A stretch of 64,000 nt of DNA, taken from IMG/VR virus record IMGVR_UViG_3300043313_001220, positions 30,375 through 94,374 of that record; one strand, given 5' to 3'. Of this stretch, positions 1 to 64,000 are shown piece by piece. The stretch is from a virus. Numbering within the stretch: the first letter of the stretch is position 1; every line of letters starts with the position of its first letter. The notes below the pieces were generated by a model. The model made no database searches. It had not been told where the DNA came from and was given only the letters and a program-made list of their open reading frames with translations. Made by a program: the position numbers and the translations under genes.

Positions 1-548
1 TCGGTGTACTGGATGCCGGTCTGGCGGGTGATCGGGTTGCGCGGGAACGACTGGAGGATGCCGGACGGCTCCAGGACCGCCTCGATCTTCTTCGTGTCCG
101 CGCTGCGCTGGCCGACAAACAGCTTGTCCTCCAGCACGACGATGTGCTCGGCGATGAACGACAGCGTCCCCTTCTTGGTCGCGCCGTAACGCGCCGGGAG
201 GTTGTCGACGGCGCGGGCGACCGACGCGGCCTCCTTCAGAGCGGCCTTCAGATGACGGCCTTCGATGTACAGGCCGTCCTGCGGGTCGCGCTTGAAGCCG
301 TTCAGGTGGCGACGCTTGTCGACCTCCTTCAGCGCCTCATCCTCAGTGACACCGCGGGCGGCCATGACCTCGGCGACCGCCTGGGCGATGATGTCCTCCT
401 TGTCGAGGCCCATCTTGCTCTTCAGCCAGCCCTCGGCGACCTTCGGGTCGGACGGGGTGCCGCCCATCAGTCGCTCGATCTGGATCTCTCCGGCGAACCG
501 GAACGGGTAGACCCGGTTGATGTCAGCGGCGAACACATTCTTGGCCAT
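1..548 (-). CDS. Conserved phage protein of unknown function, 3' end cut by the window
   Basis: I translated this gene directly from the minus strand: it starts MAKNVFAADINRVYPFRFAG and runs open to the window edge, so at least 182 residues are present and the C-terminus is missing. A GAGAGGG ribosome site precedes the ATG. The protein is soluble and basic-acidic mixed, with segments such as GGTPSDPKVAEGWLKSKMG and LYIEGRHLKAALKEA. It resembles, from memory, a family of hypothetical proteins found in early regions of actinophages; no catalytic motif is visible and I assign no function. It is the first gene after its own promoter (592-620). Confidence 0.8.
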   Translation of the reverse strand, partial: MAKNVFAADINRVYPFRFAGEIQIERLMGGTPSDPKVAEGWLKSKMGLDKEDIIAQAVAEVMAARGVTEDEALKEVDKRRHLNGFKRDPQDGLYIEGRHLKAALKEAASVARAVDNLPARYGATKKGTLSFIAEHIVVLEDKLFVGQRSADTKKIEAVLEPSGILQSFPRNPITRQTGIQYT

Positions 549-591
549 CTGTGGCCCTCTCTGTGGTGTGGGTGGTGCGGTGTGCCCCAGA

Positions 592-620
592 AGCATATCC
601 CGTGGCACATGGGGTGTCAA
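592..620 (-). promoter_or_regulatory. Promoter for the leftmost gene
   Basis: On the minus strand there is a TTGACA -35 box, a 17-nt spacer and a TATGCT -10 box. The -35 lies in the context CACTGCTTGACACCCC, matching the TGMCAC-type element shared by most promoters in the window. It faces the gene starting at 548. Confidence 0.7.
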
Positions 621-1480
621 GCAGTGTGTTGGTGGAGCCCAGCTCGGGCTAGCTGGCGCGGGTCGCCAACCCGCCAACGTGCGATCCGGCAGTAGTCGGC
701 GGACAGGTCGACCGAGATGCCGACACGTCCGAGGGCTTTCGCAGCCAGAGCTGTTGTGCCGCCCCCCCCCATCGGGTCCAGCACTACGCCGCCGGGCGGG
801 CACCAGCCCTCAATGATGGCGAGCGGCCACTCCAACGGAAACGCTGAATGGTGCCGCACCCCGAGATACTCCGGCACGCGCAACGCCGCCGACTTGACCG
901 CATGTACCGACCGCATTCCGGGAATGGATCGATCGGCCTTGCGGCTGGCATAATAATCGATTCGCTGGCTAAAGTGATACCAGGTCTCATGCGTGCGTGC
1001 CGCCCGGTCCCTGGCCGGATCGGGAACCGCGTTCGGCTTATCCCAGATCACCTCCGCCCGCAAGGTTAATCTGAGATCATCCACACATGCGATGGCGTAG
1101 CGCTGGGGCAGCTGGAGCAGGCTTTTAGGACTGCCGGTCGGTACGCACCGGTTGTTGTGGCCGATGCCCTGCTTGCTGTTTGTGCCCGAGATAGTGGTGC
1201 GCGTACCGCGGCCGTATTTGTCGCCCAGATTGACCCACAATGACCCGCGCGGTTTGAGTACCCGCAGCCACTCCCGCGTGCACCGGACCAGGCTGTCAAC
1301 ATATTCGCCGGGGGTGGGCTCGGCCCCGACCTGGCCTTCGTAGACCTCGCCGCCATCCTCATAAGCGCGCAGCGACCAATATGGCGGGCTGGTGATGATC
1401 AAATCCACCGAGCCGGTGGTCAGGGGCAACGCACCCGCGTCACCCCTGACCACCAACGCCGATCCGGTCAACGGGCGCAC
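617..1480 (-). CDS. DNA methyltransferase, TSPPYW type
   Basis: The 287-residue protein is a SAM-dependent DNA methyltransferase of the D12/N4-N6 class. The catalytic motif TSPPYWSLRAY lies near residue 31 and the SAM-binding motif DPMGGGGTTALAAKALGR near residue 240, giving the order catalytic motif first, SAM motif last (beta-class arrangement). The motif allows either N6-adenine or N4-cytosine methylation; the sequence alone does not settle which. No restriction partner is adjacent, so it is probably an orphan phage methyltransferase that protects or marks phage DNA. The GTG start overlaps the upstream gene by 13 nt. A run of nine G bases (sense strand) encodes the glycines of the SAM motif, which makes this spot prone to slippage. 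Confidence 0.88.
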   Translation of the reverse strand: MRPLTGSALVVRGDAGALPLTTGSVDLIITSPPYWSLRAYEDGGEVYEGQVGAEPTPGEYVDSLVRCTREWLRVLKPRGSLWVNLGDKYGRGTRTTISGTNSKQGIGHNNRCVPTGSPKSLLQLPQRYAIACVDDLRLTLRAEVIWDKPNAVPDPARDRAARTHETWYHFSQRIDYYASRKADRSIPGMRSVHAVKSAALRVPEYLGVRHHSAFPLEWPLAIIEGWCPPGGVVLDPMGGGGTTALAAKALGRVGISVDLSADYCRIARWRVGDPRQLARAGLHQHTA

Positions 1481-1716
1481 TCCACGATCTCGACGATCCG
1501 CCAGAAGGTGCCGAAGCCGTGCTCGGCACCCTCCCGCAGCCCCCCGTTGGCCAGGTCCTCGAACACGCTGGCCATCGTATGGGCGTCGACCAGGTGGTTG
1601 TGCTGGGTGTTGCCCTTCTCGGCGAACATGAACTCGCCTTTCGTCACCCGGGTCATCTCGTAGCCGTCACACGGCACGACCTTGACCCGCAGCTTGAAAC
1701 CGGCATGGTCAGCCAC
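1468..1716 (-). CDS. Small hypothetical protein
   Basis: An 82-residue protein beginning VADHAGFKLRVKVVPCDGYE. I chose the GTG at 1716 because it overlaps the stop of the upstream gene (GTGGCTGA), whereas the longer open frame upstream has the composition of a shadow frame. Two histidines in an NTQHNHLVDAH segment could bind metal, but no family is recognised. It sits between a cysteine-rich protein and the methyltransferase and is translationally coupled to both. Confidence 0.65.
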   Translation of the reverse strand: MADHAGFKLRVKVVPCDGYEMTRVTKGEFMFAEKGNTQHNHLVDAHTMASVFEDLANGGLREGAEHGFGTFWRIVEIVECAR

Positions 1717-2101
1717 CAACGACCTCCTTCGGATGGGGCCACATGTGCGGCAGACCGCAGCCTTCGCACTGCGGCGCGCTGCTCGGGCATCCCGGCTCCA
1801 GCCGGGCCATCTCCTCGACCGTCCAGACCCGCGGGCAGGGGTCGCACAGGTCCTCGCCCTGACAGCCCCAGTAGAACCGGGTCCGGTCGAGCGACACCAA
1901 TATGGGTGCCCCGGCATGCCACAGATCCTCCCAACACAACCAGCCGTCACGGTCGATGTTGAACCAGTTCCAGTTCATCGACGACGGGACGTTGAACCAC
2001 CGCTGGTCGCCGAGCAGGACGACCGAGAACGGCGGGGGTGGCCGTGGCACGACGATCGGGCAGGGGTCCAGACCGCAGATCTTGCAGCCCCGGCCTACCA
2101 C
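1709..2101 (-). CDS. Cysteine-rich hypothetical protein
   Basis: A 130-residue protein with a GTG start overlapping the stop of the exonuclease gene (GTGGTAG). It contains CKICGLDPC near the N-terminus, CDPC near residue 85 and CEGCGLPHMWPH near the C-terminus, so one or two zinc-binding knuckles are likely. It is unusually rich in tryptophan. No enzyme motif is visible. Its place in an exonuclease/methyltransferase operon is the only hint of function. Confidence 0.7.
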   Translation of the reverse strand: MVGRGCKICGLDPCPIVVPRPPPPFSVVLLGDQRWFNVPSSMNWNWFNIDRDGWLCWEDLWHAGAPILVSLDRTRFYWGCQGEDLCDPCPRVWTVEEMARLEPGCPSSAPQCEGCGLPHMWPHPKEVVGG

Positions 2102-2901
2102 AGCGGTTCCGGCACCGGCTCGGGCTCAGGTGCTGCCGCTGGGCGCGGAATGACCGGCCACTCTGGGCGGCAATCCTCGGCCCGCGCCAAAGTCTCCTGA
2201 CGCTTCTGCGGGTCGGTCTCCTTGGCCGCCTCCCCGCGCAGCCACGAAGCGAAGGACTTCTGCTGCTTCGCCCGCCAACGAACCTGCTCGTCGTGGAGGT
2301 CATCCAGTTTCATCTCGGCGATCTTTGGATACTTCTTGCAGATCGCCCAGGCGACCCGGCCGGCAGCCAAAGCGTCGACCGTCGAGTCGTGGGCGTTCTG
2401 GCCGATCTCCACTCTGTAATACTCGCACAACGCCCCGAGGTTGCGCTTGCCTTTACGCCGGTCCAGTTCTTTATCTAAGATGAACACATCAACGACTGGC
2501 CGGACGCCATTCGGCAGGCGGTCGCCCAGCGTCTTGATCCCATGTCGCTCGCTCTCGTGGTGCAGCAGAGATAGGTCGTAGCCACCATTCATCGTGACCA
2601 CCGGCACGCCCTGCCCCATGAAGGTCGCCAACATGGAGGTGAACTGTTCGATCACCTCCGGCGCGGGCTTGCCATGTTCGCGGGCGCGCTCGGTCGTAAT
2701 GCCATGCACCGCCGACGCGCCAGCGGGGATCTCAATTCCCGGGTCTGCCATCCACTCGTAGACCTTCGGCAGCCGGGAGCCGCCTTCTGGTGGCCGGGGT
2801 GGGACCAGTATCACGCAGGCGGTGACGATGCGATCGTTGAACACATCAACGCCGGTCGTCTCTGTGTCCATAAGGGCGAGATGCCCGTCATACCAGCTCA
2901 T
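2095..2901 (-). CDS. DnaQ-like 3'-5' exonuclease (DEDDh family)
   Basis: The 268-residue protein opens with MSWYDGHLALMDTETTGVDV. The DTETTG motif (ExoI) near residue 12 and HDSTVDALAAGR (ExoIII, H and D catalytic residues) near residue 170 define the DEDDh exonuclease fold of the DNA polymerase III epsilon/RNase T group; NGGYDLSLLH near residue 110 fits ExoII. The C-terminal 40 residues are proline- and glutamate-rich and probably disordered. The internal ATG at 2901 was chosen because the family begins just before DTET; the open frame upstream belongs to the HNH gene's shadow. A proofreading or DNA-end trimming role is likely. Confidence 0.88.
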   Translation of the reverse strand: MSWYDGHLALMDTETTGVDVFNDRIVTACVILVPPRPPEGGSRLPKVYEWMADPGIEIPAGASAVHGITTERAREHGKPAPEVIEQFTSMLATFMGQGVPVVTMNGGYDLSLLHHESERHGIKTLGDRLPNGVRPVVDVFILDKELDRRKGKRNLGALCEYYRVEIGQNAHDSTVDALAAGRVAWAICKKYPKIAEMKLDDLHDEQVRWRAKQQKSFASWLRGEAAKETDPQKRQETLARAEDCRPEWPVIPRPAAAPEPEPVPEPLW

Positions 2902-3502
2902 GCTGACGCTCCCGCTTCCTTTTCGTGTGGCTTTTGATGTCGTCACGCCCACACGCTCGACAGACGCGGTGACCGCGATAGATCCTCGTGTTCGTCTCAT
3001 TCCAGGGGTGCCCCCTGGCGCAGTGCCCCTTGCGACGCCTGTTGCTAACTTGCACGCTGGCCGTAGCCCAGCGGCAGTTGTTGGGGCCATATCCGAGATC
3101 GTTGTTGATCCGGTCCAGCGACAGGTGGGGTGCGGGCCGCCGCCCCATGTCCACCAGGAAGGCCGAGAACCGCCCCCACCGGAGGCACACCGATATGCCG
3201 CGCCCCCCGTAGTTGTGGTAGTTCTTGTTCGTTGGGTTGGTACAGCGGTCCAGCATGGACCACCACGCGCGGTATTCGGGTGTTCCCCACATGCCGGCAC
3301 GCGAGCCACGTTCGATAGCCAGCTCGTCATGCAGACACCCGCACGATTGTGTCACCCCCCAGCTACGACACAGAAGTAGACGCTCGGCCCCACAGTCGCA
3401 TCGACACGCAATGCGGGGCTCATCGTTGTAGCGCGGTTTGGTCACCACCAAGCGACCAAACCGCACTCCCACCTCGTGAGTGACCACGACCCCTCGACTC
3501 AT
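2888..3502 (-). CDS. Free-standing HNH endonuclease
   Basis: A 204-residue protein with an N-terminal zinc-ribbon-like segment (CRCDCGAERLLLC, then SCGC) and a central homing-type HNH region: SLDRINNDLGYGPNNCRWAT followed by NRR. A second CARGHPWNETN and CRAC pair near the C-terminus looks like another zinc knuckle. This arrangement is typical of mobile homing endonucleases that lie between phage genes. The ATG overlaps the RDF stop (ATGA), and its 3' end overlaps the exonuclease start by 14 nt. Confidence 0.85.
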   Translation of the reverse strand: MSRGVVVTHEVGVRFGRLVVTKPRYNDEPRIACRCDCGAERLLLCRSWGVTQSCGCLHDELAIERGSRAGMWGTPEYRAWWSMLDRCTNPTNKNYHNYGGRGISVCLRWGRFSAFLVDMGRRPAPHLSLDRINNDLGYGPNNCRWATASVQVSNRRRKGHCARGHPWNETNTRIYRGHRVCRACGRDDIKSHTKRKRERQHELV

Positions 3503-4845
3503 CGCAGTTTGGCCGCCAATGCCTGCATCTGTGCGACGGTGGCCAGCTGCCGGTCGACCCTGAACTCTTCGTGCAGCATCCGGTCGATGTCGGCGGTTTT
3601 AAGCTTTTTCATCCCCGCCGCCCCAAGCAGCTGCATCATCGCATCCTTGCGCGCCTGTGGGTCGTCGGTGGCCGCGATCTGCTCCTCCGGCTCACCGTCC
3701 TCCCACGGCGCGCTGACCGCCGGCAGGGTCGTCGACGCCTCTGGAGTGGCCTCCGGGTCAGCGGGAGGGTCGAGCAGGGCCTCGGATTCCCCCGGGTCCT
3801 CCTGCCAAGCTTCCTGGACATCCAGGCGGGCGTCACGGGCCTTCTTCGTATCGATCCGGGCCTGCGCCCGCTGGGCCTCCGACTCCTGCGTGCGCTGGGC
3901 GGTCAGCACCTGCTGGCGGGCCTGCCAGGCGTCGATCAGCTGCTGGTGGTCGCCGGTCTCCTTGATCCTCTTGCGGATCCCAGCCATCTCCGCGTTGGTC
4001 GTGGCCTTCGCGATCGCCTCCAGCGCCTTCGGGATGTTGGGGGCGGGAGGCACGGGGGGCACGGGGGGCACGGGAGGCACGGGAGGCACGGTGGCCGGAG
4101 CCGCCTCGATTGCCGTGGCGCGGGAGGGTTCGATGGCCGCCCGCATGGCAGCAGCCTGCTGGTCGCGGCCAAGCTGCAACACGGTGCTGACCGCGTCTGA
4201 GCCGACCTGCACCGTTCGGGAGGTCACCCCGTCTAACAACAGGATCGGCACGTTGTAATCTTTGGTGACCACTTTTCTCTCTTTGCGGTCGTATTGGCGG
4301 GACTCGCGGTTCTCCAGCAACAAGCGGGCGGGCAACGGCATGCGGATGCCCGCGATCATGTCGAACAGCTGGACCATCTCGCCGGCCGCATAATACCCAT
4401 GGGTCTCAAGCCCCCACACACCCAGGCCCGGCACGTCGGCCAAAAGCAAATCGACCCGGGTGGTCGGCTTACATCTCCGAGTTTCCGGGTCGCAGTCACA
4501 AGTGTCCCCATAGATCTGGTCCTGAACGCCGTCACAGCGGCGGCTGCACACGCCACCCGACCACAGCTCGTATGTCGGGTCAACAATCTGGGGAGGGATG
4601 AAGACTGGAATCAGCGCCGCATCGGTCACCACCTGCCACTGCTTGCCCCGGGGGGCGTCCGCCCATACCTCCATCTCTCCACCGTAGAGCGCTGCCACCT
4701 CTTCCACGAGGTGCTGGGCCGCACTTGTAAAGCGCAGAGTATCCAACCGGCTGGGCCGTTCCTTGCCCGAGCTGGTCTTGACCTTGCGGCCCAGCCGGAT
4801 GCGGCCCACCCGTACTGAGCGGATCTGGAGGTCTCGAATGGCCAT
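3499..4845 (-). CDS. gp3-type recombination directionality factor with long C-terminal extension
   Basis: The first 240 residues match, by recall, the phiC31/phiBT1 gp3 family of recombination directionality factors: MAIRDLQIRSVRVGRIRLG at the start, LYGGEMEVWADAPRGKQW, LWSGGVCSRRCDG with clustered cysteines, CKPTTRVDLLLADVPGLGVW, and LETHGYYAA. Such proteins bind a serine integrase and switch it from integration to excision. I see no integrase in this window. After residue 250 a Val-Pro-Pro repeat linker leads into about 170 residues of charged, coiled-coil-like sequence not present in classical gp3. The start is fixed by a GGAG box eight bases upstream; it lies inside the preceding endonuclease VII-like frame. 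Confidence 0.75.
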   Translation of the reverse strand: MAIRDLQIRSVRVGRIRLGRKVKTSSGKERPSRLDTLRFTSAAQHLVEEVAALYGGEMEVWADAPRGKQWQVVTDAALIPVFIPPQIVDPTYELWSGGVCSRRCDGVQDQIYGDTCDCDPETRRCKPTTRVDLLLADVPGLGVWGLETHGYYAAGEMVQLFDMIAGIRMPLPARLLLENRESRQYDRKERKVVTKDYNVPILLLDGVTSRTVQVGSDAVSTVLQLGRDQQAAAMRAAIEPSRATAIEAAPATVPPVPPVPPVPPVPPAPNIPKALEAIAKATTNAEMAGIRKRIKETGDHQQLIDAWQARQQVLTAQRTQESEAQRAQARIDTKKARDARLDVQEAWQEDPGESEALLDPPADPEATPEASTTLPAVSAPWEDGEPEEQIAATDDPQARKDAMMQLLGAAGMKKLKTADIDRMLHEEFRVDRQLATVAQMQALAAKLR

Positions 4846-5383
4846 CCCATTGCTCCTTCTTCTCGGTGTAGTCAATGAAGCGCTCCCGGTGGCGCTCAAA
4901 GCGCCCCAGGAGCCGATTGCAAGGTGTGCACAGGACGCCCCTGACGCACTTACCGCACGTGCGCTTACCCGGACAGCAGCTGTGATCGTGGTCGACCGGG
5001 AATCGCGGGGCCCCGGGTTCCCCGCTCGACATCTCGCCACAGATCGCACAGCCGCCACCCTGCGCGGCCAGCAACGCATCGTAGTCCTCGGGGGTCAGGC
5101 CATATCGCCTCAGTGTGATCCGCCGGCTGAGGGCCACCCGACGCTCTTGGTTCGTAATAGCCCACGCGCGCTGAGTGGCCGCCCTGCGCTCCGGGTTCGC
5201 GGCCCTCCATGCGCGGTTGGTGGCCGCTACGCGCTCCAGATTTGCGGTTGCCCATGCGCGGTGGGTGGCTGCGCGACATGCCCTACATTGGGACTCCAGC
5301 CCGTCCCGACCGGTCTTGCGCTTGGAAAACCCCCCGAGCCCCTTCGTCTCCCCGCACTTGCTACAGCGTTTCGTCTCTTCCAT
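4580..5383 (-). CDS. Endonuclease VII-like HNH nuclease with read-through C-terminus
   Basis: The 267-residue frame starts MEETKRCSKCGETKGLGGFS, a zinc ribbon, followed by three near-identical RAWATAN/RAWRAAN/RAWAITN repeats. The endonuclease VII domain (residues about 75-165) has LRRYGLTPEDYDALLAAQGG, CAICG, FPVDHDHSCCPG and GVLCTPCNRLLG, the usual metal-binding and catalytic His-rich motif. Family members normally stop just after this point; here the frame runs about 88 codons further, overlapping the RDF gene by 266 nt in another frame. AGGAGG precedes the ATG. The tail (rich in Gly, Pro) looks non-native. Confidence 0.75.
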   Translation of the reverse strand: MEETKRCSKCGETKGLGGFSKRKTGRDGLESQCRACRAATHRAWATANLERVAATNRAWRAANPERRAATQRAWAITNQERRVALSRRITLRRYGLTPEDYDALLAAQGGGCAICGEMSSGEPGAPRFPVDHDHSCCPGKRTCGKCVRGVLCTPCNRLLGRFERHRERFIDYTEKKEQWDGHSRPPDPLSTGGPHPAGPQGQDQLGQGTAQPVGYSALYKCGPAPRGRGGSALRWRDGGMGGRPPGQAVAGGDRCGADSSLHPSPDC

Positions 5384-5754
5384 CTTTCACCTCCTGGGGG
5401 GTCGTCGTGTGGAACGGGCCGGTTAGTCGTGTGGTCTGGGCCGGTGTCTGACGGCCTCGGAATGTCGGCGGGATTGGACGGTACTGGGTGGGCAAGTCGG
5501 GCGGCGTACGGGTTGGCAAGTCGATAAGAACGGATTCGCAGGGTCGTGCGGGCTGGGCGGACTTGTCCGGGGCTGGCATGTCGGCGCGGGAGGGGGGAGG
5601 GGGGGAATGTCGGGCTGTGCGGGTTCGCGGGCGGATGGCCGGGAATGTCGTACGGGCGGGCTGGGATTGCGACGGAGGGGCAAGTCGGTGCGGCGGGGTG
5701 TGGATGGGGAAGTCGGGTTGGGACGCACCGGTGGGGTTCGGGTTGTCGGGTTGG
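5384..5754 (-). other. Non-coding G-rich (C-rich in transcript) interval with CGAC-motif repeats
   Basis: No credible gene on either strand. Read on the transcribed (minus) strand the interval is C-rich and G-poor and contains about ten copies of a degenerate short motif: CCCGACTTGCC, TCGACTTGCC, GCCGACATGCC, CCGACATTCC (three), CACCGACTTGCC, CCCGACTTCC. The same motif family fills 20240-21480. Function unknown; it lies between two leftward genes, so it is probably transcribed. Confidence 0.5.
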
Positions 5755-6123
5755 TCAGCGCGTCGGCGGTTTGGTGAACGAACCGGAGATGTTAATCCCG
5801 TCCGCCAGGGCATCCAACAACAGGGTGAGTTTCAAGCTCGCGGCCATTCCCGCGTACATCGTGGCCCGGCGCTCGACGATGTTGATGCCGGCATTGTACT
5901 CTTTGAGCTTCGGGTCGTCACCGGCCCAGGAATAGGCGACCGATGCGGGGTCGACGGTCAGGTAGGGGGTGGCCTCGCCCTGCTGTGCGGCCTTCAGCTC
6001 GATCTGCTCAGTGCGCCGTCTGCTCCGCTCCCGGAGCTTGACCGACTCCTGCTCGTAGTGTGTGGCCAGCCGATCATATTCGACAGCCCACATCCGGGTG
6101 TCGTCGCGATCTGCGGGGGTCAT
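5755..6123 (-). CDS. Conserved hypothetical phage protein
   Basis: A 122-residue, largely helical protein beginning MTPADRDDTRMWAVEYDRLA, with a charged KLRERSRRR helix and a hydrophobic helix near residue 95 (GMAASLKLTLLLDALADG). The ATG at 6123 follows a GAGGAGGACCAG ribosome site and is 37 nt from a promoter -10 box. No recognised domain. It is the first gene of a sub-operon that precedes the CGAC-repeat interval. Confidence 0.7.
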   Translation of the reverse strand: MTPADRDDTRMWAVEYDRLATHYEQESVKLRERSRRRTEQIELKAAQQGEATPYLTVDPASVAYSWAGDDPKLKEYNAGINIVERRATMYAGMAASLKLTLLLDALADGINISGSFTKPPTR

Positions 6124-6159
6124 CTGGTCCTCCTCGGGGGGTACGTGGTGGGTGTTCTG

Positions 6160-6188
6160 ACCATACCACGGGCCACACCACGTGGCAA
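6160..6188 (-). promoter_or_regulatory. Internal leftward promoter
   Basis: TTGCCA, 17-nt spacer, TATGGT on the minus strand, with an upstream TGACAC repeat spaced 12 bp from TGCCAC (context CTGACACGCTGCTTGCCACG). It sits in the 73-nt gap after the nuclease gene and faces the gene starting at 6123. Confidence 0.7.
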
Positions 6189-6196
6189 GCAGCGTG

Positions 6197-7543
6197 TCAG
6201 AACGGCGGGCTGTCGTCCTGCCGACCAGCCGGAGCGCCCAACACCGACGCTGCGAGGGTGTCCACCCGCGTGCCAGACGGCGGGCTGCTGCGCAGCTTCT
6301 TGCCGACCGGCTTGCCATGTGTCTGCGCCAGCTCCGCCAACGCCGGGGCGACCCCACGCCCGACAGCCGCCGCAGCCCGTGCGCCACGCTCGGCGGCCGT
6401 GGGGGCATCCGGGGTCGGGGTGGCCGCCTCTAGTGCCTCCGTGGCCACGGGAGCGGCCTCCGCGACCCACTCCCCCGCCGCGACAGCAGCCGCCTCCAGT
6501 TGCTTGCGCTCCTTCGCCGCCCGCCGCTGGTCCGCCTGCCGCAGCTTCGTCACCGACTCCGCGTACTTGAACGTGTTCGCCTCGATCGCCCGCTTGCCCC
6601 GTTCGAGGGCCCAGTCGTCCGCCCCGAGCAGGTTCAGGAACGACGCGAACTCCGGCTCCTCCGCCAGCACCAGGATGAACTGGGTCTTGTCCGGGCGGAT
6701 CTGGATGATCGCCGTCGCGTCAACCTGGAGCATCGGCAGCTCCGTGCCGTCCTTCAACACGATCCACTGCGCGAACCGGTAACCGGCCAACTGTAGCGGC
6801 ATGTCCATGAACACCGCCCGGTCGAGCTTCTCCCGGCTCTTGTAGTCCACCAGCACCAGCGCGTGCTGCACCCGCGGCTGGCCCTCCGCGGTCAACCGAT
6901 CCAAGATGTCATCGGTGGCCTTCGTCCGGCCACGACGCAGGTGGACCATCGCGTCGAGCGTCCCCGCATACATGTAGTCGCGGTTGATCACCCGCGCCTC
7001 GGTCATCTCCCAGTCCTCAGGCGTCAAGCCATACTCGACCACGAACGCCTTGAACGAATGGATGTAGACCGCGATGTCGTCCTCGGGAGTCTGCCAGACA
7101 CCCGTGCTCGCCCAGAAGCCGACCACGGCGTGCACCCGGGTGCCCTCGTCCGAGCGGCGTTTCGACTCCGCGTGATGCCGGTCGCGCATGTGCCGGACCA
7201 TGCACTGCTCACACTCGCGACAGCGGCAGTCCGGGCAGCGGAAATCCCAATCGTGCTCGATCGAACAGCGGGTGTGCCATGACCGGCCACACGCCGGGGT
7301 GACCAGCGCCGCGACCAGGCCGGGCAGGACCTCGAACGCCTCGCTGGCCGACAGCCCGGCGGCCCAGATCTTCAAGCCGTCCTTATCCCAACGGCTGGTC
7401 GCGGCGGTTACTGACCTGAACCGCTCCTCCCGGTCGGTGCCCGCGAACAGCAGGTAGAACCTGCCGTCGCCGTTGGCCTCGTCGCGGGCCAGGGCGTGAT
7501 CGAGTTCGATCTCCTGGCGGGTCCCTGTCACTGTCGCTGTCAC
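6197..7543 (-). CDS. Cas4/RecB-like PD-(D/E)XK nuclease
   Basis: The 448-residue protein has the PD-(D/E)XK signature of the RecB/Cas4 group: YAGTLDAMVHL near residue 190 (the Asp of motif II) and LVDYKS near residue 231 (D-x-K motif III). A cysteine-rich patch, CPDCRCRECEQC, near residue 115 is probably a zinc or iron-sulfur site. The last 120 residues are Ala/Glu rich and look disordered. GTG at 7543, overlapping the upstream stop (GTGA) and preceded by AAGGAG, is taken as start. In phages such nucleases usually act with a single-strand annealing protein in recombination; the partner is not evident here. Confidence 0.75.
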   Translation of the reverse strand: MTATVTGTRQEIELDHALARDEANGDGRFYLLFAGTDREERFRSVTAATSRWDKDGLKIWAAGLSASEAFEVLPGLVAALVTPACGRSWHTRCSIEHDWDFRCPDCRCRECEQCMVRHMRDRHHAESKRRSDEGTRVHAVVGFWASTGVWQTPEDDIAVYIHSFKAFVVEYGLTPEDWEMTEARVINRDYMYAGTLDAMVHLRRGRTKATDDILDRLTAEGQPRVQHALVLVDYKSREKLDRAVFMDMPLQLAGYRFAQWIVLKDGTELPMLQVDATAIIQIRPDKTQFILVLAEEPEFASFLNLLGADDWALERGKRAIEANTFKYAESVTKLRQADQRRAAKERKQLEAAAVAAGEWVAEAAPVATEALEAATPTPDAPTAAERGARAAAAVGRGVAPALAELAQTHGKPVGKKLRSSPPSGTRVDTLAASVLGAPAGRQDDSPPF

Positions 7544-7839
7544 TCGGGGGTCTCCTTGTCGCGGTGGCGTCTCACTGTGTAGCGTCGCGGTGGCCGGTCC
7601 CATCCGTCCATGCTGATCTCAAACCCGATCACGCCCACGGCCGCCATCTCATAGCGCCGCTCGTAGCTGGCCTCGAACTCCTCGCAGAACGCGTCCCAAC
7701 CATCAGATTTGGCGACCATCCACGAAGGCAGATGGACGTACCAGCCCCGGGGTGGTCCGATAGCGTGCTGCCGCCTCATCTCATCGGCGGCGGAACGCAT
7801 GGCGTCCAAGATGCTGGGCACGGTCGGCTCGTCGCTCAT
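7540..7839 (-). CDS. Small hypothetical protein
   Basis: A 99-residue acidic protein starting MSDEPTVPSILDAMRSAADE; ATG overlaps the upstream stop (ATGA). It contains a tryptophan-rich central stretch (WYVHLPSWMVAKSDGWDAF) and ends in basic residues. No family recognised. Coupled to the nuclease gene downstream. Confidence 0.7.
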   Translation of the reverse strand: MSDEPTVPSILDAMRSAADEMRRQHAIGPPRGWYVHLPSWMVAKSDGWDAFCEEFEASYERRYEMAAVGVIGFEISMDGWDRPPRRYTVRRHRDKETPE

Positions 7840-8117
7840 GGGCGTTCCGGGTCTCGATGTAGGTCGCACAGCCGTGCCGACTGGACGAGCGCGTCATCGT
7901 GCGCCCACTCGTACTGCTCCTGCGACAGGTAGGCGACCGGACAGCCCCGGCCGTCCTCGTGCCACACGATCCCCCGGTGTGGCTCGAAGGTGAACGACAG
8001 GTGCATCACCCGGGGGGCGTTGGCATGGTCGATCCGGTCGGCAAGCACGTGGCGAAGGAACCACCCGAGCCGGGACCGCCAAGACCGCCTGCGGTAGGCG
8101 AACCTGTCCCGCCTCAC
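7836..8117 (-). CDS. Small hypothetical protein
   Basis: A 93-residue protein; I take the GTG at 8117, which overlaps the stop of the small membrane protein upstream, rather than the longer open frame. The sequence begins VRRDRFAYRRRSWRSRLGWF and later has HEDGRGCPVAYLSQEQYEWAH. Basic N-terminus, no recognised domain. Confidence 0.6.
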   Translation of the reverse strand: MRRDRFAYRRRSWRSRLGWFLRHVLADRIDHANAPRVMHLSFTFEPHRGIVWHEDGRGCPVAYLSQEQYEWAHDDALVQSARLCDLHRDPERP

Positions 8118-8254
8118 CGTGGCCGCCGATGCTTGACCTCGAACCGCCAGAACCGCCAATGGCCCCAGACGCGCCGATGTGTGGCACTGATCAGCGCAAA
8201 ACCGATCGCTAGGCCGCCATGCGCGCCGATCAGCGCGGCCTGCCACGTGCTCAT
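8114..8254 (-). CDS. Small membrane protein (46 aa)
   Basis: Starts MSTWQAALIGAHGGLAIGFA and has one hydrophobic segment (residues 4-22) followed by a basic, tryptophan-rich tail. A strong AGGAGG site lies 6 nt before the ATG, and the ATG overlaps the upstream stop. Probably a single-pass inner membrane peptide of unknown role. Confidence 0.65.
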   Translation of the reverse strand: MSTWQAALIGAHGGLAIGFALISATHRRVWGHWRFWRFEVKHRRPR

Positions 8255-8478
8255 CCTGCCTCCTCCTGTGGTATGCAGGCCCACCAGCCATCCAGCCACG
8301 CCACATCGACGCAAGCCGGACCGTGCGAGGGCCACGGACCGGGTGATCCTACCGGGAGCGGTGCCGGCTGTCCAGCCGGCGGGTCGCATGACGGGGGATG
8401 GCCAAGCAGCAGCAGAGAGGCCATGCCGCCCAGGGCGAACGTGACGAGCATCAATATCACGGTTTCAGCCTTCGACAT
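8251..8478 (-). CDS. Small membrane or secreted protein (75 aa)
   Basis: Begins MSKAETVILMLVTFALGGMA; residues 5-25 form a transmembrane or uncleaved signal segment, followed by a proline-rich stretch and a C-terminal WLDGWWACIP segment with two further cysteines. Unknown function. Its stop overlaps the next small membrane gene, so the two are probably co-translated. Confidence 0.65.
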   Translation of the reverse strand: MSKAETVILMLVTFALGGMASLLLLGHPPSCDPPAGQPAPLPVGSPGPWPSHGPACVDVAWLDGWWACIPQEEAG

Positions 8479-8480
8479 CG

Positions 8481-9329
8481 TCAGACCTCGCCCCGCAGCA
8501 TCGCATCCCGGTGAGCGCGGACCGCTTTGGTGCACGGGCCGTGCTCCCCGCGACGCCGGTCCCCGTACCGCTTCGACCCCTGGTCGGTCGAGTCGACCCA
8601 CCGTGCCGGCTGGCGGTCCGGGCCACGCCGCGGGTCGATCCCACAGGCCGGGCGGTCGCTGCCGCCGATGAACGCATGCAGCGCCTTGCCACCGGACACG
8701 TACCGCCAGCGTGGCATGTAGCGGCTGCGGGTGTGCTCGAACGCCCCGATGTTGTACGGGTCGTCCATCTCCACCATCGGCCCCGCCCGCCGCCAGGTCC
8801 CCCGGCGGGTCGGGGGGGGGGTCTCCAGGATCTCCTGTGGTATGTCGAGGCCCCGGGCGATGGTCTGCAGGGCCATCGCCCGCGCCAGCTCCTGCTGGTC
8901 GGTCAACGGGCGGGCCGCCGGCACGGGGAAGGGCTCGCTCAGCTCGTGCGCCAGCCCATAGCGGTCGGGGTCCAGACCCAGCTCGCGCAGGGCAGGGTCG
9001 AGGATCCGCGTCTTCAGGTCGGCTAGCCACGACTGCTCGGCAGAGGTGAGGAACATCCGACGCGGCTGCTCGGCAGTCACCGCGGCCCCCCCACGTCTGT
9101 AGTGGCCGCCGAACTCGTGGAGCCACTCCCCCGGGCGCACCCGGATCGGGTCGGCGTCGGAACCCTCGACGGTAAACAGCAGATCCACCACACCGGCAAG
9201 GTCCGGTTCGAGCCACCAGATCAGTCGGGGGGTGGCCGTCAGACCGGGGACCATGAACCGTCGGAACCCGGGCGAGTCGATGTCACGCGGGTTGCCGGTC
9301 CACTGCATGTTGCTGACCGGGATACTCAC
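8481..9329 (-). CDS. Hypothetical phage protein
   Basis: A 282-residue soluble protein with GTG start overlapping the upstream stop (GTGA); it begins VSIPVSNMQWTGNPRDIDSP. The middle contains RRMFLTSAEQSWLADLKTRI. The C-terminal third carries many charged residues and three cysteines. I do not recognise the family. A run of ten C bases (sense) encodes prolines near residue 170 and is a potential slippage site. Confidence 0.65.
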   Translation of the reverse strand: MSIPVSNMQWTGNPRDIDSPGFRRFMVPGLTATPRLIWWLEPDLAGVVDLLFTVEGSDADPIRVRPGEWLHEFGGHYRRGGAAVTAEQPRRMFLTSAEQSWLADLKTRILDPALRELGLDPDRYGLAHELSEPFPVPAARPLTDQQELARAMALQTIARGLDIPQEILETPPPTRRGTWRRAGPMVEMDDPYNIGAFEHTRSRYMPRWRYVSGGKALHAFIGGSDRPACGIDPRRGPDRQPARWVDSTDQGSKRYGDRRRGEHGPCTKAVRAHRDAMLRGEV

Positions 9330-9697
9330 TCGATCGCCCCGACCAGGCGCAGGAACGCGGCGACGTACTCGACCCGGTAGTCGGCCAACTGCCACGTGCC
9401 ACCCGGCCCGGTGACGGTGACCCCGATCCGCTGGAACATGCGGGAGTCCAGCTGGAGCTTCCAGGTCCCGAGCCGGGTGGTCCACTTGTGGGGGCTGTCG
9501 CCACCGCCGAGGTGGGCGTGTGTCGGCAGCAGCGCCTCGATCGAATCGCTCCAGGCCATACGGGCACCGGCATCCTGGCCCAGCAGCTTGGCGTCATGCC
9601 AGATCTCCTGTGGGTCCGGGCCGAAGGGGGGCTGCCTGCGGGCCTCCCAGGCGTCCTGTGCGGCAGGGTCCGAACTGGTAGCGGTCGATTCGTTCAC
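9326..9697 (-). CDS. Hypothetical protein
   Basis: A 123-residue protein starting VNESTATSSDPAAQDAWEAR with a GTG preceded by GAGAGGA. The C-terminal half (WTTRLGTWKLQLDSRMFQRI, then VTVTGPGGTWQLADYRVEYV) alternates hydrophobic residues like a small beta domain. No family recognised. Confidence 0.65.
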   Translation of the reverse strand: MNESTATSSDPAAQDAWEARRQPPFGPDPQEIWHDAKLLGQDAGARMAWSDSIEALLPTHAHLGGGDSPHKWTTRLGTWKLQLDSRMFQRIGVTVTGPGGTWQLADYRVEYVAAFLRLVGAIE

Positions 9698-9886
9698 GGG
9701 GGGTCCTCTCGTAGATGCCGGGCCGCTCCGGGGGGATCTTATCGCGGCCACGGGCGGCCCGGCCGTTCGGGGTGGGTATGGGTGGGTGGGGTAGGGCTGT
9801 CGCATGGGGTGAGAACGGAGGGGCAGGTCGATGTGGTGGGGGCGGCTGGGTCAGGGCTGTCGCGCGAGCTGAGATGGAGCGGGTAG
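9698..9886. other. Short non-coding interval, C-rich on the transcribed strand
   Basis: No credible gene. The minus-strand sequence is C-rich and G-poor and has two GCGACAGCCC copies, resembling the CGAC-motif intervals at 5384-5754 and 20240-21480. Confidence 0.4.
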
Positions 9887-10027
9887 TCAGCGGGCGAGGC
9901 CGAGCGCGCCGCACAGGGCAAACGTGGTGAGCAGCCCGACGACGGACAGCCCCACCAGCAGCCCCCCGGCGAGCTTCCACGCGAGCCGGGGGCGTCGCCG
10001 GTGGCTGCGGCTGGTGTACAGTCCCAT
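9887..10027 (-). CDS. Small single-pass membrane protein (46 aa)
   Basis: Translated by hand: MGLYTSRSHRRRPRLAWKLA at the start, then a long hydrophobic segment (GGLLVGLSVVGLLTTFAL) and a short tail. Positively charged residues before the membrane segment predict an N-in orientation. Unknown function. Confidence 0.6.
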   Translation of the reverse strand: MGLYTSRSHRRRPRLAWKLAGGLLVGLSVVGLLTTFALCGALGLAR

Positions 10028-10053
10028 GTCGCTGTCGCCGCCGAGACCGGGGA

Positions 10054-10332
10054 TCACGACCGGTCGGTCTCGGCACCCAGCTGGGGGTTCCGCTTCAGGT
10101 GGTCGATATACCAGCGGCGTGGGGCCTCGTGGGTGATGTCGACGCCGGTCAGGTTGATCAGGTCGAGGGCGATCAGCCGGTAGGGGGTCGGGGGGACGGT
10201 CGCCCGGCGTTCGACGATGTAGTCCATCAGGTCGCCGCCGCCCACCCTTGCCAGTTCGTCCTGTACACGGAACAGCAGGTGGGTGGCCTTCGACTTCGGA
10301 GGTCCGGTAGTGGGGGTGAGTGCGGTTTCCAT
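10054..10332 (-). CDS. First gene of the leftward arm, hypothetical
   Basis: A 92-residue protein starting METALTPTTGPPKSKATHLL, with LARVGGGDLMDYIVERRATV in the middle. The ATG is six nucleotides after a TATCGT -10 box, so the mRNA is probably leaderless. Being promoter-proximal in the divergent control region it could be a regulator, but no helix-turn-helix is obvious. Confidence 0.7.
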   Translation of the reverse strand: METALTPTTGPPKSKATHLLFRVQDELARVGGGDLMDYIVERRATVPPTPYRLIALDLINLTGVDITHEAPRRWYIDHLKRNPQLGAETDRS

Positions 10333-10338
10333 ACCAAA

Positions 10339-10368
10339 ACGATATCCTAGTGACACGGGGGGTGTCAA
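10339..10368 (-). promoter_or_regulatory. Leftward promoter of the divergent control region
   Basis: Minus strand TTGACA (10368-10363), 18-nt spacer, TATCGT (10344-10339). The -35 overlaps a perfect 17-bp palindrome TGACAC-GGGGG-GTGTCA (10351-10367), a likely operator. Six nucleotides separate the -10 box from the ATG at 10332. Confidence 0.65.
10351..10367. promoter_or_regulatory. Palindromic operator candidate
   Basis: TGACAC and GTGTCA arms around five G bases, perfectly symmetric, located between the divergent promoters. The same half-site occurs next to nearly every promoter in the window. Confidence 0.5.
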
Positions 10369-10406
10369 GTGCCGTGCCTTACAGGGTGGGCGGTGTGACA
10401 CAGTGC

Positions 10407-10436
10407 TTGACACCGGGGCGTGGGCGGCTGTAGGGT
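10407..10436 (+). promoter_or_regulatory. Rightward promoter of the divergent control region
   Basis: TTGACA (10407-10412), 18-nt spacer, TAGGGT (10431-10436). A TGACAC copy sits at 10396-10401, 12 bp upstream of the TGACAC that contains the -35 box. The ATG at 10444 is seven nucleotides after the -10 box. Confidence 0.75.
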
Positions 10437-10443
10437 GATCGGC

Positions 10444-10731
10444 ATGACCACCACACAGACCCCCACCCGGCCCGAGCTGCGGCTCGCCGGAGTCCTCCTG
10501 CTCGAAACGCTCGTCGAGCGGCTCCGGGCCCACGGATATATCAGAACCGCCATCGACACCTACACCGACCTGGGCAACCGGCACACCATCCGGCACTCGT
10601 ACGCCAACGGCGAATGGACCCTGTCGTGCGGCTACGACGGCCACCCCCGGCTGGAGGTGCGCTATTCGATCAGAGCGACCATGCCGGACGTCGAGCAGCT
10701 GTTGAACGCGGTCGTGCCCCCGCCGTTCTAG
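10444..10731 (+). CDS. First gene of the rightward arm, hypothetical
   Basis: A 95-residue protein starting MTTTQTPTRPELRLAGVLLL. The first half is helical, the second half has strand-like segments (HTIRHSYANGEWTLSCGYDG). The start codon lies seven nucleotides from the -10 box, pointing to a leaderless mRNA. Position next to the operator region makes a regulatory role possible, but nothing in the sequence proves it. Confidence 0.7.
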   Translation: MTTTQTPTRPELRLAGVLLLETLVERLRAHGYIRTAIDTYTDLGNRHTIRHSYANGEWTLSCGYDGHPRLEVRYSIRATMPDVEQLLNAVVPPPF

Positions 10732-10772
10732 GCAGCCCGGTCCGATACTGTTATGCTGGGCGGAAGCAAGAC

Positions 10773-10798
10773 CCCCGGACGGTGCGAGCCGTCCGGGG
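10773..10798 (+). repeat. Hairpin preceding the first tRNA-like gene
   Basis: CCCCGGACGG pairs with CCGTCCGGGG around a TGCGAG loop. The tRNA-like acceptor stem starts four nucleotides later. A near-copy precedes the second tRNA-like gene. Confidence 0.6.
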
Positions 10799-10802
10799 CG
10801 TG

Positions 10803-10909
10803 GGGGCGGTAGCGCAGCGTGGTAGCGCGGGAGGACGAAGGTGGGAGGCCGGTGCACCGGCACCCACTGGGGGGCCTTCAGGTCGCAGGTTCAAATCCTG
10901 CCCGCCCCC
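10803..10909 (+). tRNA. tRNA-like gene 1 with 33-nt anticodon-loop insertion
   Basis: Acceptor GGGGCGG (10803-10809) pairs perfectly with CCGCCCC (10902-10908). TA at positions 8-9, D stem GCGC/GCGC with loop AGCGTGGTA, variable loop AGGTC and T arm GCAGG-TTCAAAT-CCTGC are all canonical. The anticodon stem can be drawn as GGAGG (10830-10834) with CCTTC (10875-10879), but the loop is 40 nt instead of 7 and holds a hairpin (GTGGG...CCCAC enclosing CCGGTGCACCGG). No anticodon can be assigned. CCA is not encoded. It may be an intron-bearing, degenerate or repurposed tRNA. Confidence 0.6.
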
Positions 10910-10913
10910 CGGC

Positions 10914-10937
10914 CCCGGATGGTGCGAACCGTCCGGG
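10914..10937 (+). repeat. Hairpin preceding the second tRNA-like gene
   Basis: CCCGGATGG pairs with CCGTCCGGG (one G-U pair) around a TGCGAA loop. It is a diverged copy of the hairpin at 10773-10798 and again ends four nucleotides before a tRNA-like acceptor stem. Confidence 0.55.
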
Positions 10938-10941
10938 ACAT

Positions 10942-11102
10942 GGGGTGGTAGCTCAACGGTCGAGCACCGCCGTTGTCCGGATTCCTGGAAGCCCCCGGGT
11001 GCGCACCCGGGAGTGGACAAGGCCCGGATGCGGCGGAGGCGTGCCGGTCCTGCGCGAGAGCTCGCGCTACCGGCCAAGCGGGTTCGACACCCGCCCACCC
11101 CC
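10942..11102 (+). tRNA. tRNA-like gene 2 with large anticodon-loop and variable-arm insertions
   Basis: Acceptor GGGGTGG (10942-10948) pairs perfectly with CCACCCC (11095-11101). D stem GCTC/GAGC and T arm GCGGG-TTCGACA-CCCGC are canonical. CCGCC (10967-10971) and GGCGG (11032-11036) can form the anticodon stem, but 60 nt lie between them, including TTGTCC/GGACAA and a CCCGGGTGCGCACCCGGG hairpin. The variable region is 41 nt and folds as GCCGG/CCGGC around a GCGCGA/TCGCGC hairpin. CCA is not encoded. No anticodon can be named. Confidence 0.55.
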
Positions 11103-11324
11103 CTGAGCGCACCAGCTCAGACATACCGTGCGGCGCAAGCCGGACGAGGAGTCGAACGGTGCACAGCGCCTGAGTGCACTCGGGCGCGAGTCGGGAGTTG
11201 TCACCCGGCGAGCCGGGTACGGGCTGGGCCTGACAGACCCAAGCCGCCGACGTACGGGAGGGTGTGCGTGACACCGCAGCGGCCGGCAGGCCGTCCGGGT
11301 GAGACCCCCGGCACCCTCCACCCC
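11103..11324 (+). other. Hairpin-rich non-coding stretch after the tRNA-like genes
   Basis: No gene is credible here. Visible hairpins include CTGAGC-GCACCA-GCTCAG (11103-11120), GCGCCTGAGTGCACTCGGGCGC and ACCCGGC-GA-GCCGGGT. They could be processing or termination signals for the tRNA-like transcript. Confidence 0.4.
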
Positions 11325-11353
11325 TGGCCAGACCAAACGCTGGCTGGTAGGAT
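11325..11353 (+). promoter_or_regulatory. Promoter for the HNH gene upstream of purZ
   Basis: TGGCCA, 17-nt spacer, TAGGAT; the ATG at 11361 follows after seven nucleotides, the same geometry as other leaderless starts in the window. Confidence 0.55.
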
Positions 11354-11360
11354 CGAGCCT

Positions 11361-11819
11361 ATGGCCACCTGTGTCAACGGACACGTTGACCCACCCCGTT
11401 ACAAGAACGCCACCTGCAAGCGGTGCGCAATAGAGAAAGCGGACGCCTACCGGAAAGCCAATCCAGAGAAAAAGCGAATCCGCGAGGCCAAAAGGGCCCG
11501 AATCAAGAGGCGAGAGGACCGACATGCCGCGCTGGCTGCCTATGGTGGTGTCTGTGCCTGCTGTGGGGAGCACCGAGAGCCGTTTCTGGTGCTCGACCAC
11601 ATCAACGGCGATGGCGCGGAACACCGCCGCATGATGCAACCCAATGCCGGACCCCATGCGCCTGCCGGCTATCGTACTTACCAGTGGCTACGCTTGCGTG
11701 GGTACCCACCCGGCCTGCAAGTGTTGTGCGCCAACTGCAACATGGCCAAAGAACGCGGCATCTGCCCGCACCAAGAAGGAAGTGAGACCCCCCGTGGGAT
11801 TGCTGCAAGTCATAGTTGA
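11361..11819 (+). CDS. HNH homing endonuclease (CPHQ subfamily)
   Basis: A 152-residue protein beginning MATCVNGHVDPPRYKNATCK, a zinc knuckle, followed by a basic linker and an HNH domain: CACCGEHREPFLVLDHINGDG, HRRMMQ, YQWLRLRGYPPGLQVLC, CNMAKERGICPHQ. Two more genes here (13870 and 28219) share the DH-N-DG and CPHQ signature, so they are paralogous mobile endonucleases. The gene ends 26 nt inside the purZ gene. Confidence 0.85.
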   Translation: MATCVNGHVDPPRYKNATCKRCAIEKADAYRKANPEKKRIREAKRARIKRREDRHAALAAYGGVCACCGEHREPFLVLDHINGDGAEHRRMMQPNAGPHAPAGYRTYQWLRLRGYPPGLQVLCANCNMAKERGICPHQEGSETPRGIAASHS

Positions 11820-12867
11820 TGGTCAATTCGGATCGTCCGGCAAGGGCGCTGTGGCGGCACACCTGGCACGCCAAGAGCACAAGAGCGGGCGACACGTCGC
11901 CGCTGTGCGGGTGGGGGGGCCAAATGCGGGTCACTCCGCCTGTGACGACAGCGGGGTCAAGTGGGCCCTGCGTCAAATTCCGGTGGCCGTGGTGGCGGAC
12001 CCGAACGCCCAGCTCTACATCGCCGCCGGGTCCGAGGTGGACCTGGAGGTGCTGTGTGACGAGGCTGAACGGCTCGAAGCCGCTGGTCACAAGGTCTACG
12101 ACCGCCTCGTCATCGACCGGATGGCGACCGTGCTGGAGCCCCGGCACCGTGAGCAGGAGGGCGCGTTCAACCTGAACGAGCGGATCGGCAGCACGGCCAA
12201 AGGCATCGGTGCAGCCCGGTCCGAACGAATCTGGCGGACCGCCCGGGTCGTCCGCGATTTGGCCGACGACATCGAAGACGACCGGATCACCTCGTTCGCC
12301 GTCGGGAGCGTCGCGGCAGCGCTCCGCAACCATCTCGCCCAGGGCGGGACGGCCCAAGTCGAGTGTTCGCAGGGCTTCGGCCTGAGCCTCTACCACGAGT
12401 TCTACCCCCAGGTCACCTCCAGCGACACCACCACGCTCGGGTTCCTCTCGATGGCCGGGGTCGCCCCCTGGGATAAGGCCGTGACCGACTTCGAGGTCTG
12501 GGTGACCCTGCGTCCGAATCCGATCAGAGTCGCCGGGGCCAGCGGCCCGCTGCTCGGGGAGACCACCTGGGAGGCCCTGGGGCTCGCCGAAGAGAAGACC
12601 ACGGTCACCCAGCGGGTGCGGCGGGTCGGCGTTTGGGACCCGCAGTTGGCCCGGGACGCGATCGCCGCCAACGGCGGGGCAGGATTCAATGACACCGTCC
12701 GGATCGCCCTGATGATGCTCGACTATGTGGACCCCTCGGTCGCCGGGGTCACCGAAGCCAGCGCGCTGACCGACAAGGCCATCGAGTTTATCCACATGGT
12801 CCAGAAAGACGCCGGGTCGTATGTCCGGCTGGCTGGGACGTCTGACCGCACGGCGATCGAACTGTGA
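11794..12867 (+). CDS. purZ: PurZ-like N6-succino-2-aminoadenylate synthase
   Basis: A 357-residue member of the adenylosuccinate synthetase superfamily. The P-loop region reads GQFGSSGKGAVAAHLA (residues 10-25): where PurA has a catalytic Asp (GDEGKG) this protein has Ser14, as in phage PurZ enzymes. PNAGH (43-47), IGSTAKGIG (about 131), SQGFGLSLYHEFYP (about 192) and IRVAGASG (about 245) also match the phage PurZ pattern. PurZ joins Asp to dGMP with ATP; PurB then releases fumarate to give 2-amino-dAMP, the precursor of the Z base. I chose the GTG at 11794 because it sits one strand before the P-loop and follows AAGGAAG. The upstream HNH gene overlaps by 26 nt. PurB is encoded at 21499. Confidence 0.85.
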   Translation: MGLLQVIVDGQFGSSGKGAVAAHLARQEHKSGRHVAAVRVGGPNAGHSACDDSGVKWALRQIPVAVVADPNAQLYIAAGSEVDLEVLCDEAERLEAAGHKVYDRLVIDRMATVLEPRHREQEGAFNLNERIGSTAKGIGAARSERIWRTARVVRDLADDIEDDRITSFAVGSVAAALRNHLAQGGTAQVECSQGFGLSLYHEFYPQVTSSDTTTLGFLSMAGVAPWDKAVTDFEVWVTLRPNPIRVAGASGPLLGETTWEALGLAEEKTTVTQRVRRVGVWDPQLARDAIAANGGAGFNDTVRIALMMLDYVDPSVAGVTEASALTDKAIEFIHMVQKDAGSYVRLAGTSDRTAIEL

Positions 12868-13019
12868 TGCAGGTCCCGACCCCCCCGTTGGACGCCCCCG
12901 CCCGTAGAAGGCGGGGGCTGGCCGTCGCCTGGGCGATGGTGATCGGCGTGTTCATGCTCGGTTTCTGCTGCGGCGGTGTCACCGTGATCGCCGCGCTCTC
13001 ATCCGCCCTGTCCGACTAG
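12867..13019 (+). CDS. Small single-pass membrane protein (50 aa)
   Basis: Start codon overlaps the purZ stop (TGATG). Sequence MQVPTPPLDAPARRRRGLAV, then a hydrophobic segment (AWAMVIGVFMLGFCCGGVTV). Basic residues before the membrane segment predict N-in topology. Unknown role. Confidence 0.6.
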   Translation: MQVPTPPLDAPARRRRGLAVAWAMVIGVFMLGFCCGGVTVIAALSSALSD

Positions 13020-13036
13020 CACAACCCGGAGGACCC

Positions 13037-13900
13037 ATGCCACAGAACCGCCCCCCGGTCGGGTACGGCCGAACAACAGCTGCCACCGACAAGCCGCAGC
13101 CGCACACCTCCGAGTACACGCTGTCCGAGGACGAAGCGGGGGGGGCGACCGACAGCCCCCCCGCGCTGCTGCTCCCCGGTACCTGGGTGAAAGCCCCCCG
13201 GGCCGCGGTGCTCGGGCTCGGGCATGGCCAGGGCGATAACCCGGCAGACGTTGACGAACAGGCCGGGGGGCGGGTTACACCACCCCCGGCCTCCACGCTG
13301 ACGAGCGAGGAGACGGCCAACCCGCGCGGGGCCCTCACCTCCCTGCGCAACCAGCCCCCCCCGGAGCCACCGGGAGAGGTCGAAGAGCCTGCACGGTGGA
13401 TCGCCCCCACCCATGTGCTCGGGATCAACGGGGAGCCGCTGCCGGAGGGCCTGCCGCCGCCGCCCCCGCCTCGACCGATAGACGCCCTGACCCAAGCGGT
13501 CGAGCAGCTGTTCGACATCCAGACCGAGAAAGAACTGGACCCGGAACCCGGGCACGGCGGCAGCGAAGAGTTGGCCGCGTGGTGGCATGGGGTGGCGGAC
13601 TCCGATCTGGAGATGCTGCTGCCGAAAGCCGTCGAGTACAGCGCCCATGACCTGCGGATGACGGGCCACATCATGGCGGACCTCATGGACATCAAAGTGG
13701 ACGACGCATTCGCCGCTGAACTCGCCTGCGCGGTGTACTTGATGTCTAAGGTAACGCGCATTCTGGGGGCATACAAGGACGGACGGCTCCCTGCCATAGA
13801 TTCGATAACGGACGCTCGGGTGTATGCTACAATGATGGCCAGAATTCGCGACAGGGGGGGCTGGCCCGGTTGGAACGATGCAAAAACGGACATGGGCTGA
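13037..13900 (+). CDS. Conserved actinophage protein of unknown function
   Basis: A 287-residue protein. The first 150 residues are Pro/Gly-rich and probably disordered. The C-terminal 110 residues are helical: HDLRMTGHIMADLMDIKVDD, AVYLMSKVTRILGAYKDGRL and DARVYATMMARIRDRGGWPG. That domain resembles a widespread actinophage hypothetical family seen near replication and nucleotide genes. The ribosome site GGAGGA precedes the ATG. Its 3' end overlaps the following HNH gene by 31 nt. Confidence 0.75.
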   Translation: MPQNRPPVGYGRTTAATDKPQPHTSEYTLSEDEAGGATDSPPALLLPGTWVKAPRAAVLGLGHGQGDNPADVDEQAGGRVTPPPASTLTSEETANPRGALTSLRNQPPPEPPGEVEEPARWIAPTHVLGINGEPLPEGLPPPPPPRPIDALTQAVEQLFDIQTEKELDPEPGHGGSEELAAWWHGVADSDLEMLLPKAVEYSAHDLRMTGHIMADLMDIKVDDAFAAELACAVYLMSKVTRILGAYKDGRLPAIDSITDARVYATMMARIRDRGGWPGWNDAKTDMG

Positions 13901-14505
13901 CGGCTGAGAACACCCGTGTCTATGAACGGAAGACGGGGCCTCGCGCGGGCAAGCTGGAGCGCCAGTGTGTCGACTGCCAGCGCGAGGCCCAGGGGAGGTA
14001 TCGGGACTCGGGCGGTCTCGCCGCCAAGACCCGCGCACGACGCAAGGAAGTCGATCGGTCTGTGCCACAACCCCTATGCGGCTGTGGCAACGGGCGGCGG
14101 ACACTGCCGTCCACCCGCAACGGCCCCGGTGCCACGGGCCGCTGCTCGGTCTGCCACCAAGCCATCGTACGCCGTTGGCAGAAGAACAACCCCGAGGCCC
14201 ACCGCGCTGGCCAACAGCGTCGCTATCGGGCACTCATGGACGGCTTCATCACCACATATGGGGGCAGCTGCGAATGCTGCGGTGAAGCCGAACGCCGATT
14301 CCTCACCCTCGACCACGTCAACAACGACGGGGGCGGGCGCGACCGCAACCAGACTCCCGGCCTGGGCACCAGTACGATCCTGCGCCGCCTGCGCCGGGAC
14401 GGGTGGCCGCGAGACCCGACATATGCCCTGGCCTGCTTCAACTGCAACTCAGGACGCCATCTAAACGGGGGCATCTGCCCCCACCAGGAGAGGAACACCG
14501 AATGA
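13870..14505 (+). CDS. HNH homing endonuclease (CPHQ subfamily)
   Basis: A 211-residue protein with two N-terminal zinc knuckles (CKNGHGLTAEN...CVDC; CGCGNG...CSVC) and a C-terminal HNH domain: CECCGEAERRFLTLDHVNND, CFNCNSGRHLNGGICPHQ. No ATG or GTG is available before the first cysteine, so a TTG start at 13870 is used, which is weak evidence. Paralogous to the genes at 11361 and 28219. Confidence 0.75.
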   Translation: MERCKNGHGLTAENTRVYERKTGPRAGKLERQCVDCQREAQGRYRDSGGLAAKTRARRKEVDRSVPQPLCGCGNGRRTLPSTRNGPGATGRCSVCHQAIVRRWQKNNPEAHRAGQQRRYRALMDGFITTYGGSCECCGEAERRFLTLDHVNNDGGGRDRNQTPGLGTSTILRRLRRDGWPRDPTYALACFNCNSGRHLNGGICPHQERNTE

Positions 14506-15551
14506 CGACCCCCAACGGACCAGTGGCCTATATGGCCGAGCCCATCGACTTCTCGTCAGGCCCCAGCACCGACGGCCACCGTGTCACCCAGGCCCTGCCC
14601 GACTACGGCGTAGCGGTCTACCGGCCCGCGACCGCCTGGCACGGTGGGATCTACGCCCCCGGCACCGTCGAGACCATCAACCGCGCCGCACTGCTGGCCG
14701 CCGACGTGGTCATCGCCAACCTCGCCACCGGCCTGGTCAGCTACGGGACCCCGATGGAGATCGAAGCAGCCACCGCCGCCGGCATCCAGGTGGTGGTCCT
14801 GTGGCCGCCCGCGACCGCCCAATCGGTCAGCCTGCGGGCCAACCCCCGGGTCGCGTTCGTCGCGACCGCCGACGAGGCGGTCGAGCTGGCCGCCGAACTG
14901 GCCCAGGCGCACTACGCCAAACGCGAGATCGAACGGGAGCAGAAGACCGCCGACATCCGCAGTCGGCTGGATGCGCAGCGCCAGCTGCGGTTCACGATGG
15001 CGCTCGGCCACGAGGCCCCCCGGCCCGCACTGGCCGACGACAGCGGCATGGACCTGGTCACCGCCGTGGACACCGTCATCCCGCCGCACACTTTTGTAGA
15101 CATACAGAGCACCGTTACGGGTATCCAGATCCCCGAGGGCATGTGGGCGCTGATCACCGGCAGGAGCTCGGCCATCCGCAAGCGTGGCCTGCTGGTCCCG
15201 AACGGGGTGATCGACCACGGGTGGCGCGGCCCGCTGATGGCCGGGGTCTACAACCTCGGGACCGAACCTGTGACCGTCCTGGCCGGGGAGCGGGTCGCCC
15301 AAGTGATCCTGATGCCGAACACCACCGAGCAGGTCGATATCGTCAAGGTCGAACGGCTCGACCCCCACGAGCGTGGAACACGCGGCTTCGGTTCGACAGG
15401 GACCGGCCTGGGCGGGGTGATCGGCACGATGACACTTTGCTCACCCGCGAACCCCGAGCTGCACGAGCCTTACCGCATCCAGACCGCCGAGCAAGAAGCC
15501 GCCGAGTACGCCCGGGTCGACGCGCTACAGCCGGTAAACCCGATCGGCTGA
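14502..15551 (+). CDS. Nucleoside deoxyribosyltransferase-like / dUTPase fusion
   Basis: A 349-residue two-domain protein. Residues 1-135 (VAYMAEPIDFSSGPSTDGHR, LLAADVVIANL, GTPMEIEAATAAGIQVVVLW) look like a nucleoside 2-deoxyribosyltransferase/SLOG-type Rossmann domain. Residues 160-305 form a trimeric dUTPase with motifs DDSGMDL (about 180), GRSSAIRK (about 220), GVIDHGWRG (about 238), ERVAQVILMP (about 264) and RGTRGFGSTG (about 293). The enzyme would remove dUTP and supply dUMP; the first domain may act on nucleosides or only bind nucleotides. ATG overlaps the HNH stop. It fits the nucleotide remodelling theme set by PurZ and PurB. Confidence 0.85.
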   Translation: MTTPNGPVAYMAEPIDFSSGPSTDGHRVTQALPDYGVAVYRPATAWHGGIYAPGTVETINRAALLAADVVIANLATGLVSYGTPMEIEAATAAGIQVVVLWPPATAQSVSLRANPRVAFVATADEAVELAAELAQAHYAKREIEREQKTADIRSRLDAQRQLRFTMALGHEAPRPALADDSGMDLVTAVDTVIPPHTFVDIQSTVTGIQIPEGMWALITGRSSAIRKRGLLVPNGVIDHGWRGPLMAGVYNLGTEPVTVLAGERVAQVILMPNTTEQVDIVKVERLDPHERGTRGFGSTGTGLGGVIGTMTLCSPANPELHEPYRIQTAEQEAAEYARVDALQPVNPIG

Positions 15552-15561
15552 GACACGACGC

Positions 15562-15599
15562 GGGCCCGGGACGTCTGAGCGGCTAGACGACCCGGGCCC
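15562..15599 (+). terminator. Hairpin after the dUTPase gene
   Basis: GGGCCCGGG pairs with CCCGGGCCC, with an inner CGTCT/AGACG extension. There is no T tract, as is common for actinobacterial terminators. A second perfect hairpin (CCAGCACATGCC / GGCATGTGCTGG, 15684-15717) follows about 85 nt later. Confidence 0.5.
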
Positions 15600-15683
15600 A
15601 CGTACAGCCACGACCCCCCGGAGGTGGATTGCCCCCATGCTACCACCCCCGGCGACAGGCGACAAGCCAGACAACTGAAACCG

Positions 15684-15717
15684 CCAGCACATGCCGCAAC
15701 CGGTGGGCATGTGCTGG
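15684..15717 (+). repeat. 12-bp perfect inverted repeat
   Basis: CCAGCACATGCC and GGCATGTGCTGG flank a 10-nt loop, in the 335-nt gap before the primase-polymerase gene. It could be a terminator, an RNA processing site or a protein-binding site. Confidence 0.5.
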
Positions 15718-15752
15718 ACCATACCCCGACACGCCCGGGGCGACCGTCGGCC

Positions 15753-15781
15753 TTGCGCCGGGCCGCCCCCGGCAGTACCAT
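15753..15781 (+). promoter_or_regulatory. Weak promoter candidate before the primase-polymerase
   Basis: TTGCGC, 17-nt spacer, TACCAT. Only partial agreement with consensus and no TGMCAC repeat upstream, so this is tentative. Confidence 0.3.
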
Positions 15782-15812
15782 GCAGGCCCCCGCAGCACGC
15801 ACCGCAGTACCG

Positions 15813-15887
15813 ATGAGCGAGGTCGATATGAGCCCACCCCCCGGTAGCATGTCCACAACAGACACCAGGCCGGGGGGTGCCCACTGA
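15813..15887 (+). CDS. Possible 24-aa leader peptide coupled to the primase-polymerase
   Basis: MSEVDMSPPPGSMSTTDTRP and four more residues; its TGA overlaps the ATG of the large gene (TGATG). The same frame is open further upstream to 15624, but that part looks non-coding. It may serve only to couple translation. Confidence 0.3.
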   Translation: MSEVDMSPPPGSMSTTDTRPGGAH

Positions 15888-18358
15888 TGGCCGCCCCCGT
15901 GCCCGCACCGGCCATCGGAGGATACGGCGAGTGGGCGTGGCAGTACCGCGAGCAAGGGTGGGTCAGTGTCCTGCCGCTGCCACACCGCAAGAAGACCCCC
16001 CCGCCGAAGGACTACACCGGTCAGGTGATCCGGAAGACCGGCCTCGCCCCGCACATCCCCGACGACACCCAGATCGCCGAATGGGTGACCGAATACCGCC
16101 GCGGCAACCTCTGCCTGCGGATGCCCGGCGATGTGATCGGGATCGACGTCGACGCCTACGAATATCAGTACCACGTCAAAGGCGACGACAAACAGCTGCT
16201 GTACGACGACCAAGGCGACCCGGTGATGGCCTGGGGGTTGAAGACCGGCGACATCACCATTGCGGAGATGGAGGACCAGCTCGGGGAGCTGCCGGCCACC
16301 TGGCGGTCATCCAGCCGCACTGAAGGCGTCTCAGGTATCCGGCTGTACCGGGTCCCGGCATCGATGTCGTGGCATGACGTCGGTGAACATGTCGAGACCA
16401 TTTGGTGGGGCCACCGATACGCGGCAGTCTGGCCATCAATCAACCCGGACAGCGACGCCCGGTACCTGTGGCTGGATGAGAACGACCTCGACTCCGGATG
16501 GGGGCCGTGGATACCGAAGGTCACCGACCTGCCGGAGCTGCCCGAGGCCTGGGTACGCCACCTGTCGCAGGAGACGGTCGTCAAATCGGCGCTGGTCGGG
16601 CCGCCCCGGCAGGAACATGCCGACCGGCCCCGGTTCCTCGGCAGCCACGACCCGTCGAAGCCACGACAGTTCACCCGCCGGCAGGCAGCCGACTTCGTGC
16701 AGCCACACCTGGACGAACTGCGGCACGCCGGGGTCGGGACGATCAACAACCGGCTGAACGACGCCGCGAAGGTCATCAGCCACTTCGTCCCGGCGGTCTG
16801 GCCGGATGTCCAGGCGCGCATCCTGCTGATGGATGCGTTGAACGCCACCGCCTACGACGGCAAGAGCTGGAAAGCCGACCGGACGATCGAATCGGCATTC
16901 GACAGCACCCTCGGCGACTGGCGGGCGCAGCTGGTGCGGGAGCCCGCCCACACCATCCCGCGCGCGGCCTCCGTGGCCATCCCGGAGCCCCCGGACGGCG
17001 ACCCGGGAGGTGGGGAGGCCACAGCGGGGTTCTGGGACGCCCACCCGGTCCTCGCGTACGTCAACGAGTACGCCATATCCTATGGGCGCAACCCGTGGGC
17101 GCTGCTCGGGGTGGTAATCGCACGGGCGATCACAGCCACCGAACCGAACATCCAACTGCCGCCGATCGGCGGAACCCCCGGCAGCCTGAACTGCTTCATC
17201 GCCCTGGTCGGCAAGTCTGGTGGAGGCAAGAGCGTCACCGCGAAGCTCGGACGGCGGTTCCTGGACGCGCGCTACGGCAACCATCCGCTGGAGACGTTTG
17301 AAGCACCACTCGGATCCGGCGAGGGCCTCGCCCACATCTACATGAAGCCCCCACCGGCACGACGCCCCAAAAGCAAGGGGGTGGACGAAGACTCAGCCGC
17401 GATCGGCCTCGGCCTGGACGGGCTCGACCCGGACCGCCCGATCCAATACCGCACCAGGGCGTTGATCAAAGCGCTGGAGATCGACGCGCTAGACTCGATC
17501 AGTGACCGCCGTGGGTCCACGCTGTCCGCGCAGTTGCGGACCGCCTGGGACGCCGACGAGCTGGGATTCTTCTATTCCGGCCACGAGAAACGACTGCCCA
17601 CCCCCGAACACGGCTACCGGATGTCGATGCTGCTGGGTGTCCAACCCGGCCGCGCCGGCACGCTACTGGACGAGGTCGACGGAGGTCTGCCACAGCGGTT
17701 CCTGTGGGTCCCCTGTGAGAACCCCGACCTGCCGGAATTCCAAGACGGCGACGAAGACGCCCCGCTGCCCGACCTGCCGTCGCTTCTGTGGACCCCCCCG
17801 GCCTACCAGGGGGTAGCGATGGTCGGACAGGACCGGGTGGTCCGCCGGGACGTCCGCCGCAACGATCGGAAGCTCTCCCGGGGCGAGGGCGACGCCCTAG
17901 ACGGCCACACGATGCTCAACCGACTGAAGGCGGCTGCGGGCCTGGCCTTCCTATTGGGGGGTTCTGCCCAGCAGCAGATGGAGATCACAGCGGAGATTTG
18001 GGAGCTGTCCGGGGTGCTGATGGCGGTGTCGGATCGCACCCGAGATGGGGTGTTGCGCCACCTGGCTGAAGCCGCCCGGGTTGCTAATGAGAAGAAGGGC
18101 TATGCGGCTGCCAAGCAGGCGATCGCCACCGAGGAGGTCATGGAAGACACGGGGATCAAGAAGGCGTTGCGGTGGTTGCGGGGCAAGATCGGGGACGAAT
18201 GGGTGACCCAGAGCTGGCTGGTCGAGCAGGCCAAGAGCACCATCTCGAAATACGTGAAGTCAGCGCTCAATCAGATGTTGGAAAACGGAGAGATCGACGC
18301 GGAGAGTTATAAGGCGGGGGGTCATGAGACACGGAAAGTGAGGCGTCGAGAGGGGTAG
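15887..18358 (+). CDS. Primase-polymerase / helicase-like replication protein
   Basis: An 823-residue protein. The N-terminal 250 residues form a bifunctional primase/polymerase (archaeo-eukaryotic primase) domain: MPGDVIGIDVDAYEY near residue 84 carries the catalytic acidic pair, and EGVSGIRLYRVP near residue 148 is the third conserved segment. The C-terminal half is an ATPase with P-loop VGKSGGGKSVTAKLG near residue 442 and the DUF3987-like segment LDALDSISDRRGSTLSAQLR. Such proteins open the origin, prime and unwind. The gene lies directly upstream of iterons and an AT-rich block (18364-18621), which supports an initiator role. No separate family A or B DNA polymerase occurs in the window. 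Confidence 0.8.
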   Translation: MAAPVPAPAIGGYGEWAWQYREQGWVSVLPLPHRKKTPPPKDYTGQVIRKTGLAPHIPDDTQIAEWVTEYRRGNLCLRMPGDVIGIDVDAYEYQYHVKGDDKQLLYDDQGDPVMAWGLKTGDITIAEMEDQLGELPATWRSSSRTEGVSGIRLYRVPASMSWHDVGEHVETIWWGHRYAAVWPSINPDSDARYLWLDENDLDSGWGPWIPKVTDLPELPEAWVRHLSQETVVKSALVGPPRQEHADRPRFLGSHDPSKPRQFTRRQAADFVQPHLDELRHAGVGTINNRLNDAAKVISHFVPAVWPDVQARILLMDALNATAYDGKSWKADRTIESAFDSTLGDWRAQLVREPAHTIPRAASVAIPEPPDGDPGGGEATAGFWDAHPVLAYVNEYAISYGRNPWALLGVVIARAITATEPNIQLPPIGGTPGSLNCFIALVGKSGGGKSVTAKLGRRFLDARYGNHPLETFEAPLGSGEGLAHIYMKPPPARRPKSKGVDEDSAAIGLGLDGLDPDRPIQYRTRALIKALEIDALDSISDRRGSTLSAQLRTAWDADELGFFYSGHEKRLPTPEHGYRMSMLLGVQPGRAGTLLDEVDGGLPQRFLWVPCENPDLPEFQDGDEDAPLPDLPSLLWTPPAYQGVAMVGQDRVVRRDVRRNDRKLSRGEGDALDGHTMLNRLKAAAGLAFLLGGSAQQQMEITAEIWELSGVLMAVSDRTRDGVLRHLAEAARVANEKKGYAAAKQAIATEEVMEDTGIKKALRWLRGKIGDEWVTQSWLVEQAKSTISKYVKSALNQMLENGEIDAESYKAGGHETRKVRRREG

Positions 18359-18431
18359 AGAGCACTCCGGGACTCCGGGACTCCGGGACCACCCGGGGGG
18401 CTGTCTGAGAACGCTGGTCCCGGAGTCAGCT

Positions 18432-18470
18432 CACACATGGCGTGACACAATCCGTGTCACGCCATGTGTG
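18432..18470. repeat. 17-bp perfect inverted repeat in the candidate origin
   Basis: CACACATGGCGTGACAC and GTGTCACGCCATGTGTG are separated by AATCC. The inner TGACAC/GTGTCA half-sites equal those found at the promoters, so the same regulator could bind here. Confidence 0.7.
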
Positions 18471-18487
18471 GTATGGCCTCTTACCCC

Positions 18488-18523
18488 GTAAAATAGATAA
18501 AAATAAATATTTATTGCTTTTCG
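18488..18523. other. AT-rich DNA-unwinding candidate
   Basis: A 36-bp block of almost only A and T with ATAAAAATAAATATTTATTG at its core, in a genome that is otherwise strongly GC-rich. Flanked by the iteron clusters. Confidence 0.65.
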
Positions 18524-18651
18524 TCGTAACGCGACCACCCTGTGCAGAACACCCCCTGGCGGTCCCGGAGTCCCGGAGTCCCGGAGTCAGGCCATCGAGG
18601 GTCCCGGAGTGGTCCCGGAGTCGCAATTACGGAGAGTGACCGACACGCGAG

Positions 18652-18680
18652 TTGCCACGCTGGAAAGGCCGCTGTAGGGT
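18652..18680 (+). promoter_or_regulatory. Promoter downstream of the origin
   Basis: TTGCCA, 17-nt spacer, TAGGGT, preceded by CGACAC 12 bp before the TGCCAC element. The GTG at 18688 follows after seven nucleotides. Confidence 0.7.
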
Positions 18681-18687
18681 GGACGGC

Positions 18688-18915
18688 GTGACGACACCGA
18701 GCAAGACCACATGGGACACCGTCGAGTTCCGTCTGAACAGAGCCGCCAAGCTGATGTCCGAAGTGGACAGCCTGTTCCAACTCGGATTCGACACCACCGA
18801 GGAGGATGCCGCCAACCAGATTGCCCTTACCCAGCTGCTGGTCGCGGCGGCTAACGCCCACCTCCGGATCGCCGAGATGGAGATGACCGGCCACGCCTTC
18901 CGCCGCCACCAATGA
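18688..18915 (+). CDS. Small hypothetical protein, leaderless GTG start
   Basis: A 75-residue helical, acidic protein: VTTPSKTTWDTVEFRLNRAA and EEDAANQIALTQLLVAAANA. It starts with a GTG seven nucleotides from the -10 box, so translation probably begins at the 5' end of the mRNA. Unknown function; position beside the origin suggests a replication accessory role. Confidence 0.65.
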   Translation: MTTPSKTTWDTVEFRLNRAAKLMSEVDSLFQLGFDTTEEDAANQIALTQLLVAAANAHLRIAEMEMTGHAFRRHQ

Positions 18916-20195
18916 CCACCACCATCCCCCGGGTCAAGCTCGCCCGGACCTACGCCGAGCTGCCGGCCTACCAGCCCGGTCACTGGCTCGTGGCCGGGAC
19001 TCCCGGATGGCTGCCGTACCCCTGCACCTGCTGGTACGACAATTGCAGCTACCCGAAGTGCCCGGACCGGGGGCGGCCGGAGGGAGACGCCCTGCCACCG
19101 GGATGCTGCGGGAGACGCCCTGTCGTGGCCGGGGAGCGCGCAGAAGCCCCCGCCCGGGGTTCGAATACCCGCAAGGGCCGTTCGTCAACGTGGAAGGCCA
19201 CGGAGAGCCCCAGGCGCAGCACCCGCCCGGCGGATCTGCCACAGCGAGCGGTGGGTGGTTCGTCCTCGGTGGCCGGGGATCTGTGGGCGGCCCCGTGGGA
19301 TGCCGAGCCCGCCCCGTGGGATCTGGACGAGCCGGATCCCGGCCTGGGTGGCCCCGACGACCGGTCTCCCGTGGCCACGGAGACACCGAAGCCGGCTCCC
19401 GGGCATTCGAATGGGGATGCGGCCTCTCGTCAACATTCCGAGCCAAGCGACGGACTTTACCCGCACGGCGAACGTCAACGATCGCAGGTCGAACACTGTG
19501 CCTGTGTCACACCCTGGGACCCGCCGCCGCCGGTCCTCTTGGTGGCCGACGCCAAGACGGGTCCGGTCCGGGCCGCGATCGCCCTCGACCTGCGCGGCCC
19601 GGCCGGTGACCAGCCACGGCAGGACCCCCGCGACCTCGCCGAGAAGCTCCTGGCGGAGCGCGGCTACGGCCTGAAAGGCGGCTGGAAGGACGGGCGGCAC
19701 ACGCTGCTGCTGCCGGAGGGCAAGCTCAAGACCCGTCCTGGTTTCCTGGCCGAAGCATTCAACACCGCCTCCGGCCTGCGAGAGAGCGCTCTCGCGGTGA
19801 TCGACACACCGCCGGAGCAGGCCGGGGGGGTTCATTGTCCGGACTGCCACAAGGACTGGCAGAGCGCGGGTGCCTACGGGATGCACCGCAGGAAGGGCAA
19901 CGGGATTGATTGGCCTCGATGGGCCGAGCGCTGTGTGGACCCCGCGACGATCCGGGTCGTCCCCCGAAGTGCTGGCGCTAGCGCCAGCATATCACGCCGA
20001 TCAAGCCCCGGGCAATATGATGGAGCACCACTGTTGAAGCGCGGACCGAACGGCGTCTGGCATCTGGACCCGCTCGCCCCGTGGGGTCCCGGAGGCCCGC
20101 CGTTCAGCCCCGGGAAGGCGATGGAGATCTATGAACGGGGGCGGCGGGAGCTGAAACGTTGGCATTTCGGGAAGGGCCACAACCGCGAGCGCTGA
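18912..20195 (+). CDS. Hypothetical protein with C-terminal zinc-finger-like motif
   Basis: A 427-residue protein; ATG overlaps the upstream stop. Residues 30-60 contain CTCWYDNCSYPKC, and near residue 308 there is CPDCHKDWQSAGAYGMH, a C2H2-like finger. The middle (residues 65-200) is low-complexity Pro/Gly/Arg and probably disordered. A short segment around residue 230 (DLAEKLLAERGYGLKGGWKD) looks folded. No known family. The gene contains a 20-bp perfect palindrome at 19970-19989. Confidence 0.6.
   Translation: MTTTIPRVKLARTYAELPAYQPGHWLVAGTPGWLPYPCTCWYDNCSYPKCPDRGRPEGDALPPGCCGRRPVVAGERAEAPARGSNTRKGRSSTWKATESPRRSTRPADLPQRAVGGSSSVAGDLWAAPWDAEPAPWDLDEPDPGLGGPDDRSPVATETPKPAPGHSNGDAASRQHSEPSDGLYPHGERQRSQVEHCACVTPWDPPPPVLLVADAKTGPVRAAIALDLRGPAGDQPRQDPRDLAEKLLAERGYGLKGGWKDGRHTLLLPEGKLKTRPGFLAEAFNTASGLRESALAVIDTPPEQAGGVHCPDCHKDWQSAGAYGMHRRKGNGIDWPRWAERCVDPATIRVVPRSAGASASISRRSSPGQYDGAPLLKRGPNGVWHLDPLAPWGPGGPPFSPGKAMEIYERGRRELKRWHFGKGHNRER
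19970..19989. repeat. 20-bp perfect palindrome inside a coding region
   Basis: TGCTGGCGCTAGCGCCAGCA, perfectly symmetric, within the 18912-20195 gene. It could be a protein-binding site or simply reflect codon choice. Confidence 0.5.
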
Positions 20196-20203
20196 CACGC
20201 CGC

Positions 20204-20232
20204 TTGCCACGCCCGGTGGCGTGTGGCAGGAT
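20204..20232 (+). promoter_or_regulatory. Promoter reading into the long non-coding interval
   Basis: TTGCCA, 17-nt spacer, CAGGAT, with TGACAC 12 bp upstream of TGCCAC. It lies right after the 18912-20195 gene and would produce an RNA with a leader of about 1.26 kb before purB. Confidence 0.65.
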
Positions 20233-20239
20233 AGGGGGA

Positions 20240-21482
20240 CAAACCAGGCCAGTGCGCCTCCCGACTAGCCAGTTCGTACCACACGACAAGCCTGCCCCCC
20301 TCGCATCCGCTGCACACCGACAAGTCGTGCCGCCGCAAGCCCAGCCCACCCCCCGCTCGCCGACACATCTAGCCGTACCACACGACAAGCCTGCCCAGTG
20401 CAATGCCGCCCAGCCTTGACGACACCCCAGACCGACATATGCCCGACTGTTCACATCCACCCTACCGCCGTCCGACACCGCACGCCACACCCTCGCGCTC
20501 CGTACGACCAACCTCTCCGAATCTTGCCGACGCGCACGACATGCCGCTCTCGACACCGCCCGACCCGCACCGACACAGCACGCCGGTCCGACCCAACCGA
20601 CACGCCCGGCCACCGCAGGACTCACGACAGATCTGCCCAGCGCTCACCCATGCGACTACCCGTCCCACAGCTGGTCGGCCCCTACCCCGACACCCGACAT
20701 GGCCCATCTGTCCCAGCCGCCCGACATGCCATCCCAGCCGAGTCCTCCCCGACACTCCACCCTCAGCCGCAACGCCCCGAGACGACAGATCTGTTCCGCC
20801 CACCCCATGTGACTACCCTGCCCGGCCCTGCTCCAATATCGACTACCCGACGCAACCCCAGAGCCCCCGCTGACATATCCAGCCCGCCCGCCCCAGGCGA
20901 CCAGCCACCCCAGCTCCTGTGTCGACAACCCGATCGGCGTCACGCCAGACCCAACCCGACGACAGCCCAGACCCGCACTGTCTTACCCCGTGCTCGGACC
21001 GCCCATCCCACCCGACAAGCCCACCCGGGCCGGTACAACCCCAGCCGTGCCCCACCCCCCGACTACCCTACACACCCCAGTGCGGATCCGACACGCCATC
21101 TCATCGCACCGCCGCCGACTACCCCGGCCCTTCGTGCCCTGTCTCCGACGACCCGTGCCATCCGACAAGCCCAGCCGCGCCGATGCAACCCCACTGCGAC
21201 CATCCATCCCGCGTCATTGCGGGCCCGACACGCCATCCCTGGCATCCCCGACCCGGTACCGACAAGCCCAGCCGCCGCGCTTCATATCGACAAGCCGACC
21301 CACGCCACCCCGTGTCCTCTCCCGGCCCGTCCGACAGTGCGTCCCCACGCCGCCCAGTGGCTTCCCCACCCATCCCCCATGGCACGCCCGATCAAAGCGG
21401 CGTACTGACGAGCCCGTCCCCACCCGGCCCCCCGACAAGCCGAGCGAACTCCAACCCAGCCCCTACGACAACCCGCTGGACC
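20240..21482 (+). repeat. 1.2-kb non-coding region with dozens of CGAC-type short repeats
   Basis: The plus strand is extremely C-rich and G-poor. CGACAAGCC occurs seven times (near 20284, 20383, 21013, 21162, 21260, 21288, 21432), with variants CGACATGCC, CGACACGCC (three), CGACAGATCTG (two) and CGACTACCC (four), usually 15-40 nt apart. The long open frames here (up to 336 codons, several frames at once) are Pro/Arg/Thr low-complexity and lack ribosome sites, so I treat them as artefacts of the skewed composition. The transcript would be unstructured and C-rich, like a Rho-loading region. It separates two genes transcribed in the same direction. Confidence 0.6.
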
Positions 21483-21498
21483 GATAGGGAAGAGAGAT

Positions 21499-22965
21499 AT
21501 GGACAGGCGATACGAGAGTGCCGATGTCACAGCGATCTGGAGCGACCAGGGCCGCAACCTGGTCGAACGCAGCATCTGGGTCGAGGTGATGCGAGCCCAG
21601 CGCGAAGCCGGAATCGACATCCCGGAAGACCAGATCGACGCGTACGCCGACCTGGCAGCCAGCCAGGCACTGCTGGACCCGGACCACGAGGAAGCCCTGC
21701 TCGAAACGCAGGACATCGCCGAGCTGGAGAGAGAGACCAAACATGACCTGTACGCCCGACTGCGGTGGTTCAACGAGAGTGTCGGAGGCGACCACGCCCA
21801 CCGCGGGTTGACCTCGGCCGACATCACCGAGAACACCCAGCAGATCCAGATCGTCGCCTCCGCCGAACTGCTGCTAGAACACGCTGAGCAGGTCCTGCGC
21901 CGGATGTACGAGCGTGCCGGGGTGTTCGCCACGGTGCCGATCGTCGCCCGCACCCATGGCCGACCCGCGCAGCTGACCACCATTGGCAAGCGGATCACCG
22001 ACTGGATGCAGGAGCTGATGGGGGCGATGGTCACTCTCCAGGGGGCCATCGAAGGTTACGTGCCGCGGGGGATCAAAGGCGCGGTCGGCACCAGTGCCGA
22101 CATGGCGCGGACGTTGCTGTCCGGCCTGCCGGAGGGCAGCCCCGCCAGCAGGTGGGTGGCCGCCCGCCTGGCCGCCGGCACGCTGGACGACCGGGTGTCG
22201 TCCAAGCTGGCAGGCGAGACCACATCGATGCTGTCGACCGGGCAGTGTTACCCACGCTCGGCCGACCTGCCGATCATCTCCGCGACGTTGCAGCTCGCCG
22301 CCGCGTGCGGCACGGTCGCCACTGCCGTGCGGCTGATGTCCGCGCTCGGCCTGGCGGTCGAGAACCCCGACGCGCATGTCGGGTCGTCGGCCATGCCCCA
22401 CAAGAGCAACCCGCGCTACAGCGAGCGGGTCTGCAGCCTCCAGGTGGTCGCACGCGGGTATGCGGGAATGTTGCAGGAGACCGCCGGCACGCAGTGGCTG
22501 GAAGGTGACGTGTCGACCTCTGCGGCCCGCCGGATCGCCCTGCCGGGGCTATTCCACACGGTGGATTCGATGCTGGCCAACACCGCCTGGGTGTTGGACC
22601 ATCTGGTGTTCGACCTGGAGGCGATCAAGGACGAGCGCGACCTGTGGATGCCGGAGATGGCATCCGGCGCGCTGTTGGCCGCACTGGTCGAGAACGGGGT
22701 GCCACGTCAGAAGGCACACGAGGTACTGCGGCACCATTATCGGCAGATCGGCGGCCCGGACTGCGAGAGCGACCGATCGGGGACGCTGATCTACCACCTG
22801 ACCAGTGAAGACGCAGAGTTCCGGCTGACTGCGGAGCAGACCCAGGCCGCGTTCGACCCGGAGATGTTGGTTGGTTCTGCGGTGGCGATCGTGGAGGCTG
22901 TGGTCGGTGCGGAGCTCGGCGAGCTGCTGGATGCCGACCCGGAATGGCCTGGCGACCTGGTGTGA
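21499..22965 (+). CDS. purB: Adenylosuccinate lyase
   Basis: A 488-residue member of the fumarase/aspartase superfamily. The signature loop GSSAMPHKSNPRYSE (about residues 295-309) contains the catalytic Ser, and RTHGRPAQLTTIG (about 151) contains the general-acid His; HRGLTSADITENTQQ (about 98) is the third conserved region. The enzyme removes fumarate from adenylosuccinate or its 2-amino-deoxy form, the second step after PurZ. Z-genome phages mostly rely on host PurB, so a phage copy is notable. Ribosome site AGGGAAGAGAG precedes the ATG. It follows the long CGAC-repeat leader. Confidence 0.92.
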   Translation: MDRRYESADVTAIWSDQGRNLVERSIWVEVMRAQREAGIDIPEDQIDAYADLAASQALLDPDHEEALLETQDIAELERETKHDLYARLRWFNESVGGDHAHRGLTSADITENTQQIQIVASAELLLEHAEQVLRRMYERAGVFATVPIVARTHGRPAQLTTIGKRITDWMQELMGAMVTLQGAIEGYVPRGIKGAVGTSADMARTLLSGLPEGSPASRWVAARLAAGTLDDRVSSKLAGETTSMLSTGQCYPRSADLPIISATLQLAAACGTVATAVRLMSALGLAVENPDAHVGSSAMPHKSNPRYSERVCSLQVVARGYAGMLQETAGTQWLEGDVSTSAARRIALPGLFHTVDSMLANTAWVLDHLVFDLEAIKDERDLWMPEMASGALLAALVENGVPRQKAHEVLRHHYRQIGGPDCESDRSGTLIYHLTSEDAEFRLTAEQTQAAFDPEMLVGSAVAIVEAVVGAELGELLDADPEWPGDLV

Positions 22966-23113
22966 CACAGGGCTTGCCGCCCTGCTCGCCGACCAGCGCG
23001 GTTACCTCACCGAGGAGATCGCCGCCCTGGCCACCGGGACGATCGTGAATGTCACCCGCGCAGACGGGGAGTACCTGTACACCCTCACCATCAGCCGGAC
23101 CCCCGGCTGCTGA
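22964..23113 (+). CDS. Probable small protein, start unresolved
   Basis: The frame ending at 23113 encodes LAALLADQRGYLTEEIAALA and VNVTRADGEYLYTLTISRTP, which looks like real protein, but it has no ATG or GTG near the purB stop. The gene may start within purB (frame open from 22871) or use a rare start codon. About 50 residues are given here. Confidence 0.35.
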   Translation, partial: DTGLAALLADQRGYLTEEIAALATGTIVNVTRADGEYLYTLTISRTPGC

Positions 23114-23173
23114 TCGGCGACACGGGGCGGTGGCCATCTGGTCGCCGTCCCGCGGCGTACCCGACCACACCGC

Positions 23174-23202
23174 TTGCCACCCCCGAGAAGGGGTGTTACG
23201 GT
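23174..23202 (+). promoter_or_regulatory. Promoter after purB
   Basis: TTGCCA, 17-nt spacer, TACGGT, with CCACAC 12 bp upstream of the TGCCAC element. It is followed by a leader of about 60 nt ending in GGAAGGAG before the ATG at 23269. Confidence 0.65.
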
Positions 23203-23268
23203 GGCCCCAGCGCACCACCATGCATGCACCACCCAACGGCCCCCCGCCACGGAAGGAGCACAACCCCG

Positions 23269-23919
23269 ATGTACGAGTTCTTCACGACCACGTTCTTTGG
23301 CACGCAGATCCCCACTGCCGCAGCCATGGGCGTGGGAGCTGCCGGCCTGGTCGCAGGCGCGACCTTCGCGGTCCTGACCGTCCGCGACAAGCTGAGCAAG
23401 GCCCGCAAGCTGATGGCGATCGCCATCCGATACGAGTCCGAAGCCGACCGTACCTACGCGAAGATCCGCGCCCTGACCGACCCGACCTGCTCGGTCCCGC
23501 TCGTGGAGTTGTTCCCGCCCACCCGGGTACAGCAGGTCCGCCGTGCGGTGGCCGAAGCTTTCGAGCGCGCCACCTGGCGCAACGAGAAGGCCACGGAGTG
23601 GTCCCCGGGGTGGGCGGACGGCGAGCTGCGTCGGGCGATCGACCAGACCGCCGACGTCCCCCACGTTGCCGAGCCGGCACCGGCCCCCACCGAACCCCCG
23701 GCCCCGGTCTACCGGACCCGCCGTGACCCCTCCGAGCGGGTCCCCGCACGGGACCGCTGGGCCCCCCGGATGACGCAGCTGCTCGGTGGGCCGATCCCGG
23801 TGCCGCCGCTGTTCGCGTCGATCCAAGTGCCGGCGCAGCGTCGGCCGTCGCCGCTGGTCCTGGCCAACCTGCCGGCCGACCCCACGCGGCAGTGGCGGAC
23901 CAAGACGGTAGCCGCGTAG
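23269..23919 (+). CDS. Membrane-anchored hypothetical protein
   Basis: A 216-residue protein starting MYEFFTTTFFGTQIPTAAAM, with one transmembrane segment at residues 17-38 (GVGAAGLVAGATFAVLT), then a helical cytoplasmic region (KARKLMAIAIRYESEADRTY) and a Pro-rich C-terminal half. First gene of the operon after a promoter. Unknown function. Confidence 0.7.
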   Translation: MYEFFTTTFFGTQIPTAAAMGVGAAGLVAGATFAVLTVRDKLSKARKLMAIAIRYESEADRTYAKIRALTDPTCSVPLVELFPPTRVQQVRRAVAEAFERATWRNEKATEWSPGWADGELRRAIDQTADVPHVAEPAPAPTEPPAPVYRTRRDPSERVPARDRWAPRMTQLLGGPIPVPPLFASIQVPAQRRPSPLVLANLPADPTRQWRTKTVAA

Positions 23920-23924
23920 CCACC

Positions 23925-24107
23925 ATGAGCTCGATCAACCGCGCCCCCCATCACAAGCCCTGGACGCCCCCGCGCCCCCGGCTGTACCCACCCCGGCCCA
24001 GCGGCCGACCGTGCGACATGCGTCGCTGGCCGACCGTGCCCACCATGCGAGGCGAGGAGGAGTTCGGTGGCCGAGAGCAACCAGACGACCAGCATCGACC
24101 ATGTTGA
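23925..24107 (+). CDS. Small Pro/Arg-rich hypothetical protein
   Basis: A 60-residue frame, MSSINRAPHHKPWTPPRPRL at the start. It overlaps the next gene by 41 nt and lacks a clear ribosome site, so it could be a chance frame. It fills the gap between two better supported genes. Confidence 0.4.
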   Translation: MSSINRAPHHKPWTPPRPRLYPPRPSGRPCDMRRWPTVPTMRGEEEFGGREQPDDQHRPC

Positions 24108-24267
24108 AAGTCCCAGGGTGGAGCCGCCCGGGGATGTGCGACTCCAGCTCGCGGCACTCGAAGGGTGGGCCAACAACCGGGCCATGCAACCCGAGATGCG
24201 GCTGCGTGCCGCGCTCCAGGCCCTCGCCCTGTGGCGCAAGCTCTACCCGGACCCCGAGGGGGACTGA
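24067..24267 (+). CDS. Small hypothetical protein
   Basis: A 66-residue protein with GTG start preceded by GAGGAGGAG. MRLRAALQALALWRKLYPDP forms a helix at the C-terminus. Unknown function. Confidence 0.6.
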   Translation: MAESNQTTSIDHVESPRVEPPGDVRLQLAALEGWANNRAMQPEMRLRAALQALALWRKLYPDPEGD

Positions 24268-24268
24268 C

Positions 24269-24514
24269 ATGGCACAGCGCTGGGCGGTACTTCGCCCGAA
24301 TGAGGACGGCCAGCACTTCCGGATGATCCGCGACGCCTCCATGTACCACATATTGGGCCACCCGGAGGAGTACGGCATTGGGAGATTTGCGGCGTTGGAT
24401 GAGCTGGACCCAGACCCGGCGGTCTGGGAGCCTGGCACCGCTGTCCTGCTGCGGGTCGAGGTCGTGGTCCCGGAGGCCGCTGGCGGCTACAAGCTCCCGG
24501 AGGACGCCGAATGA
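24269..24514 (+). CDS. Small hypothetical protein
   Basis: An 81-residue acidic protein beginning MAQRWAVLRPNEDGQHFRMI, one base after the previous stop codon. Strand-rich with PGTAVLLRVEVVVPE near the end. Unknown. Confidence 0.65.
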   Translation: MAQRWAVLRPNEDGQHFRMIRDASMYHILGHPEEYGIGRFAALDELDPDPAVWEPGTAVLLRVEVVVPEAAGGYKLPEDAE

Positions 24515-24882
24515 ACCCGCGCCACACCCCCGAGTCGCTGCGCGCCCACAGCGCGGCCACCCTCAAGCTGGCCGAGTCTCACCTGAACGCGTCGAGCGAG
24601 GCATACCGCAAACGCTCCAGCATCCGCGGCGTGACGTTGGGCCCGGCCACCCACGACGCGCTTGCTGAGGCGTACCAGGCGTGGCGTGAATACCGGGCCG
24701 ACACCGCCCCGCCTGGGTGTCAGGATCTCATGATCCCTGAGCGTCAACCCGACGGCAGCGCGCCGGGGCTCACCCGCGTACACGGCTACGACGTCACCAT
24801 CGGCGATGTTGACGGTGGCATCGCCTGGGATATCGGCCCCGAGCCGCTGGTCCCCTTCGTATTCAGGGAGGTTGTCGAATGA
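24511..24882 (+). CDS. Hypothetical protein
   Basis: A 123-residue protein; ATGA-coupled to both neighbours. N-terminal helices (AHSAATLKLAESHLNASSEA) and a C-terminal strand region (VHGYDVTIGDVDGGIAWDIG). No family recognised. Confidence 0.65.
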   Translation: MNPRHTPESLRAHSAATLKLAESHLNASSEAYRKRSSIRGVTLGPATHDALAEAYQAWREYRADTAPPGCQDLMIPERQPDGSAPGLTRVHGYDVTIGDVDGGIAWDIGPEPLVPFVFREVVE

Positions 24883-25277
24883 GCGAGCTCGACGAGCCGC
24901 AAGACCCGCTGCTGGTCCAGCTGCACGACGCCCGGCTGGACCAGCAGGATGCCCACACCGAGGCCGTCCGCCTGATCCGCCATCTGTACGTCGACCTCGG
25001 CCAGGACGCGGGCGGTCCGCTGCACGTGGTCCTGGACGATGGCAATGTCGGCGACTTCTGGCTGCACGCGGGGCCGCACACCGATGGCTACGACCGCTAC
25101 GGCTATCTGTTCAACGGCGACTTCGCGCGTTGGTCGCAAGCCGGGGACGACGTCTCCCTAAAGCGCCGGAACGCCATCCGCGACACCTGCGAGCAGATCC
25201 TCGCCCTGCTACGCCCGATGTCCGAGCAGCATCGCCGCGACGCGATCAACGAGTTCTGGAAAGGATGGCGACCGTGA
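24879..25277 (+). CDS. Hypothetical protein
   Basis: A 132-residue protein beginning MSELDEPQDPLLVQLHDARL, with LHVVLDDGNVGDFWLHAG in the middle and a helical C-terminus ending NEFWKGWRP. ATGA-coupled upstream. Function unknown. Confidence 0.65.
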   Translation: MSELDEPQDPLLVQLHDARLDQQDAHTEAVRLIRHLYVDLGQDAGGPLHVVLDDGNVGDFWLHAGPHTDGYDRYGYLFNGDFARWSQAGDDVSLKRRNAIRDTCEQILALLRPMSEQHRRDAINEFWKGWRP

Positions 25278-26053
25278 GCGGCATCCCGGCGGAGCCCACC
25301 TCGGCACAGTGCGACGCCAAGGAGCGCGTCTCAATCCCCGGGTCGACGGCCGTCGCCCATGCGGTCTGGTGGCCGCAGATGGGTGGCAAGCCCGGTAAGG
25401 CCGTAGCGACGATCGGGGACTGCTCGACGGTCTGGCTATGGCATGACGGACAGCTGCCGCTCAACGGGAGGGAACCCCGCCAGATCCACCTGTGTGGCTA
25501 TGGCGAGTGGATCGAGACGTTTGAATGGCTCAAATCGCGATATGAGCAGGAGTTTGACGAGGAGCCGGAGCCGTACGTCTGGGTCCTGCCGCAGGGGGTG
25601 ACCCGCGAGCAGGCGCAGGAGGTCTACGAGAAGATCGTCGCCTGGGGTCTGTGGGAGGTCGACCCGGGCGGGTTCCGGATCCGGACCTACGAAGAGGCGC
25701 ACGGGCCCTGCGAGCCAATCCCATGTCCGCCGTTCCAGGAGATCACCCTGCAAGCCTCGGCAGAGCGCATGGGACCGGCCCCGATCGACCAGAATCTGGC
25801 CATGCCTGCGAAGCTGGACAGCGAGTGGATGGACAGCTGGATGGGCGTGGTGAGCGCTGCCACAGCGGCAGGTTTCCTCCAGATCGACCTTCTACCCGCG
25901 CCCGGACCGGCGCAGATGCCCCGAATCATCACCCTGCCCGAGGGTGTCAACGCGGAGGAGGCCGACCGCTGGGTCCAAGGCTGCATCCAGCTCGGGATTA
26001 TCGAAGCCGGCACTGGCGGTGTGCTCTACCTCCCCCACGGGCAGCAGTTGTGA
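25274..26053 (+). CDS. Hypothetical protein
   Basis: A 259-residue soluble protein. GTG at 25274 overlaps the previous stop and has AAAGGA eight bases upstream; an ATG at 25265 is an alternative. It contains AVATIGDCSTVWLWHDGQLP and a YVWVLPQGVTREQAQEVYEK segment, and a related strand-helix pattern recurs near the C-terminus (IITLPEGVNAEEADRWVQG), suggesting an internal duplication of a small domain. Unknown function. Confidence 0.6.
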   Translation: MSGIPAEPTSAQCDAKERVSIPGSTAVAHAVWWPQMGGKPGKAVATIGDCSTVWLWHDGQLPLNGREPRQIHLCGYGEWIETFEWLKSRYEQEFDEEPEPYVWVLPQGVTREQAQEVYEKIVAWGLWEVDPGGFRIRTYEEAHGPCEPIPCPPFQEITLQASAERMGPAPIDQNLAMPAKLDSEWMDSWMGVVSAATAAGFLQIDLLPAPGPAQMPRIITLPEGVNAEEADRWVQGCIQLGIIEAGTGGVLYLPHGQQL

Positions 26054-26319
26054 GGGCGCGCAATGTCGCTATCGCCGCGGCGATCGCCCTGGTCTTGGCC
26101 GGTGTCTGCTTCCTGATCCCCCCCAGCCCGCTCTACCCAGACGGGTCCGACCCGAACCCCGCCCCGACCCTACCGGCCTCTACTACGGTCGAGTACGTCC
26201 CGGTCGAGGGCAAGCTGGTGGTCTGTGTCTTCCGCTCCAACTACGGCATCTCCTGCGACTGGGCGAACGCCCGGCCGCTCGACGCCGGCACGACAGCCCA
26301 CGCCGTTCCGCCCAACTGA
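26050..26319 (+). CDS. Small membrane-anchored protein
   Basis: An 89-residue protein starting VRARNVAIAAAIALVLAGVC; an N-terminal transmembrane or signal segment, then a Pro-rich linker and a short extracytoplasmic domain with two cysteines (VVCVFRSNYGISCDWA) that could form a disulfide. GTGA-coupled. Confidence 0.6.
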   Translation: MRARNVAIAAAIALVLAGVCFLIPPSPLYPDGSDPNPAPTLPASTTVEYVPVEGKLVVCVFRSNYGISCDWANARPLDAGTTAHAVPPN

Positions 26320-26431
26320 CAATCCGCCCCATGCCTTCCACGATCCGCCCGACAGTGCGTCTCGACCCTGATCCACGCGTGCTACTGTTCAACCTCACGC
26401 TTCCCCTCCCATCCCGGACGACAGGAGACAC

Positions 26432-26827
26432 ATGCAACCCCAGATGAAGAAGCCGATGTACAGCGGTTTCGGCCAACGCAATAACACCACGGAGGCGCTC
26501 AAGATCGACCGGGCGTTGAAGGCGCAAGCCGAACACGACACCGAGAAGCTGCGCAAGCAGCGGCCCCAGGCGCTGCCGATGGCTCCCGGTCAGCGGGCAC
26601 TGACCTACATCGGCCGTCGGGCCACCCCGGCGCAGCGCCGCCGGGTTGAGAAGAAGAGTTATCGCTGGGCCCGGGGGGGACCGTGGCACAATCTTGGTTT
26701 GGACGTGTCAACTGCGCCCGACGGGCTGGAAGACCGGCCCGAGCTGCCCGAGTGGGACCCGACGGAGTGCAGTTGCCACATCAACCCACCGTGCCATTAC
26801 TGCACGAGCCAGGAGTTCAACCTGTGA
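26432..26827 (+). CDS. Hypothetical protein with C-terminal cysteine cluster
   Basis: A 131-residue basic protein beginning MQPQMKKPMYSGFGQRNNTT, with a charged helical middle and CSCHINPPCHYC near the end, a probable zinc site. Ribosome site ACAGGAGA lies before the ATG. It follows a 112-nt gap in which I see no convincing promoter. Confidence 0.65.
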   Translation: MQPQMKKPMYSGFGQRNNTTEALKIDRALKAQAEHDTEKLRKQRPQALPMAPGQRALTYIGRRATPAQRRRVEKKSYRWARGGPWHNLGLDVSTAPDGLEDRPELPEWDPTECSCHINPPCHYCTSQEFNL

Positions 26828-27525
26828 CCCGCCAACAGCAGATCGAGCAGATGCTCGGCATCGAGACCCACCTGGATGTCGCCGCGAGCTGGGCGACGTT
26901 CGACACCGACGAGTACTACCTCAAGGTGCAGGGGGTGCACACATGGAAGCTCAAGGACGACCTCAACCGGTACGCCCTGGTGATCGAGAGGACGCGCCCG
27001 GATCTGATCATCGAGGTCGGGACGAAATGGGGCGGTTCGGCGTTGTGGTTCGCCGACTTCGGCATCGACGTGGTCACGGTCGATATCGATCAGAGCCTCA
27101 CCGGCCCCGCACATGGTTTCGACGTTGACCGCGAACAGCCCCACATCCAGTTCGTTGAGGGGGACTCGGTCAACCTGGACACGCTGGCCCGGGTGTCCTC
27201 CCTTGCCAGCGGCTACGAGCGGGTCATGGTGTCGCTGGACGGCGAACACGCCGCACCCCACGTCTACCACGAGATCCTGGCCTACGGGCCGATGGTCAGC
27301 CAGGGCTGTTACCTGGTGGTCGAGGACGGGATCTTCGACCTGGTAGACCCGAGTGTCGCCCACCGCGGCGGGGCGCGCATCCCGACCGAAGGCGGCCCGC
27401 TTGCGGCCATCCGCCAGGCCGGGCTGCACACCGACCCGCGCTGGGTGCGGGACGTCGAGGTCGAACGGCTGACGCTGCGCAGTTACCATCCGGCGGGTTT
27501 CTGGCGCAGGGCCGAGGTCGACTGA
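26824..27525 (+). CDS. CmcI-like SAM-dependent methyltransferase
   Basis: A 233-residue protein of the cephalosporin hydroxylase/rhamnosyl O-methyltransferase family. LIIEVGTKWGGSALWFADFG (about residue 60) is the SAM-binding loop, VVTVDID the following strand, and VMVSLDGEHAAPHVYHEILA plus GCYLVVEDGIFD the metal- and substrate-site region. Family members methylate sugar or small-molecule hydroxyls. Glycosyltransferases are encoded at 34273, 36044 and 36928, so a sugar is a reasonable substrate. GTG start overlaps the upstream stop. Confidence 0.75.
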   Translation: MTRQQQIEQMLGIETHLDVAASWATFDTDEYYLKVQGVHTWKLKDDLNRYALVIERTRPDLIIEVGTKWGGSALWFADFGIDVVTVDIDQSLTGPAHGFDVDREQPHIQFVEGDSVNLDTLARVSSLASGYERVMVSLDGEHAAPHVYHEILAYGPMVSQGCYLVVEDGIFDLVDPSVAHRGGARIPTEGGPLAAIRQAGLHTDPRWVRDVEVERLTLRSYHPAGFWRRAEVD

Positions 27526-27932
27526 TGGGCTACAGCGCTGACATCTCCGGCGAGATCCGGATCGTCCCGCCGATCCCCTGGGTCGAGTTCGCCAACAGCC
27601 CCCACTACCGCGCGGTCAGGGACTGGGCATATGGCAACGATCTGTGCTTCGAGGTGGTCGAGACCACCACGGCCACTAACGATGGCGTGCTGACCAAACG
27701 TCAGGCGGTCGCGATCGTCTGCGGGGGTGACGAGCGGCGCGGCAATGATATCCTGGAGGAGCTGGAGGCGATCGCCAAAGCGCATGGCCAGGGTGGCCAG
27801 GGGCGGGTGTTCGTCGGTCGCCTCGACGTCCGGTGGCCGGATTTTGAGGGCAGCGAGAAGCGGTACAAGATCGTCGACGGTCACGCGGTGGAGTATGCCC
27901 CGTCCATCTTGTGGCCGAATGCGTCCGAATGA
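27525..27932 (+). CDS. Hypothetical protein of a small actinobacterial/phage family
   Basis: A 135-residue protein starting MGYSADISGEIRIVPPIPWV. The MGYS-G-I-PP pattern recalls a small family of unknown function in Streptomyces and phages; identification is from memory and not firm. TGATG-coupled to the methyltransferase gene. Confidence 0.6.
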   Translation: MGYSADISGEIRIVPPIPWVEFANSPHYRAVRDWAYGNDLCFEVVETTTATNDGVLTKRQAVAIVCGGDERRGNDILEELEAIAKAHGQGGQGRVFVGRLDVRWPDFEGSEKRYKIVDGHAVEYAPSILWPNASE

Positions 27933-28219
27933 GCTGGCTTCGGGAGGCCTGCCCCGCGTGTCAGGCCCCGGTGGTCTGGGCGATCAGCATCACCACGGCC
28001 GCATGGACGCCGTTGAATGCGGATCCGACGCCTGACGGCACGCTGGAGCTGCAGTCAAGCTGGGACGGGCATCCGCGTGCCCGGAAGGTGTCGCCCAAAC
28101 TGGCGTTCGGCCGCAAGGAGCTGCGGGCCCCGCATGCCACGACCTGCACCCGCAAAGAACAGCTAAAGCTTCATCACTATGGTCCGCCGCCTGCTGGCAC
28201 CCGTGGGGAACCGGCCTGA
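27929..28219 (+). CDS. Small zinc-binding hypothetical protein
   Basis: A 96-residue protein starting MSWLREACPACQAPVVWAIS. CPAC near the start and HATTC near the end make a likely zinc site. ATGA-coupled. Often such proteins in phages are DNA- or RNA-binding accessory factors, but nothing more specific can be said. Confidence 0.6.
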   Translation: MSWLREACPACQAPVVWAISITTAAWTPLNADPTPDGTLELQSSWDGHPRARKVSPKLAFGRKELRAPHATTCTRKEQLKLHHYGPPPAGTRGEPA

Positions 28220-28710
28220 TGGCGGATATCGTCATGCGCGTCTGCTCGCGGTGCAAGGAGGCCAGGCCGTTAGCGGCCTTTGCCAAGAAGGGTGGCCGAC
28301 CCGATGGCGTGAGTTCCTACTGTCGGCCCTGTGTGGCCCAGAGGAATAAGGAGTGGCGCGAGCAACCCGGCAGTCGAGAGCGCACGAGTGTCAGACATCG
28401 AGCTTGGGCGGAGGCCATCAAAGTAAAAACGCTGGCCCACTATGGGGGGGTCTGTGTCTGCTGCGGCGAGGACGACATCCGGTTCCTAACCTTCGACCAT
28501 ATTGACGGGGGCGGCAAGCAACACAGAAGGGCCGAGATGGGAAGCATGCCGCTGTCGAGGTGGCTACGTAACAACGGCTACCCGGATGGGTTCCAGATCC
28601 TCTGCTGGAGTTGCAACAGCGGGCGGCACTTCAACGGCGGTGTCTGTCCGCACCAAGACCCTGGCGGGCGCATCACATGCGCCTCTTACATTCCGCCGAC
28701 CAGCGCTTGA
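28219..28710 (+). CDS. HNH homing endonuclease (CPHQ subfamily)
   Basis: A 163-residue protein: zinc ribbon MADIVMRVCSRCKEARPLAA, then HNH domain with CVCCGEDDIRFLTFDHIDGG, HRRAEMG, WLRNNGYPDGFQILCWSC and NGGVCPHQ. Third member of the paralogous group with 11361 and 13870. TGATG overlap with the upstream gene. Confidence 0.85.
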   Translation: MADIVMRVCSRCKEARPLAAFAKKGGRPDGVSSYCRPCVAQRNKEWREQPGSRERTSVRHRAWAEAIKVKTLAHYGGVCVCCGEDDIRFLTFDHIDGGGKQHRRAEMGSMPLSRWLRNNGYPDGFQILCWSCNSGRHFNGGVCPHQDPGGRITCASYIPPTSA

Positions 28711-28718
28711 CACACCGC

Positions 28719-28747
28719 TTGACAGGGGTGCGAGCCGGAGGTAGGGT
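28719..28747 (+). promoter_or_regulatory. Internal rightward promoter
   Basis: TTGACA, 17-nt spacer, TAGGGT, with TTGACAC 12 bp upstream, so the direct repeat TGACAC-N6-TGACAG is clear. It lies immediately after the HNH gene. Confidence 0.75.
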
Positions 28748-28788
28748 ACCGGCTGCACCCCTTCCCGCTACCCCCGGACGGACACCAT

Positions 28789-28836
28789 ATGACGACCACC
28801 CACCCCGCTCGCAACCAATCCGCGGCCACCCAGTGA
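28789..28836 (+). CDS. 15-aa leader peptide candidate
   Basis: MTTTHPARNQSAATQ, encoded between the promoter and the next gene; its stop overlaps the downstream GTG (GTGA). It may be a translational coupler or leader. Confidence 0.35.
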   Translation: MTTTHPARNQSAATQ

Positions 28837-29033
28837 CCATCCAAGAGATCGGGGTGACCCTGGTGATCGTCGGGTTCTGCGCCTGGACGATCGCCTGGGT
28901 CGGCCTGATCTCCTACGGCCTGGTGTGGCTGCCCCGCGACCGGAGGGGGGCCACGATCTCACTCGGCGCGGGGTCTGTGATCCTCGCCAGCGGCCTCACC
29001 ATCCTGACCCAAGCCCCCGGAGGACTCCAGTGA
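28833..29033 (+). CDS. Two-pass small membrane protein
   Basis: A 66-residue protein starting VTIQEIGVTLVIVGFCAWTI with two hydrophobic segments (residues 5-30 and 42-58) and a basic LPRDRRG loop between them. Unknown function; a holin-like size but nothing else supports lysis. Confidence 0.65.
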   Translation: MTIQEIGVTLVIVGFCAWTIAWVGLISYGLVWLPRDRRGATISLGAGSVILASGLTILTQAPGGLQ

Positions 29034-30382
29034 CTGACCCCACCGAGACCATCGCCGACCTGGAGCGCGAGCTCGCCAACATCCACAAGGTTCACATCGA
29101 CGACGTCCGGGCGCTGGTCCTACAGTTCGAGACCGAACAGGACCAATGGGCCGAAGAGCTGCGGAGGGCCCGCACCAGCGAGTGCGGCGCACTCTGCAAG
29201 GATATCGAGAACGACCGCGACGTTCTGGCTGAAGAGAACATGCTGCTGCGCGACCAGGGTGTGCCCGGGGTGATGCACGAGACTGACCGGGCGCTCTACC
29301 AGGCGATGGTCGCCGACCGGGACCGTTTCTCCGGCCTGCACCGCAACCTGGGTGAGCGTCAGCGGCGGCTGATCGGCGAGTATCGTGGGGCCCGATATGC
29401 GGTCAAGCTGGTCGGTGAGGTCGAGACCCTGCTGAGTGTCGCGCTCGGCAGGCCCGGGGGAGTCAACCGTGACAACCTGGTCGAATCGCTCGGCGAACTG
29501 ATCAAAGAGCGCGACCGGCACCGGGATTCTGCCTGGGCGCGGGTGTCCGACACCGAGGAGCACAACGACCAACAGCAGTCCATGCAGTACACGATCGAGA
29601 CCCAGCTGCGTGTCGATCGTGCGCCGCTGGAGGACCTCATCGTCCAGAAGCGCATCACGGAGGCGCAGACCCGCGAGGTCGAAGGGCTGGCCAACCGCCG
29701 CAACGAGCTGGTCCAGCGTGCCCTTGCAGCCGAGGGGCAGGTCAGGCGAATGGCCGACGAAGCCACACGAGAGGAGGCCCGGAGGGACCGGGAGATCAAC
29801 GAGGCGATCGCCGCCCGGGACGGCGCGTTGGCTGAGTGGTCCAAACGGTACAACGGCCTGGAATCTGCGGCCCAGACGGTCGGCCAGCAACTCACCCAGC
29901 AGATTCGGCGCAACGACCAGCTCCGCGAGCGGCGCAGCGCGGACACCCGCCTGCTGCGGATCGCCTTCAGCACGATCGAGGCCGGGTTGCATGAGGGCGG
30001 CTGGCAGAACCGCCCGGATTGGCTGGAGCGGACCCGCGAGTGGGTTGCGGCATTCCATGCTCGCGAGGACGCGCGGCACGCGCCCACCGGGGTCGACCCC
30101 CTGGACGGATTTGCGGTCCGGGCGTTCAGCAACGGGGCCCGAGAGCTGGTTCAGCTGGCCCACCGCGAATGTGACCCGCGCACCTATCCGGAGGCCCCTG
30201 GCGGCATCCAGTTGACAGTACTGACCCGCGACGCGCACTGGCACATGGCGCAGTTCCACGACGAACAGCCCGACGAGGCATCTCCCGACGACGAGAAGTC
30301 GCCGTGTGAGGACATCTGCCACCCGAGCCAGGGTGCGTGCTGCGGCAACCCGGGAAAGCCCCCCACGGAGGTTAACGAATGA
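29030..30382 (+). CDS. Long coiled-coil hypothetical protein
   Basis: A 450-residue protein rich in Glu, Arg, Gln and Ala. Long heptad-like helices occupy most of residues 5-320 (ETIADLERELANIHKVHIDD, NRRNELVQRALAAEGQVRRM). The C-terminal 120 residues include a predicted folded segment and a cysteine cluster (CEDICHPSQGACCG). GTGA-coupled to the membrane protein upstream. It could be a filament or scaffold-like protein. No enzymatic motif. Confidence 0.65.
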   Translation: MTDPTETIADLERELANIHKVHIDDVRALVLQFETEQDQWAEELRRARTSECGALCKDIENDRDVLAEENMLLRDQGVPGVMHETDRALYQAMVADRDRFSGLHRNLGERQRRLIGEYRGARYAVKLVGEVETLLSVALGRPGGVNRDNLVESLGELIKERDRHRDSAWARVSDTEEHNDQQQSMQYTIETQLRVDRAPLEDLIVQKRITEAQTREVEGLANRRNELVQRALAAEGQVRRMADEATREEARRDREINEAIAARDGALAEWSKRYNGLESAAQTVGQQLTQQIRRNDQLRERRSADTRLLRIAFSTIEAGLHEGGWQNRPDWLERTREWVAAFHAREDARHAPTGVDPLDGFAVRAFSNGARELVQLAHRECDPRTYPEAPGGIQLTVLTRDAHWHMAQFHDEQPDEASPDDEKSPCEDICHPSQGACCGNPGKPPTEVNE

Positions 30383-30639
30383 ACGGCAAGCACAAACTTC
30401 CGCTCGCCCTGGCAGCCGCAGCAGTCCTCGCGCTGACCTGCGGGCTCGGTATCTGGGTCGTCGGAGGCGGCCCCAACCCCGCCCCGGTCCAACAGCAGCA
30501 ATGGGTCGAGACCGAAGACTGCGACGCCGAAGACTGGGCCAACTACGAGGCAGAATGCTACCGGGCCAGCCCGAAAGCGAAGACCACCCCCCGCAAGACT
30601 GCCGCGCCGAAGGCCCCGACCGCCCGCAGGTCGCGGTGA
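30379..30639 (+). CDS. Small secreted or membrane-anchored protein
   Basis: An 86-residue protein starting MNGKHKLPLALAAAAVLALT: a signal/transmembrane segment, an acidic middle with two cysteines, and a lysine-rich tail. Unknown function. Confidence 0.6.
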   Translation: MNGKHKLPLALAAAAVLALTCGLGIWVVGGGPNPAPVQQQQWVETEDCDAEDWANYEAECYRASPKAKTTPRKTAAPKAPTARRSR

Positions 30640-30902
30640 ACCCCGCCCGGAGGTTCCACCGCTACCTGGGCTGCCGGACCTGCGGGGTCGAAGCCGGCAA
30701 ACCCTGCTGGCGGGTGCCCGTCCGGGAGGCCACCCCCGCCTACGCGCGCGCCACCAACATGACCCCCCACCCGGGGCGCGTCTTCACCCGCGAGCGGTGC
30801 GGCCTGGGACGGGGCGGTCTGGTGGCCAGCGACTGCAACCTGCCGCCGAACCACAGCAGTGAGTGGCACGTCAACAAATACGACCAGAGGTGGAGGGCGT
30901 GA
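30636..30902 (+). CDS. Small zinc-ribbon-like protein
   Basis: An 88-residue protein beginning VNPARRFHRYLGCRTCGVEA. C-x2-C plus C (GKPCW) resembles small zinc-binding actinophage proteins; a later CNLPPNHSSEWH segment adds Cys/His. GTGA-coupled. Confidence 0.6.
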   Translation: MNPARRFHRYLGCRTCGVEAGKPCWRVPVREATPAYARATNMTPHPGRVFTRERCGLGRGGLVASDCNLPPNHSSEWHVNKYDQRWRA

Positions 30903-31117
30903 TGAAGCAGGTCCAGCTGCCTGACAGGATCAGCTACGACATGGTCACGACGGCCCTAAAGGCGCTCGGGCTGGAGCGAGGTAACTCGGCCTGTGTGGAG
31001 ATCTCTGGAGACGAGGTCACCGTGAGTCTTGGGGTGGCCGGTGGCAATGGCAGTATCACGCGCGTCTACCCGGTCAACGCGATGCCCGTCCGTTTCGCCC
31101 CACGAGAGGACGCGTAG
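30902..31117 (+). CDS. Small hypothetical protein
   Basis: A 71-residue protein starting MKQVQLPDRISYDMVTTALK; the ATG is preceded by GGAGG (a GTG one codon earlier is possible). Strand-rich C-terminus. Unknown. Confidence 0.55.
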   Translation: MKQVQLPDRISYDMVTTALKALGLERGNSACVEISGDEVTVSLGVAGGNGSITRVYPVNAMPVRFAPREDA

Positions 31118-31166
31118 ACCGGCCCCACGCCCTGATCGGACATCCCCCAATAGAAGGAGAGAAGCA

Positions 31167-31661
31167 ATGCGCAGGACCAGGACCCCCTGGCACGAATCGA
31201 ACAACCCCGGGACGCTGGTACGCGGCGCGACCTGGCGCGGCTGGGTCTGGGTGATCACCGCCGTGGTCATGGTCGGCCTGATCCTCGGCGGTGTCTGGTG
31301 GTTCAAGGTTGCCACCTCCGAGATCAAAGGCGCGGGCGACGCGACCATCCAGATCAACAGCGGCAAGAACCAGATCGCCGTACAGGAGGCATTCGAGGAT
31401 CTGTACGGCAACATCCTGGCCTACGACCGCAACCTCGACCAGGCGGCCCGCGACAAGGCCGAACACCCCGGCGACAGTTTCTTCGCCACCAATTACAGCG
31501 GCCTGGTGAAGACCTGCAACGACGCGGTCACCAAATACAACGCCGACGCACGCAAGGTCAGCCGCTCGAAGTGGCTGACCAACGACCTGCCGTTCGAGAT
31601 CGACAGCAGGGACCCCCTCACGGACTGCCGTGAGACCAATTACAAGGAGACCCCCCGATGA
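31167..31661 (+). CDS. Single-pass membrane protein with extracytoplasmic domain
   Basis: A 164-residue protein with AGAAGGAGA before the ATG. Residues 25-48 (GWVWVITAVVMVGLILGGVW) cross the membrane; the remaining 115 residues are helical and charged (EAFEDLYGNILAYDRNLDQA) and lie outside. Pairs with the next gene, also a secreted or anchored protein. Possibly superinfection- or envelope-related, but unproven. Confidence 0.65.
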   Translation: MRRTRTPWHESNNPGTLVRGATWRGWVWVITAVVMVGLILGGVWWFKVATSEIKGAGDATIQINSGKNQIAVQEAFEDLYGNILAYDRNLDQAARDKAEHPGDSFFATNYSGLVKTCNDAVTKYNADARKVSRSKWLTNDLPFEIDSRDPLTDCRETNYKETPR

Positions 31662-32221
31662 ACGGCAACATCCCCCCGGCCGACCACCGGCCGTTGACCC
31701 GCACCCAGAAGATCCGCGCCGGCATCCTGGTCGGTTTCTGCGGCGCGCTGGCCGTGGTGTTCCTCACTGCCAGCTCGTGTGACTCGGAGTCCGACTCCAG
31801 CGAAGCCGCCCGTGCGGACCGTGAGGCAAAAGCTGCCAGCGTGGTCCTGTGCGGTGCGGCGAACGACTCGCTGGAGTGCAAGAACCTAGCCGAGCGCGAG
31901 AAGCGCAACTCTGACCCGAGCAAGATCCAGTACGTCTACCTCTACAACTTCGACGGGTCGATCAAGGGCTACTTCACCATCAAGGGCAAGGTCTCGTCGA
32001 CCCAGTCCCAGATGGGCCCGATGGACATCCTAGTTGACGGCTGCACCCGCGCCGGGGAAGACTGCCCGCAGCCGATGGAGGCCGCCGGGGACGACGGGTC
32101 GTTCGGCCCGAACGAATCCGGGATCTTCTTCTTCACCACCGAAGGCATCATGGTTACCTACAGCGGCGACTACCTGCTGTCCGATGCTCCGTTGAAGCTA
32201 GAGGTCAAGAAGCTCAACTGA
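31658..32221 (+). CDS. Putative lipoprotein
   Basis: A 187-residue protein: basic N-terminus, hydrophobic segment (AGILVGFCGALAVVFL) and a lipobox-like LTASSC at residues 36-41, followed by an acidic Ser-rich linker and a beta-rich domain (YVYLYNFDGSIKGYFTIKG). The pattern suggests a membrane-anchored extracytoplasmic protein. ATGA-coupled to the preceding membrane protein gene. Phage lipoproteins sometimes block superinfection; this is inference. Confidence 0.6.
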   Translation: MNGNIPPADHRPLTRTQKIRAGILVGFCGALAVVFLTASSCDSESDSSEAARADREAKAASVVLCGAANDSLECKNLAEREKRNSDPSKIQYVYLYNFDGSIKGYFTIKGKVSSTQSQMGPMDILVDGCTRAGEDCPQPMEAAGDDGSFGPNESGIFFFTTEGIMVTYSGDYLLSDAPLKLEVKKLN

Positions 32222-32241
32222 CCTGCCAGCTGGACAGGCGG

Positions 32242-32272
32242 CCCGGTCTCTGGTGTAGTTGTGGAGACCGGG
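32242..32272 (+). terminator. Hairpin after the lipoprotein gene
   Basis: CCCGGTCTC pairs with GAGACCGGG around a 13-nt loop, 20 nt after the stop codon. No T tract follows. Confidence 0.45.
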
Positions 32273-32307
32273 TCGCCCCCTATCGACCCCCGAGAGAGCG
32301 GACAGCC

Positions 32308-32676
32308 ATGCAAGACCCGACCTGCGCCTTCTGCCGGATCATCGCCGGGACCAGCTCGGCCGAGATCATCGCTGAGTGGCCGGACACGATCGCTATCGTC
32401 CCCCTGGACCCGGTCACCCCGGGGCATCTCCTGGTCATCCCGAACGCCCACGTCGAGGACTTCATCCACGACCCGTTGGTTACAGCCACGACTGTTGCCC
32501 GCGCCGCCGAGTTGGCCGACAATCTGCGGATCGACCCGGCGAACCTGATTACCAGCGCCGGGCGGCTGGCCACCCAGAGTGTGTTCCACCTCCACTTCCA
32601 CCTCATCCCGCGCAGGCGCAACGACAAGATCCAGCTGCCGTGGCACTCCGGCAAACACGGGGAGGCAGCGGCATGA
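32308..32676 (+). CDS. HIT-family nucleotide hydrolase/transferase
   Basis: A 122-residue histidine triad protein: CAFCRIIAGTSSAEIIAEW at the start, VPLDPVTPGHLLVIPNAHVE in the middle and the active-site triad FHLHFHLIPRR near residue 97. HIT enzymes cleave nucleoside phosphoramidates or dinucleotides. In this phage it may act on unusual nucleotides of the predicted 2-aminoadenine pathway or on nucleotide signals, but that is inference. Confidence 0.88.
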   Translation: MQDPTCAFCRIIAGTSSAEIIAEWPDTIAIVPLDPVTPGHLLVIPNAHVEDFIHDPLVTATTVARAAELADNLRIDPANLITSAGRLATQSVFHLHFHLIPRRRNDKIQLPWHSGKHGEAAA

Positions 32677-32972
32677 GCCGGGTGTTCTACCACGAGCGCA
32701 CCAATGCGCGTCACTGCGGCCAACCGGCGCGGTTGCACATCATCCGGGAGGACCACCCGGCCAAGGTCGGTGGGATCGGCCACTGCAACCTGCCGCTGCG
32801 GGACGGCGTTCTGCTCGCCGACATGCCGCTCTACCCACCCGCCGGGCTCGCCTGGTGTCCGATCTGCATCGGCAGGTTGGCCGGCGTGCTGGATATGCTG
32901 GGCAGCTTGGCCCGGTTGTTGGCCGGAGTCGAGGCCAACCGTGCTGCTGATGAACTGGAGGAGAGCCCGTGA
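32673..32972 (+). CDS. Hypothetical protein with Cys/His pairs
   Basis: A 99-residue protein beginning MSRVFYHERTNARHCGQPAR, with WCPICIGRLAGVLDML near residue 70. H-x-C and C-x2-C could form one zinc site. ATGA-coupled to the HIT gene. Confidence 0.6.
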   Translation: MSRVFYHERTNARHCGQPARLHIIREDHPAKVGGIGHCNLPLRDGVLLADMPLYPPAGLAWCPICIGRLAGVLDMLGSLARLLAGVEANRAADELEESP

Positions 32973-33169
32973 CCCCCGACGACAAGGATTGGGATACTGC
33001 TGTTGACTGGCTCCTGAACAGCGGGCTCGTCGACCAGGATGCTCTGGACGCCTTCTGGATGCTGTCGCAGGGCTTCTGCACCGAAGGCGAAGCCGACCGG
33101 GGGGCCATGGACGATGGGACCCCGATGCGCGTGGCCCGAGCAGCACACAACCCGGGGGGCAGGCGATGA
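32969..33169 (+). CDS. Small acidic protein
   Basis: A 66-residue protein beginning VTPDDKDWDTAVDWLLNSGL; GTGA-coupled. No recognised family. Confidence 0.55.
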   Translation: MTPDDKDWDTAVDWLLNSGLVDQDALDAFWMLSQGFCTEGEADRGAMDDGTPMRVARAAHNPGGRR

Positions 33170-33213
33170 CCCCCGGCATGCTCGTCGCCGGTCTAACAGC
33201 AAGGAGGCGCTGA
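33166..33213 (+). CDS. 15-codon coupling ORF
   Basis: MTPGMLVAGLTARRR, overlapping the previous stop and carrying AAGGAGG, the ribosome site for the next gene. Probably a translational coupler rather than a functional protein. Confidence 0.25.
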   Translation: MTPGMLVAGLTARRR

Positions 33214-33214
33214 C

Positions 33215-33382
33215 ATGTTGCCACGCTACGCCGCTATCTGGCGGGCCGCCTACGAAGAGATCCCCCCGGGTGACGAGGAGATGCGGCCCAGCCTCGCCCA
33301 CGCGATCGCATCGGCGGTTGAGGCCGGTCTGAGCTGGACCAGTCCTGATGCTGGCCCCCCGGCCGAACCGGAGGAATCGTGA
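33215..33382 (+). CDS. Small hypothetical protein (55 aa)
   Basis: MLPRYAAIWRAAYEEIPPGD at the start, then a helical AHAIASAVEAGLSW segment and an acidic tail. Preceded by AAGGAGG. Unknown function. Confidence 0.55.
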   Translation: MLPRYAAIWRAAYEEIPPGDEEMRPSLAHAIASAVEAGLSWTSPDAGPPAEPEES

Positions 33383-33822
33383 AGACCATCCATATTGCCA
33401 TTGGCAACAGCGACGACGAGCTGACCCAGGCCGAATGGTCCGCGTTCACCAAGGCTGTTGACACCGAGGTCCGAGCGGCCTGCGCCTATGCCGGCACAAA
33501 GGTCCACGGCTGCTGGCATTCACTGCCGAACGCCCCTTGGCAGAACGCCTGCTGGTCGATCGGGGTCACCGACGACATGGCACACGTCTTGACGCCCCTG
33601 CGGTTGGCGCTGGGGACACTGTGCTATCAATATCGCCAGGACTCGATCGCCTGGACCCTCGGCGACACCGAGTTCATCGCCCCCACCGACCCGGTTGACC
33701 ACGCCGTGCCCGCCGAACCGCCCCAGGTCGGCGACGACTACCTGCCTGACGCGGATGCCGACCATCTGAGCTGGGGGGTCGCCGCCCACGAGTGGGACGA
33801 CCGGATCGAGCGTGAGCTGTGA
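33379..33822 (+). CDS. Hypothetical protein
   Basis: A 147-residue acidic protein with GTG start overlapping the previous stop. DELTQAEWSAFTKAVDTEVR is a likely helix; VHGCWHSLPNAPWQNACWSI is Trp/Cys-rich. No family recognised. Confidence 0.6.
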   Translation: MKTIHIAIGNSDDELTQAEWSAFTKAVDTEVRAACAYAGTKVHGCWHSLPNAPWQNACWSIGVTDDMAHVLTPLRLALGTLCYQYRQDSIAWTLGDTEFIAPTDPVDHAVPAEPPQVGDDYLPDADADHLSWGVAAHEWDDRIEREL

Positions 33823-34082
33823 GCGTAGAACACACCGAAACACCCCCTGAGGCACCCTGCGAGGATCTCGAACGTGGCGCGCTCCGGTTCTGGTTCTACG
33901 AGGGTGTCGTGCTGGAGGCCGCCGATCACAGCCTCGTGAGCACGAGCGATCTGCTGGAGTTCGCCCAGTACGCGCAGAAGCACTATCCGGGTAGCAAGGT
34001 GCAGGTGCACGCCTATGGTCTGCGCGTGACCAAGACGGCCGGTACCGTGGGGCCGCGCCTGGAATGGAGGGACTGGGACTGA
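33819..34082 (+). CDS. Small hypothetical protein
   Basis: An 87-residue protein with GTG start; LEAADHSLVSTSDLLEFAQY and KVQVHAYGLRVTK suggest a compact alpha/beta fold. Unknown. Confidence 0.55.
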   Translation: MSVEHTETPPEAPCEDLERGALRFWFYEGVVLEAADHSLVSTSDLLEFAQYAQKHYPGSKVQVHAYGLRVTKTAGTVGPRLEWRDWD

Positions 34083-34276
34083 TGGGCCGACCCGCGCGGA
34101 TCAGTATCGGGATCAAGATCGGCCACCGGATGTACGAGGATGTGCTTACCGTGTCGGTCGGGTTTGACGGCGTGGCGACCAACGAGAACATCGCGGATGG
34201 TCTGGAGATGCTCGCCAAGGCAATCCGCGAGCAGATGGCGACAATGAAAGCGCCGAGAGAGGGGGCTGCCCCATGA
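34082..34276 (+). CDS. Small hypothetical protein
   Basis: A 64-residue protein starting MGRPARISIGIKIGHRMYED; TGATG-coupled. C-terminal helix EMLAKAIREQMATMK. Unknown. Confidence 0.55.
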   Translation: MGRPARISIGIKIGHRMYEDVLTVSVGFDGVATNENIADGLEMLAKAIREQMATMKAPREGAAP

Positions 34277-35172
34277 AGGTCAACCTCGTCAGTCGCGATA
34301 ACGGGGTCGGCCTGACCCACGACATGGGGCTGCTGGAGAGCATCTTGCAACCTGCCGGCCATCAGACCCTGCGGGTCGACTGGCGTGCCCCGACCATGCC
34401 GAAATGCGACGTCGCGATCTTCCTCGAACTGTTCAACCCGAACCTCGCCCGCTACACCCGCGGCATGGTCGGGATCTTCAACCTTGAGTGGTTCCTGCCA
34501 CGCTGGAGGCCCTACCTGCCCCGGTTCAAACAATTGTGGGCCAAGAGCCGCGAGGCTGAAGGCGTCTACAACCGCCTCGGGCTGCGCAACCACCGGTACA
34601 CCGGGTTCCTGACCCGCGACCTGTACGACCCGGCCGTGACACGCGAGGCCCGGGTCTTCCATCTGGCCGGGCATTCCAGGCTGAAGAACACCGAGGCGGT
34701 GATCAAGACCTGGAAGGACCACCCGTGGCTGCCGCCGCTTACCATCGTGGCCAACAACGAGTATGACACCCCCGAAGGTGTCACCCTGCTCGGCCGGCAG
34801 ACCGACGAGCAGATCAAACACCTGATGAACAGCCACCAGATCCACCTGTGCCCCAGCCGCACCGAAGGGTGGGGCCACTACATCACCGAAGGGCTGTCGA
34901 CCGGCGCGGTGGTGCTGACCACCGACGCCTCGCCGATGAACGAACACGTCCACTCCAGCGGGCTGGCGCTGATCCCGCCCGCCAGTTCGGTGCCCCGGGG
35001 GCGGGTGGCCGAACACACCGTCAGCTCGAAAGCCATCGCGGCAGCGGTAGAGTGGGCGGCCGGTCTGTCCAACTACGAACGGGAGCAGATCGACCAGCAG
35101 GCCCGCACCCACACGGCCGCACGTAACGCGGCCTTCACCGAGACCGCACTCAGCTTACTCAGGAGGATCTGA
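34273..35172 (+). CDS. GT4-like glycosyltransferase
   Basis: A 299-residue GT-B-type glycosyltransferase. MKVNLVSRDNGVGLTHDM opens a Rossmann domain; LCPSRTEGWGHYITEGLSTG followed by AVVLTTDASPMNE near residue 195 is the sugar-nucleotide-binding E-x7-E region of GT4 enzymes. The acceptor is unknown; in actinophages such enzymes glycosylate virion proteins or DNA. It is the first of a group with a methyltransferase (35176) and two GT-A-like proteins (36044, 36928). Confidence 0.78.
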   Translation: MKVNLVSRDNGVGLTHDMGLLESILQPAGHQTLRVDWRAPTMPKCDVAIFLELFNPNLARYTRGMVGIFNLEWFLPRWRPYLPRFKQLWAKSREAEGVYNRLGLRNHRYTGFLTRDLYDPAVTREARVFHLAGHSRLKNTEAVIKTWKDHPWLPPLTIVANNEYDTPEGVTLLGRQTDEQIKHLMNSHQIHLCPSRTEGWGHYITEGLSTGAVVLTTDASPMNEHVHSSGLALIPPASSVPRGRVAEHTVSSKAIAAAVEWAAGLSNYEREQIDQQARTHTAARNAAFTETALSLLRRI

Positions 35173-35175
35173 ACC

Positions 35176-35781
35176 ATGCACATGCACGAGATCATCGACC
35201 AGCAGCTCGCGGCGTTCCGTGCCTTGACCGGTCGGACCGCATTGAACATCGTCGAGACCGGATCGATCAGGTTCAACACTCCGGAGCACGAGCAGGGCGA
35301 CGGCTGGTCAACCCTGCAGTTTGCCCGCGACGTGCAGGCCAACGGAGGCAACCTGATCAGCATCGACCTGGACACCTCGGTGGCGCGCGAGGTGCTCACC
35401 CAGCGTGGGATCGAGGTGGAGGACAACTCCGACCTGTGCGGCATCCACCTGGTCGAAGGCCACTCGATCGAGGTGCTCGCCCATATGGCGCTGATGGAGA
35501 ATGGCTACCAGCTCCAGCGGCCGATCGATGTGCTGCTGCTGGACAGCGACAACGATGCTGACCTGATCCTGCACGAATGGCTGGTCGCCAAGCAGCTGCT
35601 GTCTGGCGATGCGCTGCTGATGGTGGATGACGTCGACCTCAGCTCCCCGAACGTGGTCAAGGGCCACAAGATCGCCCCGTGGCTCGACCAGTACGACGAG
35701 ATCGAGTACCGGGTGGTCCCCAGGACCGGCGGCGGGGTCCGGACCGGTGTCTTGACCGCCCACATCACCAGGGTCTGGTAA
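35176..35781 (+). CDS. Class I SAM-dependent methyltransferase-like protein
   Basis: A 201-residue protein preceded by AGGAGGA. NIVETGSIRFNTPEHEQGDG and NLISIDLDTSVAREVL resemble the SAM-binding strands of the methyltransf_24 type, followed by DVLLLDSDNDADLILHEWLV. The first glycine motif is degenerate (ETGSIR), so activity is not certain. It lies between glycosyltransferase genes, which suggests sugar O-methylation. Confidence 0.65.
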   Translation: MHMHEIIDQQLAAFRALTGRTALNIVETGSIRFNTPEHEQGDGWSTLQFARDVQANGGNLISIDLDTSVAREVLTQRGIEVEDNSDLCGIHLVEGHSIEVLAHMALMENGYQLQRPIDVLLLDSDNDADLILHEWLVAKQLLSGDALLMVDDVDLSSPNVVKGHKIAPWLDQYDEIEYRVVPRTGGGVRTGVLTAHITRVW

Positions 35782-36044
35782 TGGGCCACGGTGCAATGAT
35801 GGGCCACCCCCACAGCCTGCCCGACTGGGTCATCGACCTCGTGGCCGGACTCGCCAAGTACGACACCGAGCACCCGAAGTTGTACGCCCAATATGTGGGC
35901 AGCAGCGAGTGGCAGCAGGCCGACTGCCCGTGCGGGCTGTTGGAGTTGGTGCCGCACGAGGTGCGCATCTACACTGCCGGCTGGGCCGCCGCCAAGAGCC
36001 GACAGGCACTCGACGCCCCCCAGCCAGACGAAGGGACCCCCTGA
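35781..36044 (+). CDS. Small hypothetical protein
   Basis: An 87-residue protein, MGHGAMMGHPHSLPDWVIDL at the start and CPCGLLELVPHEVRIY in the middle. TAATG-coupled. Unknown. Confidence 0.55.
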   Translation: MGHGAMMGHPHSLPDWVIDLVAGLAKYDTEHPKLYAQYVGSSEWQQADCPCGLLELVPHEVRIYTAGWAAAKSRQALDAPQPDEGTP

Positions 36045-36931
36045 TGCAGCTGGTCATCGTCCCCGCCTGGCGCAGACCCGAGTTCCTGTGGGCATGCCTC
36101 CAACGATTGCAGGCCGCCGACCGGCCGGACCTGCGGTACCTGATCTCCCAGGACCGCGGCCACACCTACGAGGTCGCCCGGATCGCCATTCAGTTCCGGA
36201 AACGGCTCGGCGCAGGCCGGGTCCAGATCGCCAGCCGCCGGCACAGCTACCACGGCAACAGCTTCAACGTGCTCGAATCCTACCGGGAGGCGGTCTCCGG
36301 GCGCGGTGCCGAGCCGGAGCTCGTCCACCTGGTCGAAGAGGACATCCTGGTCGGGGTCGACTACTTCGACTACCACGACCGGGCACACGCCCTGCACCCC
36401 GGCACGTTCGCAGTCAGCGCCTGCCGCAACCACCAATACCCGGTCGACGTCAACCCGCCAGCCGACCCGACCACGATCTACCGGCACCACAGCTATCAAT
36501 CCCTGGGGGTCAGCTTCAGACCGGAGGTGGTCCGACAATTCGCGGCCCACGCCGCCCGGCCTTACTACCGCTCGCCCGGCGCATACTGCAAGAGCGCCTT
36601 CCCCGACAGCGAGATCCCCGCTGGCCACTGCGAGCAGGACGGGCTGATCAACCGGGTCCGGGAAGCCGGCAACTGGACCACCGTCTACCCGACCGTCCCC
36701 CGGGCCTACCATGCCGGGTTCTATGGCTACAACCGGCGCGGCGGGTGGCTCAACCGGGAGGACAAGACGAGCGCGCGGCCCGAGCAGCGTGGCGCGCAGC
36801 TTCTCTCGATGGCCGGCGATGTGTTGAACAGCCGTGCGCGGCATTACAAGGATCTGACCACGACCCCCCTTGATGAGAATAGACCGGCGTTGACCCATTT
36901 GGTCGTCTGGCCGGAGTTGGGAGATCTGTGA
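36044..36931 (+). CDS. GT-A-type glycosyltransferase-like protein
   Basis: A 295-residue protein. MQLVIVPAWRRPEFLWACLQ is a typical GT2 opening, ELVHLVEEDILVGVDYFDYH near residue 98 replaces the usual DXD with an EED metal-binding triad, and GHCEQDGLINRVREAG near residue 195 resembles the ED catalytic region. The acceptor is unknown. Coupled to neighbours by TGATG and GTGA overlaps. Confidence 0.65.
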   Translation: MQLVIVPAWRRPEFLWACLQRLQAADRPDLRYLISQDRGHTYEVARIAIQFRKRLGAGRVQIASRRHSYHGNSFNVLESYREAVSGRGAEPELVHLVEEDILVGVDYFDYHDRAHALHPGTFAVSACRNHQYPVDVNPPADPTTIYRHHSYQSLGVSFRPEVVRQFAAHAARPYYRSPGAYCKSAFPDSEIPAGHCEQDGLINRVREAGNWTTVYPTVPRAYHAGFYGYNRRGGWLNREDKTSARPEQRGAQLLSMAGDVLNSRARHYKDLTTTPLDENRPALTHLVVWPELGDL

Positions 36932-37854
36932 ACACCCCCCCTGGAGTCGACCCGCATTGCCGGGTCACGATGCTGATCCCGAGCCGGGACCGGCCACGGC
37001 AGGCGATCGAAGCCGCCATCTCGGCGATCGAGAACGCCGTGCTGCCCAACACGAACGTCCAGATCATTGCGGATGGCCACGACTGGGGCAGCCCGGTCGG
37101 GTTGCAGTACAGCGACGCCTGGGGCATGATGCGCCGCCAGCTGCCCGGGTACGCCCACCGGATTCAAGCAACCTATCAGGCCCCACATCTGGGGCTGGTC
37201 GCCACCCTGAACCGACAGGTCACCGTCACCGTGGGGGTCGATGGGTTGGCGAACGAGCACTGCTGCAACCAGGTCAACTGCGGGCGGGTCACCCACGTCG
37301 GGTTCATGGGCGACGACCACCGGATCCGCACCCCCGGGTGGGACCACACGCTGGCCGCAGCGGCGGGCCCATGGGGGATCGCCTACGGTGACGACGGCAT
37401 CCAGGGGGCGGAGCTGCCAACCGCGGTGGTGATGTCCGCCGATATCATCCGCGTGTTGGGGAAGATGGGGCCGCCGACCCTGTACCACATGTATGTCGAC
37501 AATTACTGGCGGACCCTGGGCGAGAGCATCAACGGTCTGACCTACGTGCCGGGTGTCAGCATCCCGCACCTGCACCCGTCCGTCGGTCTGGCCGAGCTGG
37601 ACGAGTCGTATATGCGGACCAACGCGCCGGAGCAGTACGAACGCGACAGCGCCGCCTGGGAGCTGTATCAACGGGTCCAGCTGCTCGACGACATCGAGCT
37701 GATCCTGCACCACAAGGGACGCGCTGCGCGGGAGCTGGAGATGTTGAAGGCGGCGGTGATGCACGGCCTGGTGTCTGAGAGGATCGCCATCCCCCCGGAG
37801 CTGGTGGCATTGTACCCGGAGGCCATCGCGAAGCTTGGCGAGGAGCAGTCGTGA
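36928..37854 (+). CDS. GT2-like glycosyltransferase
   Basis: A 308-residue protein. VTMLIPSRDRPRQAIEAAIS is the nucleotide-binding N-terminus, THVGFMGDDHRIRTPGWDHT near residue 125 provides the acidic DD motif, and HMYVDNYWRTLGESINGLTY near residue 190 the second conserved region. Probably acts with the preceding glycosyltransferases. GTG start. Confidence 0.7.
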   Translation: MNTPPGVDPHCRVTMLIPSRDRPRQAIEAAISAIENAVLPNTNVQIIADGHDWGSPVGLQYSDAWGMMRRQLPGYAHRIQATYQAPHLGLVATLNRQVTVTVGVDGLANEHCCNQVNCGRVTHVGFMGDDHRIRTPGWDHTLAAAAGPWGIAYGDDGIQGAELPTAVVMSADIIRVLGKMGPPTLYHMYVDNYWRTLGESINGLTYVPGVSIPHLHPSVGLAELDESYMRTNAPEQYERDSAAWELYQRVQLLDDIELILHHKGRAARELEMLKAAVMHGLVSERIAIPPELVALYPEAIAKLGEEQS

Positions 37855-38390
37855 CCACGCCGGAGGAGCTGCCGACCGTCCACATCGTCCTGGGGCCACA
37901 CGACAGCACCCAGGCGTGCCCGGTGGATGCTGGTTGTGACGGACACACAGTCATCCCGCTGGGGTTGAGCACAGCCAGCGGGCCTCCCGAGGTCAAGTGC
38001 CTGCGGGTCTCGTGGCTGGAGGGCTACGACACCCCCCTGGTCGAGATGTGGGCCGAACGGGACCGCGACAGCTGTGACGGCCCGGCCAGCTACGCGTATT
38101 GGCGGGTCAGCCAGCCGTGGGTCACCGACCACGGGGAGTGGCTGCGGCTGCTGGGGACCGCCAAGGTGACCACGTTCGAGCCAGTCAAGCCGGCAGAGCC
38201 GAAGATGCGCGGGCCAGAACGGGCCGACCTTGGGTTCCTGGCGGACGGCGAGCGGCCTCCGCCCGCCCGTGGTCCGGACATCGTCGCCCGCGCCAAGCGG
38301 CAGCACGACCGTGAGTGCAGCTGCGACCCGCGATACCTCATGTCGTGCCCCCGTATGGCCCAGGCCATCCTCGATGCGGGGGTATCGTGA
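37851..38390 (+). CDS. Hypothetical protein
   Basis: A 179-residue protein starting VTTPEELPTVHIVLGPHDST, with several cysteines and a C-terminal CSCDPRYLMSCPRM cluster. GTGA-coupled to the glycosyltransferase gene. No family recognised. Confidence 0.55.
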   Translation: MTTPEELPTVHIVLGPHDSTQACPVDAGCDGHTVIPLGLSTASGPPEVKCLRVSWLEGYDTPLVEMWAERDRDSCDGPASYAYWRVSQPWVTDHGEWLRLLGTAKVTTFEPVKPAEPKMRGPERADLGFLADGERPPPARGPDIVARAKRQHDRECSCDPRYLMSCPRMAQAILDAGVS

Positions 38391-38902
38391 GTCTCCGCCT
38401 GCTGGTCACCGGCTCCCGCAAGTGGGTGCACACTGCATCGGTCAACGAGGTGTTGAGCTTCTACACCCGGCTGGCGTTCGAGTATGGCGAGCGCCTCGAA
38501 GTGGTCCACGGGGCCGCCCGGGATGGCGGAGACGCGCTCGCGGCTGGCTGGGTCGCGCGCTGGTCGAAACGCGGGTGGCCGGTGAGCCAGGACCCCCACC
38601 CGGCAAACTGGGCCGCCCCCTGCGACCCGAGATGCCACCACGGGCCGCGCGGTGTCCACAAGGACGGCCGGACGTTCTGCCAGTATGCCGGCCATCGGCG
38701 CAACAGCGCGATGGTCGCGTCGGGCGTCCAGGCATGCGTGGCGTTCTGGCGTGGCGGCTCGCCTGGCACCCGGGATTGCTTCGAGAAGGCCGAGGAGGCG
38801 GGGGTCACCCCGCTGGTGTTGAAGTGGGACGACCGGGAGCTGGTCAAAAATGAGTGGCTGATCCAGCACACCCCGGGCTTCAAGACGGCGCTGTTCTGGT
38901 GA
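38387..38902 (+). CDS. SLOG-domain protein (YspA/DUF2493 type)
   Basis: A 171-residue protein. LRLLVTGSRKWVHTASVNEV at the N-terminus and LEVVHGAARDGGDALAAGWV near residue 37 are the nucleotide-binding motifs of the YspA-type SLOG family; NSAMVASGVQACVAFWRGGS follows the usual pattern. Inserted between them is a small His/Cys segment (CDPRCHHGPRG). SLOG proteins bind nucleotides or their derivatives, in metabolism or in signalling. GTGA-coupled. Confidence 0.75.
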   Translation: MSLRLLVTGSRKWVHTASVNEVLSFYTRLAFEYGERLEVVHGAARDGGDALAAGWVARWSKRGWPVSQDPHPANWAAPCDPRCHHGPRGVHKDGRTFCQYAGHRRNSAMVASGVQACVAFWRGGSPGTRDCFEKAEEAGVTPLVLKWDDRELVKNEWLIQHTPGFKTALFW

Positions 38903-38915
38903 CCGGGAGAGTCTG

Positions 38916-39086
38916 ATGCCGATAGTCAAGGTCACGTCGGGTATAGCGACGGTCGAGCTGGACGCGAGTGAGATCAGCATCAAAGAGCTGTGCGCGCAGG
39001 CGCTCGACACGCTGGAGAAGGCGCACCGGATCGAGCGCGAGGTCCACCGGGTCCCTCCCGCTGGGTTCGGGATGATCCAGCCGTGA
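38916..39086 (+). CDS. Small hypothetical protein (56 aa)
   Basis: MPIVKVTSGIATVELDASEI followed by a helix (KELCAQALDTLEKAHRI). GGGAGAG precedes the ATG. Unknown. Confidence 0.55.
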   Translation: MPIVKVTSGIATVELDASEISIKELCAQALDTLEKAHRIEREVHRVPPAGFGMIQP

Positions 39087-39346
39087 GCGGCCTCCCGACG
39101 GCACGGCGGTGGAAGCGGTCAGATGTGACCACCGAGTTGCTGTGCTACGCGATCCACCGACACGAGATGGGGGCACTCGATATCTTGCACGCGGCCCTCG
39201 GCATACCGGCCAAGGTGCTGGTGGCGGCGGTGCACCGGGACGCCACCCGGGGGTTCGTTGACTGGGGCGTGTCGCCGTGGCGGCCATTCTTGGCTGCCCG
39301 GGGTTTGAACTGGATAAGAGCCGGACTATTCGAACGGAGCAAGTAG
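39083..39346 (+). CDS. Small hypothetical protein
   Basis: An 87-residue protein with GTG start; DVTTELLCYAIHRHEMGALD suggests a winged-helix-like small fold but this is weak. Unknown. Confidence 0.5.
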   Translation: MSGLPTARRWKRSDVTTELLCYAIHRHEMGALDILHAALGIPAKVLVAAVHRDATRGFVDWGVSPWRPFLAARGLNWIRAGLFERSK

Positions 39347-39592
39347 ATGCAACCAGAACTACCGATCTCGCCCGACTCCAAGCCTGACGGGAGTTGCTGC
39401 TTGCCACCTGCCAAGCCAGAGGAGCGCCAGCACCGGGTTGATATCAGCAGCGATTATCCCGGTCCGGCTACGATGTCCGGTACCCAGACAGTGATCGGTG
39501 GGGACGAGTTTGTGGCCGCCGCCCTGCGTGCGTTCGCGAACAAGATCGACCCGCCGCCACCTCCGGTGGCCAAGCCACCCCTGCACCGCTGA
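39347..39592 (+). CDS. Small hypothetical protein
   Basis: An 81-residue protein starting MQPELPISPDSKPDGSCCLP; ends PPPPPVAKPPLHR. Last gene before a strong terminator. Confidence 0.55.
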   Translation: MQPELPISPDSKPDGSCCLPPAKPEERQHRVDISSDYPGPATMSGTQTVIGGDEFVAAALRAFANKIDPPPPPVAKPPLHR

Positions 39593-39601
39593 AACACCAC
39601 A

Positions 39602-39633
39602 GACGCCCCCCGCCCCACGTGGTGGGGGGCGTC
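39602..39633 (+). terminator. Terminator at the end of the long rightward operon
   Basis: GACGCCCCCC pairs with GGGGGGCGTC around a 12-nt loop, ten nucleotides after the last stop codon. It separates the accessory operon from the terminase genes. Confidence 0.7.
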
Positions 39634-39685
39634 CCCATATCTGTCGTCGCACCGCGATGACTGGCTGTGCCACGGTGTGAGGTGC

Positions 39686-39702
39686 TACGATCGCGGCAAA
39701 GT
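39686..39702 (+). promoter_or_regulatory. Late-type promoter element before the small terminase
   Basis: TACGATCGCGGCAAAGT closely matches TACAATCGCGGCAAGGT at 60744-60760 before the capsid gene. TACGAT would be the -10 box; no good -35 is visible at the usual distance. Another TACAATCG occurs before the gene at 45269. Confidence 0.45.
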
Positions 39703-39715
39703 AGAGGAGGTTGCC

Positions 39716-40378
39716 GTGGGCCCCCCCACCGCCGAGGAGCTGTACGAACGTCGGATGCAGGTCTACCAGCTGCGCCGCAGCGGCAGCGGCGTCACCGCGA
39801 TCGGCCAGAACCTGGGCGTCTCCCAGGCGACTGTCAGCAAGGATATGGCTTGGCTGCGGGCCAACGGTTACGAGCTCGGCGGCACCGATCTGCAGATCTA
39901 CGAGAGCGCCCGCGACCGTGCCCGCACCACCAACACCAGCGACCCCAGCCGGATCGCCGAGCTGCGCCACAAGATCGTCACCATGCGGCTGGAAGGTCAC
40001 GTGCCGCGCGATATCGCCCGCACGCTCGGGGTGGCCCTGCAGACCGTCCAGAACCACCTGGCGGCGGTGTTCAACGGGCTGACCACCCCGAAAGCCGAGG
40101 AAGCCCGCCAGCTCGAACTGGACCGTTACGACCGGCTGCTGACCAAGCTCGAACCGGGGGTTGAGGTAGGGGACGTCAAATCGATCCTGGCGGCGGCGAA
40201 GATCGGCGCGCAGCGGACCCAGATCCAGGGGCTCGACAAGCCGATGAGGATCGAGATCACCAACGTGACCGTCGACGCGATCGATGCCGAGATCGCCCGT
40301 CTGACCGAGCAGATGAATCAGGCTTCGGGTCGGGACCACGTCGACATCGAGGGCGAGGTTGTCGACAGTGGATCTTGA
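39716..40378 (+). CDS. Terminase small subunit
   Basis: A 220-residue protein directly upstream of the large subunit. Two helix-turn-helix segments are visible: SGSGVTAIGQNLGVSQATVS and GHVPRDIARTLGVALQTVQN, the arrangement expected of a pac/cos-recognising small terminase. The C-terminal third is helical and would mediate oligomerisation and large-subunit contact. GTG at 39716 follows AGAGGAGG; a longer frame from 39677 is less likely. Confidence 0.75.
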   Translation: MGPPTAEELYERRMQVYQLRRSGSGVTAIGQNLGVSQATVSKDMAWLRANGYELGGTDLQIYESARDRARTTNTSDPSRIAELRHKIVTMRLEGHVPRDIARTLGVALQTVQNHLAAVFNGLTTPKAEEARQLELDRYDRLLTKLEPGVEVGDVKSILAAAKIGAQRTQIQGLDKPMRIEITNVTVDAIDAEIARLTEQMNQASGRDHVDIEGEVVDSGS

Positions 40379-43097
40379 GGACCGGTTCGTCGACCTCGAT
40401 CTGGAGGACCAGCTGCGGGCGCAGATCGCCAAACTGCGGCAGCTGCGCGAGCTGAAGGTAAAAGAACAACAGCAGCAAGCCGAAGGGGCGCGGCAATACC
40501 TCAACGATCCGGTCGGGTGGATCGAGCGGTTCGTTAAGTGGGGTGACGGCGAGGGCCATCTGACGGATTATCAGGCCGAGATCGTCGCCGAGCTGCCGAG
40601 GCGCAAGCGGGTGGCCGTGCGTGGTCCACATGGTCTCGGCAAGAGCCAGGATGTAAATGCGTCTATTGCTACGCCCACCGGCTGGACCACTATCGGGGCC
40701 CTCCGGCCCGGAGATGAGGTCTTCGACGAGCAGGGCAAGACCTGTCGCGTGGTGGCCAAGTCCCCGGTCTGGCAGGACGAAGCCTTCGAGGTCGAGTTCT
40801 CCGATGGCCACATAGTGACCACCCATCCGAACCACGAATGGCACGCGGTTGACGTCTACGTGCGGCCCAGGGGTGTGCGGGACTGGCGTGACCACTGGGC
40901 GGCCACCCGGCGGGTCACCACAGCCCGGATGGCCGAGACCCTGCGGTCACCCGGCGGCCAGCTGCGATGGCGCGTCCCAACCGCCCGCCCCCTGGAGCTA
41001 CCGGCCGCCGACCTACCGGTCGACCCCTACGTCCTGGGGGTCTGGCTGGGAGACGGCGACACCAACGGGGGGGCGTTCACCCTCAACCGAGACGATGCCC
41101 CCGAGGTGGTGGCGCGCATTCCCGGCGGCCACTTCGCGCCTTACGCCGAGAAACCGAATTGCCGCCGCTACGTCGTGCTGGGTCTGATCCACAAACTGCG
41201 GGCTGCGGAGGTGCTCGGCCACAAGCATATCCCGATCGCCTATCTGCGCGCGTCGATTGAACAGCGCCGCGAGCTGGTCCGGGGGCTGTGGGATTCTGAC
41301 GGCTACCGCCAGGCCGGGGGCTGCGACGAGATCAGCTTGAACAACCACGAGCTGGCGCTGGGGGTGCGGCAGCTGCTCCAGACCCTCGGCCTGGTCGCAC
41401 GGATGACCCAAGGCGACTCGGTGATCTGGGAAGCTGGCGTGCCCCGCAAGACCGGGACCCGCTACCGGGTGTCCGCGCGGTTTGACTTCAACCCCTACCA
41501 CCTGTCGCGCTACGACTGGACCCCCCGGGGAGCGCAAGCGTCGCGGCACACTCAACGGACCGTCGTTGACGTTCGTCGGGTCGCGGACCAGCCGACCCAG
41601 TGTATCGAGGTCGACTCCCCGTCGCACCTCTACCTGACCGGCGAGGCGTTGATCCCGACCCACAACAGTGCGTTGGCTGCGATCACCACCCTCTGGTTCG
41701 CCACCACCCGGGAGCAGGCGGGGCTCGACTGGAAGGTCCTGACTACCGCGTCCGCCTGGCGACACCTGACCAAATATCTGTGGCCGGAGATCCATCTCTG
41801 GAGCCGCCGCCTCGATTGGGACGCGCTCGGCCGGCAGCCGTACAATGAACGGTCGGAGCTGCTGGCGTTGACCCTCAAACAGCGCTGGGGGGCCGCCTCC
41901 GCGGTTGCCAGCTCCAAGCCGGAGCTGATCGAAGGCGCGCATGCCGACAGTCTGCTCTACCTGATCGACGAGGCTAAGATCGTGCCCGACAACGTGTGGG
42001 ACGCGATCGAGGGTGCGTTCTCCGGTGGCCGGATGGAAGGCTACCCGGAGGCCCTGGCACTGGCGATCTCCACCCCCGGGCCGCCGGTCGGACGGTTCTA
42101 TGACATCCACCGTCGGGCCCCAGGGCTCGAGGATTGGTGGGTCCGGCACGTCAAGGTCGAGGAGGCAATCGACGCGGGGCGGATCTCGCAGGCGTGGGTT
42201 GACCAGCGGCGCAAGCAGTGGGGTGCCGACTCGGCGCTGTTTGCCAACCGCGTCCTCGGGGAGTTCCACGCGTCCGACGAGGACAGCCTGATACCGCTGG
42301 CCTGGGTCGACGCGGCCATCGAACGTTGGCGCGACTGGGACGACGCCGGACGCCCGGAGCTGGTCATCCAACACCCGCAGGTGATCAGCGTTGACGTCGC
42401 CCGGTCCGGCAGCGACTCCACGATCATCGGCCAGCGGATCGGATGGGCGATCACCGAGTTCGAGACCCACAACCGCGAGGACACGATGAAGACCGCCGCG
42501 CGGGTCGGACCGTTGATCCACGACGCCGACGACGACCGGCCCCGGGTGGTCGGGGTGATCGACACGGTTGGGGTCGGGGCGGGTGTCTACGACCGGCTGC
42601 GCGAGCTGAAGTACCCGGTGGTCGCCTACACCGGGTCGGCGAAGACCGACTTCCGGGATCGCACCGGGGAGTATGGGTTCGTCAACACACGGTCTGCGGC
42701 CTATTGGAACCTGCGGGAGCTGCTCGACCCGGCGAACGACAGCATATTGATGCTGCCGCCGGATGATCTGATGATCTCCGACCTGACCACCCCGACCTGG
42801 GACATCACCTCAGGTGCGCCGCCGAAGATCGTGGTCGAGAAGAAAGACGACGTCGTGGCCCGCCTGGGTCGTTCGCCGGACCGTGGCGACATGGTGGTGA
42901 TGGCGTTCTGGTACGAGCAGCTGCGCAAGGAGGCGCAGGTCGCGAAGACCCCGGAGGGCAGACTGCCGGTGCACCGAGATCTGTCGCCGCTGGCCGCCCA
43001 GCAGGGCAACGACATAGGGGTGCAGATGCCGCGCCGGATACCGGGCATCGGGACCATCCGGAGGCCCCGTGCGTCGGCGATGGGGCCGCTCGGGTAG
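40368..43097 (+). CDS. Terminase large subunit interrupted by an intein
   Basis: A 909-residue precursor; without the intein the mature terminase would be 568 residues. Extein features: Walker A GPHGLGK|S (split by the intein), Walker B LLYLIDEAKIVPDN near residue 530, and the RNase H-like nuclease acidic motif VISVDVARSGSDS near residue 672 with a later VVGVIDTVGVGAG. The ATPase would power DNA packaging and the nuclease would cut the concatemer. GTG at 40368 is chosen (a TTG at 40359 is possible); it overlaps the small subunit gene by 11 nt. Confidence 0.9.
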   Translation: MDLEDRFVDLDLEDQLRAQIAKLRQLRELKVKEQQQQAEGARQYLNDPVGWIERFVKWGDGEGHLTDYQAEIVAELPRRKRVAVRGPHGLGKSQDVNASIATPTGWTTIGALRPGDEVFDEQGKTCRVVAKSPVWQDEAFEVEFSDGHIVTTHPNHEWHAVDVYVRPRGVRDWRDHWAATRRVTTARMAETLRSPGGQLRWRVPTARPLELPAADLPVDPYVLGVWLGDGDTNGGAFTLNRDDAPEVVARIPGGHFAPYAEKPNCRRYVVLGLIHKLRAAEVLGHKHIPIAYLRASIEQRRELVRGLWDSDGYRQAGGCDEISLNNHELALGVRQLLQTLGLVARMTQGDSVIWEAGVPRKTGTRYRVSARFDFNPYHLSRYDWTPRGAQASRHTQRTVVDVRRVADQPTQCIEVDSPSHLYLTGEALIPTHNSALAAITTLWFATTREQAGLDWKVLTTASAWRHLTKYLWPEIHLWSRRLDWDALGRQPYNERSELLALTLKQRWGAASAVASSKPELIEGAHADSLLYLIDEAKIVPDNVWDAIEGAFSGGRMEGYPEALALAISTPGPPVGRFYDIHRRAPGLEDWWVRHVKVEEAIDAGRISQAWVDQRRKQWGADSALFANRVLGEFHASDEDSLIPLAWVDAAIERWRDWDDAGRPELVIQHPQVISVDVARSGSDSTIIGQRIGWAITEFETHNREDTMKTAARVGPLIHDADDDRPRVVGVIDTVGVGAGVYDRLRELKYPVVAYTGSAKTDFRDRTGEYGFVNTRSAAYWNLRELLDPANDSILMLPPDDLMISDLTTPTWDITSGAPPKIVVEKKDDVVARLGRSPDRGDMVVMAFWYEQLRKEAQVAKTPEGRLPVHRDLSPLAAQQGNDIGVQMPRRIPGIGTIRRPRASAMGPLG
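40644..41666 (+). mobile_element. 341-aa intein with LAGLIDADG endonuclease in the terminase P-loop
   Basis: The insertion lies between Lys92 and the P-loop Ser. The intein starts with Ser (SQDVNASIATPTGWTTIGAL), has the TPTGW block A context, and ends IPTHN before the +1 Ser of SALAAITTLW. A two-motif LAGLIDADG homing endonuclease lies inside: YVLGVWLGDGD (intein residue about 131) and RELVRGLWDSDGY (about 210). Splicing restores GPHGLGKSALAA. The nucleophile is Ser rather than Cys at both junctions. Confidence 0.88.
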
Positions 43098-43106
43098 CGC
43101 ACATGG

Positions 43107-43140
43107 GGATGCCCCCCGGCCGTGAGCTCGGGGGGCATCC
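43107..43140. terminator. Bidirectional terminator between convergent genes
   Basis: GGATGCCCCCC pairs with GGGGGGCATCC around a 12-nt loop. It sits between the terminase stop and the stop of the leftward gene at 43156, so it can serve both strands. Confidence 0.7.
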
Positions 43141-43155
43141 GGTGGACGTTGACGG

Positions 43156-43611
43156 TCAGAAGACGCCCGAGGCGTCCAGCGCAAACAGGATGGCCTCGAA
43201 CGCCGCGACCTCGTCATCCTCCGGGCTGGTCTTGACGATCGCCAATGCCGCCAGCCGCAGTGCGTTGCGCTGGTCGGCGGTCAACACGACCCGCAGTTCG
43301 CCAGCGACCGATTCTTCCCGGGCCGGGACCGGCCGAGGGAGATCTTCGAGGTCGAGGTAGCTGACCAGCAGCATCTGCACGAGGTGATCGACCGCCCGAT
43401 CCTGCGCCGGGCCGGTGCGCTCCTGGCAGATCGCGATCTGTGCGCCCAGCTCCTCGTCGGGGCCATCGTCGCCGTCTTCTTGGCTGGTGATGTTGTCGAC
43501 CTGGCAGGCGATGGCCTCGTCGATGACTACCGCGTTGTAGCCGTCGCGGGTGGTGACGTCGACCAGCTCGACGGCGTCATCGCGGGTGGGGCCTTCGGTC
43601 TCGTAGTTCAT
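43156..43611 (-). CDS. Hypothetical protein sharing a segment with the maturation protease
   Basis: A 151-residue acidic protein preceded by AAGGAG. Its residues 52-90 (PDEELGAQIAICQERT... AVDHLVQMLLVSYLDLEDLP) align with residues about 613-655 of the protease fusion at 48443 (PDDELESQMG... AVDHLREMLLRSYLDVEDLP). It therefore contains a module also used in a head protein, and may interact with the same partner. Last gene of the first leftward island. Confidence 0.65.
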   Translation of the reverse strand: MNYETEGPTRDDAVELVDVTTRDGYNAVVIDEAIACQVDNITSQEDGDDGPDEELGAQIAICQERTGPAQDRAVDHLVQMLLVSYLDLEDLPRPVPAREESVAGELRVVLTADQRNALRLAALAIVKTSPEDDEVAAFEAILFALDASGVF

Positions 43612-43649
43612 GTCCGTCTCCTTCGGTTGGTGTGGCGGGGGGCGGGTGA

Positions 43650-43847
43650 TTAGATCTTAGAGATGCGCTGGTCGGTGACGTTGTGGGTGCAGCGGTAGCC
43701 ACCCTTGGCGTCCAGCCAGATGATCGCGAAGCCGTCAGGTCCGTTCATCGTCAGCTCGCGGACCTCCAGGACGACACCCTTGACGCGCGGGCCGCCGGGG
43801 CCCTGGAAGACGATCTCGTCGCCCTGGCGGTACTCGGTGCGGTCCAT
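43650..43847 (-). CDS. Small hypothetical protein
   Basis: A 65-residue protein starting MDRTEYRQGDEIVFQGPGGP; strand-rich like a small SH3-type barrel. AAGGAG precedes the ATG. It has its own promoter at 43892-43920. Confidence 0.6.
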   Translation of the reverse strand: MDRTEYRQGDEIVFQGPGGPRVKGVVLEVRELTMNGPDGFAIIWLDAKGGYRCTHNVTDQRISKI

Positions 43848-43891
43848 GTCCGGCTCCTTCGGTCTAGGGGGCGGGCCCCCCTGCATGTTCC

Positions 43892-43920
43892 AGTTTACCA
43901 GGTGACACGCCACGTGTCAA
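43892..43920 (-). promoter_or_regulatory. Leftward promoter in the first island
   Basis: TTGACA, 17-nt spacer, TAAACT on the minus strand, within TGACAC/GTGTCA half-sites (GACACGTGGCGTGTCACC). It reads the two small genes at 43847 and 43611. Confidence 0.7.
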
Positions 43921-43952
43921 GCCCCGTGCCACATCGAGCGGCACGGGGCTTG
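43918..43952 (-). terminator. 13-bp hairpin between leftward genes
   Basis: CAAGCCCCGTGCC and GGCACGGGGCTTG flank a 9-nt loop, just downstream (leftward) of the gene ending at 43984 and touching the -35 region of the next promoter. It may terminate the upstream transcript or influence the promoter. Confidence 0.5.
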
Positions 43953-43983
43953 TGAGGTGTGTCACATCAGCGCCATGGGCCTT

Positions 43984-44673
43984 CTAGAAGGGAACGACGC
44001 ACTCCGCGTGCCGGCAACCGTCCTGGCGGCAGTAGAGGCCATCGCCCCGCGAGCTGTGGTCGCACGCCCCCGGGCTGACCAGGTTCAGGTGGAAGCCCGA
44101 GACATATCGCACGCCCTCGTTCGGGTCGTGCTCGTTGTGCCCGACCTTGCCCGGCCAGGTCTCGATGCCGTACCACTCGGTCTCGGCACTGCCCGACCAG
44201 CAGATGATCGACGAGACGACCGGCGCGACCGGCTCGGGGTGATCGGTGGCGGCGGCAGCCTCCGCGCGGTGGTGCGACCGGCGCTCGGTGTAGATCGACA
44301 GCATGTCGGCCACCCGGGCGATCGCGCCCTTCGCGGTGCGGCACGATTGGACCAGCTCGGCCAGCTCGGAGTCGCTGTACGCCTCGATCACGATGTCCCA
44401 ACCGGCGTTGTCGTAGTTGGCCATAGCGTGGGCCTTGACCGCGTTGATGAGGTTCCAGACCCGGCTGGAGATCCGTACCAGTCCGTCAACATCCAGGAAT
44501 CGCGACCGGGCCATCTTAACGCAGGGGGTGCAGTTGGCAGTCTCGTTGGTGAACTCGCGCTTGCCGGTCTTCATCGCGCCACACAGCGGGGGCGAACTCC
44601 AACCGACGTTGATCGCCAGGTGGACGGTGCTCGCGCCAGCGCGGGCGGACTTGACGGTGACGACCTCGTTCAT
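43984..44673 (-). CDS. Hypothetical protein
   Basis: A 229-residue protein starting MNEVVTVKSARAGASTVHLA. CTPCVKMARSRFLDVDG and two further cysteines in the C-terminal CRQDGCRHAEC suggest metal binding at both ends. GGAAGGA precedes the ATG. No family recognised. Confidence 0.6.
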   Translation of the reverse strand: MNEVVTVKSARAGASTVHLAINVGWSSPPLCGAMKTGKREFTNETANCTPCVKMARSRFLDVDGLVRISSRVWNLINAVKAHAMANYDNAGWDIVIEAYSDSELAELVQSCRTAKGAIARVADMLSIYTERRSHHRAEAAAATDHPEPVAPVVSSIICWSGSAETEWYGIETWPGKVGHNEHDPNEGVRYVSGFHLNLVSPGACDHSSRGDGLYCRQDGCRHAECVVPF

Positions 44674-44701
44674 GGGGGTGTCCTTCCGGGGGGTGGGTGG
44701 G

Positions 44702-45052
44702 TCAGACCGCGAGCAGGGCGAGCAGATCGTCGGCAGGTGCCGCGACCGGGGCGGGGGCGGCGAACTGCCGGTTGATCTCGGCAACCCAGGCGGTGTGTGC
44801 GGCGCGCTGGGCGGCGGTCGACAGGTCCAGCTTGGTGGCGCACAACGCCCGGTCGCGGGTGGCCGACCAGCGGTGGGTGGCCGCCGAGTGCTCGGCGTGA
44901 ACCCGGGAGACCAGGGCGGCGAGGGCCGCGCGGTTGCGCTCGATCGGGCGGCGGACCCCTGCGATCCAGGCCCGGACGGTGCGGGTGGTGACGCCCAGCT
45001 CGCGAGCGATCTCCGCCTCGTTCATGTCCAGGGCCTGTGTCAGGTTCCGCAT
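44702..45052 (-). CDS. Helix-turn-helix DNA-binding protein
   Basis: A 116-residue protein with a clear HTH at residues 10-36: MNEAEIARELGVTTRTVRAW followed by IAGVRRPIERN. The C-terminal 70 residues are Ala-rich helices. It is the first gene of the leftward island, behind a consensus-like promoter, and could be a transcriptional regulator of the TGMCAC-type operators; that is inference. GGAGGAG precedes the ATG. Confidence 0.7.
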   Translation of the reverse strand: MRNLTQALDMNEAEIARELGVTTRTVRAWIAGVRRPIERNRAALAALVSRVHAEHSAATHRWSATRDRALCATKLDLSTAAQRAAHTAWVAEINRQFAAPAPVAAPADDLLALLAV

Positions 45053-45099
45053 CTCGGGCTCCTCCGGTCGGGGGCCAGTGCCTCGGCCCTTCAAAAACA

Positions 45100-45128
45100 A
45101 GTATACCAGGTGGCATGCCGTGTGTCAA
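45100..45128 (-). promoter_or_regulatory. Strong leftward promoter of the first island
   Basis: TTGACA, 17-nt spacer, TATACT on the minus strand, with TGTCAC 12 bp upstream of the TGACAC element. It faces the HTH gene and is back-to-back with the rightward promoter at 45233. Confidence 0.8.
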
Positions 45129-45232
45129 GTCGCGTGACACTCAACCCGGTATCGGATGTGTGAGATGTGCCACATCTGCCGCTGCGGTGAGATGACTACT
45201 TGTGCGACAGGGTCCGCGGGTGTAGCGGCCAG

Positions 45233-45262
45233 TTACAGCAACGCGGCTCGGCAATGTACAAT
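45233..45262 (+). promoter_or_regulatory. Rightward promoter before the head genes
   Basis: TTACAG, 18-nt spacer, TACAAT. The ATG at 45269 follows after six nucleotides, so the mRNA is probably leaderless. TACAATCG is shared with the capsid promoter. Confidence 0.55.
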
Positions 45263-45268
45263 CGTGCT

Positions 45269-45628
45269 ATGCAGCTCAACGCGTTGATGGTCCTTATCTT
45301 CGTGTTGGCGACTGCCCGAGCCACCGGCCTGCTCACCGGGACCGACGAGATCACCCGACCATACGTGCGGGGCACGTCCGACGACAACGGCGACACGGTA
45401 ACCCCAGGCCTGGTCGGGCGGATCAACCCCGACGAGCTGGAGCGCGGCTGGCGGCACCTGCTCGCCTACCTGCTCACCTGTCAATGGTGCGCCTCGACCT
45501 GGCTCGGCCTGTTCGTGTTCGCCCCCCTCGCCTGGTGGTACGGCAGCAACCCCTGGGCGCTCGTGCCCTGCCTCGGTCTGGCATTCAGCCAGGTCACAGG
45601 AATCATGTCGAAGTGGGGGCGCGAGTGA
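45269..45628 (+). CDS. Membrane protein, DUF1360-like
   Basis: A 119-residue protein starting MQLNALMVLIFVLATARATG. Three hydrophobic segments (1-18, 66-80, 85-110), with RATGLLTGTDEITRPY and LTCQWCASTWLGLF, the latter pattern being typical of DUF1360 proteins. Often seen next to portal or capsid genes in actinophages. The start is fixed by the leaderless arrangement. Confidence 0.65.
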   Translation: MQLNALMVLIFVLATARATGLLTGTDEITRPYVRGTSDDNGDTVTPGLVGRINPDELERGWRHLLAYLLTCQWCASTWLGLFVFAPLAWWYGSNPWALVPCLGLAFSQVTGIMSKWGRE

Positions 45629-47604
45629 CGGTTAAGACCTCCGCGAGTACGGCCGTCGCCATCCGAGGCGCGTGCACCGAGGTCGCCAAGCGCAGCGGCA
45701 GGCAATGCAAACAGACCCCCCGAGATGGCACCGACCGGTGCCGATCACACGCCCGGCCACCGCGCACCGCCTTGACCGCAGCATCCGCCCGCATGTCGAT
45801 CAACGGGGTCGGGTGGAAGACCTGGCGGTTCGGCGACCAGGCGTGGCAGCTCGAAGCCTGGCGGATGTACGACGTCATTGGCGAGATGCGCAAGTTCGCG
45901 AACACCATCGGCGCGCAGGTCTCGAAGTGTCGTCTCTATGTGGCCGAGATCGACCAGAACGGCGAACCGGGCAAAGAGGTCGAAGACCCGGAGATCGCCG
46001 CACTCGCCCAAGGGCCGCTCGGCAAGGGCCCGAAGAAGGACGAAGCCCTGCGGCTGCTCGGTGTCAACCTGTCAGTGGTGGGGGAGGCATATGTCGTTGC
46101 CGAGGCGGACGGCGCTAAAGGCGGCGACGATCTGTGGTACGTCGTCTCAGGATCGGAGATCCAACAGGCCGGCAACCGGTTGATCATCGCCCGCGCGGCA
46201 CAGGCCGGGCTCGGTGGCGAGCTCGAATTCCGCGAAGATGTCGACCTGCTGATCCGCTGCTGGACCCCCCACCCCCGCCGGACGATGTGGGCGGACTCGT
46301 CGGTGCGTGCAGCCATTCCGGTGCTGCGCAAGATCGAGACGACCATGAAGCGGTCTTTCGCCGAGCTAGACTCGCGGCTGACCGGTGCTGGTGTTCTGCT
46401 CCTGCCCCAGAATATCGACTTCCCGCGCGGTGACGGGGCCCCCCGCGACATCGACGGCCTGGCGCAGGTGTTCATGAACACCGCCGCCGCCTCGATCGAC
46501 GACCGGGCGTCATCCGAGGCGATGGTGCCGATCCTGATCACCGCGCCGCCGGACTCGATCGACAAGATCAAGCATCTGACGTTCTGGTCGGACATCTCCG
46601 ACAAGATCCAGGAGATGGAAGACGCCAGCATCCGTCGCCTGGCCGTCAACCTGGACATCCCGCCCGAGGTCCTGATGGGTGTCGGGGATTCAAACCACTG
46701 GAACGCCTGGGCCGCCGACGAGGCGAATATCAAGATCTTCGTCGAGCCGATCCTCCAGCGGATCGCCGAAGCCCTGGACCACGGCTACCTCGACGCGGCA
46801 CTGGAGTTCATGGGGCTCGACCCCGAGAAGTACACGTACGCGTTCGACATCTCCCCGCTGACCGTCCCACCGGACCGGACCGCCGACGCGTTGCAGATGC
46901 ATGGTGCCAACGTCATCTCCGACGAGGCGCTGCGCGCCGCGGGCGACTTCAGCGACGATGACGCACCCAGCGGTGAGGAACAGGTCAAACGGCTGCTGGC
47001 CCAGGCGATCATCGCCAAGCCGGAGCTGCTGGAGAACAAGGCCATCCAGAAGCTGTTCGGGGTCAACCTCGACCTGTCCGGACTGGCCCCCGCGCCAGCG
47101 GCCCCGCCCGGTGGGATGCCAGACCCGGCGGCGGCGGAAGAGCCGCCACAGGCCGGGGACGCCGCCGCGGCCGAGGTTGTCAAGGAAGCCCCCCAGACCA
47201 ACCCGAGCCGCAACGTCGGGCGCTCGGAGGGTACCGCATCACTGCTGATGCTCGCCAACTACGCGATGACCCGCGCACTCGGGGTGGCCGGCAGCCGCCT
47301 GGTCCCCCACACCCAACGTGACCAATACCCGGGGGTGCCGAAGCACGGACTCTACGCACAGTACGGCGCGGTCACCCACGAGAAGGCCCAGCAGATCCTG
47401 CGCGGGGTGTGGGCCGACCTGCGCTCGGCTGCGATGGTCGACCCAGAGCTGGCCGCGCTGGACGTCGACCGGTTCGAGCAGCTGCTCAACAGCGCCTGCG
47501 TCGACCTGCTCACCCGCGGGCGTGGGTACGATCCGCAGGAGCTGAACGACGCGCTGTCGCTGTTCAGCCGGCAGCTGTTCACCCCCGCGCCTGTGGGGGC
47601 GTGA
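45625..47604 (+). CDS. Portal protein
   Basis: A 659-residue protein placed between the terminase and MuF-like genes. The core (residues 70-450) shows actinophage portal features: EALRLLGVNLSVVGEAYVVA, LIRCWTPHPRRTMWADS, SFAELDSRLTGAGVLLLPQN and NLDIPPEVLMGVGDSNHWNA. The N-terminal 40 residues include CTEVAKRSGRQCKQTPRDG and CRSH, a small Cys/His element not usual in portals. The C-terminal 150 residues are Pro/Ala-rich followed by a helical domain. GTGA-coupled to the membrane protein upstream. Confidence 0.85.
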   Translation: MTVKTSASTAVAIRGACTEVAKRSGRQCKQTPRDGTDRCRSHARPPRTALTAASARMSINGVGWKTWRFGDQAWQLEAWRMYDVIGEMRKFANTIGAQVSKCRLYVAEIDQNGEPGKEVEDPEIAALAQGPLGKGPKKDEALRLLGVNLSVVGEAYVVAEADGAKGGDDLWYVVSGSEIQQAGNRLIIARAAQAGLGGELEFREDVDLLIRCWTPHPRRTMWADSSVRAAIPVLRKIETTMKRSFAELDSRLTGAGVLLLPQNIDFPRGDGAPRDIDGLAQVFMNTAAASIDDRASSEAMVPILITAPPDSIDKIKHLTFWSDISDKIQEMEDASIRRLAVNLDIPPEVLMGVGDSNHWNAWAADEANIKIFVEPILQRIAEALDHGYLDAALEFMGLDPEKYTYAFDISPLTVPPDRTADALQMHGANVISDEALRAAGDFSDDDAPSGEEQVKRLLAQAIIAKPELLENKAIQKLFGVNLDLSGLAPAPAAPPGGMPDPAAAEEPPQAGDAAAAEVVKEAPQTNPSRNVGRSEGTASLLMLANYAMTRALGVAGSRLVPHTQRDQYPGVPKHGLYAQYGAVTHEKAQQILRGVWADLRSAAMVDPELAALDVDRFEQLLNSACVDLLTRGRGYDPQELNDALSLFSRQLFTPAPVGA

Positions 47605-48416
47605 TGGCCGAACCGGTGTGGGACGGGACCGGCGTCGACCCGTGGATGCCGAGGCGTCTGGCTGCACAGGCCGAGGCTGTGATCGGCGAGCGGACCGTGT
47701 TCGACGACTACCTCGCCCGGTTGTCCCGCTGGCTGGTCGACACCCGCCGGGCGGTGATGCGTTCGTCGATCGTCGACCCGGATGCGGTCTGGTCGATGTT
47801 GCTGTCGTGGGTGGATTCGGTCACCGAGTTCGTCCACTCGACCATCGCCGATCTGGTCGGGACCGCCTATCGGAAGCTGCTCGGACCGGGCTACATCTAC
47901 AGCCAGCGGCCCCACGTCACCGCATACCTGGCGGAGGCGCAGAACCGGCTGGTCAACGTCCCGGAGCAGGTCTACGACCGGATCGTCGGGCAGATCGCCG
48001 AAGGTGCCGGGATGGGCGAAGGCATGGATCAGATCCGCAAGCGGGTCGAAGAGGTCTTCAGCCTGACAGGCACGCCGTATTGGCCGAACCGGGCTACCAA
48101 TGTCGCTCGCACAGAAACATTGGGCGCGTTAAATGCTGGGCGCGAGGGCGCATTTAATACGGTCGCTCAGGAGCTGGGCGGCGAGTTTGACCATATGTGG
48201 CTAGCTACTGCGGACTTGCGGACGCGCCCCGCCCATCGTGAGGCTGACGGCCAGCGGGTCCCGCTCGGGACCCCCTTCATGATCGGCGGTTTCCCGATGT
48301 CGCGGCCCGGCGACCCATTGGCCCCCATCGATCTTACAGCCCAGTGCCGTTGCACGACTTTGCTCTTGCGACCCGGCGAGAACGTCGACCTCAGTGACCG
48401 CCAGATGGTACGCTAA
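47604..48416 (+). CDS. MuF-like minor head protein
   Basis: A 270-residue protein with the phage Mu F-type C-terminal domain: NVARTETLGALNAGREGAF near residue 168, WLATADLRTRPAHREADGQR near 206, FPMSRPGDPLAPIDLTAQCR near 230. The N-terminal half is helical. It joins portal and capsid and may be ejected with DNA. No toxin domain is fused. TGATG overlap with the portal gene. Confidence 0.85.
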   Translation: MAEPVWDGTGVDPWMPRRLAAQAEAVIGERTVFDDYLARLSRWLVDTRRAVMRSSIVDPDAVWSMLLSWVDSVTEFVHSTIADLVGTAYRKLLGPGYIYSQRPHVTAYLAEAQNRLVNVPEQVYDRIVGQIAEGAGMGEGMDQIRKRVEEVFSLTGTPYWPNRATNVARTETLGALNAGREGAFNTVAQELGGEFDHMWLATADLRTRPAHREADGQRVPLGTPFMIGGFPMSRPGDPLAPIDLTAQCRCTTLLLRPGENVDLSDRQMVR

Positions 48417-48442
48417 ACCGCACGAGAAGACTGGAGATAGCG

Positions 48443-51214
48443 ATGGCTGGGACCAGATGGCGCGGACTGCTCGCACCGATCAACAAGCCGACCGGTGACG
48501 GCCGACGCATCGCCCCCGGCGGGTTCACCAACCGGCCCCTGCCGTTGCCATTGAAGTGGCAGCGGGCCGACAGCAACGGCCACGACGAATCAGTGACAGT
48601 CGGCGTGATCGATGTGCTCAACATCGACGAAGAGGCCGGGGAGGTGTGGGGTGAGGGCGAGCTGTTCGACGACGTCAACCCGGCCACCACCCCGCAACTC
48701 GCCGAGGATGCCGCCACCGCGCGCACCCTGATGGAGAAGCGCGTGGTCGGCCCGTCCGTCGACCCGGGCTCCGCACAGGCGACGGCGGTCATGACCGGCA
48801 TGGACCGCGCCCCGACGATGGCCGAGATCCAGCGGTTCTGCGACCAGAACGACGGCAACATGCCGCCAACGGAGATGCTGTTCACCGACTACGAGATCGC
48901 CGGTGCGACCCTGGTGCCGATCCCGGCGTTCTCCGAAGCCCGCCCGCTGGAGCTGATGGCAGCGGGGGCTGGTCTGACCGCGTCCAAGGTGCGTTCCGGC
49001 GGTTGGGACAGCCTGCCGATCGCCGCACGCGACCGGGCGTGGGACGGCGACGCCGCGAAAGCCCGCCTGGCCACCGACTGCGGCCTGGACGGCGACAGCC
49101 CCGATTGGGACTGCTACGCCTCCGGGTTCCTCTACCAGTATACCGACCGCGACCCGCAGACCCGCGGCGCGTACAGCTTCCCGGTGGTTGATGTCATCGA
49201 CGGGCAACGTCAGATCGTGCCGGCAGCGGTCTACGCGGCGGCCAACATCCTGTCCGGGGGGCGCGGCGGCACCGACATCCCCGCCGAGAAGCAGAAGGCG
49301 ATGCGCACCGTGGTCGCGTCGCTTTACAAGCGGCTGGCGAAGGAATTCGACGACGACAGTGTCCGCGCGCCGTGGGCCGGCAAGATGTCGGCCATCCTGG
49401 CGGCGGCGGGGTTGCCCCCGCTGGACGGATCGCTATTCCTCGACCCGGAGCTGGACCGGATCACCCCGTTGACCCGCGAGCCGATGGGCAACGGGTGGAC
49501 GCGGGTGTTTGGCCACATCGCCACCCACGACGTCTGCCTGGTCGGGCAGCCGGGTGGGGTGTGCACCACAGCGCCGTTCAGTGACCAGGACTACCAGACC
49601 TTCCACCGCTACCACCGGACTGCCGGCGGGGTCGAGTTGCCGCTCGCGGTCGGTCGTCTGACCGCAGCGCACGGCCAGCTGTCGGCCACCTGCCGGTGCT
49701 GCCCCGGCAATGATGACCACGCGTGCAACAACGTCGGGTTCGGTGCGGCGGTCGCGCACCACGACCGGATGCGGGTGCTGGCTTATGGCCGGGCGGGCGA
49801 GGACGAGCGGAACAACGCGATCTGGTTTGCCGGGGTCGAGGCCCCGGAGGTGGACGAGCGTGACGTCAAGCTCTTGAACCGCCGGAAGGTCTCCGGCGAC
49901 TGGCGCGAGACCGCAGGCAACATGGAGCTGGTGGAGATCCTGGTGCTGTCACGCCGGGAGCCCGGCTTCCCGCTACCGCGGGTGTCGGTGGAGAACGGCC
50001 GGCAGCGCTCGCTGACCGCTGCCAGCCCGATCGGGGCGATCATCGAACGGGAAGGCGGCCAGGCGGAGGTGATCGACACCGGGCAGCTCGGCGAGGCGAT
50101 CGGTCTCGCGGTCGCGGGAGTGCTGGGCGAGTTCGGATTGAATCCGAGGCAGAGACGCGAGCCGGAGCCGCCGGATGCCGGCCAGGGTGGCGGAGACAGC
50201 CCGGTGGCAGATCGGGGGCGCGGGGCATATAATGCTGCCGTAATGAACGGAGCGCTAGCGGCTCAGGCCGAGAACGAAGGCGACCCGGACGACGAGCTGG
50301 AGAGCCAGATGGGGTTCATCCAGGGATTGATGGGCGAGCAGGACGTCGACAGCAGCCTGGAGATCAATATGGCGGTCGACCACCTACGAGAGATGCTGCT
50401 GCGGAGCTATCTGGACGTCGAAGACCTGCCGGAGTTCGACACGGATGGTCTCCCGGCGGTTACCGCTGCCGCAGCCGTCCACACCGGGGCGATGGTCGCC
50501 TTGCGGATGAGCGAGGCCGATGCCGCCCGACTGGCTGTGACTGACGGCGAGCCGCTGGACCAGCTACACCTGACGCTGGCCTACCTCGGGGATGCCGACC
50601 AGATCCCGCCGGAGGTCCGGGAGAAGATCGCCGCGAGGATGGGCCGGGTCGCTGGCAGTTACAAGGAGCCGTTGGTCGGGGACGGTTTCGCAGTCGATGT
50701 GTTCAACCCCGGGACGGCCAACAACCGGGACACGGCGATCGTGATGGGCGTGGGCGGTCAGTCGGTGGCCGACGTGCATGAAGCGGTCATGGGCGGGCTC
50801 GGCGACATCGAGGAGCTCTCGATGCCCGAGCAACACGCCCCGTGGGTGCCCCACACGACCTTGCAGTACACCGACGATCTGAACCGCGTCAAGGCCCTCG
50901 CGGACCGGGTCGGGCCGGTGACGTTCGACCGGCTGCGGCTTGCGTTCGGCGGCGAGGTCACCGACATCCCGATCGGGGCTGCGACCGCCGAGGGTGGCGA
51001 CGAGGATGACCAGCAAGGCGCGGCATTTGCGAGCGGTATCGAAGGCGGTAAGATGTGCGCCAAGATGGGCTGCGGCAAGAACAGCACCGAGTGCGCCACC
51101 TGTACCGACTGCACCCCAGCAGTGCTGGGGACCCGCGCGCAGGCGGCGACGCTGGCCCTGCGGGCGACCCTGGCGGCCAGCCAGCTCGGGTGCTGCAAGA
51201 CCCCCGCGAGATGA
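48443..51214 (+). CDS. Capsid maturation protease fused to a 2H phosphoesterase domain
   Basis: A 923-residue multidomain protein. Residues 1-180 resemble actinophage prohead proteases (GLLAPINKPTGDGRRIAPGG, VVGPSVDPGSA, FTDYEIAGATLVPIPAFSEA). Residues 190-310 form the SLPIAARDRAWDGDAAK domain that often accompanies them. Residues about 610-655 repeat the module found in the small protein at 43156. Residues about 690-860 carry the two H-x-T motifs of 2H/2'-5' RNA ligase-like phosphoesterases (LHLTLAYLG at about 708, PHTTLQY at about 803). The last 50 residues are cysteine-rich (CAKMGCGKNSTECATCTDC). The 2H domain could cleave cyclic or 2'-5' nucleotides. Confidence 0.72.
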   Translation: MAGTRWRGLLAPINKPTGDGRRIAPGGFTNRPLPLPLKWQRADSNGHDESVTVGVIDVLNIDEEAGEVWGEGELFDDVNPATTPQLAEDAATARTLMEKRVVGPSVDPGSAQATAVMTGMDRAPTMAEIQRFCDQNDGNMPPTEMLFTDYEIAGATLVPIPAFSEARPLELMAAGAGLTASKVRSGGWDSLPIAARDRAWDGDAAKARLATDCGLDGDSPDWDCYASGFLYQYTDRDPQTRGAYSFPVVDVIDGQRQIVPAAVYAAANILSGGRGGTDIPAEKQKAMRTVVASLYKRLAKEFDDDSVRAPWAGKMSAILAAAGLPPLDGSLFLDPELDRITPLTREPMGNGWTRVFGHIATHDVCLVGQPGGVCTTAPFSDQDYQTFHRYHRTAGGVELPLAVGRLTAAHGQLSATCRCCPGNDDHACNNVGFGAAVAHHDRMRVLAYGRAGEDERNNAIWFAGVEAPEVDERDVKLLNRRKVSGDWRETAGNMELVEILVLSRREPGFPLPRVSVENGRQRSLTAASPIGAIIEREGGQAEVIDTGQLGEAIGLAVAGVLGEFGLNPRQRREPEPPDAGQGGGDSPVADRGRGAYNAAVMNGALAAQAENEGDPDDELESQMGFIQGLMGEQDVDSSLEINMAVDHLREMLLRSYLDVEDLPEFDTDGLPAVTAAAAVHTGAMVALRMSEADAARLAVTDGEPLDQLHLTLAYLGDADQIPPEVREKIAARMGRVAGSYKEPLVGDGFAVDVFNPGTANNRDTAIVMGVGGQSVADVHEAVMGGLGDIEELSMPEQHAPWVPHTTLQYTDDLNRVKALADRVGPVTFDRLRLAFGGEVTDIPIGAATAEGGDEDDQQGAAFASGIEGGKMCAKMGCGKNSTECATCTDCTPAVLGTRAQAATLALRATLAASQLGCCKTPAR

Positions 51215-51224
51215 GGAGCGGACC

Positions 51225-51362
51225 ATGTGCAGATGTGGTAGCAAGACGAAGTTCAAGGTTGTCCTGCCGAACGGCAAGACGATGTTGAAGAACAGCCGGG
51301 CCGCGGCCGAGTTGGCCAAGGCGAAGGTGCCGGGGGCGACGATCGTGGAGGTCAAGAAGTGA
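51225..51362 (+). CDS. Small protein (45 aa)
   Basis: MCRCGSKTKFKVVLPNGKTM then a helical RAAAELAKAKVPGA segment. GAGGAG precedes the ATG. The LPNGKTM pattern is common in tiny actinophage head-region proteins. Unknown role. Confidence 0.6.
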   Translation: MCRCGSKTKFKVVLPNGKTMLKNSRAAAELAKAKVPGATIVEVKK

Positions 51363-51646
51363 GCCCGTTCGGCGTTGGCATCCCGGTTCATTATGTCGCC
51401 CGAGGGTCGGCAGACGGCAGGTTCCCGTCGATCTGCCGCGCCGCCTGGGTCACCGAGATCGACGCGGACGACCCGGACACGGTCGGTGTGTTCGTCGCCA
51501 ATCCAACGGGGCTGTTTTTTTACAGCCTCGGGGACGGTGGTCTGCCTTACGACGACGGCCACCCGCCGGACGGCTCTCTGGGGGCGACATGCGGTGACGG
51601 CATGATCTATCCGGGCGGCACCTGGCACCGGCCGCCGGGGGCGTGA
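51359..51646 (+). CDS. Small hypothetical protein
   Basis: A 95-residue protein starting VSPFGVGIPVHYVARGSADG, strand-rich, with FYSLGDGGLPYDDGHPPDGS and ending in a GGTWHRPPG motif common in actinophage small proteins. GTGA-coupled. A run of eight T (sense) at about 51516 encodes a Phe pair. Confidence 0.6.
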   Translation: MSPFGVGIPVHYVARGSADGRFPSICRAAWVTEIDADDPDTVGVFVANPTGLFFYSLGDGGLPYDDGHPPDGSLGATCGDGMIYPGGTWHRPPGA

Positions 51647-53031
51647 ATATGGACCTGTCGATCCGCGCCCGCGCTGCCACCGCCATCTTCGACATGGCGA
51701 CGTTCGGCTTCAACCCCGGCCAGAAGCGCGGTCCGGATGGCCGGTTCATCAAGATGGGCGGGCGCGGCAGTGCCGGCAAGGGCGGCCTTCCGAAAGGCGC
51801 GCGGCCCAGTGAAGGCGGCGGGGCCGGTGCTGGTGGTGGTGGCGGCACCCTCCCGGCCGCGACGCCTCCTCCACCTGCTCCCGCCGCGCCCCGCCGCATG
51901 GACGAGCTGGATCGACGGATCGCCGACAATGAGCAGTTGATCAACGAACCCGGCGAGGAATACCTCGCCGACCGTCGCCGCGCCGATCTGGAGATCCAGA
52001 AGAAGGCGCGAGCCACGTTCGGAGACCCCGAGCCGGGCGAGACGGACGCCGAACACGAGGCTCGGGTGTTCTCGAAGATCAAAGCGGCTGCGGCTGTCGT
52101 AGATGACGCGAAGGCCGCAGGCTGGGTGTCGCGCGTTACCCACGGTACGGACATCAGCGGCATGCCGTTCGTGACCGTCGAGGTGGGCAACCCCGACACG
52201 AAAGAGACCTTCAGCACGACCTGGCACACCCGCAAGAACGGCACCTACCAGCTGTTCAGTCAGTCGACGGTGACGCGGGTTAGCGACAAAGGCATATTTG
52301 AGGGTGGCCGGAGATACGGCAGCGAGCGCACACCCACCAAGCTCCGCGAGATCATGGCACAGGAACCCGCGGCAGGCGCTCCGGCTGCTCCTGCGAACCC
52401 GGCGGCGGCCACCCCGGGGATCGGGTCGGACGGCCAATACGTCAAACCGGTCAAGCAGGTCGCGACCTGGAACGGGCAGGTTGAGACCCGGACCTCTCGA
52501 CACCCATACAACTACGTGTCAGTCGTGCAATTCGGTGGCGACGAACCTGTGATCCTGTCGTGGCATCGCACCCGGGCGGCAGCCGAGAAAGGCACACTGA
52601 CCAAAAACCAGCGCGACAACGGGTCGCGGGTGGTCGCGGTGGCCGAAGTCAAACCGGAGCAGCCGGGGGAGAACGCCTCCGCCAGTGCTGAGGCGCAACG
52701 TCTCGACCGGCTGGTGAAGAACGCCACCACGATGTACGGGTCGGACGAGTCGAAGTGGCCGGCGCGGGCACAACAGGACGTCGCCCGACTGCGCAAGAAG
52801 CGGGCGGCGATGTCCAGCGATGCCGACGTCTTCGCGATGCCCGATGACCTTGCCGACCACTGGATCCACGGTGAAGGTGCGGCCAAGATCCGCTGGTGCA
52901 CGGAAGGGGCCTTCGAACGGGCGCGCAGGGCACTACGTGAGCACGTCCCCGCGCCGATGCTTGACGGCACGGTCGCCAACCTCTACAAGCGGGCATGTGG
53001 CAAGTGGCCGGGACAGGACCGGGACCAATGA
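51643..53031 (+). CDS. Module-bearing head-region protein, C-terminal domain unknown
   Basis: A 462-residue protein. The first 45 residues (DLSIRARAATAIFDMATFGF, NPGQKRGPDGRFIKMG) are the N-terminal module shared with the genes at 53392, 54462 and 55382. A Gly/Pro-rich linker follows, then two related strand-rich regions (about residues 170-215 and 280-320; the second has VSVVQFGGDEPVILSWHRTR) and a helical C-terminus with RRALREHVPAPMLDG. Function unknown. GTG at 51643 overlaps the previous stop; an ATG two codons later is an alternative. Confidence 0.65.
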   Translation: MNMDLSIRARAATAIFDMATFGFNPGQKRGPDGRFIKMGGRGSAGKGGLPKGARPSEGGGAGAGGGGGTLPAATPPPPAPAAPRRMDELDRRIADNEQLINEPGEEYLADRRRADLEIQKKARATFGDPEPGETDAEHEARVFSKIKAAAAVVDDAKAAGWVSRVTHGTDISGMPFVTVEVGNPDTKETFSTTWHTRKNGTYQLFSQSTVTRVSDKGIFEGGRRYGSERTPTKLREIMAQEPAAGAPAAPANPAAATPGIGSDGQYVKPVKQVATWNGQVETRTSRHPYNYVSVVQFGGDEPVILSWHRTRAAAEKGTLTKNQRDNGSRVVAVAEVKPEQPGENASASAEAQRLDRLVKNATTMYGSDESKWPARAQQDVARLRKKRAAMSSDADVFAMPDDLADHWIHGEGAAKIRWCTEGAFERARRALREHVPAPMLDGTVANLYKRACGKWPGQDRDQ

Positions 53032-53384
53032 GCGGGCTGCCACGAGCACTCGACACCCAGCGGGCCGCCTTCACTTTGGCCGCCCAACGCGCCAGGTTCG
53101 GCGCGATGCACACGCTGGCCGTGGAAGACCCGGTGCGGTACACTGCTGGCACGAGACTACCCGAGAGAGACACAGCCATGAGCACCCTGAATGTTACGGA
53201 CGTTGCCAGCGGCAACGTGCTCGACCGGGTCACACTCGACCCTGCCGGCAACCTGGGCTACGAGACCGGCGCGGCCCGCGACATGTTCGAGTCGCTGATC
53301 AACAGCCTCGGGATCACCCCGGCAGAGGCGTTCGAGATGCGGACCGGCTGGTCGAACGGCTACGTCTCCGCCAAGCTGATCTGA
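53028..53384 (+). CDS. Small hypothetical protein
   Basis: A 118-residue protein by the ATGA-coupled start at 53028; an internal ATG at 53178 preceded by GAGAGAGA would give 68 residues (MSTLNVTDVASGNVLDRVTL, ending TGWSNGYVSAKLI). The shorter form resembles small actinophage proteins ending in WSNGY. I cannot decide between them. Confidence 0.5.
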   Translation: MSGLPRALDTQRAAFTLAAQRARFGAMHTLAVEDPVRYTAGTRLPERDTAMSTLNVTDVASGNVLDRVTLDPAGNLGYETGAARDMFESLINSLGITPAEAFEMRTGWSNGYVSAKLI

Positions 53385-53391
53385 GGTCGGC

Positions 53392-54249
53392 ATGTCGATG
53401 GAGCTGCAGGCACGGGCGGCGGTGGCCCGCTTGACCCTCGATATGCTTGCATTTAACCCGCGTCAGCTGCGCGGGCCAGACGGTCGGTGGATCAAGAGCG
53501 GAGCCGGAGCGTCGCCACCTGCCGCAGCCCCCGCACCACCTCGTGTCGCACGCAAGCCGGCAGGACGGACCGGTGCCAACAGCTGGCTCGATGCCATCCG
53601 CCGGGGCGAGTCGACCGACGATGCCAAACGCCAGATCGGCGAGATGTTCGAGTACACCGACCCGCAGACCGGCTACCGGTCCGAGGTCACGCAGGTTAAC
53701 GCGAACGGCAGCGCCGAGCGGCCATCGTACTTCGCGATCATCTCGATCAAGGACCCGACGGGCCTGGAGGTTGGTCGGGCCACCCGCAGTGTCTGGCCGA
53801 TCAAGACCGACCCGTCGAAGTCCGGGGTGCAGCACGGGTCGTTCCTGCTGAGCAGACGCGTCCAGGGCGGCGGGTTCTCCAAGCGGTGGCTGGCCCAGAT
53901 GGAGGACCGCTACCGCGAGGCCGGCATCGACCGGATCACGCTGTTCACGGACGACGTCGGCGGGTACGCCTGGGCGAAAGCCGGGTTCGACTTCGAGAAC
54001 CGCGACGGCGCGAAACACGTTGCCTCCCTACTCGGTCGCAAACTGCGCTCCAAGGAGGGCAAGCGGGACCTGCCGCAGCGGGTGATCACCGATGGGGAGG
54101 AGCTGATCCGCCGGGCGCAGTCGACAGACCCGGAGGAGCGGCCGACGCCGATGGAGTTCGCGATGCTCGGTTGGACCCCAGGGGCGCAGACCTGGGTTGG
54201 CAAGGAGTCGATGTTGGGATCTGGGTGGGGAGGGGTGAAACGGCTATGA
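53392..54249 (+). CDS. GNAT-like acetyltransferase with N-terminal shared module
   Basis: A 285-residue protein. Residues 1-40 carry the shared module (LQARAAVARLTLDMLAFNPR, QLRGPDGRWIKSG). After a Pro/Ala linker comes a GNAT-like domain: SFLLSRRVQGGGFSKRWLAQ followed by MEDRYREAGIDRITLFT and VGGYAWAKAGFDFENR, which match the acetyl-CoA loop and the final strand-helix of GNATs. The tail EERPTPMEFAMLGWTPGAQT is almost identical in the neighbour at 54462, so the two are tandem paralogs. Confidence 0.65.
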   Translation: MSMELQARAAVARLTLDMLAFNPRQLRGPDGRWIKSGAGASPPAAAPAPPRVARKPAGRTGANSWLDAIRRGESTDDAKRQIGEMFEYTDPQTGYRSEVTQVNANGSAERPSYFAIISIKDPTGLEVGRATRSVWPIKTDPSKSGVQHGSFLLSRRVQGGGFSKRWLAQMEDRYREAGIDRITLFTDDVGGYAWAKAGFDFENRDGAKHVASLLGRKLRSKEGKRDLPQRVITDGEELIRRAQSTDPEERPTPMEFAMLGWTPGAQTWVGKESMLGSGWGGVKRL

Positions 54250-54437
54250 GCAGGCCGACACGCAAGACCGTGCTGAAGCAGCTGTCGGAGCTGAACGCAC
54301 GGTGGGTCGATCGTCTGGTGGCACAGGGGGCGACGACCGACGAGTACGGCCAGCCGGTCGGGGTGACACCCGACCAGGAGGACGAGTATCTGTCTGCGGT
54401 GCAGCGGGTGCTGAAAGGCGAGGGGGTCGGACGGTGA
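54246..54437 (+). CDS. Small hypothetical protein (63 aa)
   Basis: MSRPTRKTVLKQLSELNARW, helical and charged, ending EYLSAVQRVLKGEGVGR. ATGA overlap with the GNAT gene; its stop overlaps the GTG that looks like the ancestral start of the next gene. Confidence 0.55.
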   Translation: MSRPTRKTVLKQLSELNARWVDRLVAQGATTDEYGQPVGVTPDQEDEYLSAVQRVLKGEGVGR

Positions 54438-54461
54438 ATCTCAGCCTGCGGGCGCGCTGCT

Positions 54462-55385
54462 GTGGCCGCACTAGATCTGGCCGCACTAGATCTGGCCATC
54501 ATGGGGTTCAACCCCGGCCAACGTCGCGGTCCGGGTGGCCGGTGGATCAAGATGGGTGGCAAGGGTAGCGCAGGCGAATCGGGCCCTGCTGTAGGGCGCG
54601 CTCCCCGGCCCAAGAAGACCACCGGCAACACATCTCCCAGCGGCAAGACGGGCGGGGCGGTTGACATTATGGCCGACCTGAACGCGCGTGGCAAGAACCT
54701 CGAACGCAGGCAGGCCCTGGATGGGCCCGACACGCCTGCCAACATGGTTGAGTGGGCTGAACGGATGTTTGAGTTCAGCGACCCCCAGACTGGCTTCACG
54801 ACTCGGGTGTCCAGGGTGCGGGCGGCTGCCGCGCCAGATCCCGAGCTGGGGAAAGGGGCCTCCAACTTAGAAGCGGTTGTCGACGTCCTTGACGCGTCGG
54901 GCAAAAAGATCGGGTTCGCCGACCGACGGCTCGTATTCAACCGCGATGGTGACAAGCTGCAAATGTACCACCTGTCGTTCCATCTGGACCCGAAGGTCCA
55001 AGGTGGCGGGTTCTCCAGTCGTTGGCTGCGCCAGATGGAGGACCGCTACCGCCAGGAAGGCATAGATCGGATGGCCCTCACCGCCGCAGACAAGGTCGGC
55101 GGCTATGCGTGGGCGAAAGCGGGTTTTGATTTTGAACACCAGGCCGCAGCGGAGGGAGTGGCCGCCCGATTGAAGACGATGGAGAATCGACTTACCGCAG
55201 CCGGCATGTCTCCGGAAGTGAAAGCCGAGGGGGATGAACTGATCCGCCGCGCCAAGTCGGGCAATCCGGAGGAGCGGCCCACCCCTATGGAGTTCGCGAT
55301 GCTGGGCTGGACCCCCGGGGCCACGACCTGGCCCGGCAAGCAGTTGATGTTGGGTGCCGCCTGGGACGGGGTGAAAGAGCTGTGA
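54462..55385 (+). CDS. Second GNAT-like paralog with a disrupted N-terminus
   Basis: A 307-residue frame. The expected start is the GTG at 54434, whose frame encodes VNLSLRAR, exactly the beginning of the shared module, but after eight codons that frame leaves the module. The module continues in another frame from 54462 (VAALDLAALDLAIMGFNPGQ, RRGPGGRWIKMG). A 2-nt loss near 54452 would explain this. The sequence also holds an exact 15-bp tandem duplication (GCACTAGATCTGGCC twice, 54468-54497). The body has the GNAT-like region VQGGGFSSRWLRQMEDRYRQ and VGGYAWAKAGFDFEHQ. Translation could start at the GTG at 54462. Confidence 0.6.
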   Translation: MAALDLAALDLAIMGFNPGQRRGPGGRWIKMGGKGSAGESGPAVGRAPRPKKTTGNTSPSGKTGGAVDIMADLNARGKNLERRQALDGPDTPANMVEWAERMFEFSDPQTGFTTRVSRVRAAAAPDPELGKGASNLEAVVDVLDASGKKIGFADRRLVFNRDGDKLQMYHLSFHLDPKVQGGGFSSRWLRQMEDRYRQEGIDRMALTAADKVGGYAWAKAGFDFEHQAAAEGVAARLKTMENRLTAAGMSPEVKAEGDELIRRAKSGNPEERPTPMEFAMLGWTPGATTWPGKQLMLGAAWDGVKEL

Positions 55386-56701
55386 CACTTGATCTGCGGG
55401 CTCGCGCTGCCACGGCGTTGTTGGAGCTGGCATTCAACCCGCACCAGCGTCGCGGCCCGGACGGCAAGTGGGTCAAGATGCCCACCAATGAGCTGAAGCG
55501 GCCACGCAGGACGAAGAAGCCGCGTGCCGCCAAAGCTGTGGACGCTCCCGCCCCTGCCGGGATCCGGTCGGACGAGCTGCCCCCGATCAACCTGCCCGAC
55601 CCGATGGTCGAATACCGCCGGATCCGCGACGAGTACAACGATGCCGTCCTGTCGGTCGCCCGCTATGTGACCGACAAGAATGGCCTCGCCGGCAAGAAGG
55701 ACGACGATCTGGCCGAATATTTGGCTGCTGCGGAACAGCCCGGCGGAGAGTTCTTCAGCCAAGATGACGCCGTTGATGATCTGCGCAGTCTGCTGGACAC
55801 CCGATATCGGGATGTCGCCATGGGGCTGGACTGGACCCCCCAACTACCAGAGACACGCCCGGTGCCGCTCCTGCCGCCCGGTCCCCGCACCTCGGGGGGT
55901 CCGCGCCCGCCGCTCACCGACCGCTACGAGGACCGCCGGCAAGCACTGGACCGCAGCATCCGGTCCGGCATCGACGGCCAGGACCTCATCGGCGGCGGGG
56001 AGATGGGCGACACCCGTCGGATCCAGCTGGCCGACGGGACCGAGGCGATCTACAAGCGGGCCATGGGCGAGTGGACCGCCGGGTGGGGCAAGCGGGAGCA
56101 GACCGACGCGGAGGAGCTGGGGGCGATGGTGGCCGCTGCTGTCGGGGTTCGGGCCCCGGCGATCCAGCGTATCGACGACGAGACGCTGTACATGGAGGTC
56201 ATGCCGGGCAGGCCCGCCATGTCCGAGCGCATCCACAATGTCCCGAATGAGCTGGCCGACTCCCCCCAGGGCATACGGATGGGGCTGCTCGATGTGCTGT
56301 TGAACAACGTCGACCGCCACGGTGGCAACTGGATGATCGACGACCGGGGGCAGATCGCGGCGATCGACCACGGACTGGCATTCAAGGTCAAGACCACCGA
56401 CAGCTCCTCGGCCACCCGCAGCCGGTTCTCCACCGACCACTTCATCGACGATGTTGGCGGATATCGGGACCGGAACCCGCTGACCCGGCTCGATGTCGAG
56501 ATCGTGCGCCAGCAATTGGAGGCGATCCGGCCGCGGTTCGAGCAGCTCGGGCGGGGGGAGTGGTACGGGCAGGTCCTGGATCGTCTGGACAAGCTGTCTG
56601 CCCGCGCGGCGGGTTTCCGCAGTCTACTTGAGGACACCCCGGAGATGTTCTCTTCGAGAGCCGCAGCCGCAATGGCCATCCTGCGCAGCCCAGCGGTGTG
56701 A
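55382..56701 (+). CDS. HipA/PI-kinase-like protein with N-terminal shared module
   Basis: A 439-residue protein. Residues 1-33 are the shared module (TLDLRARAATALLELAFNPH, QRRGPDGKWVKM). After a linker and a helical region, residues 195-400 form a kinase-like domain: EAIYKRAMGEW (about 222, ATP-binding Lys), LYMEVMPG (hinge), LLNNVDRHGGNWMID (about 306, catalytic Asp and Asn) and IAAIDHGLAF (about 326, metal-binding Asp). These fit the HipA/FAM20/phosphatidylinositol-kinase-like fold. The substrate is unknown; proteins or small molecules are possible. GTGA-coupled. Confidence 0.7.
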   Translation: MTLDLRARAATALLELAFNPHQRRGPDGKWVKMPTNELKRPRRTKKPRAAKAVDAPAPAGIRSDELPPINLPDPMVEYRRIRDEYNDAVLSVARYVTDKNGLAGKKDDDLAEYLAAAEQPGGEFFSQDDAVDDLRSLLDTRYRDVAMGLDWTPQLPETRPVPLLPPGPRTSGGPRPPLTDRYEDRRQALDRSIRSGIDGQDLIGGGEMGDTRRIQLADGTEAIYKRAMGEWTAGWGKREQTDAEELGAMVAAAVGVRAPAIQRIDDETLYMEVMPGRPAMSERIHNVPNELADSPQGIRMGLLDVLLNNVDRHGGNWMIDDRGQIAAIDHGLAFKVKTTDSSSATRSRFSTDHFIDDVGGYRDRNPLTRLDVEIVRQQLEAIRPRFEQLGRGEWYGQVLDRLDKLSARAAGFRSLLEDTPEMFSSRAAAAMAILRSPAV

Positions 56702-56856
56702 TGGCACGCATGCCGGGGCGTCTCTTTCCGTCGTGGTGCCCCTCGTGCAAACGCCCGGCAGGTGTGGACTGCCCGGACACCGCCAAAAGCCCCCGGACCG
56801 TCCGGCGGATGTTGGCGCGCGAGCTGCGCCGCATGGTAGACTCGGCCCGACCGTGA
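56701..56856 (+). CDS. Small zinc-ribbon protein (51 aa)
   Basis: MARMPGRLFPSWCPSCKRPA, then CPDTAKSPRT and a basic helix. C-x2-C plus a third Cys resembles the many tiny zinc proteins of actinophages. Start overlaps the kinase stop. Confidence 0.6.
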   Translation: MARMPGRLFPSWCPSCKRPAGVDCPDTAKSPRTVRRMLARELRRMVDSARP

Positions 56857-56887
56857 TGGCACTCCGTGATGGAGAGAGGTGGGCGTG

Positions 56888-57151
56888 ATGCCCAAGTTCA
56901 ACCTTTATGAGAAGACGAGCGGCCTACCGGGGGTCACCCCGGCCCGGCTGGAGCTGGGTTGGTCCAACGGCCAGGTCCAGATCGCGACCTGTACCGACGA
57001 CCTGGACGCGCTGCGGGCGCTCGGCGCGGCGGCGGCCCCCGACCAGCCGGATTGGCGGGGGGTCTTCATGCAGCTGGACCGCGACGGGATCAACGAGGCG
57101 ATCCGCAACCTGCGCAAGATCCGCGACAGTGCATTCGGGCGCGACGAATAG
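56888..57151 (+). CDS. Small hypothetical protein
   Basis: An 87-residue protein starting MPKFNLYEKTSGLPGVTPAR, with VQIATCTDDLDALRALGAAA and a C-terminal helix. GAGAGGTGGG precedes the start. Last rightward gene before a terminator and the second leftward island. Confidence 0.6.
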   Translation: MPKFNLYEKTSGLPGVTPARLELGWSNGQVQIATCTDDLDALRALGAAAAPDQPDWRGVFMQLDRDGINEAIRNLRKIRDSAFGRDE

Positions 57152-57162
57152 CCAGACACAGC

Positions 57163-57188
57163 GACGCCCCCCGCTTCCGAGGGGCGTC
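57163..57188. terminator. Terminator between convergent genes
   Basis: GACGCCCC pairs with GGGGCGTC around a 10-nt loop, between the stop at 57151 and the leftward stop at 57201. Confidence 0.65.
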
Positions 57189-57200
57189 TGCGTGTGCGGG

Positions 57201-57365
57201 TCAGTTGTTGCTGACCGTGGGGGTGGGCTCCGGGCTCTCGTCGCCGCGCTTGCTAGCCTCTACGCCGCAGACGATGAGCGCCAGGAAGCCGAAGACCAGG
57301 AGCCAGATGACCCAGCCCGGAGTATTATGCCCGGTGGGCTGGTGGGGGTTATATTCCTTGCTCAT
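57201..57365 (-). CDS. Small membrane protein (54 aa)
   Basis: MSKEYNPHQPTGHNTPGWVI then a hydrophobic segment (WLLVFGFLALIVCGVEA) and a Pro/Glu tail. GAGAGGAG precedes the ATG. Last gene of the second leftward island. Confidence 0.65.
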   Translation of the reverse strand: MSKEYNPHQPTGHNTPGWVIWLLVFGFLALIVCGVEASKRGDESPEPTPTVSNN

Positions 57366-57380
57366 GGGGGCTCCTCTCGC

Positions 57381-57399
57381 GGCGGGCAGTCTGCCCGCC
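57381..57399. repeat. Short palindrome before the small membrane gene
   Basis: GGCGGGCAG-T-CTGCCCGCC, a 9-bp perfect inverted repeat in the 80-nt gap between two leftward genes; possibly an attenuator. Confidence 0.4.
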
Positions 57400-57445
57400 G
57401 GCACCGCCGGTCTGGCCCGGCCTACGCGGTCCAGGTACCGCCATC

Positions 57446-57571
57446 TCAACTCTCCTCTGCGTGCGGATTAGTCTCGGTATCGATCAGCTTCAGATGGGGT
57501 GCGCACAGCCGCAAGATGGTAACCTCGCCGCTCGTCGTGTCGTGGATCAACGCCCTGAGTGTGTCGCCCAT
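57446..57571 (-). CDS. Small hypothetical protein (41 aa)
   Basis: MGDTLRALIHDTTSGEVTIL then RLCAPHLKLIDTETNPH. GGAGG lies six nucleotides before the ATG, and the ATG overlaps the upstream stop (ATGA). Found by direct translation. Confidence 0.6.
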   Translation of the reverse strand: MGDTLRALIHDTTSGEVTILRLCAPHLKLIDTETNPHAEES

Positions 57572-58458
57572 CAGAACCTCCATGGATGTTGGTCGGCCGG
57601 CAGGACGACTGCATTCCTAACCGTCCCACCATCCCAGGATGTGCCGCCCAGTTGGCTGTCGGGCGGCTCCTCCAGGGCGATCGAGGCGAACAGGTGGCCG
57701 TCGATCAGCTGCCGGGCCAGGTCCCTACTGACTGCCATGCCGAACGCCCACAATCCGCCCTTGCCATCGCCTTGCAATGAGTCGACCGTCCCGACCCAGT
57801 CGCTGGTCTCGCAATTCTTGCTGAGGGACATCAGCTGAGCCGGACCCCCGTCGTGCAGGACGTAGCGGCCGGAGCTGCGCAGCGTGCGGCCGTCCACCGA
57901 TGGGACGTCCAGCAGTGCGACCCGACTGCACCAACGCCACATCGGCGGATCCGGGACCTTCGACATGGGCGGCTCGAACAGCGTCATCTCGACCTGTAGG
58001 AACAGCTCCCGGGCGCGCGGCCACCGGGACCGCAACGTCACCTCCGTGCGGATCGGGTTCCACTCGTCCAGCTCCCGCAGGGCCTCCGACAGCTCCGACA
58101 GCTGGGTGGCGATCTGCGAGCGGTCCCGCTGATCGAGGTCCCACTTGGTGAGGCCGGCCAGCAGCCCGTCGATCGCCTTCTCCAGATTGTCGGTGCCCAT
58201 CGAGCCGAAGAACTCGTCCATCCGCGTGGTCGGCTCGTGGTCCTTGGACCACAGCGGTTCCCTGTCGACCAGGTACTGCCAATCGCTCCTCTTGGTCGCG
58301 TGTTCCAGGCCCTTCGCGGACCGCAGTCCGTAGCGCTGCCCGTCGTAGAACGACCCGGGACGCTTCACCGTCAGGAACGCGCACGGTGCGCCCCACTCGG
58401 CGGTCCAGTACTCGATCTCGATGTCGCTGCGGGTGAACGGGGGGGTCTTGTCGTTCAT
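57571..58458 (-). CDS. Hypothetical protein
   Basis: A 295-residue protein starting MNDKTPPFTRSDIEIEYWTA; ACAGGAG lies before this ATG, which I prefer to the ATG at 58476. Middle helices (LEKAIDGLLAGLTKWDLDQR), then a beta-rich C-terminal half with GTVDSLQGDGKGGLWAFGMA. No family recognised. Confidence 0.65.
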   Translation of the reverse strand: MNDKTPPFTRSDIEIEYWTAEWGAPCAFLTVKRPGSFYDGQRYGLRSAKGLEHATKRSDWQYLVDREPLWSKDHEPTTRMDEFFGSMGTDNLEKAIDGLLAGLTKWDLDQRDRSQIATQLSELSEALRELDEWNPIRTEVTLRSRWPRARELFLQVEMTLFEPPMSKVPDPPMWRWCSRVALLDVPSVDGRTLRSSGRYVLHDGGPAQLMSLSKNCETSDWVGTVDSLQGDGKGGLWAFGMAVSRDLARQLIDGHLFASIALEEPPDSQLGGTSWDGGTVRNAVVLPADQHPWRF

Positions 58459-58472
58459 CTCAATCTCCTGTC

Positions 58473-59015
58473 TCATCGGGTGTTGCTGCTCAGCAGGGCG
58501 GCAACGATCCGGTCCATATCCATATGCTTGCTCTCGCGCCCCGGCTTGACCGCCCGTATCGTCCGCTCCAGGAACGACAGCAGGCTCCGGCGCTGCACGT
58601 CGACATACAGACTCTCACCCCGGTATTCCGGATCGCCGGCGATAAACACCAGCTGGGTGACCGTCTCGGCCATCGGGACAGCCCGGAAGTCACCCATCCC
58701 CGCTGGCGTCTGCCACATCGCGGCACTGCACAGCACCTCGCGGGATACCAGCCAGCGGGCCAGGTCGTGGTCGCAGGTGGCGCACCAGGGATCGGTGGAG
58801 ATCGCCCAGACTGCCGGGTCGTGACCACACGATGGCCGCCGCTTCGGGGCGATCACGAGGTTGATGTCGTAGGGGTGATCCGCGCGGTAGACCATCGTCA
58901 GCACCAGGTGCAGACCGATCGGGCCGTGGGGGGTCTCGCGCCCCAGGCCGTCCATGTCGGCGCTGATCGGTCCTACAGGTGTGGGTGCGGGGCGGGGGGT
59001 TGGTGTGGTGGGCAT
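58473..59015 (-). CDS. Hypothetical protein with zinc-ribbon-like segment
   Basis: A 180-residue protein from the ATG at 59015 (MPTTPTPRPAPTPVGPISAD). It contains CGHDPAVWAISTDPWCATC, a C-x2-C plus upstream Cys/His, and a helical C-terminus. Its reading frame is open back to the membrane-protein start at 59462, so a 329-residue read-through product is formally possible. Confidence 0.6.
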   Translation of the reverse strand: MPTTPTPRPAPTPVGPISADMDGLGRETPHGPIGLHLVLTMVYRADHPYDINLVIAPKRRPSCGHDPAVWAISTDPWCATCDHDLARWLVSREVLCSAAMWQTPAGMGDFRAVPMAETVTQLVFIAGDPEYRGESLYVDVQRRSLLSFLERTIRAVKPGRESKHMDMDRIVAALLSSNTR

Positions 59016-59233
59016 TTCGCGGACTCCCAGCAGGTGTGATTGATCAGATGGGTGCGGGCTCGGACGGCCACCAGCCGGTGCGCTGTGCTGCTGGCCAGTA
59101 CGTGAACGCACTTGCACGAGTTCGGGCAGAGCAGCTTGTAGTGCCGCCGCCCACCTCCGGTTACGGTCCAGTTGCGTGCCAGCGCGTCTTTGACCAGCAG
59201 CCGAATATCCGTGTTGCTTGGCTGTGCGTACAC
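58973..59233 (-). CDS. HicA-like small protein
   Basis: An 86-residue protein starting VYAQPSNTDIRLLVKDALAR. The segment NWTVTGGGRRHYKLLCPNS and the following VHVLASSTAHR resemble the HicA double-stranded-RNA-binding fold used by phage-encoded HicA-like proteins; the key His is present. No HicB partner is recognised. GGAGAG precedes the GTG. It overlaps the neighbouring frame extensively. Confidence 0.5.
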   Translation of the reverse strand: MYAQPSNTDIRLLVKDALARNWTVTGGGRRHYKLLCPNSCKCVHVLASSTAHRLVAVRARTHLINHTCWESAKCPPHQPPAPHPHL

Positions 59234-59462
59234 GGCCTCTCCTTCCTGGTCGGGGGTTGGCAACCCCCGTGGCGAGCGAGCCGCCGATGAACACGAAGAG
59301 CAGGCCGATCGGCAGGCCGGTGGTGACATACCCCTCCGATGTGGTGAATTCGAGGTGGTCGCTGCTGGCTGTGGGGACGAGTGCGGCAGCGGTCCAGCCC
59401 GCGATCAGACCGGCGATGATCAGGGTCGCGGAGGTGATGCCCAGGCGGGTGCTGCGGCGCAT
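59234..59462 (-). CDS. Two-pass membrane protein, no stop before the next gene
   Basis: Begins MRRSTRLGITSATLIIAGLI and has two hydrophobic segments (residues 9-30 and 50-67). GGAGATCTGCC precedes the ATG. No stop codon follows in this frame until 58473; the interval given ends where the HicA-like gene begins. Either the natural stop has been lost or the protein is fused to the 58473 product. Confidence 0.5.
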
Positions 59463-59578
59463 GGCAGATCTCCTTCCCGGTCGGCGGGGGTGACGGTGTA
59501 GTGGCCGCTGAGCCACCCTGCCAGGTGCAGCAGGGCGCTGTAGGCCGTGAGCGGGTGGTAGGGGGTGTGGACGATGAT
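59420..59578 (-). CDS. Possible small protein with atypical start
   Basis: The frame reads IIVHTPYHPLTAYSALLHLA then GWLSGHYTVTPADREGDLP, which looks like real protein and sits 32 nt after a promoter with AGAAAGG upstream. No ATG, GTG or TTG is available; an ATC start would be needed. Confidence 0.3.
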   Translation of the reverse strand: MIVHTPYHPLTAYSALLHLAGWLSGHYTVTPADREGDLPCAAAPAWASPPRP

Positions 59579-59616
59579 CGCGGGGGGTGCCTTTCTGGCT
59601 GGGGGGTCTGGACTCC

Positions 59617-59645
59617 AGGGTACTATCTGTCACACGGCGTGGCAA
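59617..59645 (-). promoter_or_regulatory. Leftward promoter inside the second island
   Basis: TTGCCA, 17-nt spacer, TACCCT on the minus strand, within TGCCAC and TGTGAC half-sites. It reads the genes from 59578 to 57201. Confidence 0.55.
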
Positions 59646-59684
59646 CCAGCACGTTGGCGGGGGGCGAACCCCCCGCCTGGCGGT

Positions 59685-60581
59685 TCAGCCGATCTTGCAG
59701 CGGGTCAGGACCGTCTCCTTGCCGTGCTTCTCGGACTCGGCCAGCCTCTTCACCGTGCCGGTCAGCGTGACCTGCGCGCCAGCCTCGAACTCGTGGTAAC
59801 CCGTCCGGAACCAGGTCACCACATCACCCTCGGCGGTGGTCAGCTTGTAGAGGGTGCTGGTGCCCCACTCGCTCTCGGAGTGGTGCGGCCTGGCCAGTAT
59901 GCCGGTGGCCGAGATCTTCTCTTTCTCGAACCCGAGCCACTGGCGCTCGGCGATCTTGGCTTCTTTGGCCTCGCGGGCCGCCGCCCGCACCTCGTGATCC
60001 GCGGCCAGCTGACCCAACAACAGCTCCTGGTTGACGGTCAGCACGCTGTACAGCGCCCGACCGGCGAGGTCCAGCAGCAGCGGGGCGTGCTGGTCGGCCA
60101 CCCGCTGGCGGTTCTCCCAGCAGGCCTCCCGGCCGCAGTCGCCGCCGTGGCCGCAGTCGTTGAGCCGACCGAACCGCTCGGCGATCGCGGCGGTCTGCGG
60201 GTTCGCGGCCAGCCATTCGGCGTGCAGGCGGTCCTCTTCCAGCCGCTTGGCCTCGCGCTTGGCGGCCCGGCGGTCTGCGGCCTGCTCGCGGTTGCGGATC
60301 TTGCGGGCGACCTCCAGGGCCGTGCCGCGCCCGACCGCCCGACCGAGACCGCTGCCGGCACACGGCCAACAGCGCCCGGCGTCGATCCCACCATATTCGG
60401 GGCGGAATCCGGTGCCGGTGCAGGTCCCGCAGATCTCGACATAGCTCTCGCCGATCCGGGCGATCTGCTGCCCGTCGAAGTGCCGGTGGCCGTCGAGCTG
60501 GATCACCATGCCGGTGGTTCGCCCGTTGTGGCCGAAGGTGCGGGCTGTGATCTCGGTGAGCTGGATCGTGAGCTTCGCCAT
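59685..60581 (-). CDS. Hypothetical protein with DnaJ-type zinc finger
   Basis: A 298-residue protein. MAKLTIQLTEITARTFGHNG opens a beta-rich domain; CGTCTGTGFRPEYGGIDAGR followed by CWPCAGSG (residues about 52-78) is a DnaJ-like C-x2-C-x-G-x-G zinc finger. A long charged helix follows, then a C-terminal OB-like region (YKLTTAEGDVVTWFRTGYHE). Similar proteins occur in many actinophages without a known role. First gene of the second leftward island. Confidence 0.68.
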   Translation of the reverse strand: MAKLTIQLTEITARTFGHNGRTTGMVIQLDGHRHFDGQQIARIGESYVEICGTCTGTGFRPEYGGIDAGRCWPCAGSGLGRAVGRGTALEVARKIRNREQAADRRAAKREAKRLEEDRLHAEWLAANPQTAAIAERFGRLNDCGHGGDCGREACWENRQRVADQHAPLLLDLAGRALYSVLTVNQELLLGQLAADHEVRAAAREAKEAKIAERQWLGFEKEKISATGILARPHHSESEWGTSTLYKLTTAEGDVVTWFRTGYHEFEAGAQVTLTGTVKRLAESEKHGKETVLTRCKIG

Positions 60582-60624
60582 CGTGTCCTCCTGGGGGTCG
60601 GGGGGCGGAGCGCCCCACCCAACA

Positions 60625-60654
60625 ATTCTAACATCTTGACACACTGTGTGGCAA
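60625..60654 (-). promoter_or_regulatory. Leftward promoter of the second island
   Basis: TTGCCA, then TTAGAA after 17 nt or TAGAAT after 18 nt, on the minus strand; TGACAC lies 12 bp upstream of the TGCCAC element. Divergent from the capsid promoter. Confidence 0.65.
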
Positions 60655-60719
60655 GCCGGGTGTCACGACAAGTGCCATCCGATGTGTGAGGTTCACCACA
60701 CCACACCATGTCGACCACC

Positions 60720-60760
60720 TTGCGGCAACATGGCACGTCGAGGTACAATCGCGGCAAGGT
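60720..60760 (+). promoter_or_regulatory. Promoter of the capsid gene
   Basis: TTGCGG, 18-nt spacer, TACAAT (60744-60749), followed by CGCGGCAAGGT, which matches the element before the small terminase at 39686. It lies in a 314-nt intergenic region that holds no credible gene; the untranslated leader is about 140 nt. Confidence 0.6.
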
Positions 60761-60895
60761 GGAGGCGCTGCCACGGTCCGGCCGCCATCGAGTCGACTCG
60801 GTTCCACCCTGTTGACGTGCCAGTGCCGCTGCGGTCCGGCTGGGCGTGACGACTACAGACCATGTAGGCCCACCCAGTGCCAAGGAAGAGCAGCG

Positions 60896-62743
60896 ATGCC
60901 TGAAAACGACGAGACCGTAGCCCCGGTCCCGCACACGTTCCCATTCCCCGTCCCGGCCGACTTCGCCACGGCCAGCAACGACGACCTCACCGCGCTCTCG
61001 CAGCAGTTGGCCGACTATGCAGGTCCGTTCGGCAGCCGCGCCCCGCACGAGCACACCGAGGACTCGGTCGGCGCGCTGGAGGCTTCCGCAGCCCTGGCGG
61101 TCCGCATCCGCCAGACCATGTCGACCCGGCTGGAGGCTACTGGGGCCGCAGACGCGTCCATGTCGGAGCTCCAGGCGCTCGGCCAGACCGCCAACACCTT
61201 CGCGGCGGCGAACGTCGTCGAGCAGGCCCCCGAGGTCCTGGAGGGCACCGTCGAGGCGGCCCCCGCCGCGGTGACCGCCGCATCCGGCAGTCGCAACCCG
61301 GGCGTCCGTCAGATCGGCCGCAGCGCACAGCCGACCCAGCTCCCCGCGCAGATGACCGCCGGCAGTGCCCTGGCGACCATGAGCGCGTCGGCGGACGTCC
61401 CCGGCTTCACCTCCGGCCAGGACCTGCCGACGTTCAGCGACGCCGCCCGAGCTCTCGCGGCCCGGATGGACAAGTACCCGACCATGACCGCCGGTCGGGC
61501 GAAGGCGCAGATGTCGAAGACCGGCCAGCGGATGCGGCCGATCACCACCTACGACCCGCAGGGTCGCAAGCTGGAGATGAAGAGCTACACCCGCCACGGC
61601 GCGGTGCAGTTCCAGCGCAACTTCCCGGACGAGCTGCGGGTGGTCGACGGTACCAACGGCTACAGCATCGCGGAATACGCCTCCAGCGAGCGGCGGCTGT
61701 TCGGCGGCAACCTGATGGAGTCGGCCAAGAACCGGGTCGTCACCGAGAAGCGCGGTCTGACCGCCGCCGCCGCCTGGTGTGCCGCATCTGAGGTCATCTA
61801 CCAGCTGTGCGAGCTGGAGAGCCTCAGCGGCCTGCTGTCGACCCCGGAGCTGCAGACCAGCCGCGGCGGCTGGCAGATCCCGGAGCTCGGCGGCCCCGAC
61901 TTCGCCTACATCTGGAACAACATCGGCAACGCAGGTGACACCCACCTGTCGGAGGCCGACGTCCAGGAGGACGTGGCGAAGATCTGTACCGAGATCCCCT
62001 GCCCGGACTTCGAGGACATCCGGCTCGGCGTGGACTACGTCTGCCTCACCGGCGGCCTACTCCAGCGTCGCGGCTACCCGGAGATCGTCGCCCGGTTCTC
62101 CCGGGGTGCGATGGTCGCACTGGCCCACAAGATGAACCGCGGTTTCATCGCGGACCTCGTGGCCGCATCCGGCCCGGCCATCGTGGTCCCGCAGATCGTC
62201 AACGGTGATGACGCCGCGTCGGCGATCCTCGCCGCGGTCGAGATGGCGATCGTCGACATCAAGTACCGCAACCGGATGGAGTTCGGCACCACCCTTGAGG
62301 TGGTCATGCCGATGTGGTTCCTGGCGCAGATCCGTGCGGCGCTGTCGCGTCGTCGGGGTGTCGCCCTGCTGTCGGTGTCCGACGCGGAGATCCTCGACTG
62401 GTTCACGATGCGCCGTGCGGTCCCGCAGTTCGTCTACGACTGGCAGGACGCGTTCTCCGACCTGCCGGGCGGTCCCGGTGCCGCAGACCCGATCGAGGCG
62501 CTGCCGACTTCCGGCCTGTTCCTGGTCTACCCCGCCGGCACGTGGGTCAAGGCAGTGCAGGACGTGGTCAGCCTCGACACGATCTACGACAGCACCAACC
62601 TGCAGACCAACCAGTACACGGCCATCTTCGCGGAGGACGGCTGGGCACCGCTCCAGATGTGCCCGGACTCCCGCCTCTACGAGGTGGCGCTCGACCCGTC
62701 CGGTGTCGTGGGCTGCTGCCCGCCCGAGCTGATCAGCTTCTGA
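60896..62743 (+). CDS. Major capsid protein with N-terminal scaffold-like region
   Basis: A 615-residue protein preceded by AAGGAAGAG. Residues 1-200 are helical, Ala/Thr-rich and low in complexity, as expected for a fused scaffolding (delta) domain. Residues 260-615 are the HK97-type capsid body seen in actinophages: DELRVVDGTNGYSIAEYASS, LSEADVQEDVAKICTEIPCP, DFEDIRLGVDYVCLTGGLLQ and GTTLEVVMPMWFLAQIRAAL. The protease at 48443 would remove the N-terminal part. Confidence 0.85.
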   Translation: MPENDETVAPVPHTFPFPVPADFATASNDDLTALSQQLADYAGPFGSRAPHEHTEDSVGALEASAALAVRIRQTMSTRLEATGAADASMSELQALGQTANTFAAANVVEQAPEVLEGTVEAAPAAVTAASGSRNPGVRQIGRSAQPTQLPAQMTAGSALATMSASADVPGFTSGQDLPTFSDAARALAARMDKYPTMTAGRAKAQMSKTGQRMRPITTYDPQGRKLEMKSYTRHGAVQFQRNFPDELRVVDGTNGYSIAEYASSERRLFGGNLMESAKNRVVTEKRGLTAAAAWCAASEVIYQLCELESLSGLLSTPELQTSRGGWQIPELGGPDFAYIWNNIGNAGDTHLSEADVQEDVAKICTEIPCPDFEDIRLGVDYVCLTGGLLQRRGYPEIVARFSRGAMVALAHKMNRGFIADLVAASGPAIVVPQIVNGDDAASAILAAVEMAIVDIKYRNRMEFGTTLEVVMPMWFLAQIRAALSRRRGVALLSVSDAEILDWFTMRRAVPQFVYDWQDAFSDLPGGPGAADPIEALPTSGLFLVYPAGTWVKAVQDVVSLDTIYDSTNLQTNQYTAIFAEDGWAPLQMCPDSRLYEVALDPSGVVGCCPPELISF

Positions 62744-62796
62744 TCGCCCGGCAGCCAGCCGGACCATGATGAACATTAGAAGGGGGTGAGCAGGCG

Positions 62797-63720
62797 ATGG
62801 CATTCTTGCCGCTGGCACCAGTAACACCACCGGAGCCCCGGGCGCGCAGGTACAACCTGCTCACCCTGGCCAACGGGCCGATCGAATACGAGCGCCTGCC
62901 CGGGGCGCTCAGTGACATCGACACCGGGGTGCCGCTGCGGCTCGCCGGTGGTGTCACCTACCAGGCGAACGGTTGCGGGGTCGCACGCGAGTACCCGATG
63001 GTGTGCGGCCCGGACGACGAATCGCCGGACCTGACCGACAAGACGTTCGACTTCGAAGTGCCGTTCACCGAGAACGAACCGTTCGTGGTGTACGCGACAC
63101 TGCAATGTGGTTCCGCCGGGCGGACTGCCGCGCAGATGCGGGAACGCACCTTGCGGCGCTTCCATGACGGCGAGCCTACCGGCGTTGAACGTGGCTTGGC
63201 TCGCACGATGGCCGCAGCGGGTGGCCCGGAGCTGCTGTCGCCGGACCCGACCAACATCGTCGATGTGGTCTCCACGCTGGAGCGGTGGATCTACGGGTTG
63301 CAGGATGTGGACGTGGCGGGCGGCGGCACCACTGAAGGTGTGTCGTACGGCTACCAGGCGTACATTCACGCGCCTTCCGGGGTCGCCGCGTACGCCGGTG
63401 ATGCTCATCTGGTCGAAGATGACCGGGATGGCAACGGACCATACAAGCGGACCCCGCTCGGGTCGATCTGGGTGTTCGGTGGCGGCTACAACGGCGCTGC
63501 CCCCGGCGAGGCCGATCCGGTCGCCGGGGTCGACTTCATCTACGTCACCGGCCAGGTGACCGTGTGGCGCGACCCGGACGTGCAGATGCCTCCGGAGCGC
63601 CAGACGTTCAACCGCGGTCAGAACCAGTGGTTGGGGCTGGCCGAGCGGGCTTATGTCGTGGGCTTCGACTGTCATGTCGCCGCTGCCGGCTTCGAGTACG
63701 GGGCCGGGGTGTCGGTCTGA
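62797..63720 (+). CDS. Head-region structural protein
   Basis: A 307-residue protein starting MAFLPLAPVTPPEPRARRYN, directly after the capsid gene. It has ARRYNLLTLANGPIEYERLP and, later, YGLQDVDVAGGGTTEGVSYG, with a strand-rich middle (GSIWVFGGGYNGAAPGEADP). Such proteins usually follow capsid genes in actinophages and are probably virion components; the exact role is unknown. Confidence 0.65.
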   Translation: MAFLPLAPVTPPEPRARRYNLLTLANGPIEYERLPGALSDIDTGVPLRLAGGVTYQANGCGVAREYPMVCGPDDESPDLTDKTFDFEVPFTENEPFVVYATLQCGSAGRTAAQMRERTLRRFHDGEPTGVERGLARTMAAAGGPELLSPDPTNIVDVVSTLERWIYGLQDVDVAGGGTTEGVSYGYQAYIHAPSGVAAYAGDAHLVEDDRDGNGPYKRTPLGSIWVFGGGYNGAAPGEADPVAGVDFIYVTGQVTVWRDPDVQMPPERQTFNRGQNQWLGLAERAYVVGFDCHVAAAGFEYGAGVSV

Positions 63721-64000
63721 TGCTGGTAACTCTCCATCTGGCTGAGGGCCAGACCGCCAAGCAGCTGATCGGTGAGGTCACCCGACTGGCCGGGGGTGCG
63801 CGTCCGCGTAGCGTCTCCGGTCGTTTCGGGGTCCTGGTCGATGCGGAGCTGGCGTACCGCTACCTCGCGGCCCGTTACGTACCGCCACCGGCTCCGATGC
63901 CGGTCCGGGAGTTGGCGTCTCCCCCTCCGACGCCAGCGGTGCCCGTCTCCGCGCCAGCGGTGCCCGTCTCCGCGCCAGCGGTGCCCGTCTCCGCGCCAGC
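63720..64000 (+). CDS. Partial protein with a 7-residue repeat, cut by the window end
   Basis: MLVTLHLAEGQTAKQLIGEV starts a folded N-terminus, with SVSGRFGVLVDAELAYRYLA, followed by Pro-rich linker and the repeat AVPVSAP (three copies before the window ends). TGATG overlap with the preceding gene. Position suggests a head-tail connector or decoration protein. Confidence 0.6.
   Translation, partial: MLVTLHLAEGQTAKQLIGEVTRLAGGARPRSVSGRFGVLVDAELAYRYLAARYVPPPAPMPVRELASPPPTPAVPVSAPAVPVSAPAVPVSAP
63933..64000 (+). repeat. 21-bp tandem repeat, at least three copies
   Basis: The unit CCAGCGGTGCCCGTCTCCGC plus G repeats in frame, encoding AVPVSAP, and is cut by the window end. Confidence 0.85.

Follow-up and report, generated by a model that had tools for sequence, protein, structure and literature searches.

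A predicted 2-aminoadenine genome in a virus of the PurZ0 clade whose only recognisable DNA polymerase is a primase-polymerase

The published phages with a PurZ of the PurZ0 clade carry the family A polymerase DpoZ-1, and their PolA sequences follow the split between PurZ0 and PurZ (PMC12884076). Four of these phages (Ghobes, Archimedes, Galactica and Hiyaa) resemble the virus described here in combining PurZ0, an unnamed protein here called ORFX, DutZ of the dUTPase fold with DmtZ, PurB and a primase-polymerase; in Galactica DmtZ and DutZ are also fused. All four differ from it in having DNA polymerase I (DpoZ-1) and RecA, and the PurB of the Gordonia and Streptomyces PurZ0 phages is of a different, divergent type, whereas that of the studied virus is of the cellular type. 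Arthrobacter phage Wayne and its relatives share PurZ0, the fused DmtZ-DutZ (35-39% identical) and an HNH gene beside PurZ, but they carry DUF5664 instead of ORFX, lack PurB and have DpoZ-1. The biochemistry of these proteins has been described (PMC12884076): the dUTPase-fold part of the Wayne fusion protein (ALY10777, DmtZ-DutZ) cleaves dATP and dGTP; the NDT-like part converts dAMP into adenine, and the sugar phosphate is moved to 2-aminoadenine (Z); and DUF5664 is a dATP/dGTP hydrolase. Cyanophage S-2L excludes adenine by removing dATP and is a Z phage with a primase-polymerase and no DpoZ (PMC8065100). Like the virus studied here, S-2L has no PolA, encodes the primase-polymerase as its only phage polymerase and is GC-rich; unlike it, S-2L has a PurZ of the other clade, DatZ and MazZ instead of DmtZ-DutZ and ORFX, and no PurB.

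The window analysed is a stretch of 64,000 nucleotides, positions 30375-94374 of a 94,374-base IMG/VR virus record (67% GC). Judged from its genes, this virus of roughly 94 kb appears to have a nearly full enzyme set for the replacement of adenine by Z in DNA. The genes concerned are the following (window coordinates):

11361-11819 (start approximate), + strand: small HNH endonuclease-like ORF overlapping the purZ start (translation motif CxxC...HINGDG...C.NCN)
11794-12867, + strand: purZ, predicted succino-2-amino-deoxyadenylate synthase of the PurZ0 clade, GTG start (NF038379, phrog_1211, 7VF6, tree)
13037-13900, + strand: ORFX, unnamed member of the module (locus counts, AlphaFold model, Foldseek BFVD)
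13870-14505, + strand: HNH endonuclease (phrog_2255, E 5e-11)
14502-15551, + strand: dmtZ-dutZ fusion, with an N-terminal DmtZ part (predicted NDT-like deoxyribosyl-phosphate hydrolase/transferase) and a C-terminal DutZ part (predicted dUTPase-fold dATP/dGTP diphosphatase)
15887-18358, + strand: primase-polymerase (PrimPol) with a DUF3987 ATPase region (PF09250, E 2e-13; PF13148; phrog_11515, E 1e-71)
21499-22965, + strand: purB, predicted adenylosuccinate lyase of 488 aa, cellular (actinobacterial) type (PF00206, PF10397, TIGR00928)

An earlier note on this DNA had recognised PurZ, PurB and the PrimPol and had predicted a Z genome. The three identities hold, none of the matches being at chance level, and the prediction is well supported because a PurZ0-clade PurZ, the DmtZ-DutZ fusion, ORFX and PurB occur in one module; Z would thus be expected in the virion DNA.

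The PurZ protein scores 325 bits (E 3.6e-97) against NF038379 (amino_Aden_PurZ), above the curated cut-off of 300 bits, and falls more than 200 bits short of the best PurA-specific equivalog models, TIGR00184 and PRK01117 (150 against 396 and 112 against 402 bits). It also matches PHROG 1211 ('2-aminooxy adenylosuccinate synthetase', E 9e-81), and its best PDB match is 7VF6 (E 4e-81), an entry labelled PurA-like that corresponds to the PurZ0 of Gordonia phage Archimedes (PMC12884076). The P-loop, given as GQFGSSGKG already in the earlier note, places Ser14 at the position of PurA Asp13, and Thr269 is the counterpart of the PurZ-specific Thr273 of S-2L in the aspartate loop; Ser at the Asp13 position and Thr273 are among the residues listed as unique to PurZ (PMC8342488). 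Most other residues of the dGMP pocket are conserved too. In trees that took in 50 IMG/VR relatives plus isolates, the protein lies inside the PurZ0 group, whose 35 rows are split from S-2L and SH-Ab at 100/100, and it has no close kin (best identity in IMG/VR 52%). It is a true PurZ of the PurZ0 clade, predicted to use dGMP. The residue that follows the catalytic Ser, compared among the examined PurZ0 sequences in which the P-loop was covered, is Ser in this protein, Glu in the other PurZ0 proteins and Cys in one IMG/VR record (L090); the kinetics may therefore differ.

The DmtZ-DutZ protein matches PF00692 (E 2.5e-24) and, under the cut-off of that model, PF05014 (E 2e-4), and Wayne ALY10777 aligns along its length (35% identity, E 1.5e-48, tblastn). 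All five of the residues tested in the DmtZ of Ghobes are conserved (Y6, D12, P57, N77 and E103, here Y10, D16, P42, N60 and E86). By analogy with the Wayne enzyme the fusion is predicted to cut dATP and dGTP, a DutZ preference that is not readable from sequence. This fusion and ORFX are two genes of the module that the earlier note did not contain.

ORFX consists of an N-terminal region of ~155 aa of low complexity followed by a conserved four-helix domain of ~120 aa, and it is these C-terminal ~120 residues that match the unnamed gene adjacent to PurZ in Galactica (gp66), Archimedes (gp51) and Ghobes (gp51). A scan with one member as query found two loci only. Among the 62 PurZ loci whose downstream sequence reaches 2.5 kb or more, ORFX was found within 2.5 kb after PurZ in 52, DUF5664 took its place in eight (the Arthrobacter group), and no locus had both. 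The two loci with neither are those of S-2L and SH-Ab 15497, both outside PurZ0, and every non-Arthrobacter PurZ0 locus examined carries ORFX. In a set of 50,697 phage records, all ORFX matches came from PurZ0 phages: 31 records have it (18 Microbacterium, six Gordonia, five Streptomyces, one Micrococcus and one Curtobacterium phage), the counts equal those of PurZ matches exactly in the Microbacterium, Gordonia and Streptomyces phages, and the Micrococcus and Curtobacterium phages have PurZ directly upstream. Searched for under several names, ORFX gave no match in the main text of PMC12884076. Seven residues are invariant in the family (K, Y, K, R, D, D, Y), and the AlphaFold model (mean pLDDT 87) has four helices. 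Nothing significant was found by fold search of the PDB; in Foldseek BFVD the first hits outside the family itself were DUF6378 (E 0.045) and nucleotide-modification-associated phage proteins (E about 0.05), and the DUF6378 profile gave a weak match (E 0.045) in two of 38 members. The best functional hint is that ORFX takes the place of DUF5664, which makes it a candidate dNTP hydrolase; the invariant residues and the four-helix model suggest an all-alpha NTP (dNTP) pyrophosphohydrolase. DUF5664 itself was not found in the genome, by tblastn with the Wayne protein or with the profile, the latter a weak test since the profile was silent in the control too.

PurB matches TIGR00928 over its full length (E 3.4e-87; 293 bits, below the equivalog cut-off of 326), contains the Lyase_1 and ADSL C-terminal domains (PF00206, PF10397) and retains the signature GSSAMPHKSNP. 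The closest solved structure, over residues 3-482, is the adenylosuccinate lyase 4nle, which we take to be the mycobacterial enzyme. In a tree whose long branches call for care, PurB groups with the ADSL of M. smegmatis (41%) and with the PurB of two IMG/VR contigs (L027 and L060), away from the Galactica, Ghobes and marine PurB types, so that Z phages seem to have acquired PurB on more than one occasion and from sources that include a cellular one. No close relative of this PurB was found by an IMG/VR search, and a GTDB scan, with candidates picked by short peptide patterns, gave weak matches only and indicated no donor.

The view of the earlier note that a phage-borne PurB is unusual cannot be maintained, as the gene is already annotated beside PurZ in eight Gordonia and Streptomyces phages (Galactica, Hiyaa, Keanu, Spocter, Ghobes, Archimedes, Sapo and Frizzle) and, among the 50 IMG/VR PurZ records, 28 have a PF00206 lyase. 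The conversion of dSMP has been ascribed to host enzymes (PMC12884076, PMC8342488), and the open-access papers found appear to contain no test of the role of the phage PurB. The presence of PurB seemed tied to the absence of PolA (17 of 22 records without PolA, 11 of 28 with it), an association that was lost after correction for relatedness. A PurB of cellular type, which on its own would also serve AMP synthesis, fits the idea that PurZ and PurB duplicate PurA and PurB and boost the synthesis of normal adenine nucleotides, leaving the DNA normal. We regard this as very improbable, since the catalytic Asp of PurA is a Ser in this PurZ, the PurA models were missed by a wide margin and the neighbouring genes are those of Z-module enzymes.

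The replication genes differ from those of the published PurZ0 phages. The nearest relatives of the PrimPol are in Gordonia and Mycobacterium phages, and an IMG/VR search found no close one. Its motif I is DVD, the His of motif II is replaced by Arg and the Asp of motif III by Glu, and the homologues of Gordonia phage Reyja and Mycobacterium phage Dylan have the same changes in motifs II and III. Without the usual His and Asp the protein may act as a primase alone and leave the copying to host Pol III, and its role as the replicase is uncertain. PurZ matches were found in no Mycobacterium phage and in six Gordonia phages, Reyja not among them; as its nearest relatives come from phages without a PurZ match, the PrimPol does not seem to be specialised for Z. 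Family A, B and C polymerases (PolA, PolB, PolIII-alpha) and RecA were not detected in the 94-kb contig with profiles that gave matches in the controls (PF00476, PF00136, PF07733, PF00154), and for DpoZ-1 there was no match to PF00476 or, by tblastn, to five phage PolA proteins. The search of the rest of the genome for DatZ, MazZ and DpoZ, proposed earlier, gave no match to any of them: tblastn found neither DatZ nor MazZ, no HD_3 or MazG profile matched, and PurZ is the only Z gene of S-2L with a match in this genome. These searches could have overlooked a Z-selective polymerase if it belongs to a family not yet recognised.

In every PurZ0 isolate inspected, DNA polymerase I or a gene annotated as DNA polymerase is present, and PolA is absent from 22 of the 50 IMG/VR PurZ records. 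Among records of at least 30 kb, the PurZ0 rows without PolA do not form one clade (p-AU 8e-5; six changes by parsimony, S-2L included). Four of these PolA-less records (L045, L073, L085 and L089) have 40-45 kb, the size of a full genome; apart from the studied virus, all the PolA-less contigs may be fragments. The contigs L027 and L060 (73-81 kb) resemble the studied virus in lacking PolA, in their cellular-type PurB and in gene order (PurZ-ORFX-DmtZ-DutZ-...-PurB), but they have an AAA_25 protein instead of a PF09250 primase-polymerase and a PurZ only ~50% identical to the one described here.

Among the PolA-less PurZ0 records of IMG/VR, evidence of closure exists for the studied virus alone, and it comes from the contig ends and two virion genes:

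60896-62743 (window): major head protein (phrog_777)
13370-16012 (contig): tape measure, one of the left-end tail genes

The last 76 and the first 70 bases of the contig consist of the same 21-bp tandem repeat, which reads as PAVPVSA heptads in a single frame at either end and lies between the major head protein and the left-end tail genes. With both ends in one repeat the genome is essentially complete, and the contig is most simply read as a single circular map that the assembler broke within the repeat, the missing sequence being likely repeat units only. The record is classed as linear in IMG/VR, and metagenome assemblies can drop regions, so the contig might be chimeric or lack a piece, the real virus encoding DpoZ-1 like other PurZ0 phages. 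This is improbable given the shared repeat and heptad frame between head and tail genes and the recurrence of PurZ0 records without PolA. Over 73% of its length the major head protein shares 54% identity with its counterpart in Actinoplanes phage phiAsp2; the virion genes place the virus among the actinobacteriophages, and the host is probably GC-rich and actinobacterial.

The different replication setting that the earlier note proposed for Z DNA stands in part. A PrimPol without DpoZ has already been published for S-2L (PMC8065100); within the PurZ0 clade, whose published phages are tied to DpoZ-1 (PMC12884076), an essentially closed genome in which a PrimPol is the only recognisable DNA polymerase is new as far as searched. 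The novelty first seen in PurB and PrimPol is thus mostly known, and the missing DpoZ and the constant ORFX are of more interest.

We consider it likely that Z DNA is made by a PurZ0-type module with an unselective polymerase and that adenine is excluded by control of the nucleotide pool. The DutZ domain and, by inference, ORFX would convert dGTP and dATP into dGMP and dAMP; PurZ would form dSMP from dGMP and aspartate; the phage PurB would turn dSMP into dZMP, and host kinases would carry this to dZTP. The DmtZ domain would destroy dAMP or move its sugar-phosphate to free Z, and a polymerase without Z selection (host Pol III starting from primers made by the phage PrimPol or, less likely, the PrimPol itself) would put Z opposite T. 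With dATP stripped, such a polymerase would use dZTP, as in the pool control of S-2L (PMC8065100), PurZ0 enzymes here replacing DatZ and MazZ.

If PurZ, PurB and DmtZ-DutZ work but no polymerase selects Z, the genome could instead be a mixture of A and Z. PolA is nowhere in the contig, the PrimPol of S-2L accepts both A and Z (PMC8065100) and the PrimPol found here belongs to a family from phages without PurZ, all of which agree with partial replacement. We nevertheless think a mixed genome unlikely: S-2L, whose PrimPol is unselective, replaces all of its adenine by removing dATP (PMC8065100), and in Wayne the DmtZ-DutZ fusion converts dATP to adenine (PMC12884076). Depletion of dATP, and not a selective polymerase, is most likely what enforces Z in the studied virus. 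We also propose, tentatively and with some reserve, that several PurZ0 lineages replace A by Z through control of the dNTP pool without a Z-selective polymerase, and that ORFX is an undescribed family of dNTP pyrophosphohydrolases that the PurZ0 module requires and that can be exchanged for DUF5664. If true, Z genomes of the PurZ0 branch need no Z-selective polymerase, although the published phylogeny ties one to them; pool control would then be the mechanism used in general, with DpoZ as a dispensable addition. ORFX would be a concrete, uncharacterised enzyme candidate, probably missing from any attempt to rebuild the PurZ0 pathway.

The HNH gene between ORFX and dmtZ-dutZ is probably a homing-type insertion within the Z module; Arthrobacter phage Wayne has a similar HNH gene directly before PurZ.

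The 1.25 kb non-coding stretch immediately 5' of purB (20210-21480) is rich in C and poor in G, with a GC skew of about -0.42, and holds 13 of the 26 CCGACAAGCC-like matches observed in the whole window (8.2 expected), all 13 of them on the + strand. This stretch is a candidate origin or primase-recognition region. In the intergenic stretch 3' of PrimPol (18364-18620), copies of an 8-bp unit (ACTCCGGG / CCCGGAGT) form inverted arrays that flank a palindrome (18432-18470) of 17 bp, which is perfect and has a loop of 5 nt.

Two IMG/VR PurZ records, L070 and L074, represent one lineage of PurZ0 (the clade including the PurZ of the window) and have PrimPol; neither PolA nor PurB was detected in these contigs of 33-34 kb, which may be fragments. 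The other features of the window discussed here are:

Other features of the window
617-1480, - strand, DNA N6/N4 methyltransferase (PF01555, E 2e-30; TSPPY motif)
3499-4845, - strand, Gp3-like recombination directionality factor (PF18897, E 2e-35)
10803-10909, tRNA according to Rfam (46 bits)
11361-11819, HNH endonuclease ORF
13870-14505, HNH endonuclease ORF
26824-27525, CmcI-like methyltransferase
34273-36931, cluster of a group-1 glycosyltransferase, a Methyltransf_24 protein and a family-2 glycosyltransferase (weak match)

The two HNH endonuclease ORFs flank purZ/ORFX, one on each side; the Arthrobacter phage Wayne has one HNH ORF, likewise placed before purZ. If the genome contains Z, the target of the N6/N4 methyltransferase might be either the N4 of cytosine or the N6 of Z. 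Temperate ancestry is hinted at by the presence of the Gp3-like recombination directionality factor. The tRNA given by Rfam was not called by ARAGORN.

Both ends of the contig share a 21-bp tandem repeat encoding PAVPVSA heptads (63925-64000 of the window and bases 1-70 of the full contig, L003:1-70); it is likely that the map is circular and was broken at this repeat during assembly.

Follow-up and report, generated by a model that had tools for sequence, protein, structure and literature searches.

The gap between positions 18359 and 18651 of the analysed stretch of phage DNA (64 kb in total, called the window below) is very probably the origin from which the phage replicates its DNA, with the product of the gene just upstream as the protein that recognises it. 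It extends from the stop codon of a gene for an 823-amino-acid primase-polymerase (15887-18358, plus strand), referred to here as the initiator, to the next plausible gene at 18652. An origin is the best reading of this gap because of the comparison with the loci of related initiators. The original prediction, an iteron origin served by the product of the gene at 15887, is supported by the recurrence of the architecture, the co-variation of the repeats with the C-terminal region of the initiator and a modelled winged helix, but not in its premise of a 2-aminoadenine genome (Z-DNA). No description of such an origin family was found in the open-access literature, to which the search was confined (subscription papers were outside its scope).

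Repeat Architecture of the Gap

Nine copies of ACTCCGGGAC lie in the gap directly 3' of the primase-polymerase gene, three of them forward and six as the reverse complement GTCCCGGAGT. The left block begins immediately past the initiator stop codon and consists of three forward copies with an 8-bp period (18364-18389, plus strand; starts at 18364, 18372 and 18380), followed by an inner inverted copy (18417-18427, minus strand; start at 18417). The right side carries a block of three GTCCCGGAGT copies, again with an 8-bp period (18562-18588, minus strand; starts at 18562, 18570 and 18578), and two more copies with starts at 18601 and 18612 (18601-18622, minus strand). Enclosed by them are a perfect 17-bp inverted repeat with a 5-nt loop (18432-18470) and an AT-rich block (18489-18524), which is proposed to be the unwinding element, so that the order of elements reads >>><-AT-<<<<<. 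The original prediction had described nine iterons in both orientations around the inverted repeat and the AT block, and the coordinates are exact. Two of its details need correction: the 36-bp AT block is correctly placed and AT-rich but not pure AT (31/36 A+T), and the opposed flanking iterons do occur in both orientations, but one reverse copy sits on the left side.

The composition and the repeats of the gap far exceed chance. The rest of the 64-kb window contains no further copy of the iteron 10-mer, and nine of the 12 matches to GACTCCGGGAC with at most one mismatch in the 94-kb record fall in the gap. In any other 260-bp stretch of the window, an 8-mer is repeated at most four times, and simulated order-3 Markov genomes (n = 30, 64 kb each) reached a maximum of five repeats and never exceeded it. 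No other 36-mer of the window is as rich in A+T as the AT block (the runner-up has 23/36), and no other perfect inverted repeat with a loop of up to 20 nt is as long as the 17-bp one. This repeat contains no iterons and is a candidate single-strand hairpin, with a folding energy of -22.5 kcal/mol as single-stranded DNA (z = -8). Clustered iterons with an adjacent AT-rich element beside an initiator gene are the general hallmark of iteron origins, and the gap shows this combination. To the right of the AT block, the best candidates for a degenerate forward iteron agree in only 5-6 of 10 bases and are unconvincing; the GC skew shows no clean switch across the gap, and an Rfam scan gave no match.

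A second conspicuous region of the window is a 1.3-kb C-rich stretch (20196-21498; 47% C, 21% G) with no convincing gene. CGAC[AT] words, all counted on the plus strand, are often spaced about 28 bp apart in it.

A Primase-Polymerase with a Predicted MCM-Like ATPase Domain

The initiator combines an archaeo-eukaryotic primase (AEP) primase-polymerase domain, a DUF3987 ATPase domain and a C-terminal winged helix; PF09250 (2.1e-13) and PF13148/DUF3987 (9.8e-7) were the only Pfam families found. The AlphaFold2 model, built from 41 sequences, has a pLDDT of 82.7 and a pTM of 0.58. The Prim-Pol domain (residues 19-220; 15941-16546, plus strand) contains the DVD metal motif, and the family profile weakly matches the prim-pol structure of pRN1 ORF904 (E 0.0014; ORF904 structures 1ro0/1rni/3m1m). 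The catalytic histidine of the primase motif is replaced by arginine (SGIRLY). Damage to the domain was considered and rejected, since SGIRLF or SGIRLY is common to many relatives and is a feature of the clade.

The ATPase domain (residues 384-725; 17036-18061, plus strand) contains the Walker A sequence GKSGGGKS and is modelled with an MCM-like AAA+ fold. Comparison of the domain model with the MCM chain 6mii_B gave a VIA-align Z of 16.3 (rmsd 4.4, 273 aligned residues), and all 50 structural matches listed were MCM-type chains. Neither SF3 nor SaPI Rep structures were among the matches listed in the ATPase and winged-helix searches, from which no exclusion follows. The model thus makes an MCM-like AAA+ domain a possible fold for DUF3987, a Pfam family still called unknown. 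DUF3987 was earlier predicted to be a helicase that replaces MCM, RepA or DnaB beside AEP primases (PMC5862659), and the modelled fold fits this prediction.

The predicted C-terminal winged helix (residues about 754-823; 18146-18355, plus strand) is the proposed iteron-binding domain. Its pLDDT is mostly above 85, and residues 740-823 modelled alone gave the same winged helix with a pLDDT of 89.5. A structural search returned generic matches only, the best of which was archaeal Rpa2 (Z 9.9, rmsd 2.7, 73 aligned residues), and residues 729-813 weakly match phrog_345, annotated as 'replication initiation O-like' (E=0.001). The recognition helix comprises residues 784-799 (18236-18283, plus strand), and the N-terminal end of this helix lines up with the SRDR specificity motif that is described below for relatives.

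Recurrence behind Related Initiators

The closest annotated relatives of the initiator, encoded by Gordonia phages such as Reyja, are about 35% identical to it. A comparison of the element in related phages, as the original prediction had proposed, revealed the same architecture in two sets of genomes. Of 12 phage and prophage records examined, 11 have inverted short repeats after the initiator stop codon, which flank an AT-rich block in most cases. Most lineages have a word of their own, such as CCAGCAAACC in BetterKatz, CCTGGAAA in Reyja, CCCTCGGAAC in TPA4 and ACGTGTGG in CL31. Corynephage CL31, which has an AT-rich host, fits less neatly, with copies mostly in one orientation, and the cluster O phage Catdawg has no such repeats after its initiator gene. 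In the cluster of Catdawg, AT-rich elements with repeats are located elsewhere and were regarded as plausible origins by their describers (PMC4351075).

A single-protein search of IMG/VR yielded no close relatives of the initiator. From an alignment search, the best 80 of 125 candidate loci were taken, 75 of which had at least 200 bp downstream of the stop, whose position was read from the frames and not from annotation. An 8-mer in at least four copies within 300 bp after the stop was found in 47 of the 75 loci, and in 46 of these 47, the repeat exceeds that in every other 300-bp window of the same locus; such a strong repeat is absent in the remaining 28. The canonical order is >><-AT-><<, with adjacent direct copies mostly 8-11 bp apart, and the order found in the window is a variant in which no clear forward copy stands on the inner right side. 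The AT blocks of the other origins contain 18 to 32 A+T in 36 positions. As far as the sequences tell, the architecture is conserved, while the repeat word is not.

In Reyja, Jojo24, TinyDot, prophiGD12-2 and phiGD17-1, small annotated 'hypothetical proteins' cover the predicted origins (L033:6271-6501, L044:5218-5448, L037:5224-5574, L040:5221-5472 and L038:5215-5334); these are probably not genes.

A plasmid search with the initiator protein gave only five weak, partial matches, and direct DNA similarity to phages was limited to a chance AT-rich match. Runs of CTCCGGGA occur in two viral and 26 bacterial contigs, including Streptomyces, Nocardia and other genomes (L007-L032, e.g., L028:3294-3479). 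These runs were rejected as instances of the same origin and look like unrelated tandem repeats, as they have essentially one orientation and no relative of the initiator was found in the examined stretches around them.

The Repeat Word Follows the C-Terminal Region of the Initiator

A set of 42 non-redundant initiator/repeat pairs was used to study co-variation. Word similarity correlates with C-terminal identity when the ATPase core is held constant (partial rank correlation 0.267; 0/2000 permutations) and not with ATPase-core identity when the C-terminus is held constant (0.014; 814/2000 permutations), in a permutation test that takes loci as exchangeable although loci of one viral clade are not independent. 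The repeat word thus tracks the C-terminal region of the initiator and not its ATPase core, and word and protein seem to evolve jointly. The Mycobacterium abscessus prophages GD17-1, GD05-1 and GD12-2 have nearly the same cores (0.98-1.00 identical), C-termini that are only 0.48-0.80 identical and three different words, which would represent natural domain exchange or fast divergence.

GGAC words occur in 17 of the 20 pairs whose recognition helix contains [SGN]RDR (or GRER) and in 4 of the 22 without the motif (Fisher p = 3e-5), a rule that was set after seeing the data and a p value that leaves relatedness in. On the core tree, TSRDR is found with GGCC in L036, L122 and L097, which are separate tips that each stand beside a GGAC relative. 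L072 and L124, which combine AYRDR with GTAC, are neighbours of L067 and L093 with GGAC. Two changes of helix residues recur on the tree, each with the same change of the word. These parallel changes are few, but they would be hard to explain otherwise and suggest that the recognition helix touches the bases that vary. The recognition helix of the window's initiator begins with KSTIS (KSTISKY) and its word is CTCCGGGAC; neither has a close relative in the set, and the link from helix to word is indirect for this initiator.

Alternative Explanations

Several other functions of the array were considered. The array could be an autoregulatory operator or a copy-control site, through which the initiator limits its own expression or pairs DNA molecules while replication starts elsewhere. 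It lies directly after the gene, such a site would likewise co-vary with the winged helix, and plasmid iteron arrays often regulate too. However, the array is located 3' of the gene, a sigma-70 scan of 18200-18900 gave no promoter-like site, and the recurrent central AT block would be left unexplained, which makes a regulatory site very unlikely. The co-variation and the central position of the AT block also argue against a centromere for partition or DNA maintenance to which a different protein binds, since the identity of the word follows the C-terminal region of the initiator itself. Some centromeres resemble clustered inverted repeats, but no computed result favours a centromere and no partition gene was recognised among the scanned neighbours; we consider it the least probable of the proposals. 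Hardly more credible is the idea that the true origin is the C-rich stretch at 20196-21498 and that the iterons are accessory. This stretch has the strongest GC skew of the window and carries 34 CGAC[AT] words on one strand, with 22 occurrences of CGAC[AT]NNCC compared to a mean of 1.0 elsewhere. It lacks an AT block, however, and similar C-rich arrays are found in IMG/VR contigs (loci L198, L219, L239 and L194) in whose records no relative of the initiator was found.

A further alternative concerns only one part of the gap and not its reading as a whole. The 17-bp inverted repeat alone could be a terminator after the initiator gene, with the origin formed by the iterons and the AT block only, and this is quite conceivable, although we would not favour it. 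The hairpin is stable and located near the gene end, and the relative CL31 has a T-tailed hairpin at the corresponding place near the end of its initiator gene. On the other hand, the stem in the window is not followed by a T-run, a terminator scan was negative on both strands, and non-iteron hairpins in a similar position in L048 and L079 have stems that differ by a paired change of C-G to A-T. Such a hairpin is not general among the related loci. In the window, it may serve in priming or act as a terminator that lacks a T-run.

Proposed Mechanism and Comparison with Known Replicons

From the DNA anatomy, the recurrence behind related initiators, the co-variation of repeat and C-terminus and the predicted folds, all of which are direct results, we infer the following activities, from DNA binding and melting to the loading of rings and priming, together with whatever part the hairpin may play. 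Copies of the initiator would bind both iteron blocks via the C-terminal winged helix. The MCM-like AAA+ (DUF3987) domains would then form rings on these inverted blocks and open the intervening AT block; two opposed rings would suit the inverted layout. Subsequently, the rings would load and unwind the DNA, probably bidirectionally given this layout, and the fused AEP domain would prime the exposed strands, possibly with the 17-bp hairpin as an aid.

The module would work like SaPI Rep/ori and SCCmec Cch2 but is not a member of this group because its helicase family differs. In SaPI Rep and SCCmec Cch2, the C-terminal domain of the helicase binds iterons directly downstream of its own gene (PMC7581432). 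Several short iterons that directly follow the initiator gene are common to the SaPI/PICI and SCCmec systems and the window; for the C-terminal domain of the initiator, co-variation with the repeats and a predicted winged helix were observed. SaPI and SCC Reps are DUF927 or D5/Primase_Cterm proteins (PMC7581432), whereas the initiator has a DUF3987 domain with an MCM-like model and a fused AEP Prim-Pol domain. The prim-pol replicon of the archaeal plasmid pRN1, with which the window shares gene order, depends on sequence 3' of the replication gene (PMC4234260), and ORF904 likewise unites an N-terminal AEP prim-pol, a helicase and a winged helix in one protein. The essential pRN1 element, however, is a stem-loop of about 100 nt, whereas iterons and the AT block dominate in the window and the hairpin is small; the pRN1-type helicase domain is SF3, and the structural matches listed for the initiator were MCM-type chains.

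RSF1010 oriV combines iterons and ssi hairpins with RepC, RepA and RepB' (summarised in PMC4234260), three proteins in place of the one polypeptide proposed here. It resembles the gap in that iterons are accompanied by a hairpin from which priming could be directed, and the priming role of the 17-bp hairpin is only an analogy to this scheme. Lambda-type O/ori systems and iteron plasmid origins also have an initiator on iterons beside an AT-rich element, and the weak PHROG match of the C-terminal part adds a likeness to lambda O. However, lambda O is not a helicase and the lambda ori lies inside the O gene.

2-Aminoadenine

The original prediction had proposed that an AT-rich melting element would be more stable than usual if the genome carries 2-aminoadenine, because Z:T pairs have three hydrogen bonds. 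The presence of purZ was confirmed (NF038379, 325 bits compared to a cut-off of 300; PHROG 1211), and the phage also encodes a PurB-like adenylosuccinate lyase; the two genes are located at 11788-12867 and 21499-22965 of the window. In another frame (14496-15548), a dUTPase is fused to a weak nucleoside 2-deoxyribosyltransferase-like domain that scores below the Pfam cut-off. datZ, mazZ and purZ were described as co-conserved in Z phages (PMC8342488), but searches of the 94-kb record, which may be incomplete and could encode divergent enzymes, gave no match to HD (PF13023, PF01966), MazG-like (PF03819) or PolA proteins. Cyanophage S-2L likewise combines purZ and a PrimPol in one phage. S-2L carries datZ and mazZ (PMC8342488), neither of which was found in the record studied here, and the C-terminus of its PrimPol is VirE-like (PMC8065100) where the initiator has DUF3987. 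On its own, the S-2L PrimPol does not distinguish between A and Z, for which it depends on DatZ (PMC8342488, PMC8065100). One other purZ-positive relative was found (L100 in G036; purZ 48% identical), and its origin is of the same type, with an AT block of 25/36 A+T that shows no systematic shift compared to other origins. Because datZ, mazZ and PolA are unmatched and the AT block of L100 is within the usual range, the sequence says nothing on a special Z-DNA melting element, and the 2-aminoadenine premise for this genome is weak. If the genome does carry 2-aminoadenine, the melted block would consist of Z:T pairs; the question of how Z-DNA is melted follows only if modified DNA is demonstrated.

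Implications for Actinophage Replication

Actinophages with such an initiator gain a candidate place for their origin, where some public records annotate small hypothetical proteins. The 42 pairs extend the prediction to a whole family of origins, each with its known initiator, and in several of them the differences amount to one or two bases of the word and a few residues of the helix. These natural pairs make the co-change of initiator and origin, and the separation from the pairs of competing phages, directly testable. More tentatively, and with the odds rather against both parts holding together, a bacterial virus would encode a single polypeptide, composed of an archaeo-eukaryotic primase, an MCM-like ring helicase and a winged helix, that loads two rings in opposition at an origin with inverted iterons, and the first few residues of the recognition helix would specify the origin word in a code that can be read and that evolves. 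The system may be a bacterial-virus counterpart to MCM loading.

Follow-up and report, generated by a model that had tools for sequence, protein, structure and literature searches.

A cassette of head-region genes with a shared N-terminal module

Four genes in the head region of a virus whose host is soil actinobacteria share a short N-terminal module, and comparison with head-protein fusions of other phages makes it probable that their products are carried as virion cargo. On balance, we also favour a role of the module as a tag that loads or places this cargo in the prohead. The window analysed, a stretch of 64,000 nucleotides, covers bases 30375-94374 of a linear IMG/VR virus record of 94,374 bases. 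Its head genes run from the portal (45484) via a MuF-type head protein (47409) to a maturation protease with a 2H domain, followed by the cassette (51643-56701), a minus-strand ORF block (57571-60644) and the major capsid protein (Table 1), so that the cassette is correctly placed between protease and capsid in the preliminary description. The closest relative of the capsid protein is found in Actinoplanes phage phiAsp2, the protease-capsid interval of which holds minus-strand genes only and no comparable cassette.

Table 1. Features of the cassette and of the flanking head genes, in window coordinates
Feature	Position	Strand	Basis
Head maturation protease fused to 2H phosphoesterase domain	48443..51214	+	family profile matches
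Gene 1, 462 aa: module, Gly/Pro-rich linker, uncharacterised middle, C-terminal phrog_6439 domain	51643..53031	+	
Module of gene 1, MDLSIRARAATAIFDMATFGFNPGQKRGPDGRFIKMGGRG	51649..51768	+	HMM E 5e-10
C-terminal domain of gene 1, phrog_6439	52834..53025	+	E 1e-16
Small ORF between genes 1 and 2, without module	53181..53384	+	ORF list
Gene 2, 285 aa: module and GNAT domain, paralogue of gene 3	53392..54249	+	
Module of gene 2	53398..53511	+	HMM E 3e-11
Gene 3 from its probable start: module and GNAT domain (listed ORF 54462-55385, 307 aa)	54434..55385	+	
Module of gene 3, in two reading frames, holds 15-bp tandem repeat	54434..54566	+	E 5e-7
GNAT domain of gene 3 (VQGGGFS acetyl-CoA loop, WAKAGFDF)	54726..55382	+	relatives, model, fold match
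Gene 4, 439 aa: module and PI3/PI4-kinase-like domain	55382..56701	+	
Module of gene 4	55385..55492	+	HMM E 1e-10
Kinase-like domain of gene 4 (DRHGGNW ... IDHG)	55979..56632	+	PF00454
Major capsid protein	60686..62743	+	54% identity with phiAsp2 over 450 aa

The shared N-terminal module

In all four ORFs the module reads LxxRARAAxAxLxLA, followed by FNPxQxRGPDGRW, a hydrophobic residue and K. Because circularity had to be avoided, the HMM for this module was trained on 20 instances of the motif from elsewhere, with no window sequence included. A profile search with the module alone, as proposed in the preliminary description, recovered the four genes at E-values of 3e-11 to 5e-7; the four copies (39.0, 37.1, 35.2 and 25.7 bits) and nothing else were retrieved in 94 kb, and the best score among 20 shuffles of the ORF residues was 13.7 bits, as compared to 25.7-39.0 for the module copies. 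Together with an ORF check, this confirms four plus-strand genes with a common module. A candidate fifth copy in the protease (LNPRQRREPEP, around 50132) scored at chance level (HMM E 1.4) and was discarded.

The conservation resides in the peptide. At identical module residues, codons match at 6 of 13 positions between genes 1 and 2 and at 5 of 12 between genes 2 and 3, approximately the expectation from codon usage; thus the peptide rather than the DNA is conserved, and selection holds the peptide. Genes 1 and 3 match at 11 of 14 such codons and are 84% identical in DNA over 56 bp, a likeness confined to the module stretch, which may have been exchanged more recently between these two genes.

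The possibility that the module is a generic piece of a single known domain was excluded using Pfam and PHROG profiles: no Pfam family covers the module, and the PHROG matches touching it are weak and differ from one another (phrog_5234, phrog_12708). The short hydrophobic helix described earlier for the leader is plausible as such, but an amphipathic helix is not supported, as the amphipathicity is no higher than in shuffled sequence and confidence is low in both models. The leader helix is also not conserved outside this phage. Because of this and the negative amphipathicity test, the core FNPxQxRxPDGKW is a better candidate for the functional part than the leader.

Three independent bodies behind the module

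Outside of the module and a low-complexity stretch behind it, gene 1, the gene 2/3 pair and gene 4 exhibit no mutual likeness. The expectation of differing domains behind a common module was consequently borne out, with one correction: genes 2 and 3 are paralogous along their whole length (45% identity over 297 aa), and there are therefore three independent bodies, not four.

Most of the body of gene 1 is without assignment, congruent with its earlier label as an unknown domain, except for the last 64 residues, which form the phrog_6439 domain. This domain is present in 102 phage records and at 179 IMG/VR loci; among 40 listed phage records it lies mostly inside proteins annotated as capsid maturation protease or protease-MuF fusion, and it is also found in a Mu-type portal (L044). 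No relatives of the whole of gene 1 were detected in IMG/VR.

The GNAT-like label of genes 2 and 3 was upheld. Both have the GNAT fold and the acetyl-CoA loop, and the VQGGGFS loop and WAKAGFDF recur in their relatives. The AlphaFold model of gene 3 has a mean pLDDT of 71, with the domain mostly confident and the module of low confidence, and its Foldseek matches are GNATs; the Pfam GNAT score is 18.7 bits, just under the cut-off of 20.7. The start of gene 3 required revision, since the GTG previously given as its start (54462) is internal and no ribosome-binding site precedes it. GTG 54434, located behind GAGGGGG, a good ribosome-binding site, encodes VNLSLRAR and is judging from the sequence the probable true start. 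These first eight residues are read in frame 2, the remaining module and the body in frame 3, an apparent one-base shift that adjoins the 15-bp tandem repeat and could represent an assembly error, a real lesion or a frameshift.

Gene 4 was correctly recognized as PI-kinase-like, and belongs with the PI3/PI4-kinase-like proteins: it matches PF00454 at 39.1 bits (cut-off 27.1), and DRHGGNW and IDHG, which agree with the DRHxxN and IDHG motifs of the superfamily, are intact and kept in relatives. Its profile has weak matches to PI4K and FAM20B structures, and the AlphaFold model of the kinase (pLDDT 36) is too poor to use.

Homologous domains are fused to head proteins elsewhere

Relatives of the cassette enzymes occur as covalent parts of head proteins. 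In the Micromonospora phage pMLP1, a homologue of the gene 4 kinase (36% identity over 185 aa) forms the C-terminal part of a 648-residue protein, the first 360 residues of which are Phage_min_cap2 (E 2e-75). Similarly, a homologue of the gene 3 GNAT is C-terminal in gp5 of the Microbacterium phage Jera, again a Phage_min_cap2 protein (E 4e-40). Inspection of both fusion sequences revealed no module. The same cargo thus occurs in two forms, one joined to a head protein and one free-standing and provided with the module, and therefore the module may be read as a substitute for fusion. This contrast, with pMLP1 and Jera as its two examples, is the strongest reason for such a reading.

The motif in other phages and genomes

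Degenerate DNA patterns for the motif were searched in IMG/VR and in GTDB genomes, yielding 24 loci in viruses and a few in genomes, with FNPxQPRxPDGKW as the IMG/VR form. The patterns impose part of the motif, many of the contigs are fragments with uncertain starts, and several functional labels are readings of the sequence by eye where no family matched. In the resulting alignment (A2) the conserved columns stem in part from the search pattern itself (F, NP, Q, R, P, G), and they were not taken as evidence of conservation.

Across these loci the motif appears in several settings. It lies near the N-terminus of free-standing head-region genes, namely zeta toxins (L016, L112), an ADP-ribosyltransferase (ART; L035), two proteins with matches to the C-terminal part of a head-protease PHROG (L022, L029), and others. 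It follows a portal domain ahead of a zeta toxin (L040), an ART (L042) or other sequence (L015, L044), is preceded by a portal domain and an Acb1-like 2H domain in L043, and stands behind MuF in a Frankia locus (L025). It is also present in prohead-protease proteins (L036, S78; L041, Mu-like I protein) and is repeated between domains in L034, L039, L046 (ART then GNAT) and L123 (2H then ART). The partner domains in the portal, MuF and protease fusions are thus ART, zeta toxin, GNAT and 2H.

In records with a detected portal or MuF, the ORF of the portal or MuF either contains the motif itself or is followed by it on the same strand at a distance of no more than 8 kb; for seven long records, random placement would give this arrangement with a probability of about 3e-13. 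One locus (L069) has the layout of the window: portal, MuF/protease fusion and then a tagged gene. The earlier assignment of the cassette products as head cargo is hence supported by comparative evidence, both from the position of the motif elsewhere and from the domain fusions to minor capsid, protease and portal proteins; prohead targeting by the module is what we infer from it.

The genome scans, which score the best candidates of a first look, found the motif in none of 392 other Actinomycetia genomes (2 of 394 match, both seeds) and in 4 of 289 genomes of Alphaproteobacteria, seed included. One of the alphaproteobacterial loci (L065) seems on inspection to have the motif inside a portal-like ORF. 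In genome contigs, a strict GC-rich codon pattern gave no match and a looser one 11 loci; two of these (L026, L028) lack an uninterrupted in-frame motif and another two (L027, L031) were set aside as likely chance. The pattern DPxxHPRGPxGKF returned a single locus, and no hit was obtained in phages and plasmids by tblastn with the 35-residue consensus, likely owing to the limits of short queries.

A model of head cargo and its alternatives

We propose that the cassette products would be built into the phage head and delivered together with the DNA. The cargo set would comprise two acetyltransferases, a PI3/PI4-kinase-like kinase and the gene 1 protein with its C-terminal domain of head-protein type. 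The module, leader and FNPxQxRGPDGRW core together, would act as a transferable tag for cargo: while the prohead is assembled it would bind one of the head components, possibly the portal, MuF or the protease, so that free-standing enzymes could be co-packaged without fusion to a structural protein. Once injected, the enzymes may act on host targets early in infection.

The main difficulty for a targeting module is that the motif is kept in portal and MuF fusions and between successive cargo domains, where targeting would be needless. In fused proteins it may be retained as a relic, for release by a protease or for action at ejection. Because the carriers are unrelated, a common receptor is not obvious, which also counts against a common tag.

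A less likely interpretation is that the motif serves for processing or release, as a site at which the prohead protease or another protease cuts, freeing packaged enzymes. This would suit both its position between successive domains of one polypeptide (L039, L034, L046, L123) and that between portal or MuF and cargo (L025, L040, L042). Nevertheless, free-standing proteins have the motif right at their beginning, where there is little to release, and the pMLP1 and Jera fusions lack it; moreover, we know of no cleavage consensus for any of these proteases. Multidomain proteins packaged in heads have been described as undergoing proteolytic processing (PMC5512222).

Somewhat more doubtful is a scar of domain shuffling, a linker that recombines together with the cargo cassettes but is itself without function. 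The motif does travel with cargo among unrelated carriers, and the DNA identity of genes 1 and 3 only at the module fits such an origin, but the peptide is conserved at background codon identity between genes 1 and 2 and between genes 2 and 3, pointing to selection on the peptide, and in single-gene proteins the motif is N-terminal with nothing to link.

That the four proteins are moron-type, acting unpackaged in the infected or lysogenic cell with the module binding another phage or host factor, is improbable: the protease-capsid interval does accept non-structural genes, because a minus-strand block is present there both here and in phiAsp2, but the same domains are covalently fused to minor capsid, protease and portal proteins, and motif genes are consistently co-oriented with head genes in other phages.

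Relation to known systems

The internal proteins of T4 are 'a highly diverse set' with only a capsid-targeting sequence (CTS) in common (PMC3012670). As in that precedent of diverse early-infection effectors, a short N-terminal sequence is common to otherwise unrelated proteins in genes 1-4, and by analogy the cassette may work like the T4 system; we claim neither homology nor membership. The present phage is of a different group, its motif also occurs inside structural-protein fusions, and the targeting role is here a proposed one.

Effectors fused to head proteins, among them ARTs, GNATs, kinases and 2H domains, are known from MuF toxins and polyvalent proteins (PMC5576092, PMC5512222, PMC9503650). 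The cassette resembles the MuF polymorphic toxins (Jamet et al. 2017, PMC5576092) in tying variable effectors to portal-adjacent head proteins, but its effectors are separate genes with a short tag, not C-terminal parts of MuF; a profile search found no MuF domain in genes 1-4, and MuF is a gene of its own. With the polyvalent proteins (Iyer et al. 2017, PMC5512222) it has in common GNAT, kinase, ART and 2H domains that are predicted to be head-packaged and injected. Polyvalent proteins combine several disparate domains in one polypeptide, whereas each of genes 1-4 has a single recognised domain, and the accessible text describes no common N-terminal tag. The Phage_min_cap2 fusions of pMLP1 and Jera gp5 share the kinase and GNAT families and the setting in an actinophage head gene cluster, but are covalently joined to the minor capsid protein and are without the FNPxQxRGPDGRW module. 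In the open-access full text searched, no paper reports the motif strings. Head-packaged effectors are thus already known, and it is the shared tag that seems undescribed.

Head-packaged phage effectors are usually recognised only through fusion to MuF, portal or protease, or through homology. A peptide tag, if true, would reveal free-standing head effectors. We consider it possible, though tentative, that FNPxQxRxPDGKW is a general transferable head-cargo tag in unrelated phages of actinobacteria, alphaproteobacteria and others, where it would load or release injected enzymes. If so, a short peptide alone would suffice to spot head effectors in any genome of a phage, and the tag would offer a testable handle on the loading of proteins into heads, and their ejection, in phages outside the T4 group.

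Motif and repeat sequences in the window and in other phage loci

Short sequences that recur ahead of cargo domains are also present in other phage loci, with HDQKTHGNWA in L013 and RDSKGRF in L073, while in L012 a GGxGSGPQG-type sequence precedes each repeated domain. In L006/L009, RVPKGxxGGGQF is found ahead of a kinase, the gene of which is located between terminase and portal. These repeats may represent parallel tags. The motif itself occurs twice in the intein-bearing portal gene of L015, both copies being positioned behind the portal domain. A motif-like stretch within the maturation protease of the window, FGLNPRQRREPEP, was considered as a worn copy and rejected, as it displays resemblance only, with a score at chance level (E 1.4).

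Features of the window and of locus L015
Feature	Location	Strand	Basis or context
Maturation protease with 2H phosphoesterase domain	48443-51214	+	PF13563
Motif-like stretch FGLNPRQRREPEP	about 50132	+	inside protease
Small ORF without module	53181-53384	+	between tagged genes
Small ORF without module	about 54246-54437	+	between tagged genes
Gene 3 module, frame offset and 15-bp tandem repeat	54434-54566	+	sequence
SsgD-like ORF	58473-59645	-	C-terminal 100 residues match SsgD spore-wall regulator family
Portal gene with intein	L015, 2-3922	-	LAGLIDADG and splicing domains

Gene 3, one of the two GNAT-bearing tagged genes, shows an offset in reading frame partway through its module, which may reflect an assembly error, a lesion or a frameshift. 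The second small ORF is similar by eye to one downstream of the GNAT homologue in L010.

Defense and host

Considering that the protease harbors a 2H domain, and that L043 has an Acb1 (anti-CBASS) domain placed between portal and motif, carriage of anti-CBASS enzymes in phage heads emerges as a testable idea. The minus-strand SsgD family match reaches 39.8 bits, under the curated cut-off; if this ORF encodes a phage-borne SsgA-like protein, the sequence would point to a sporulating actinomycete as host.
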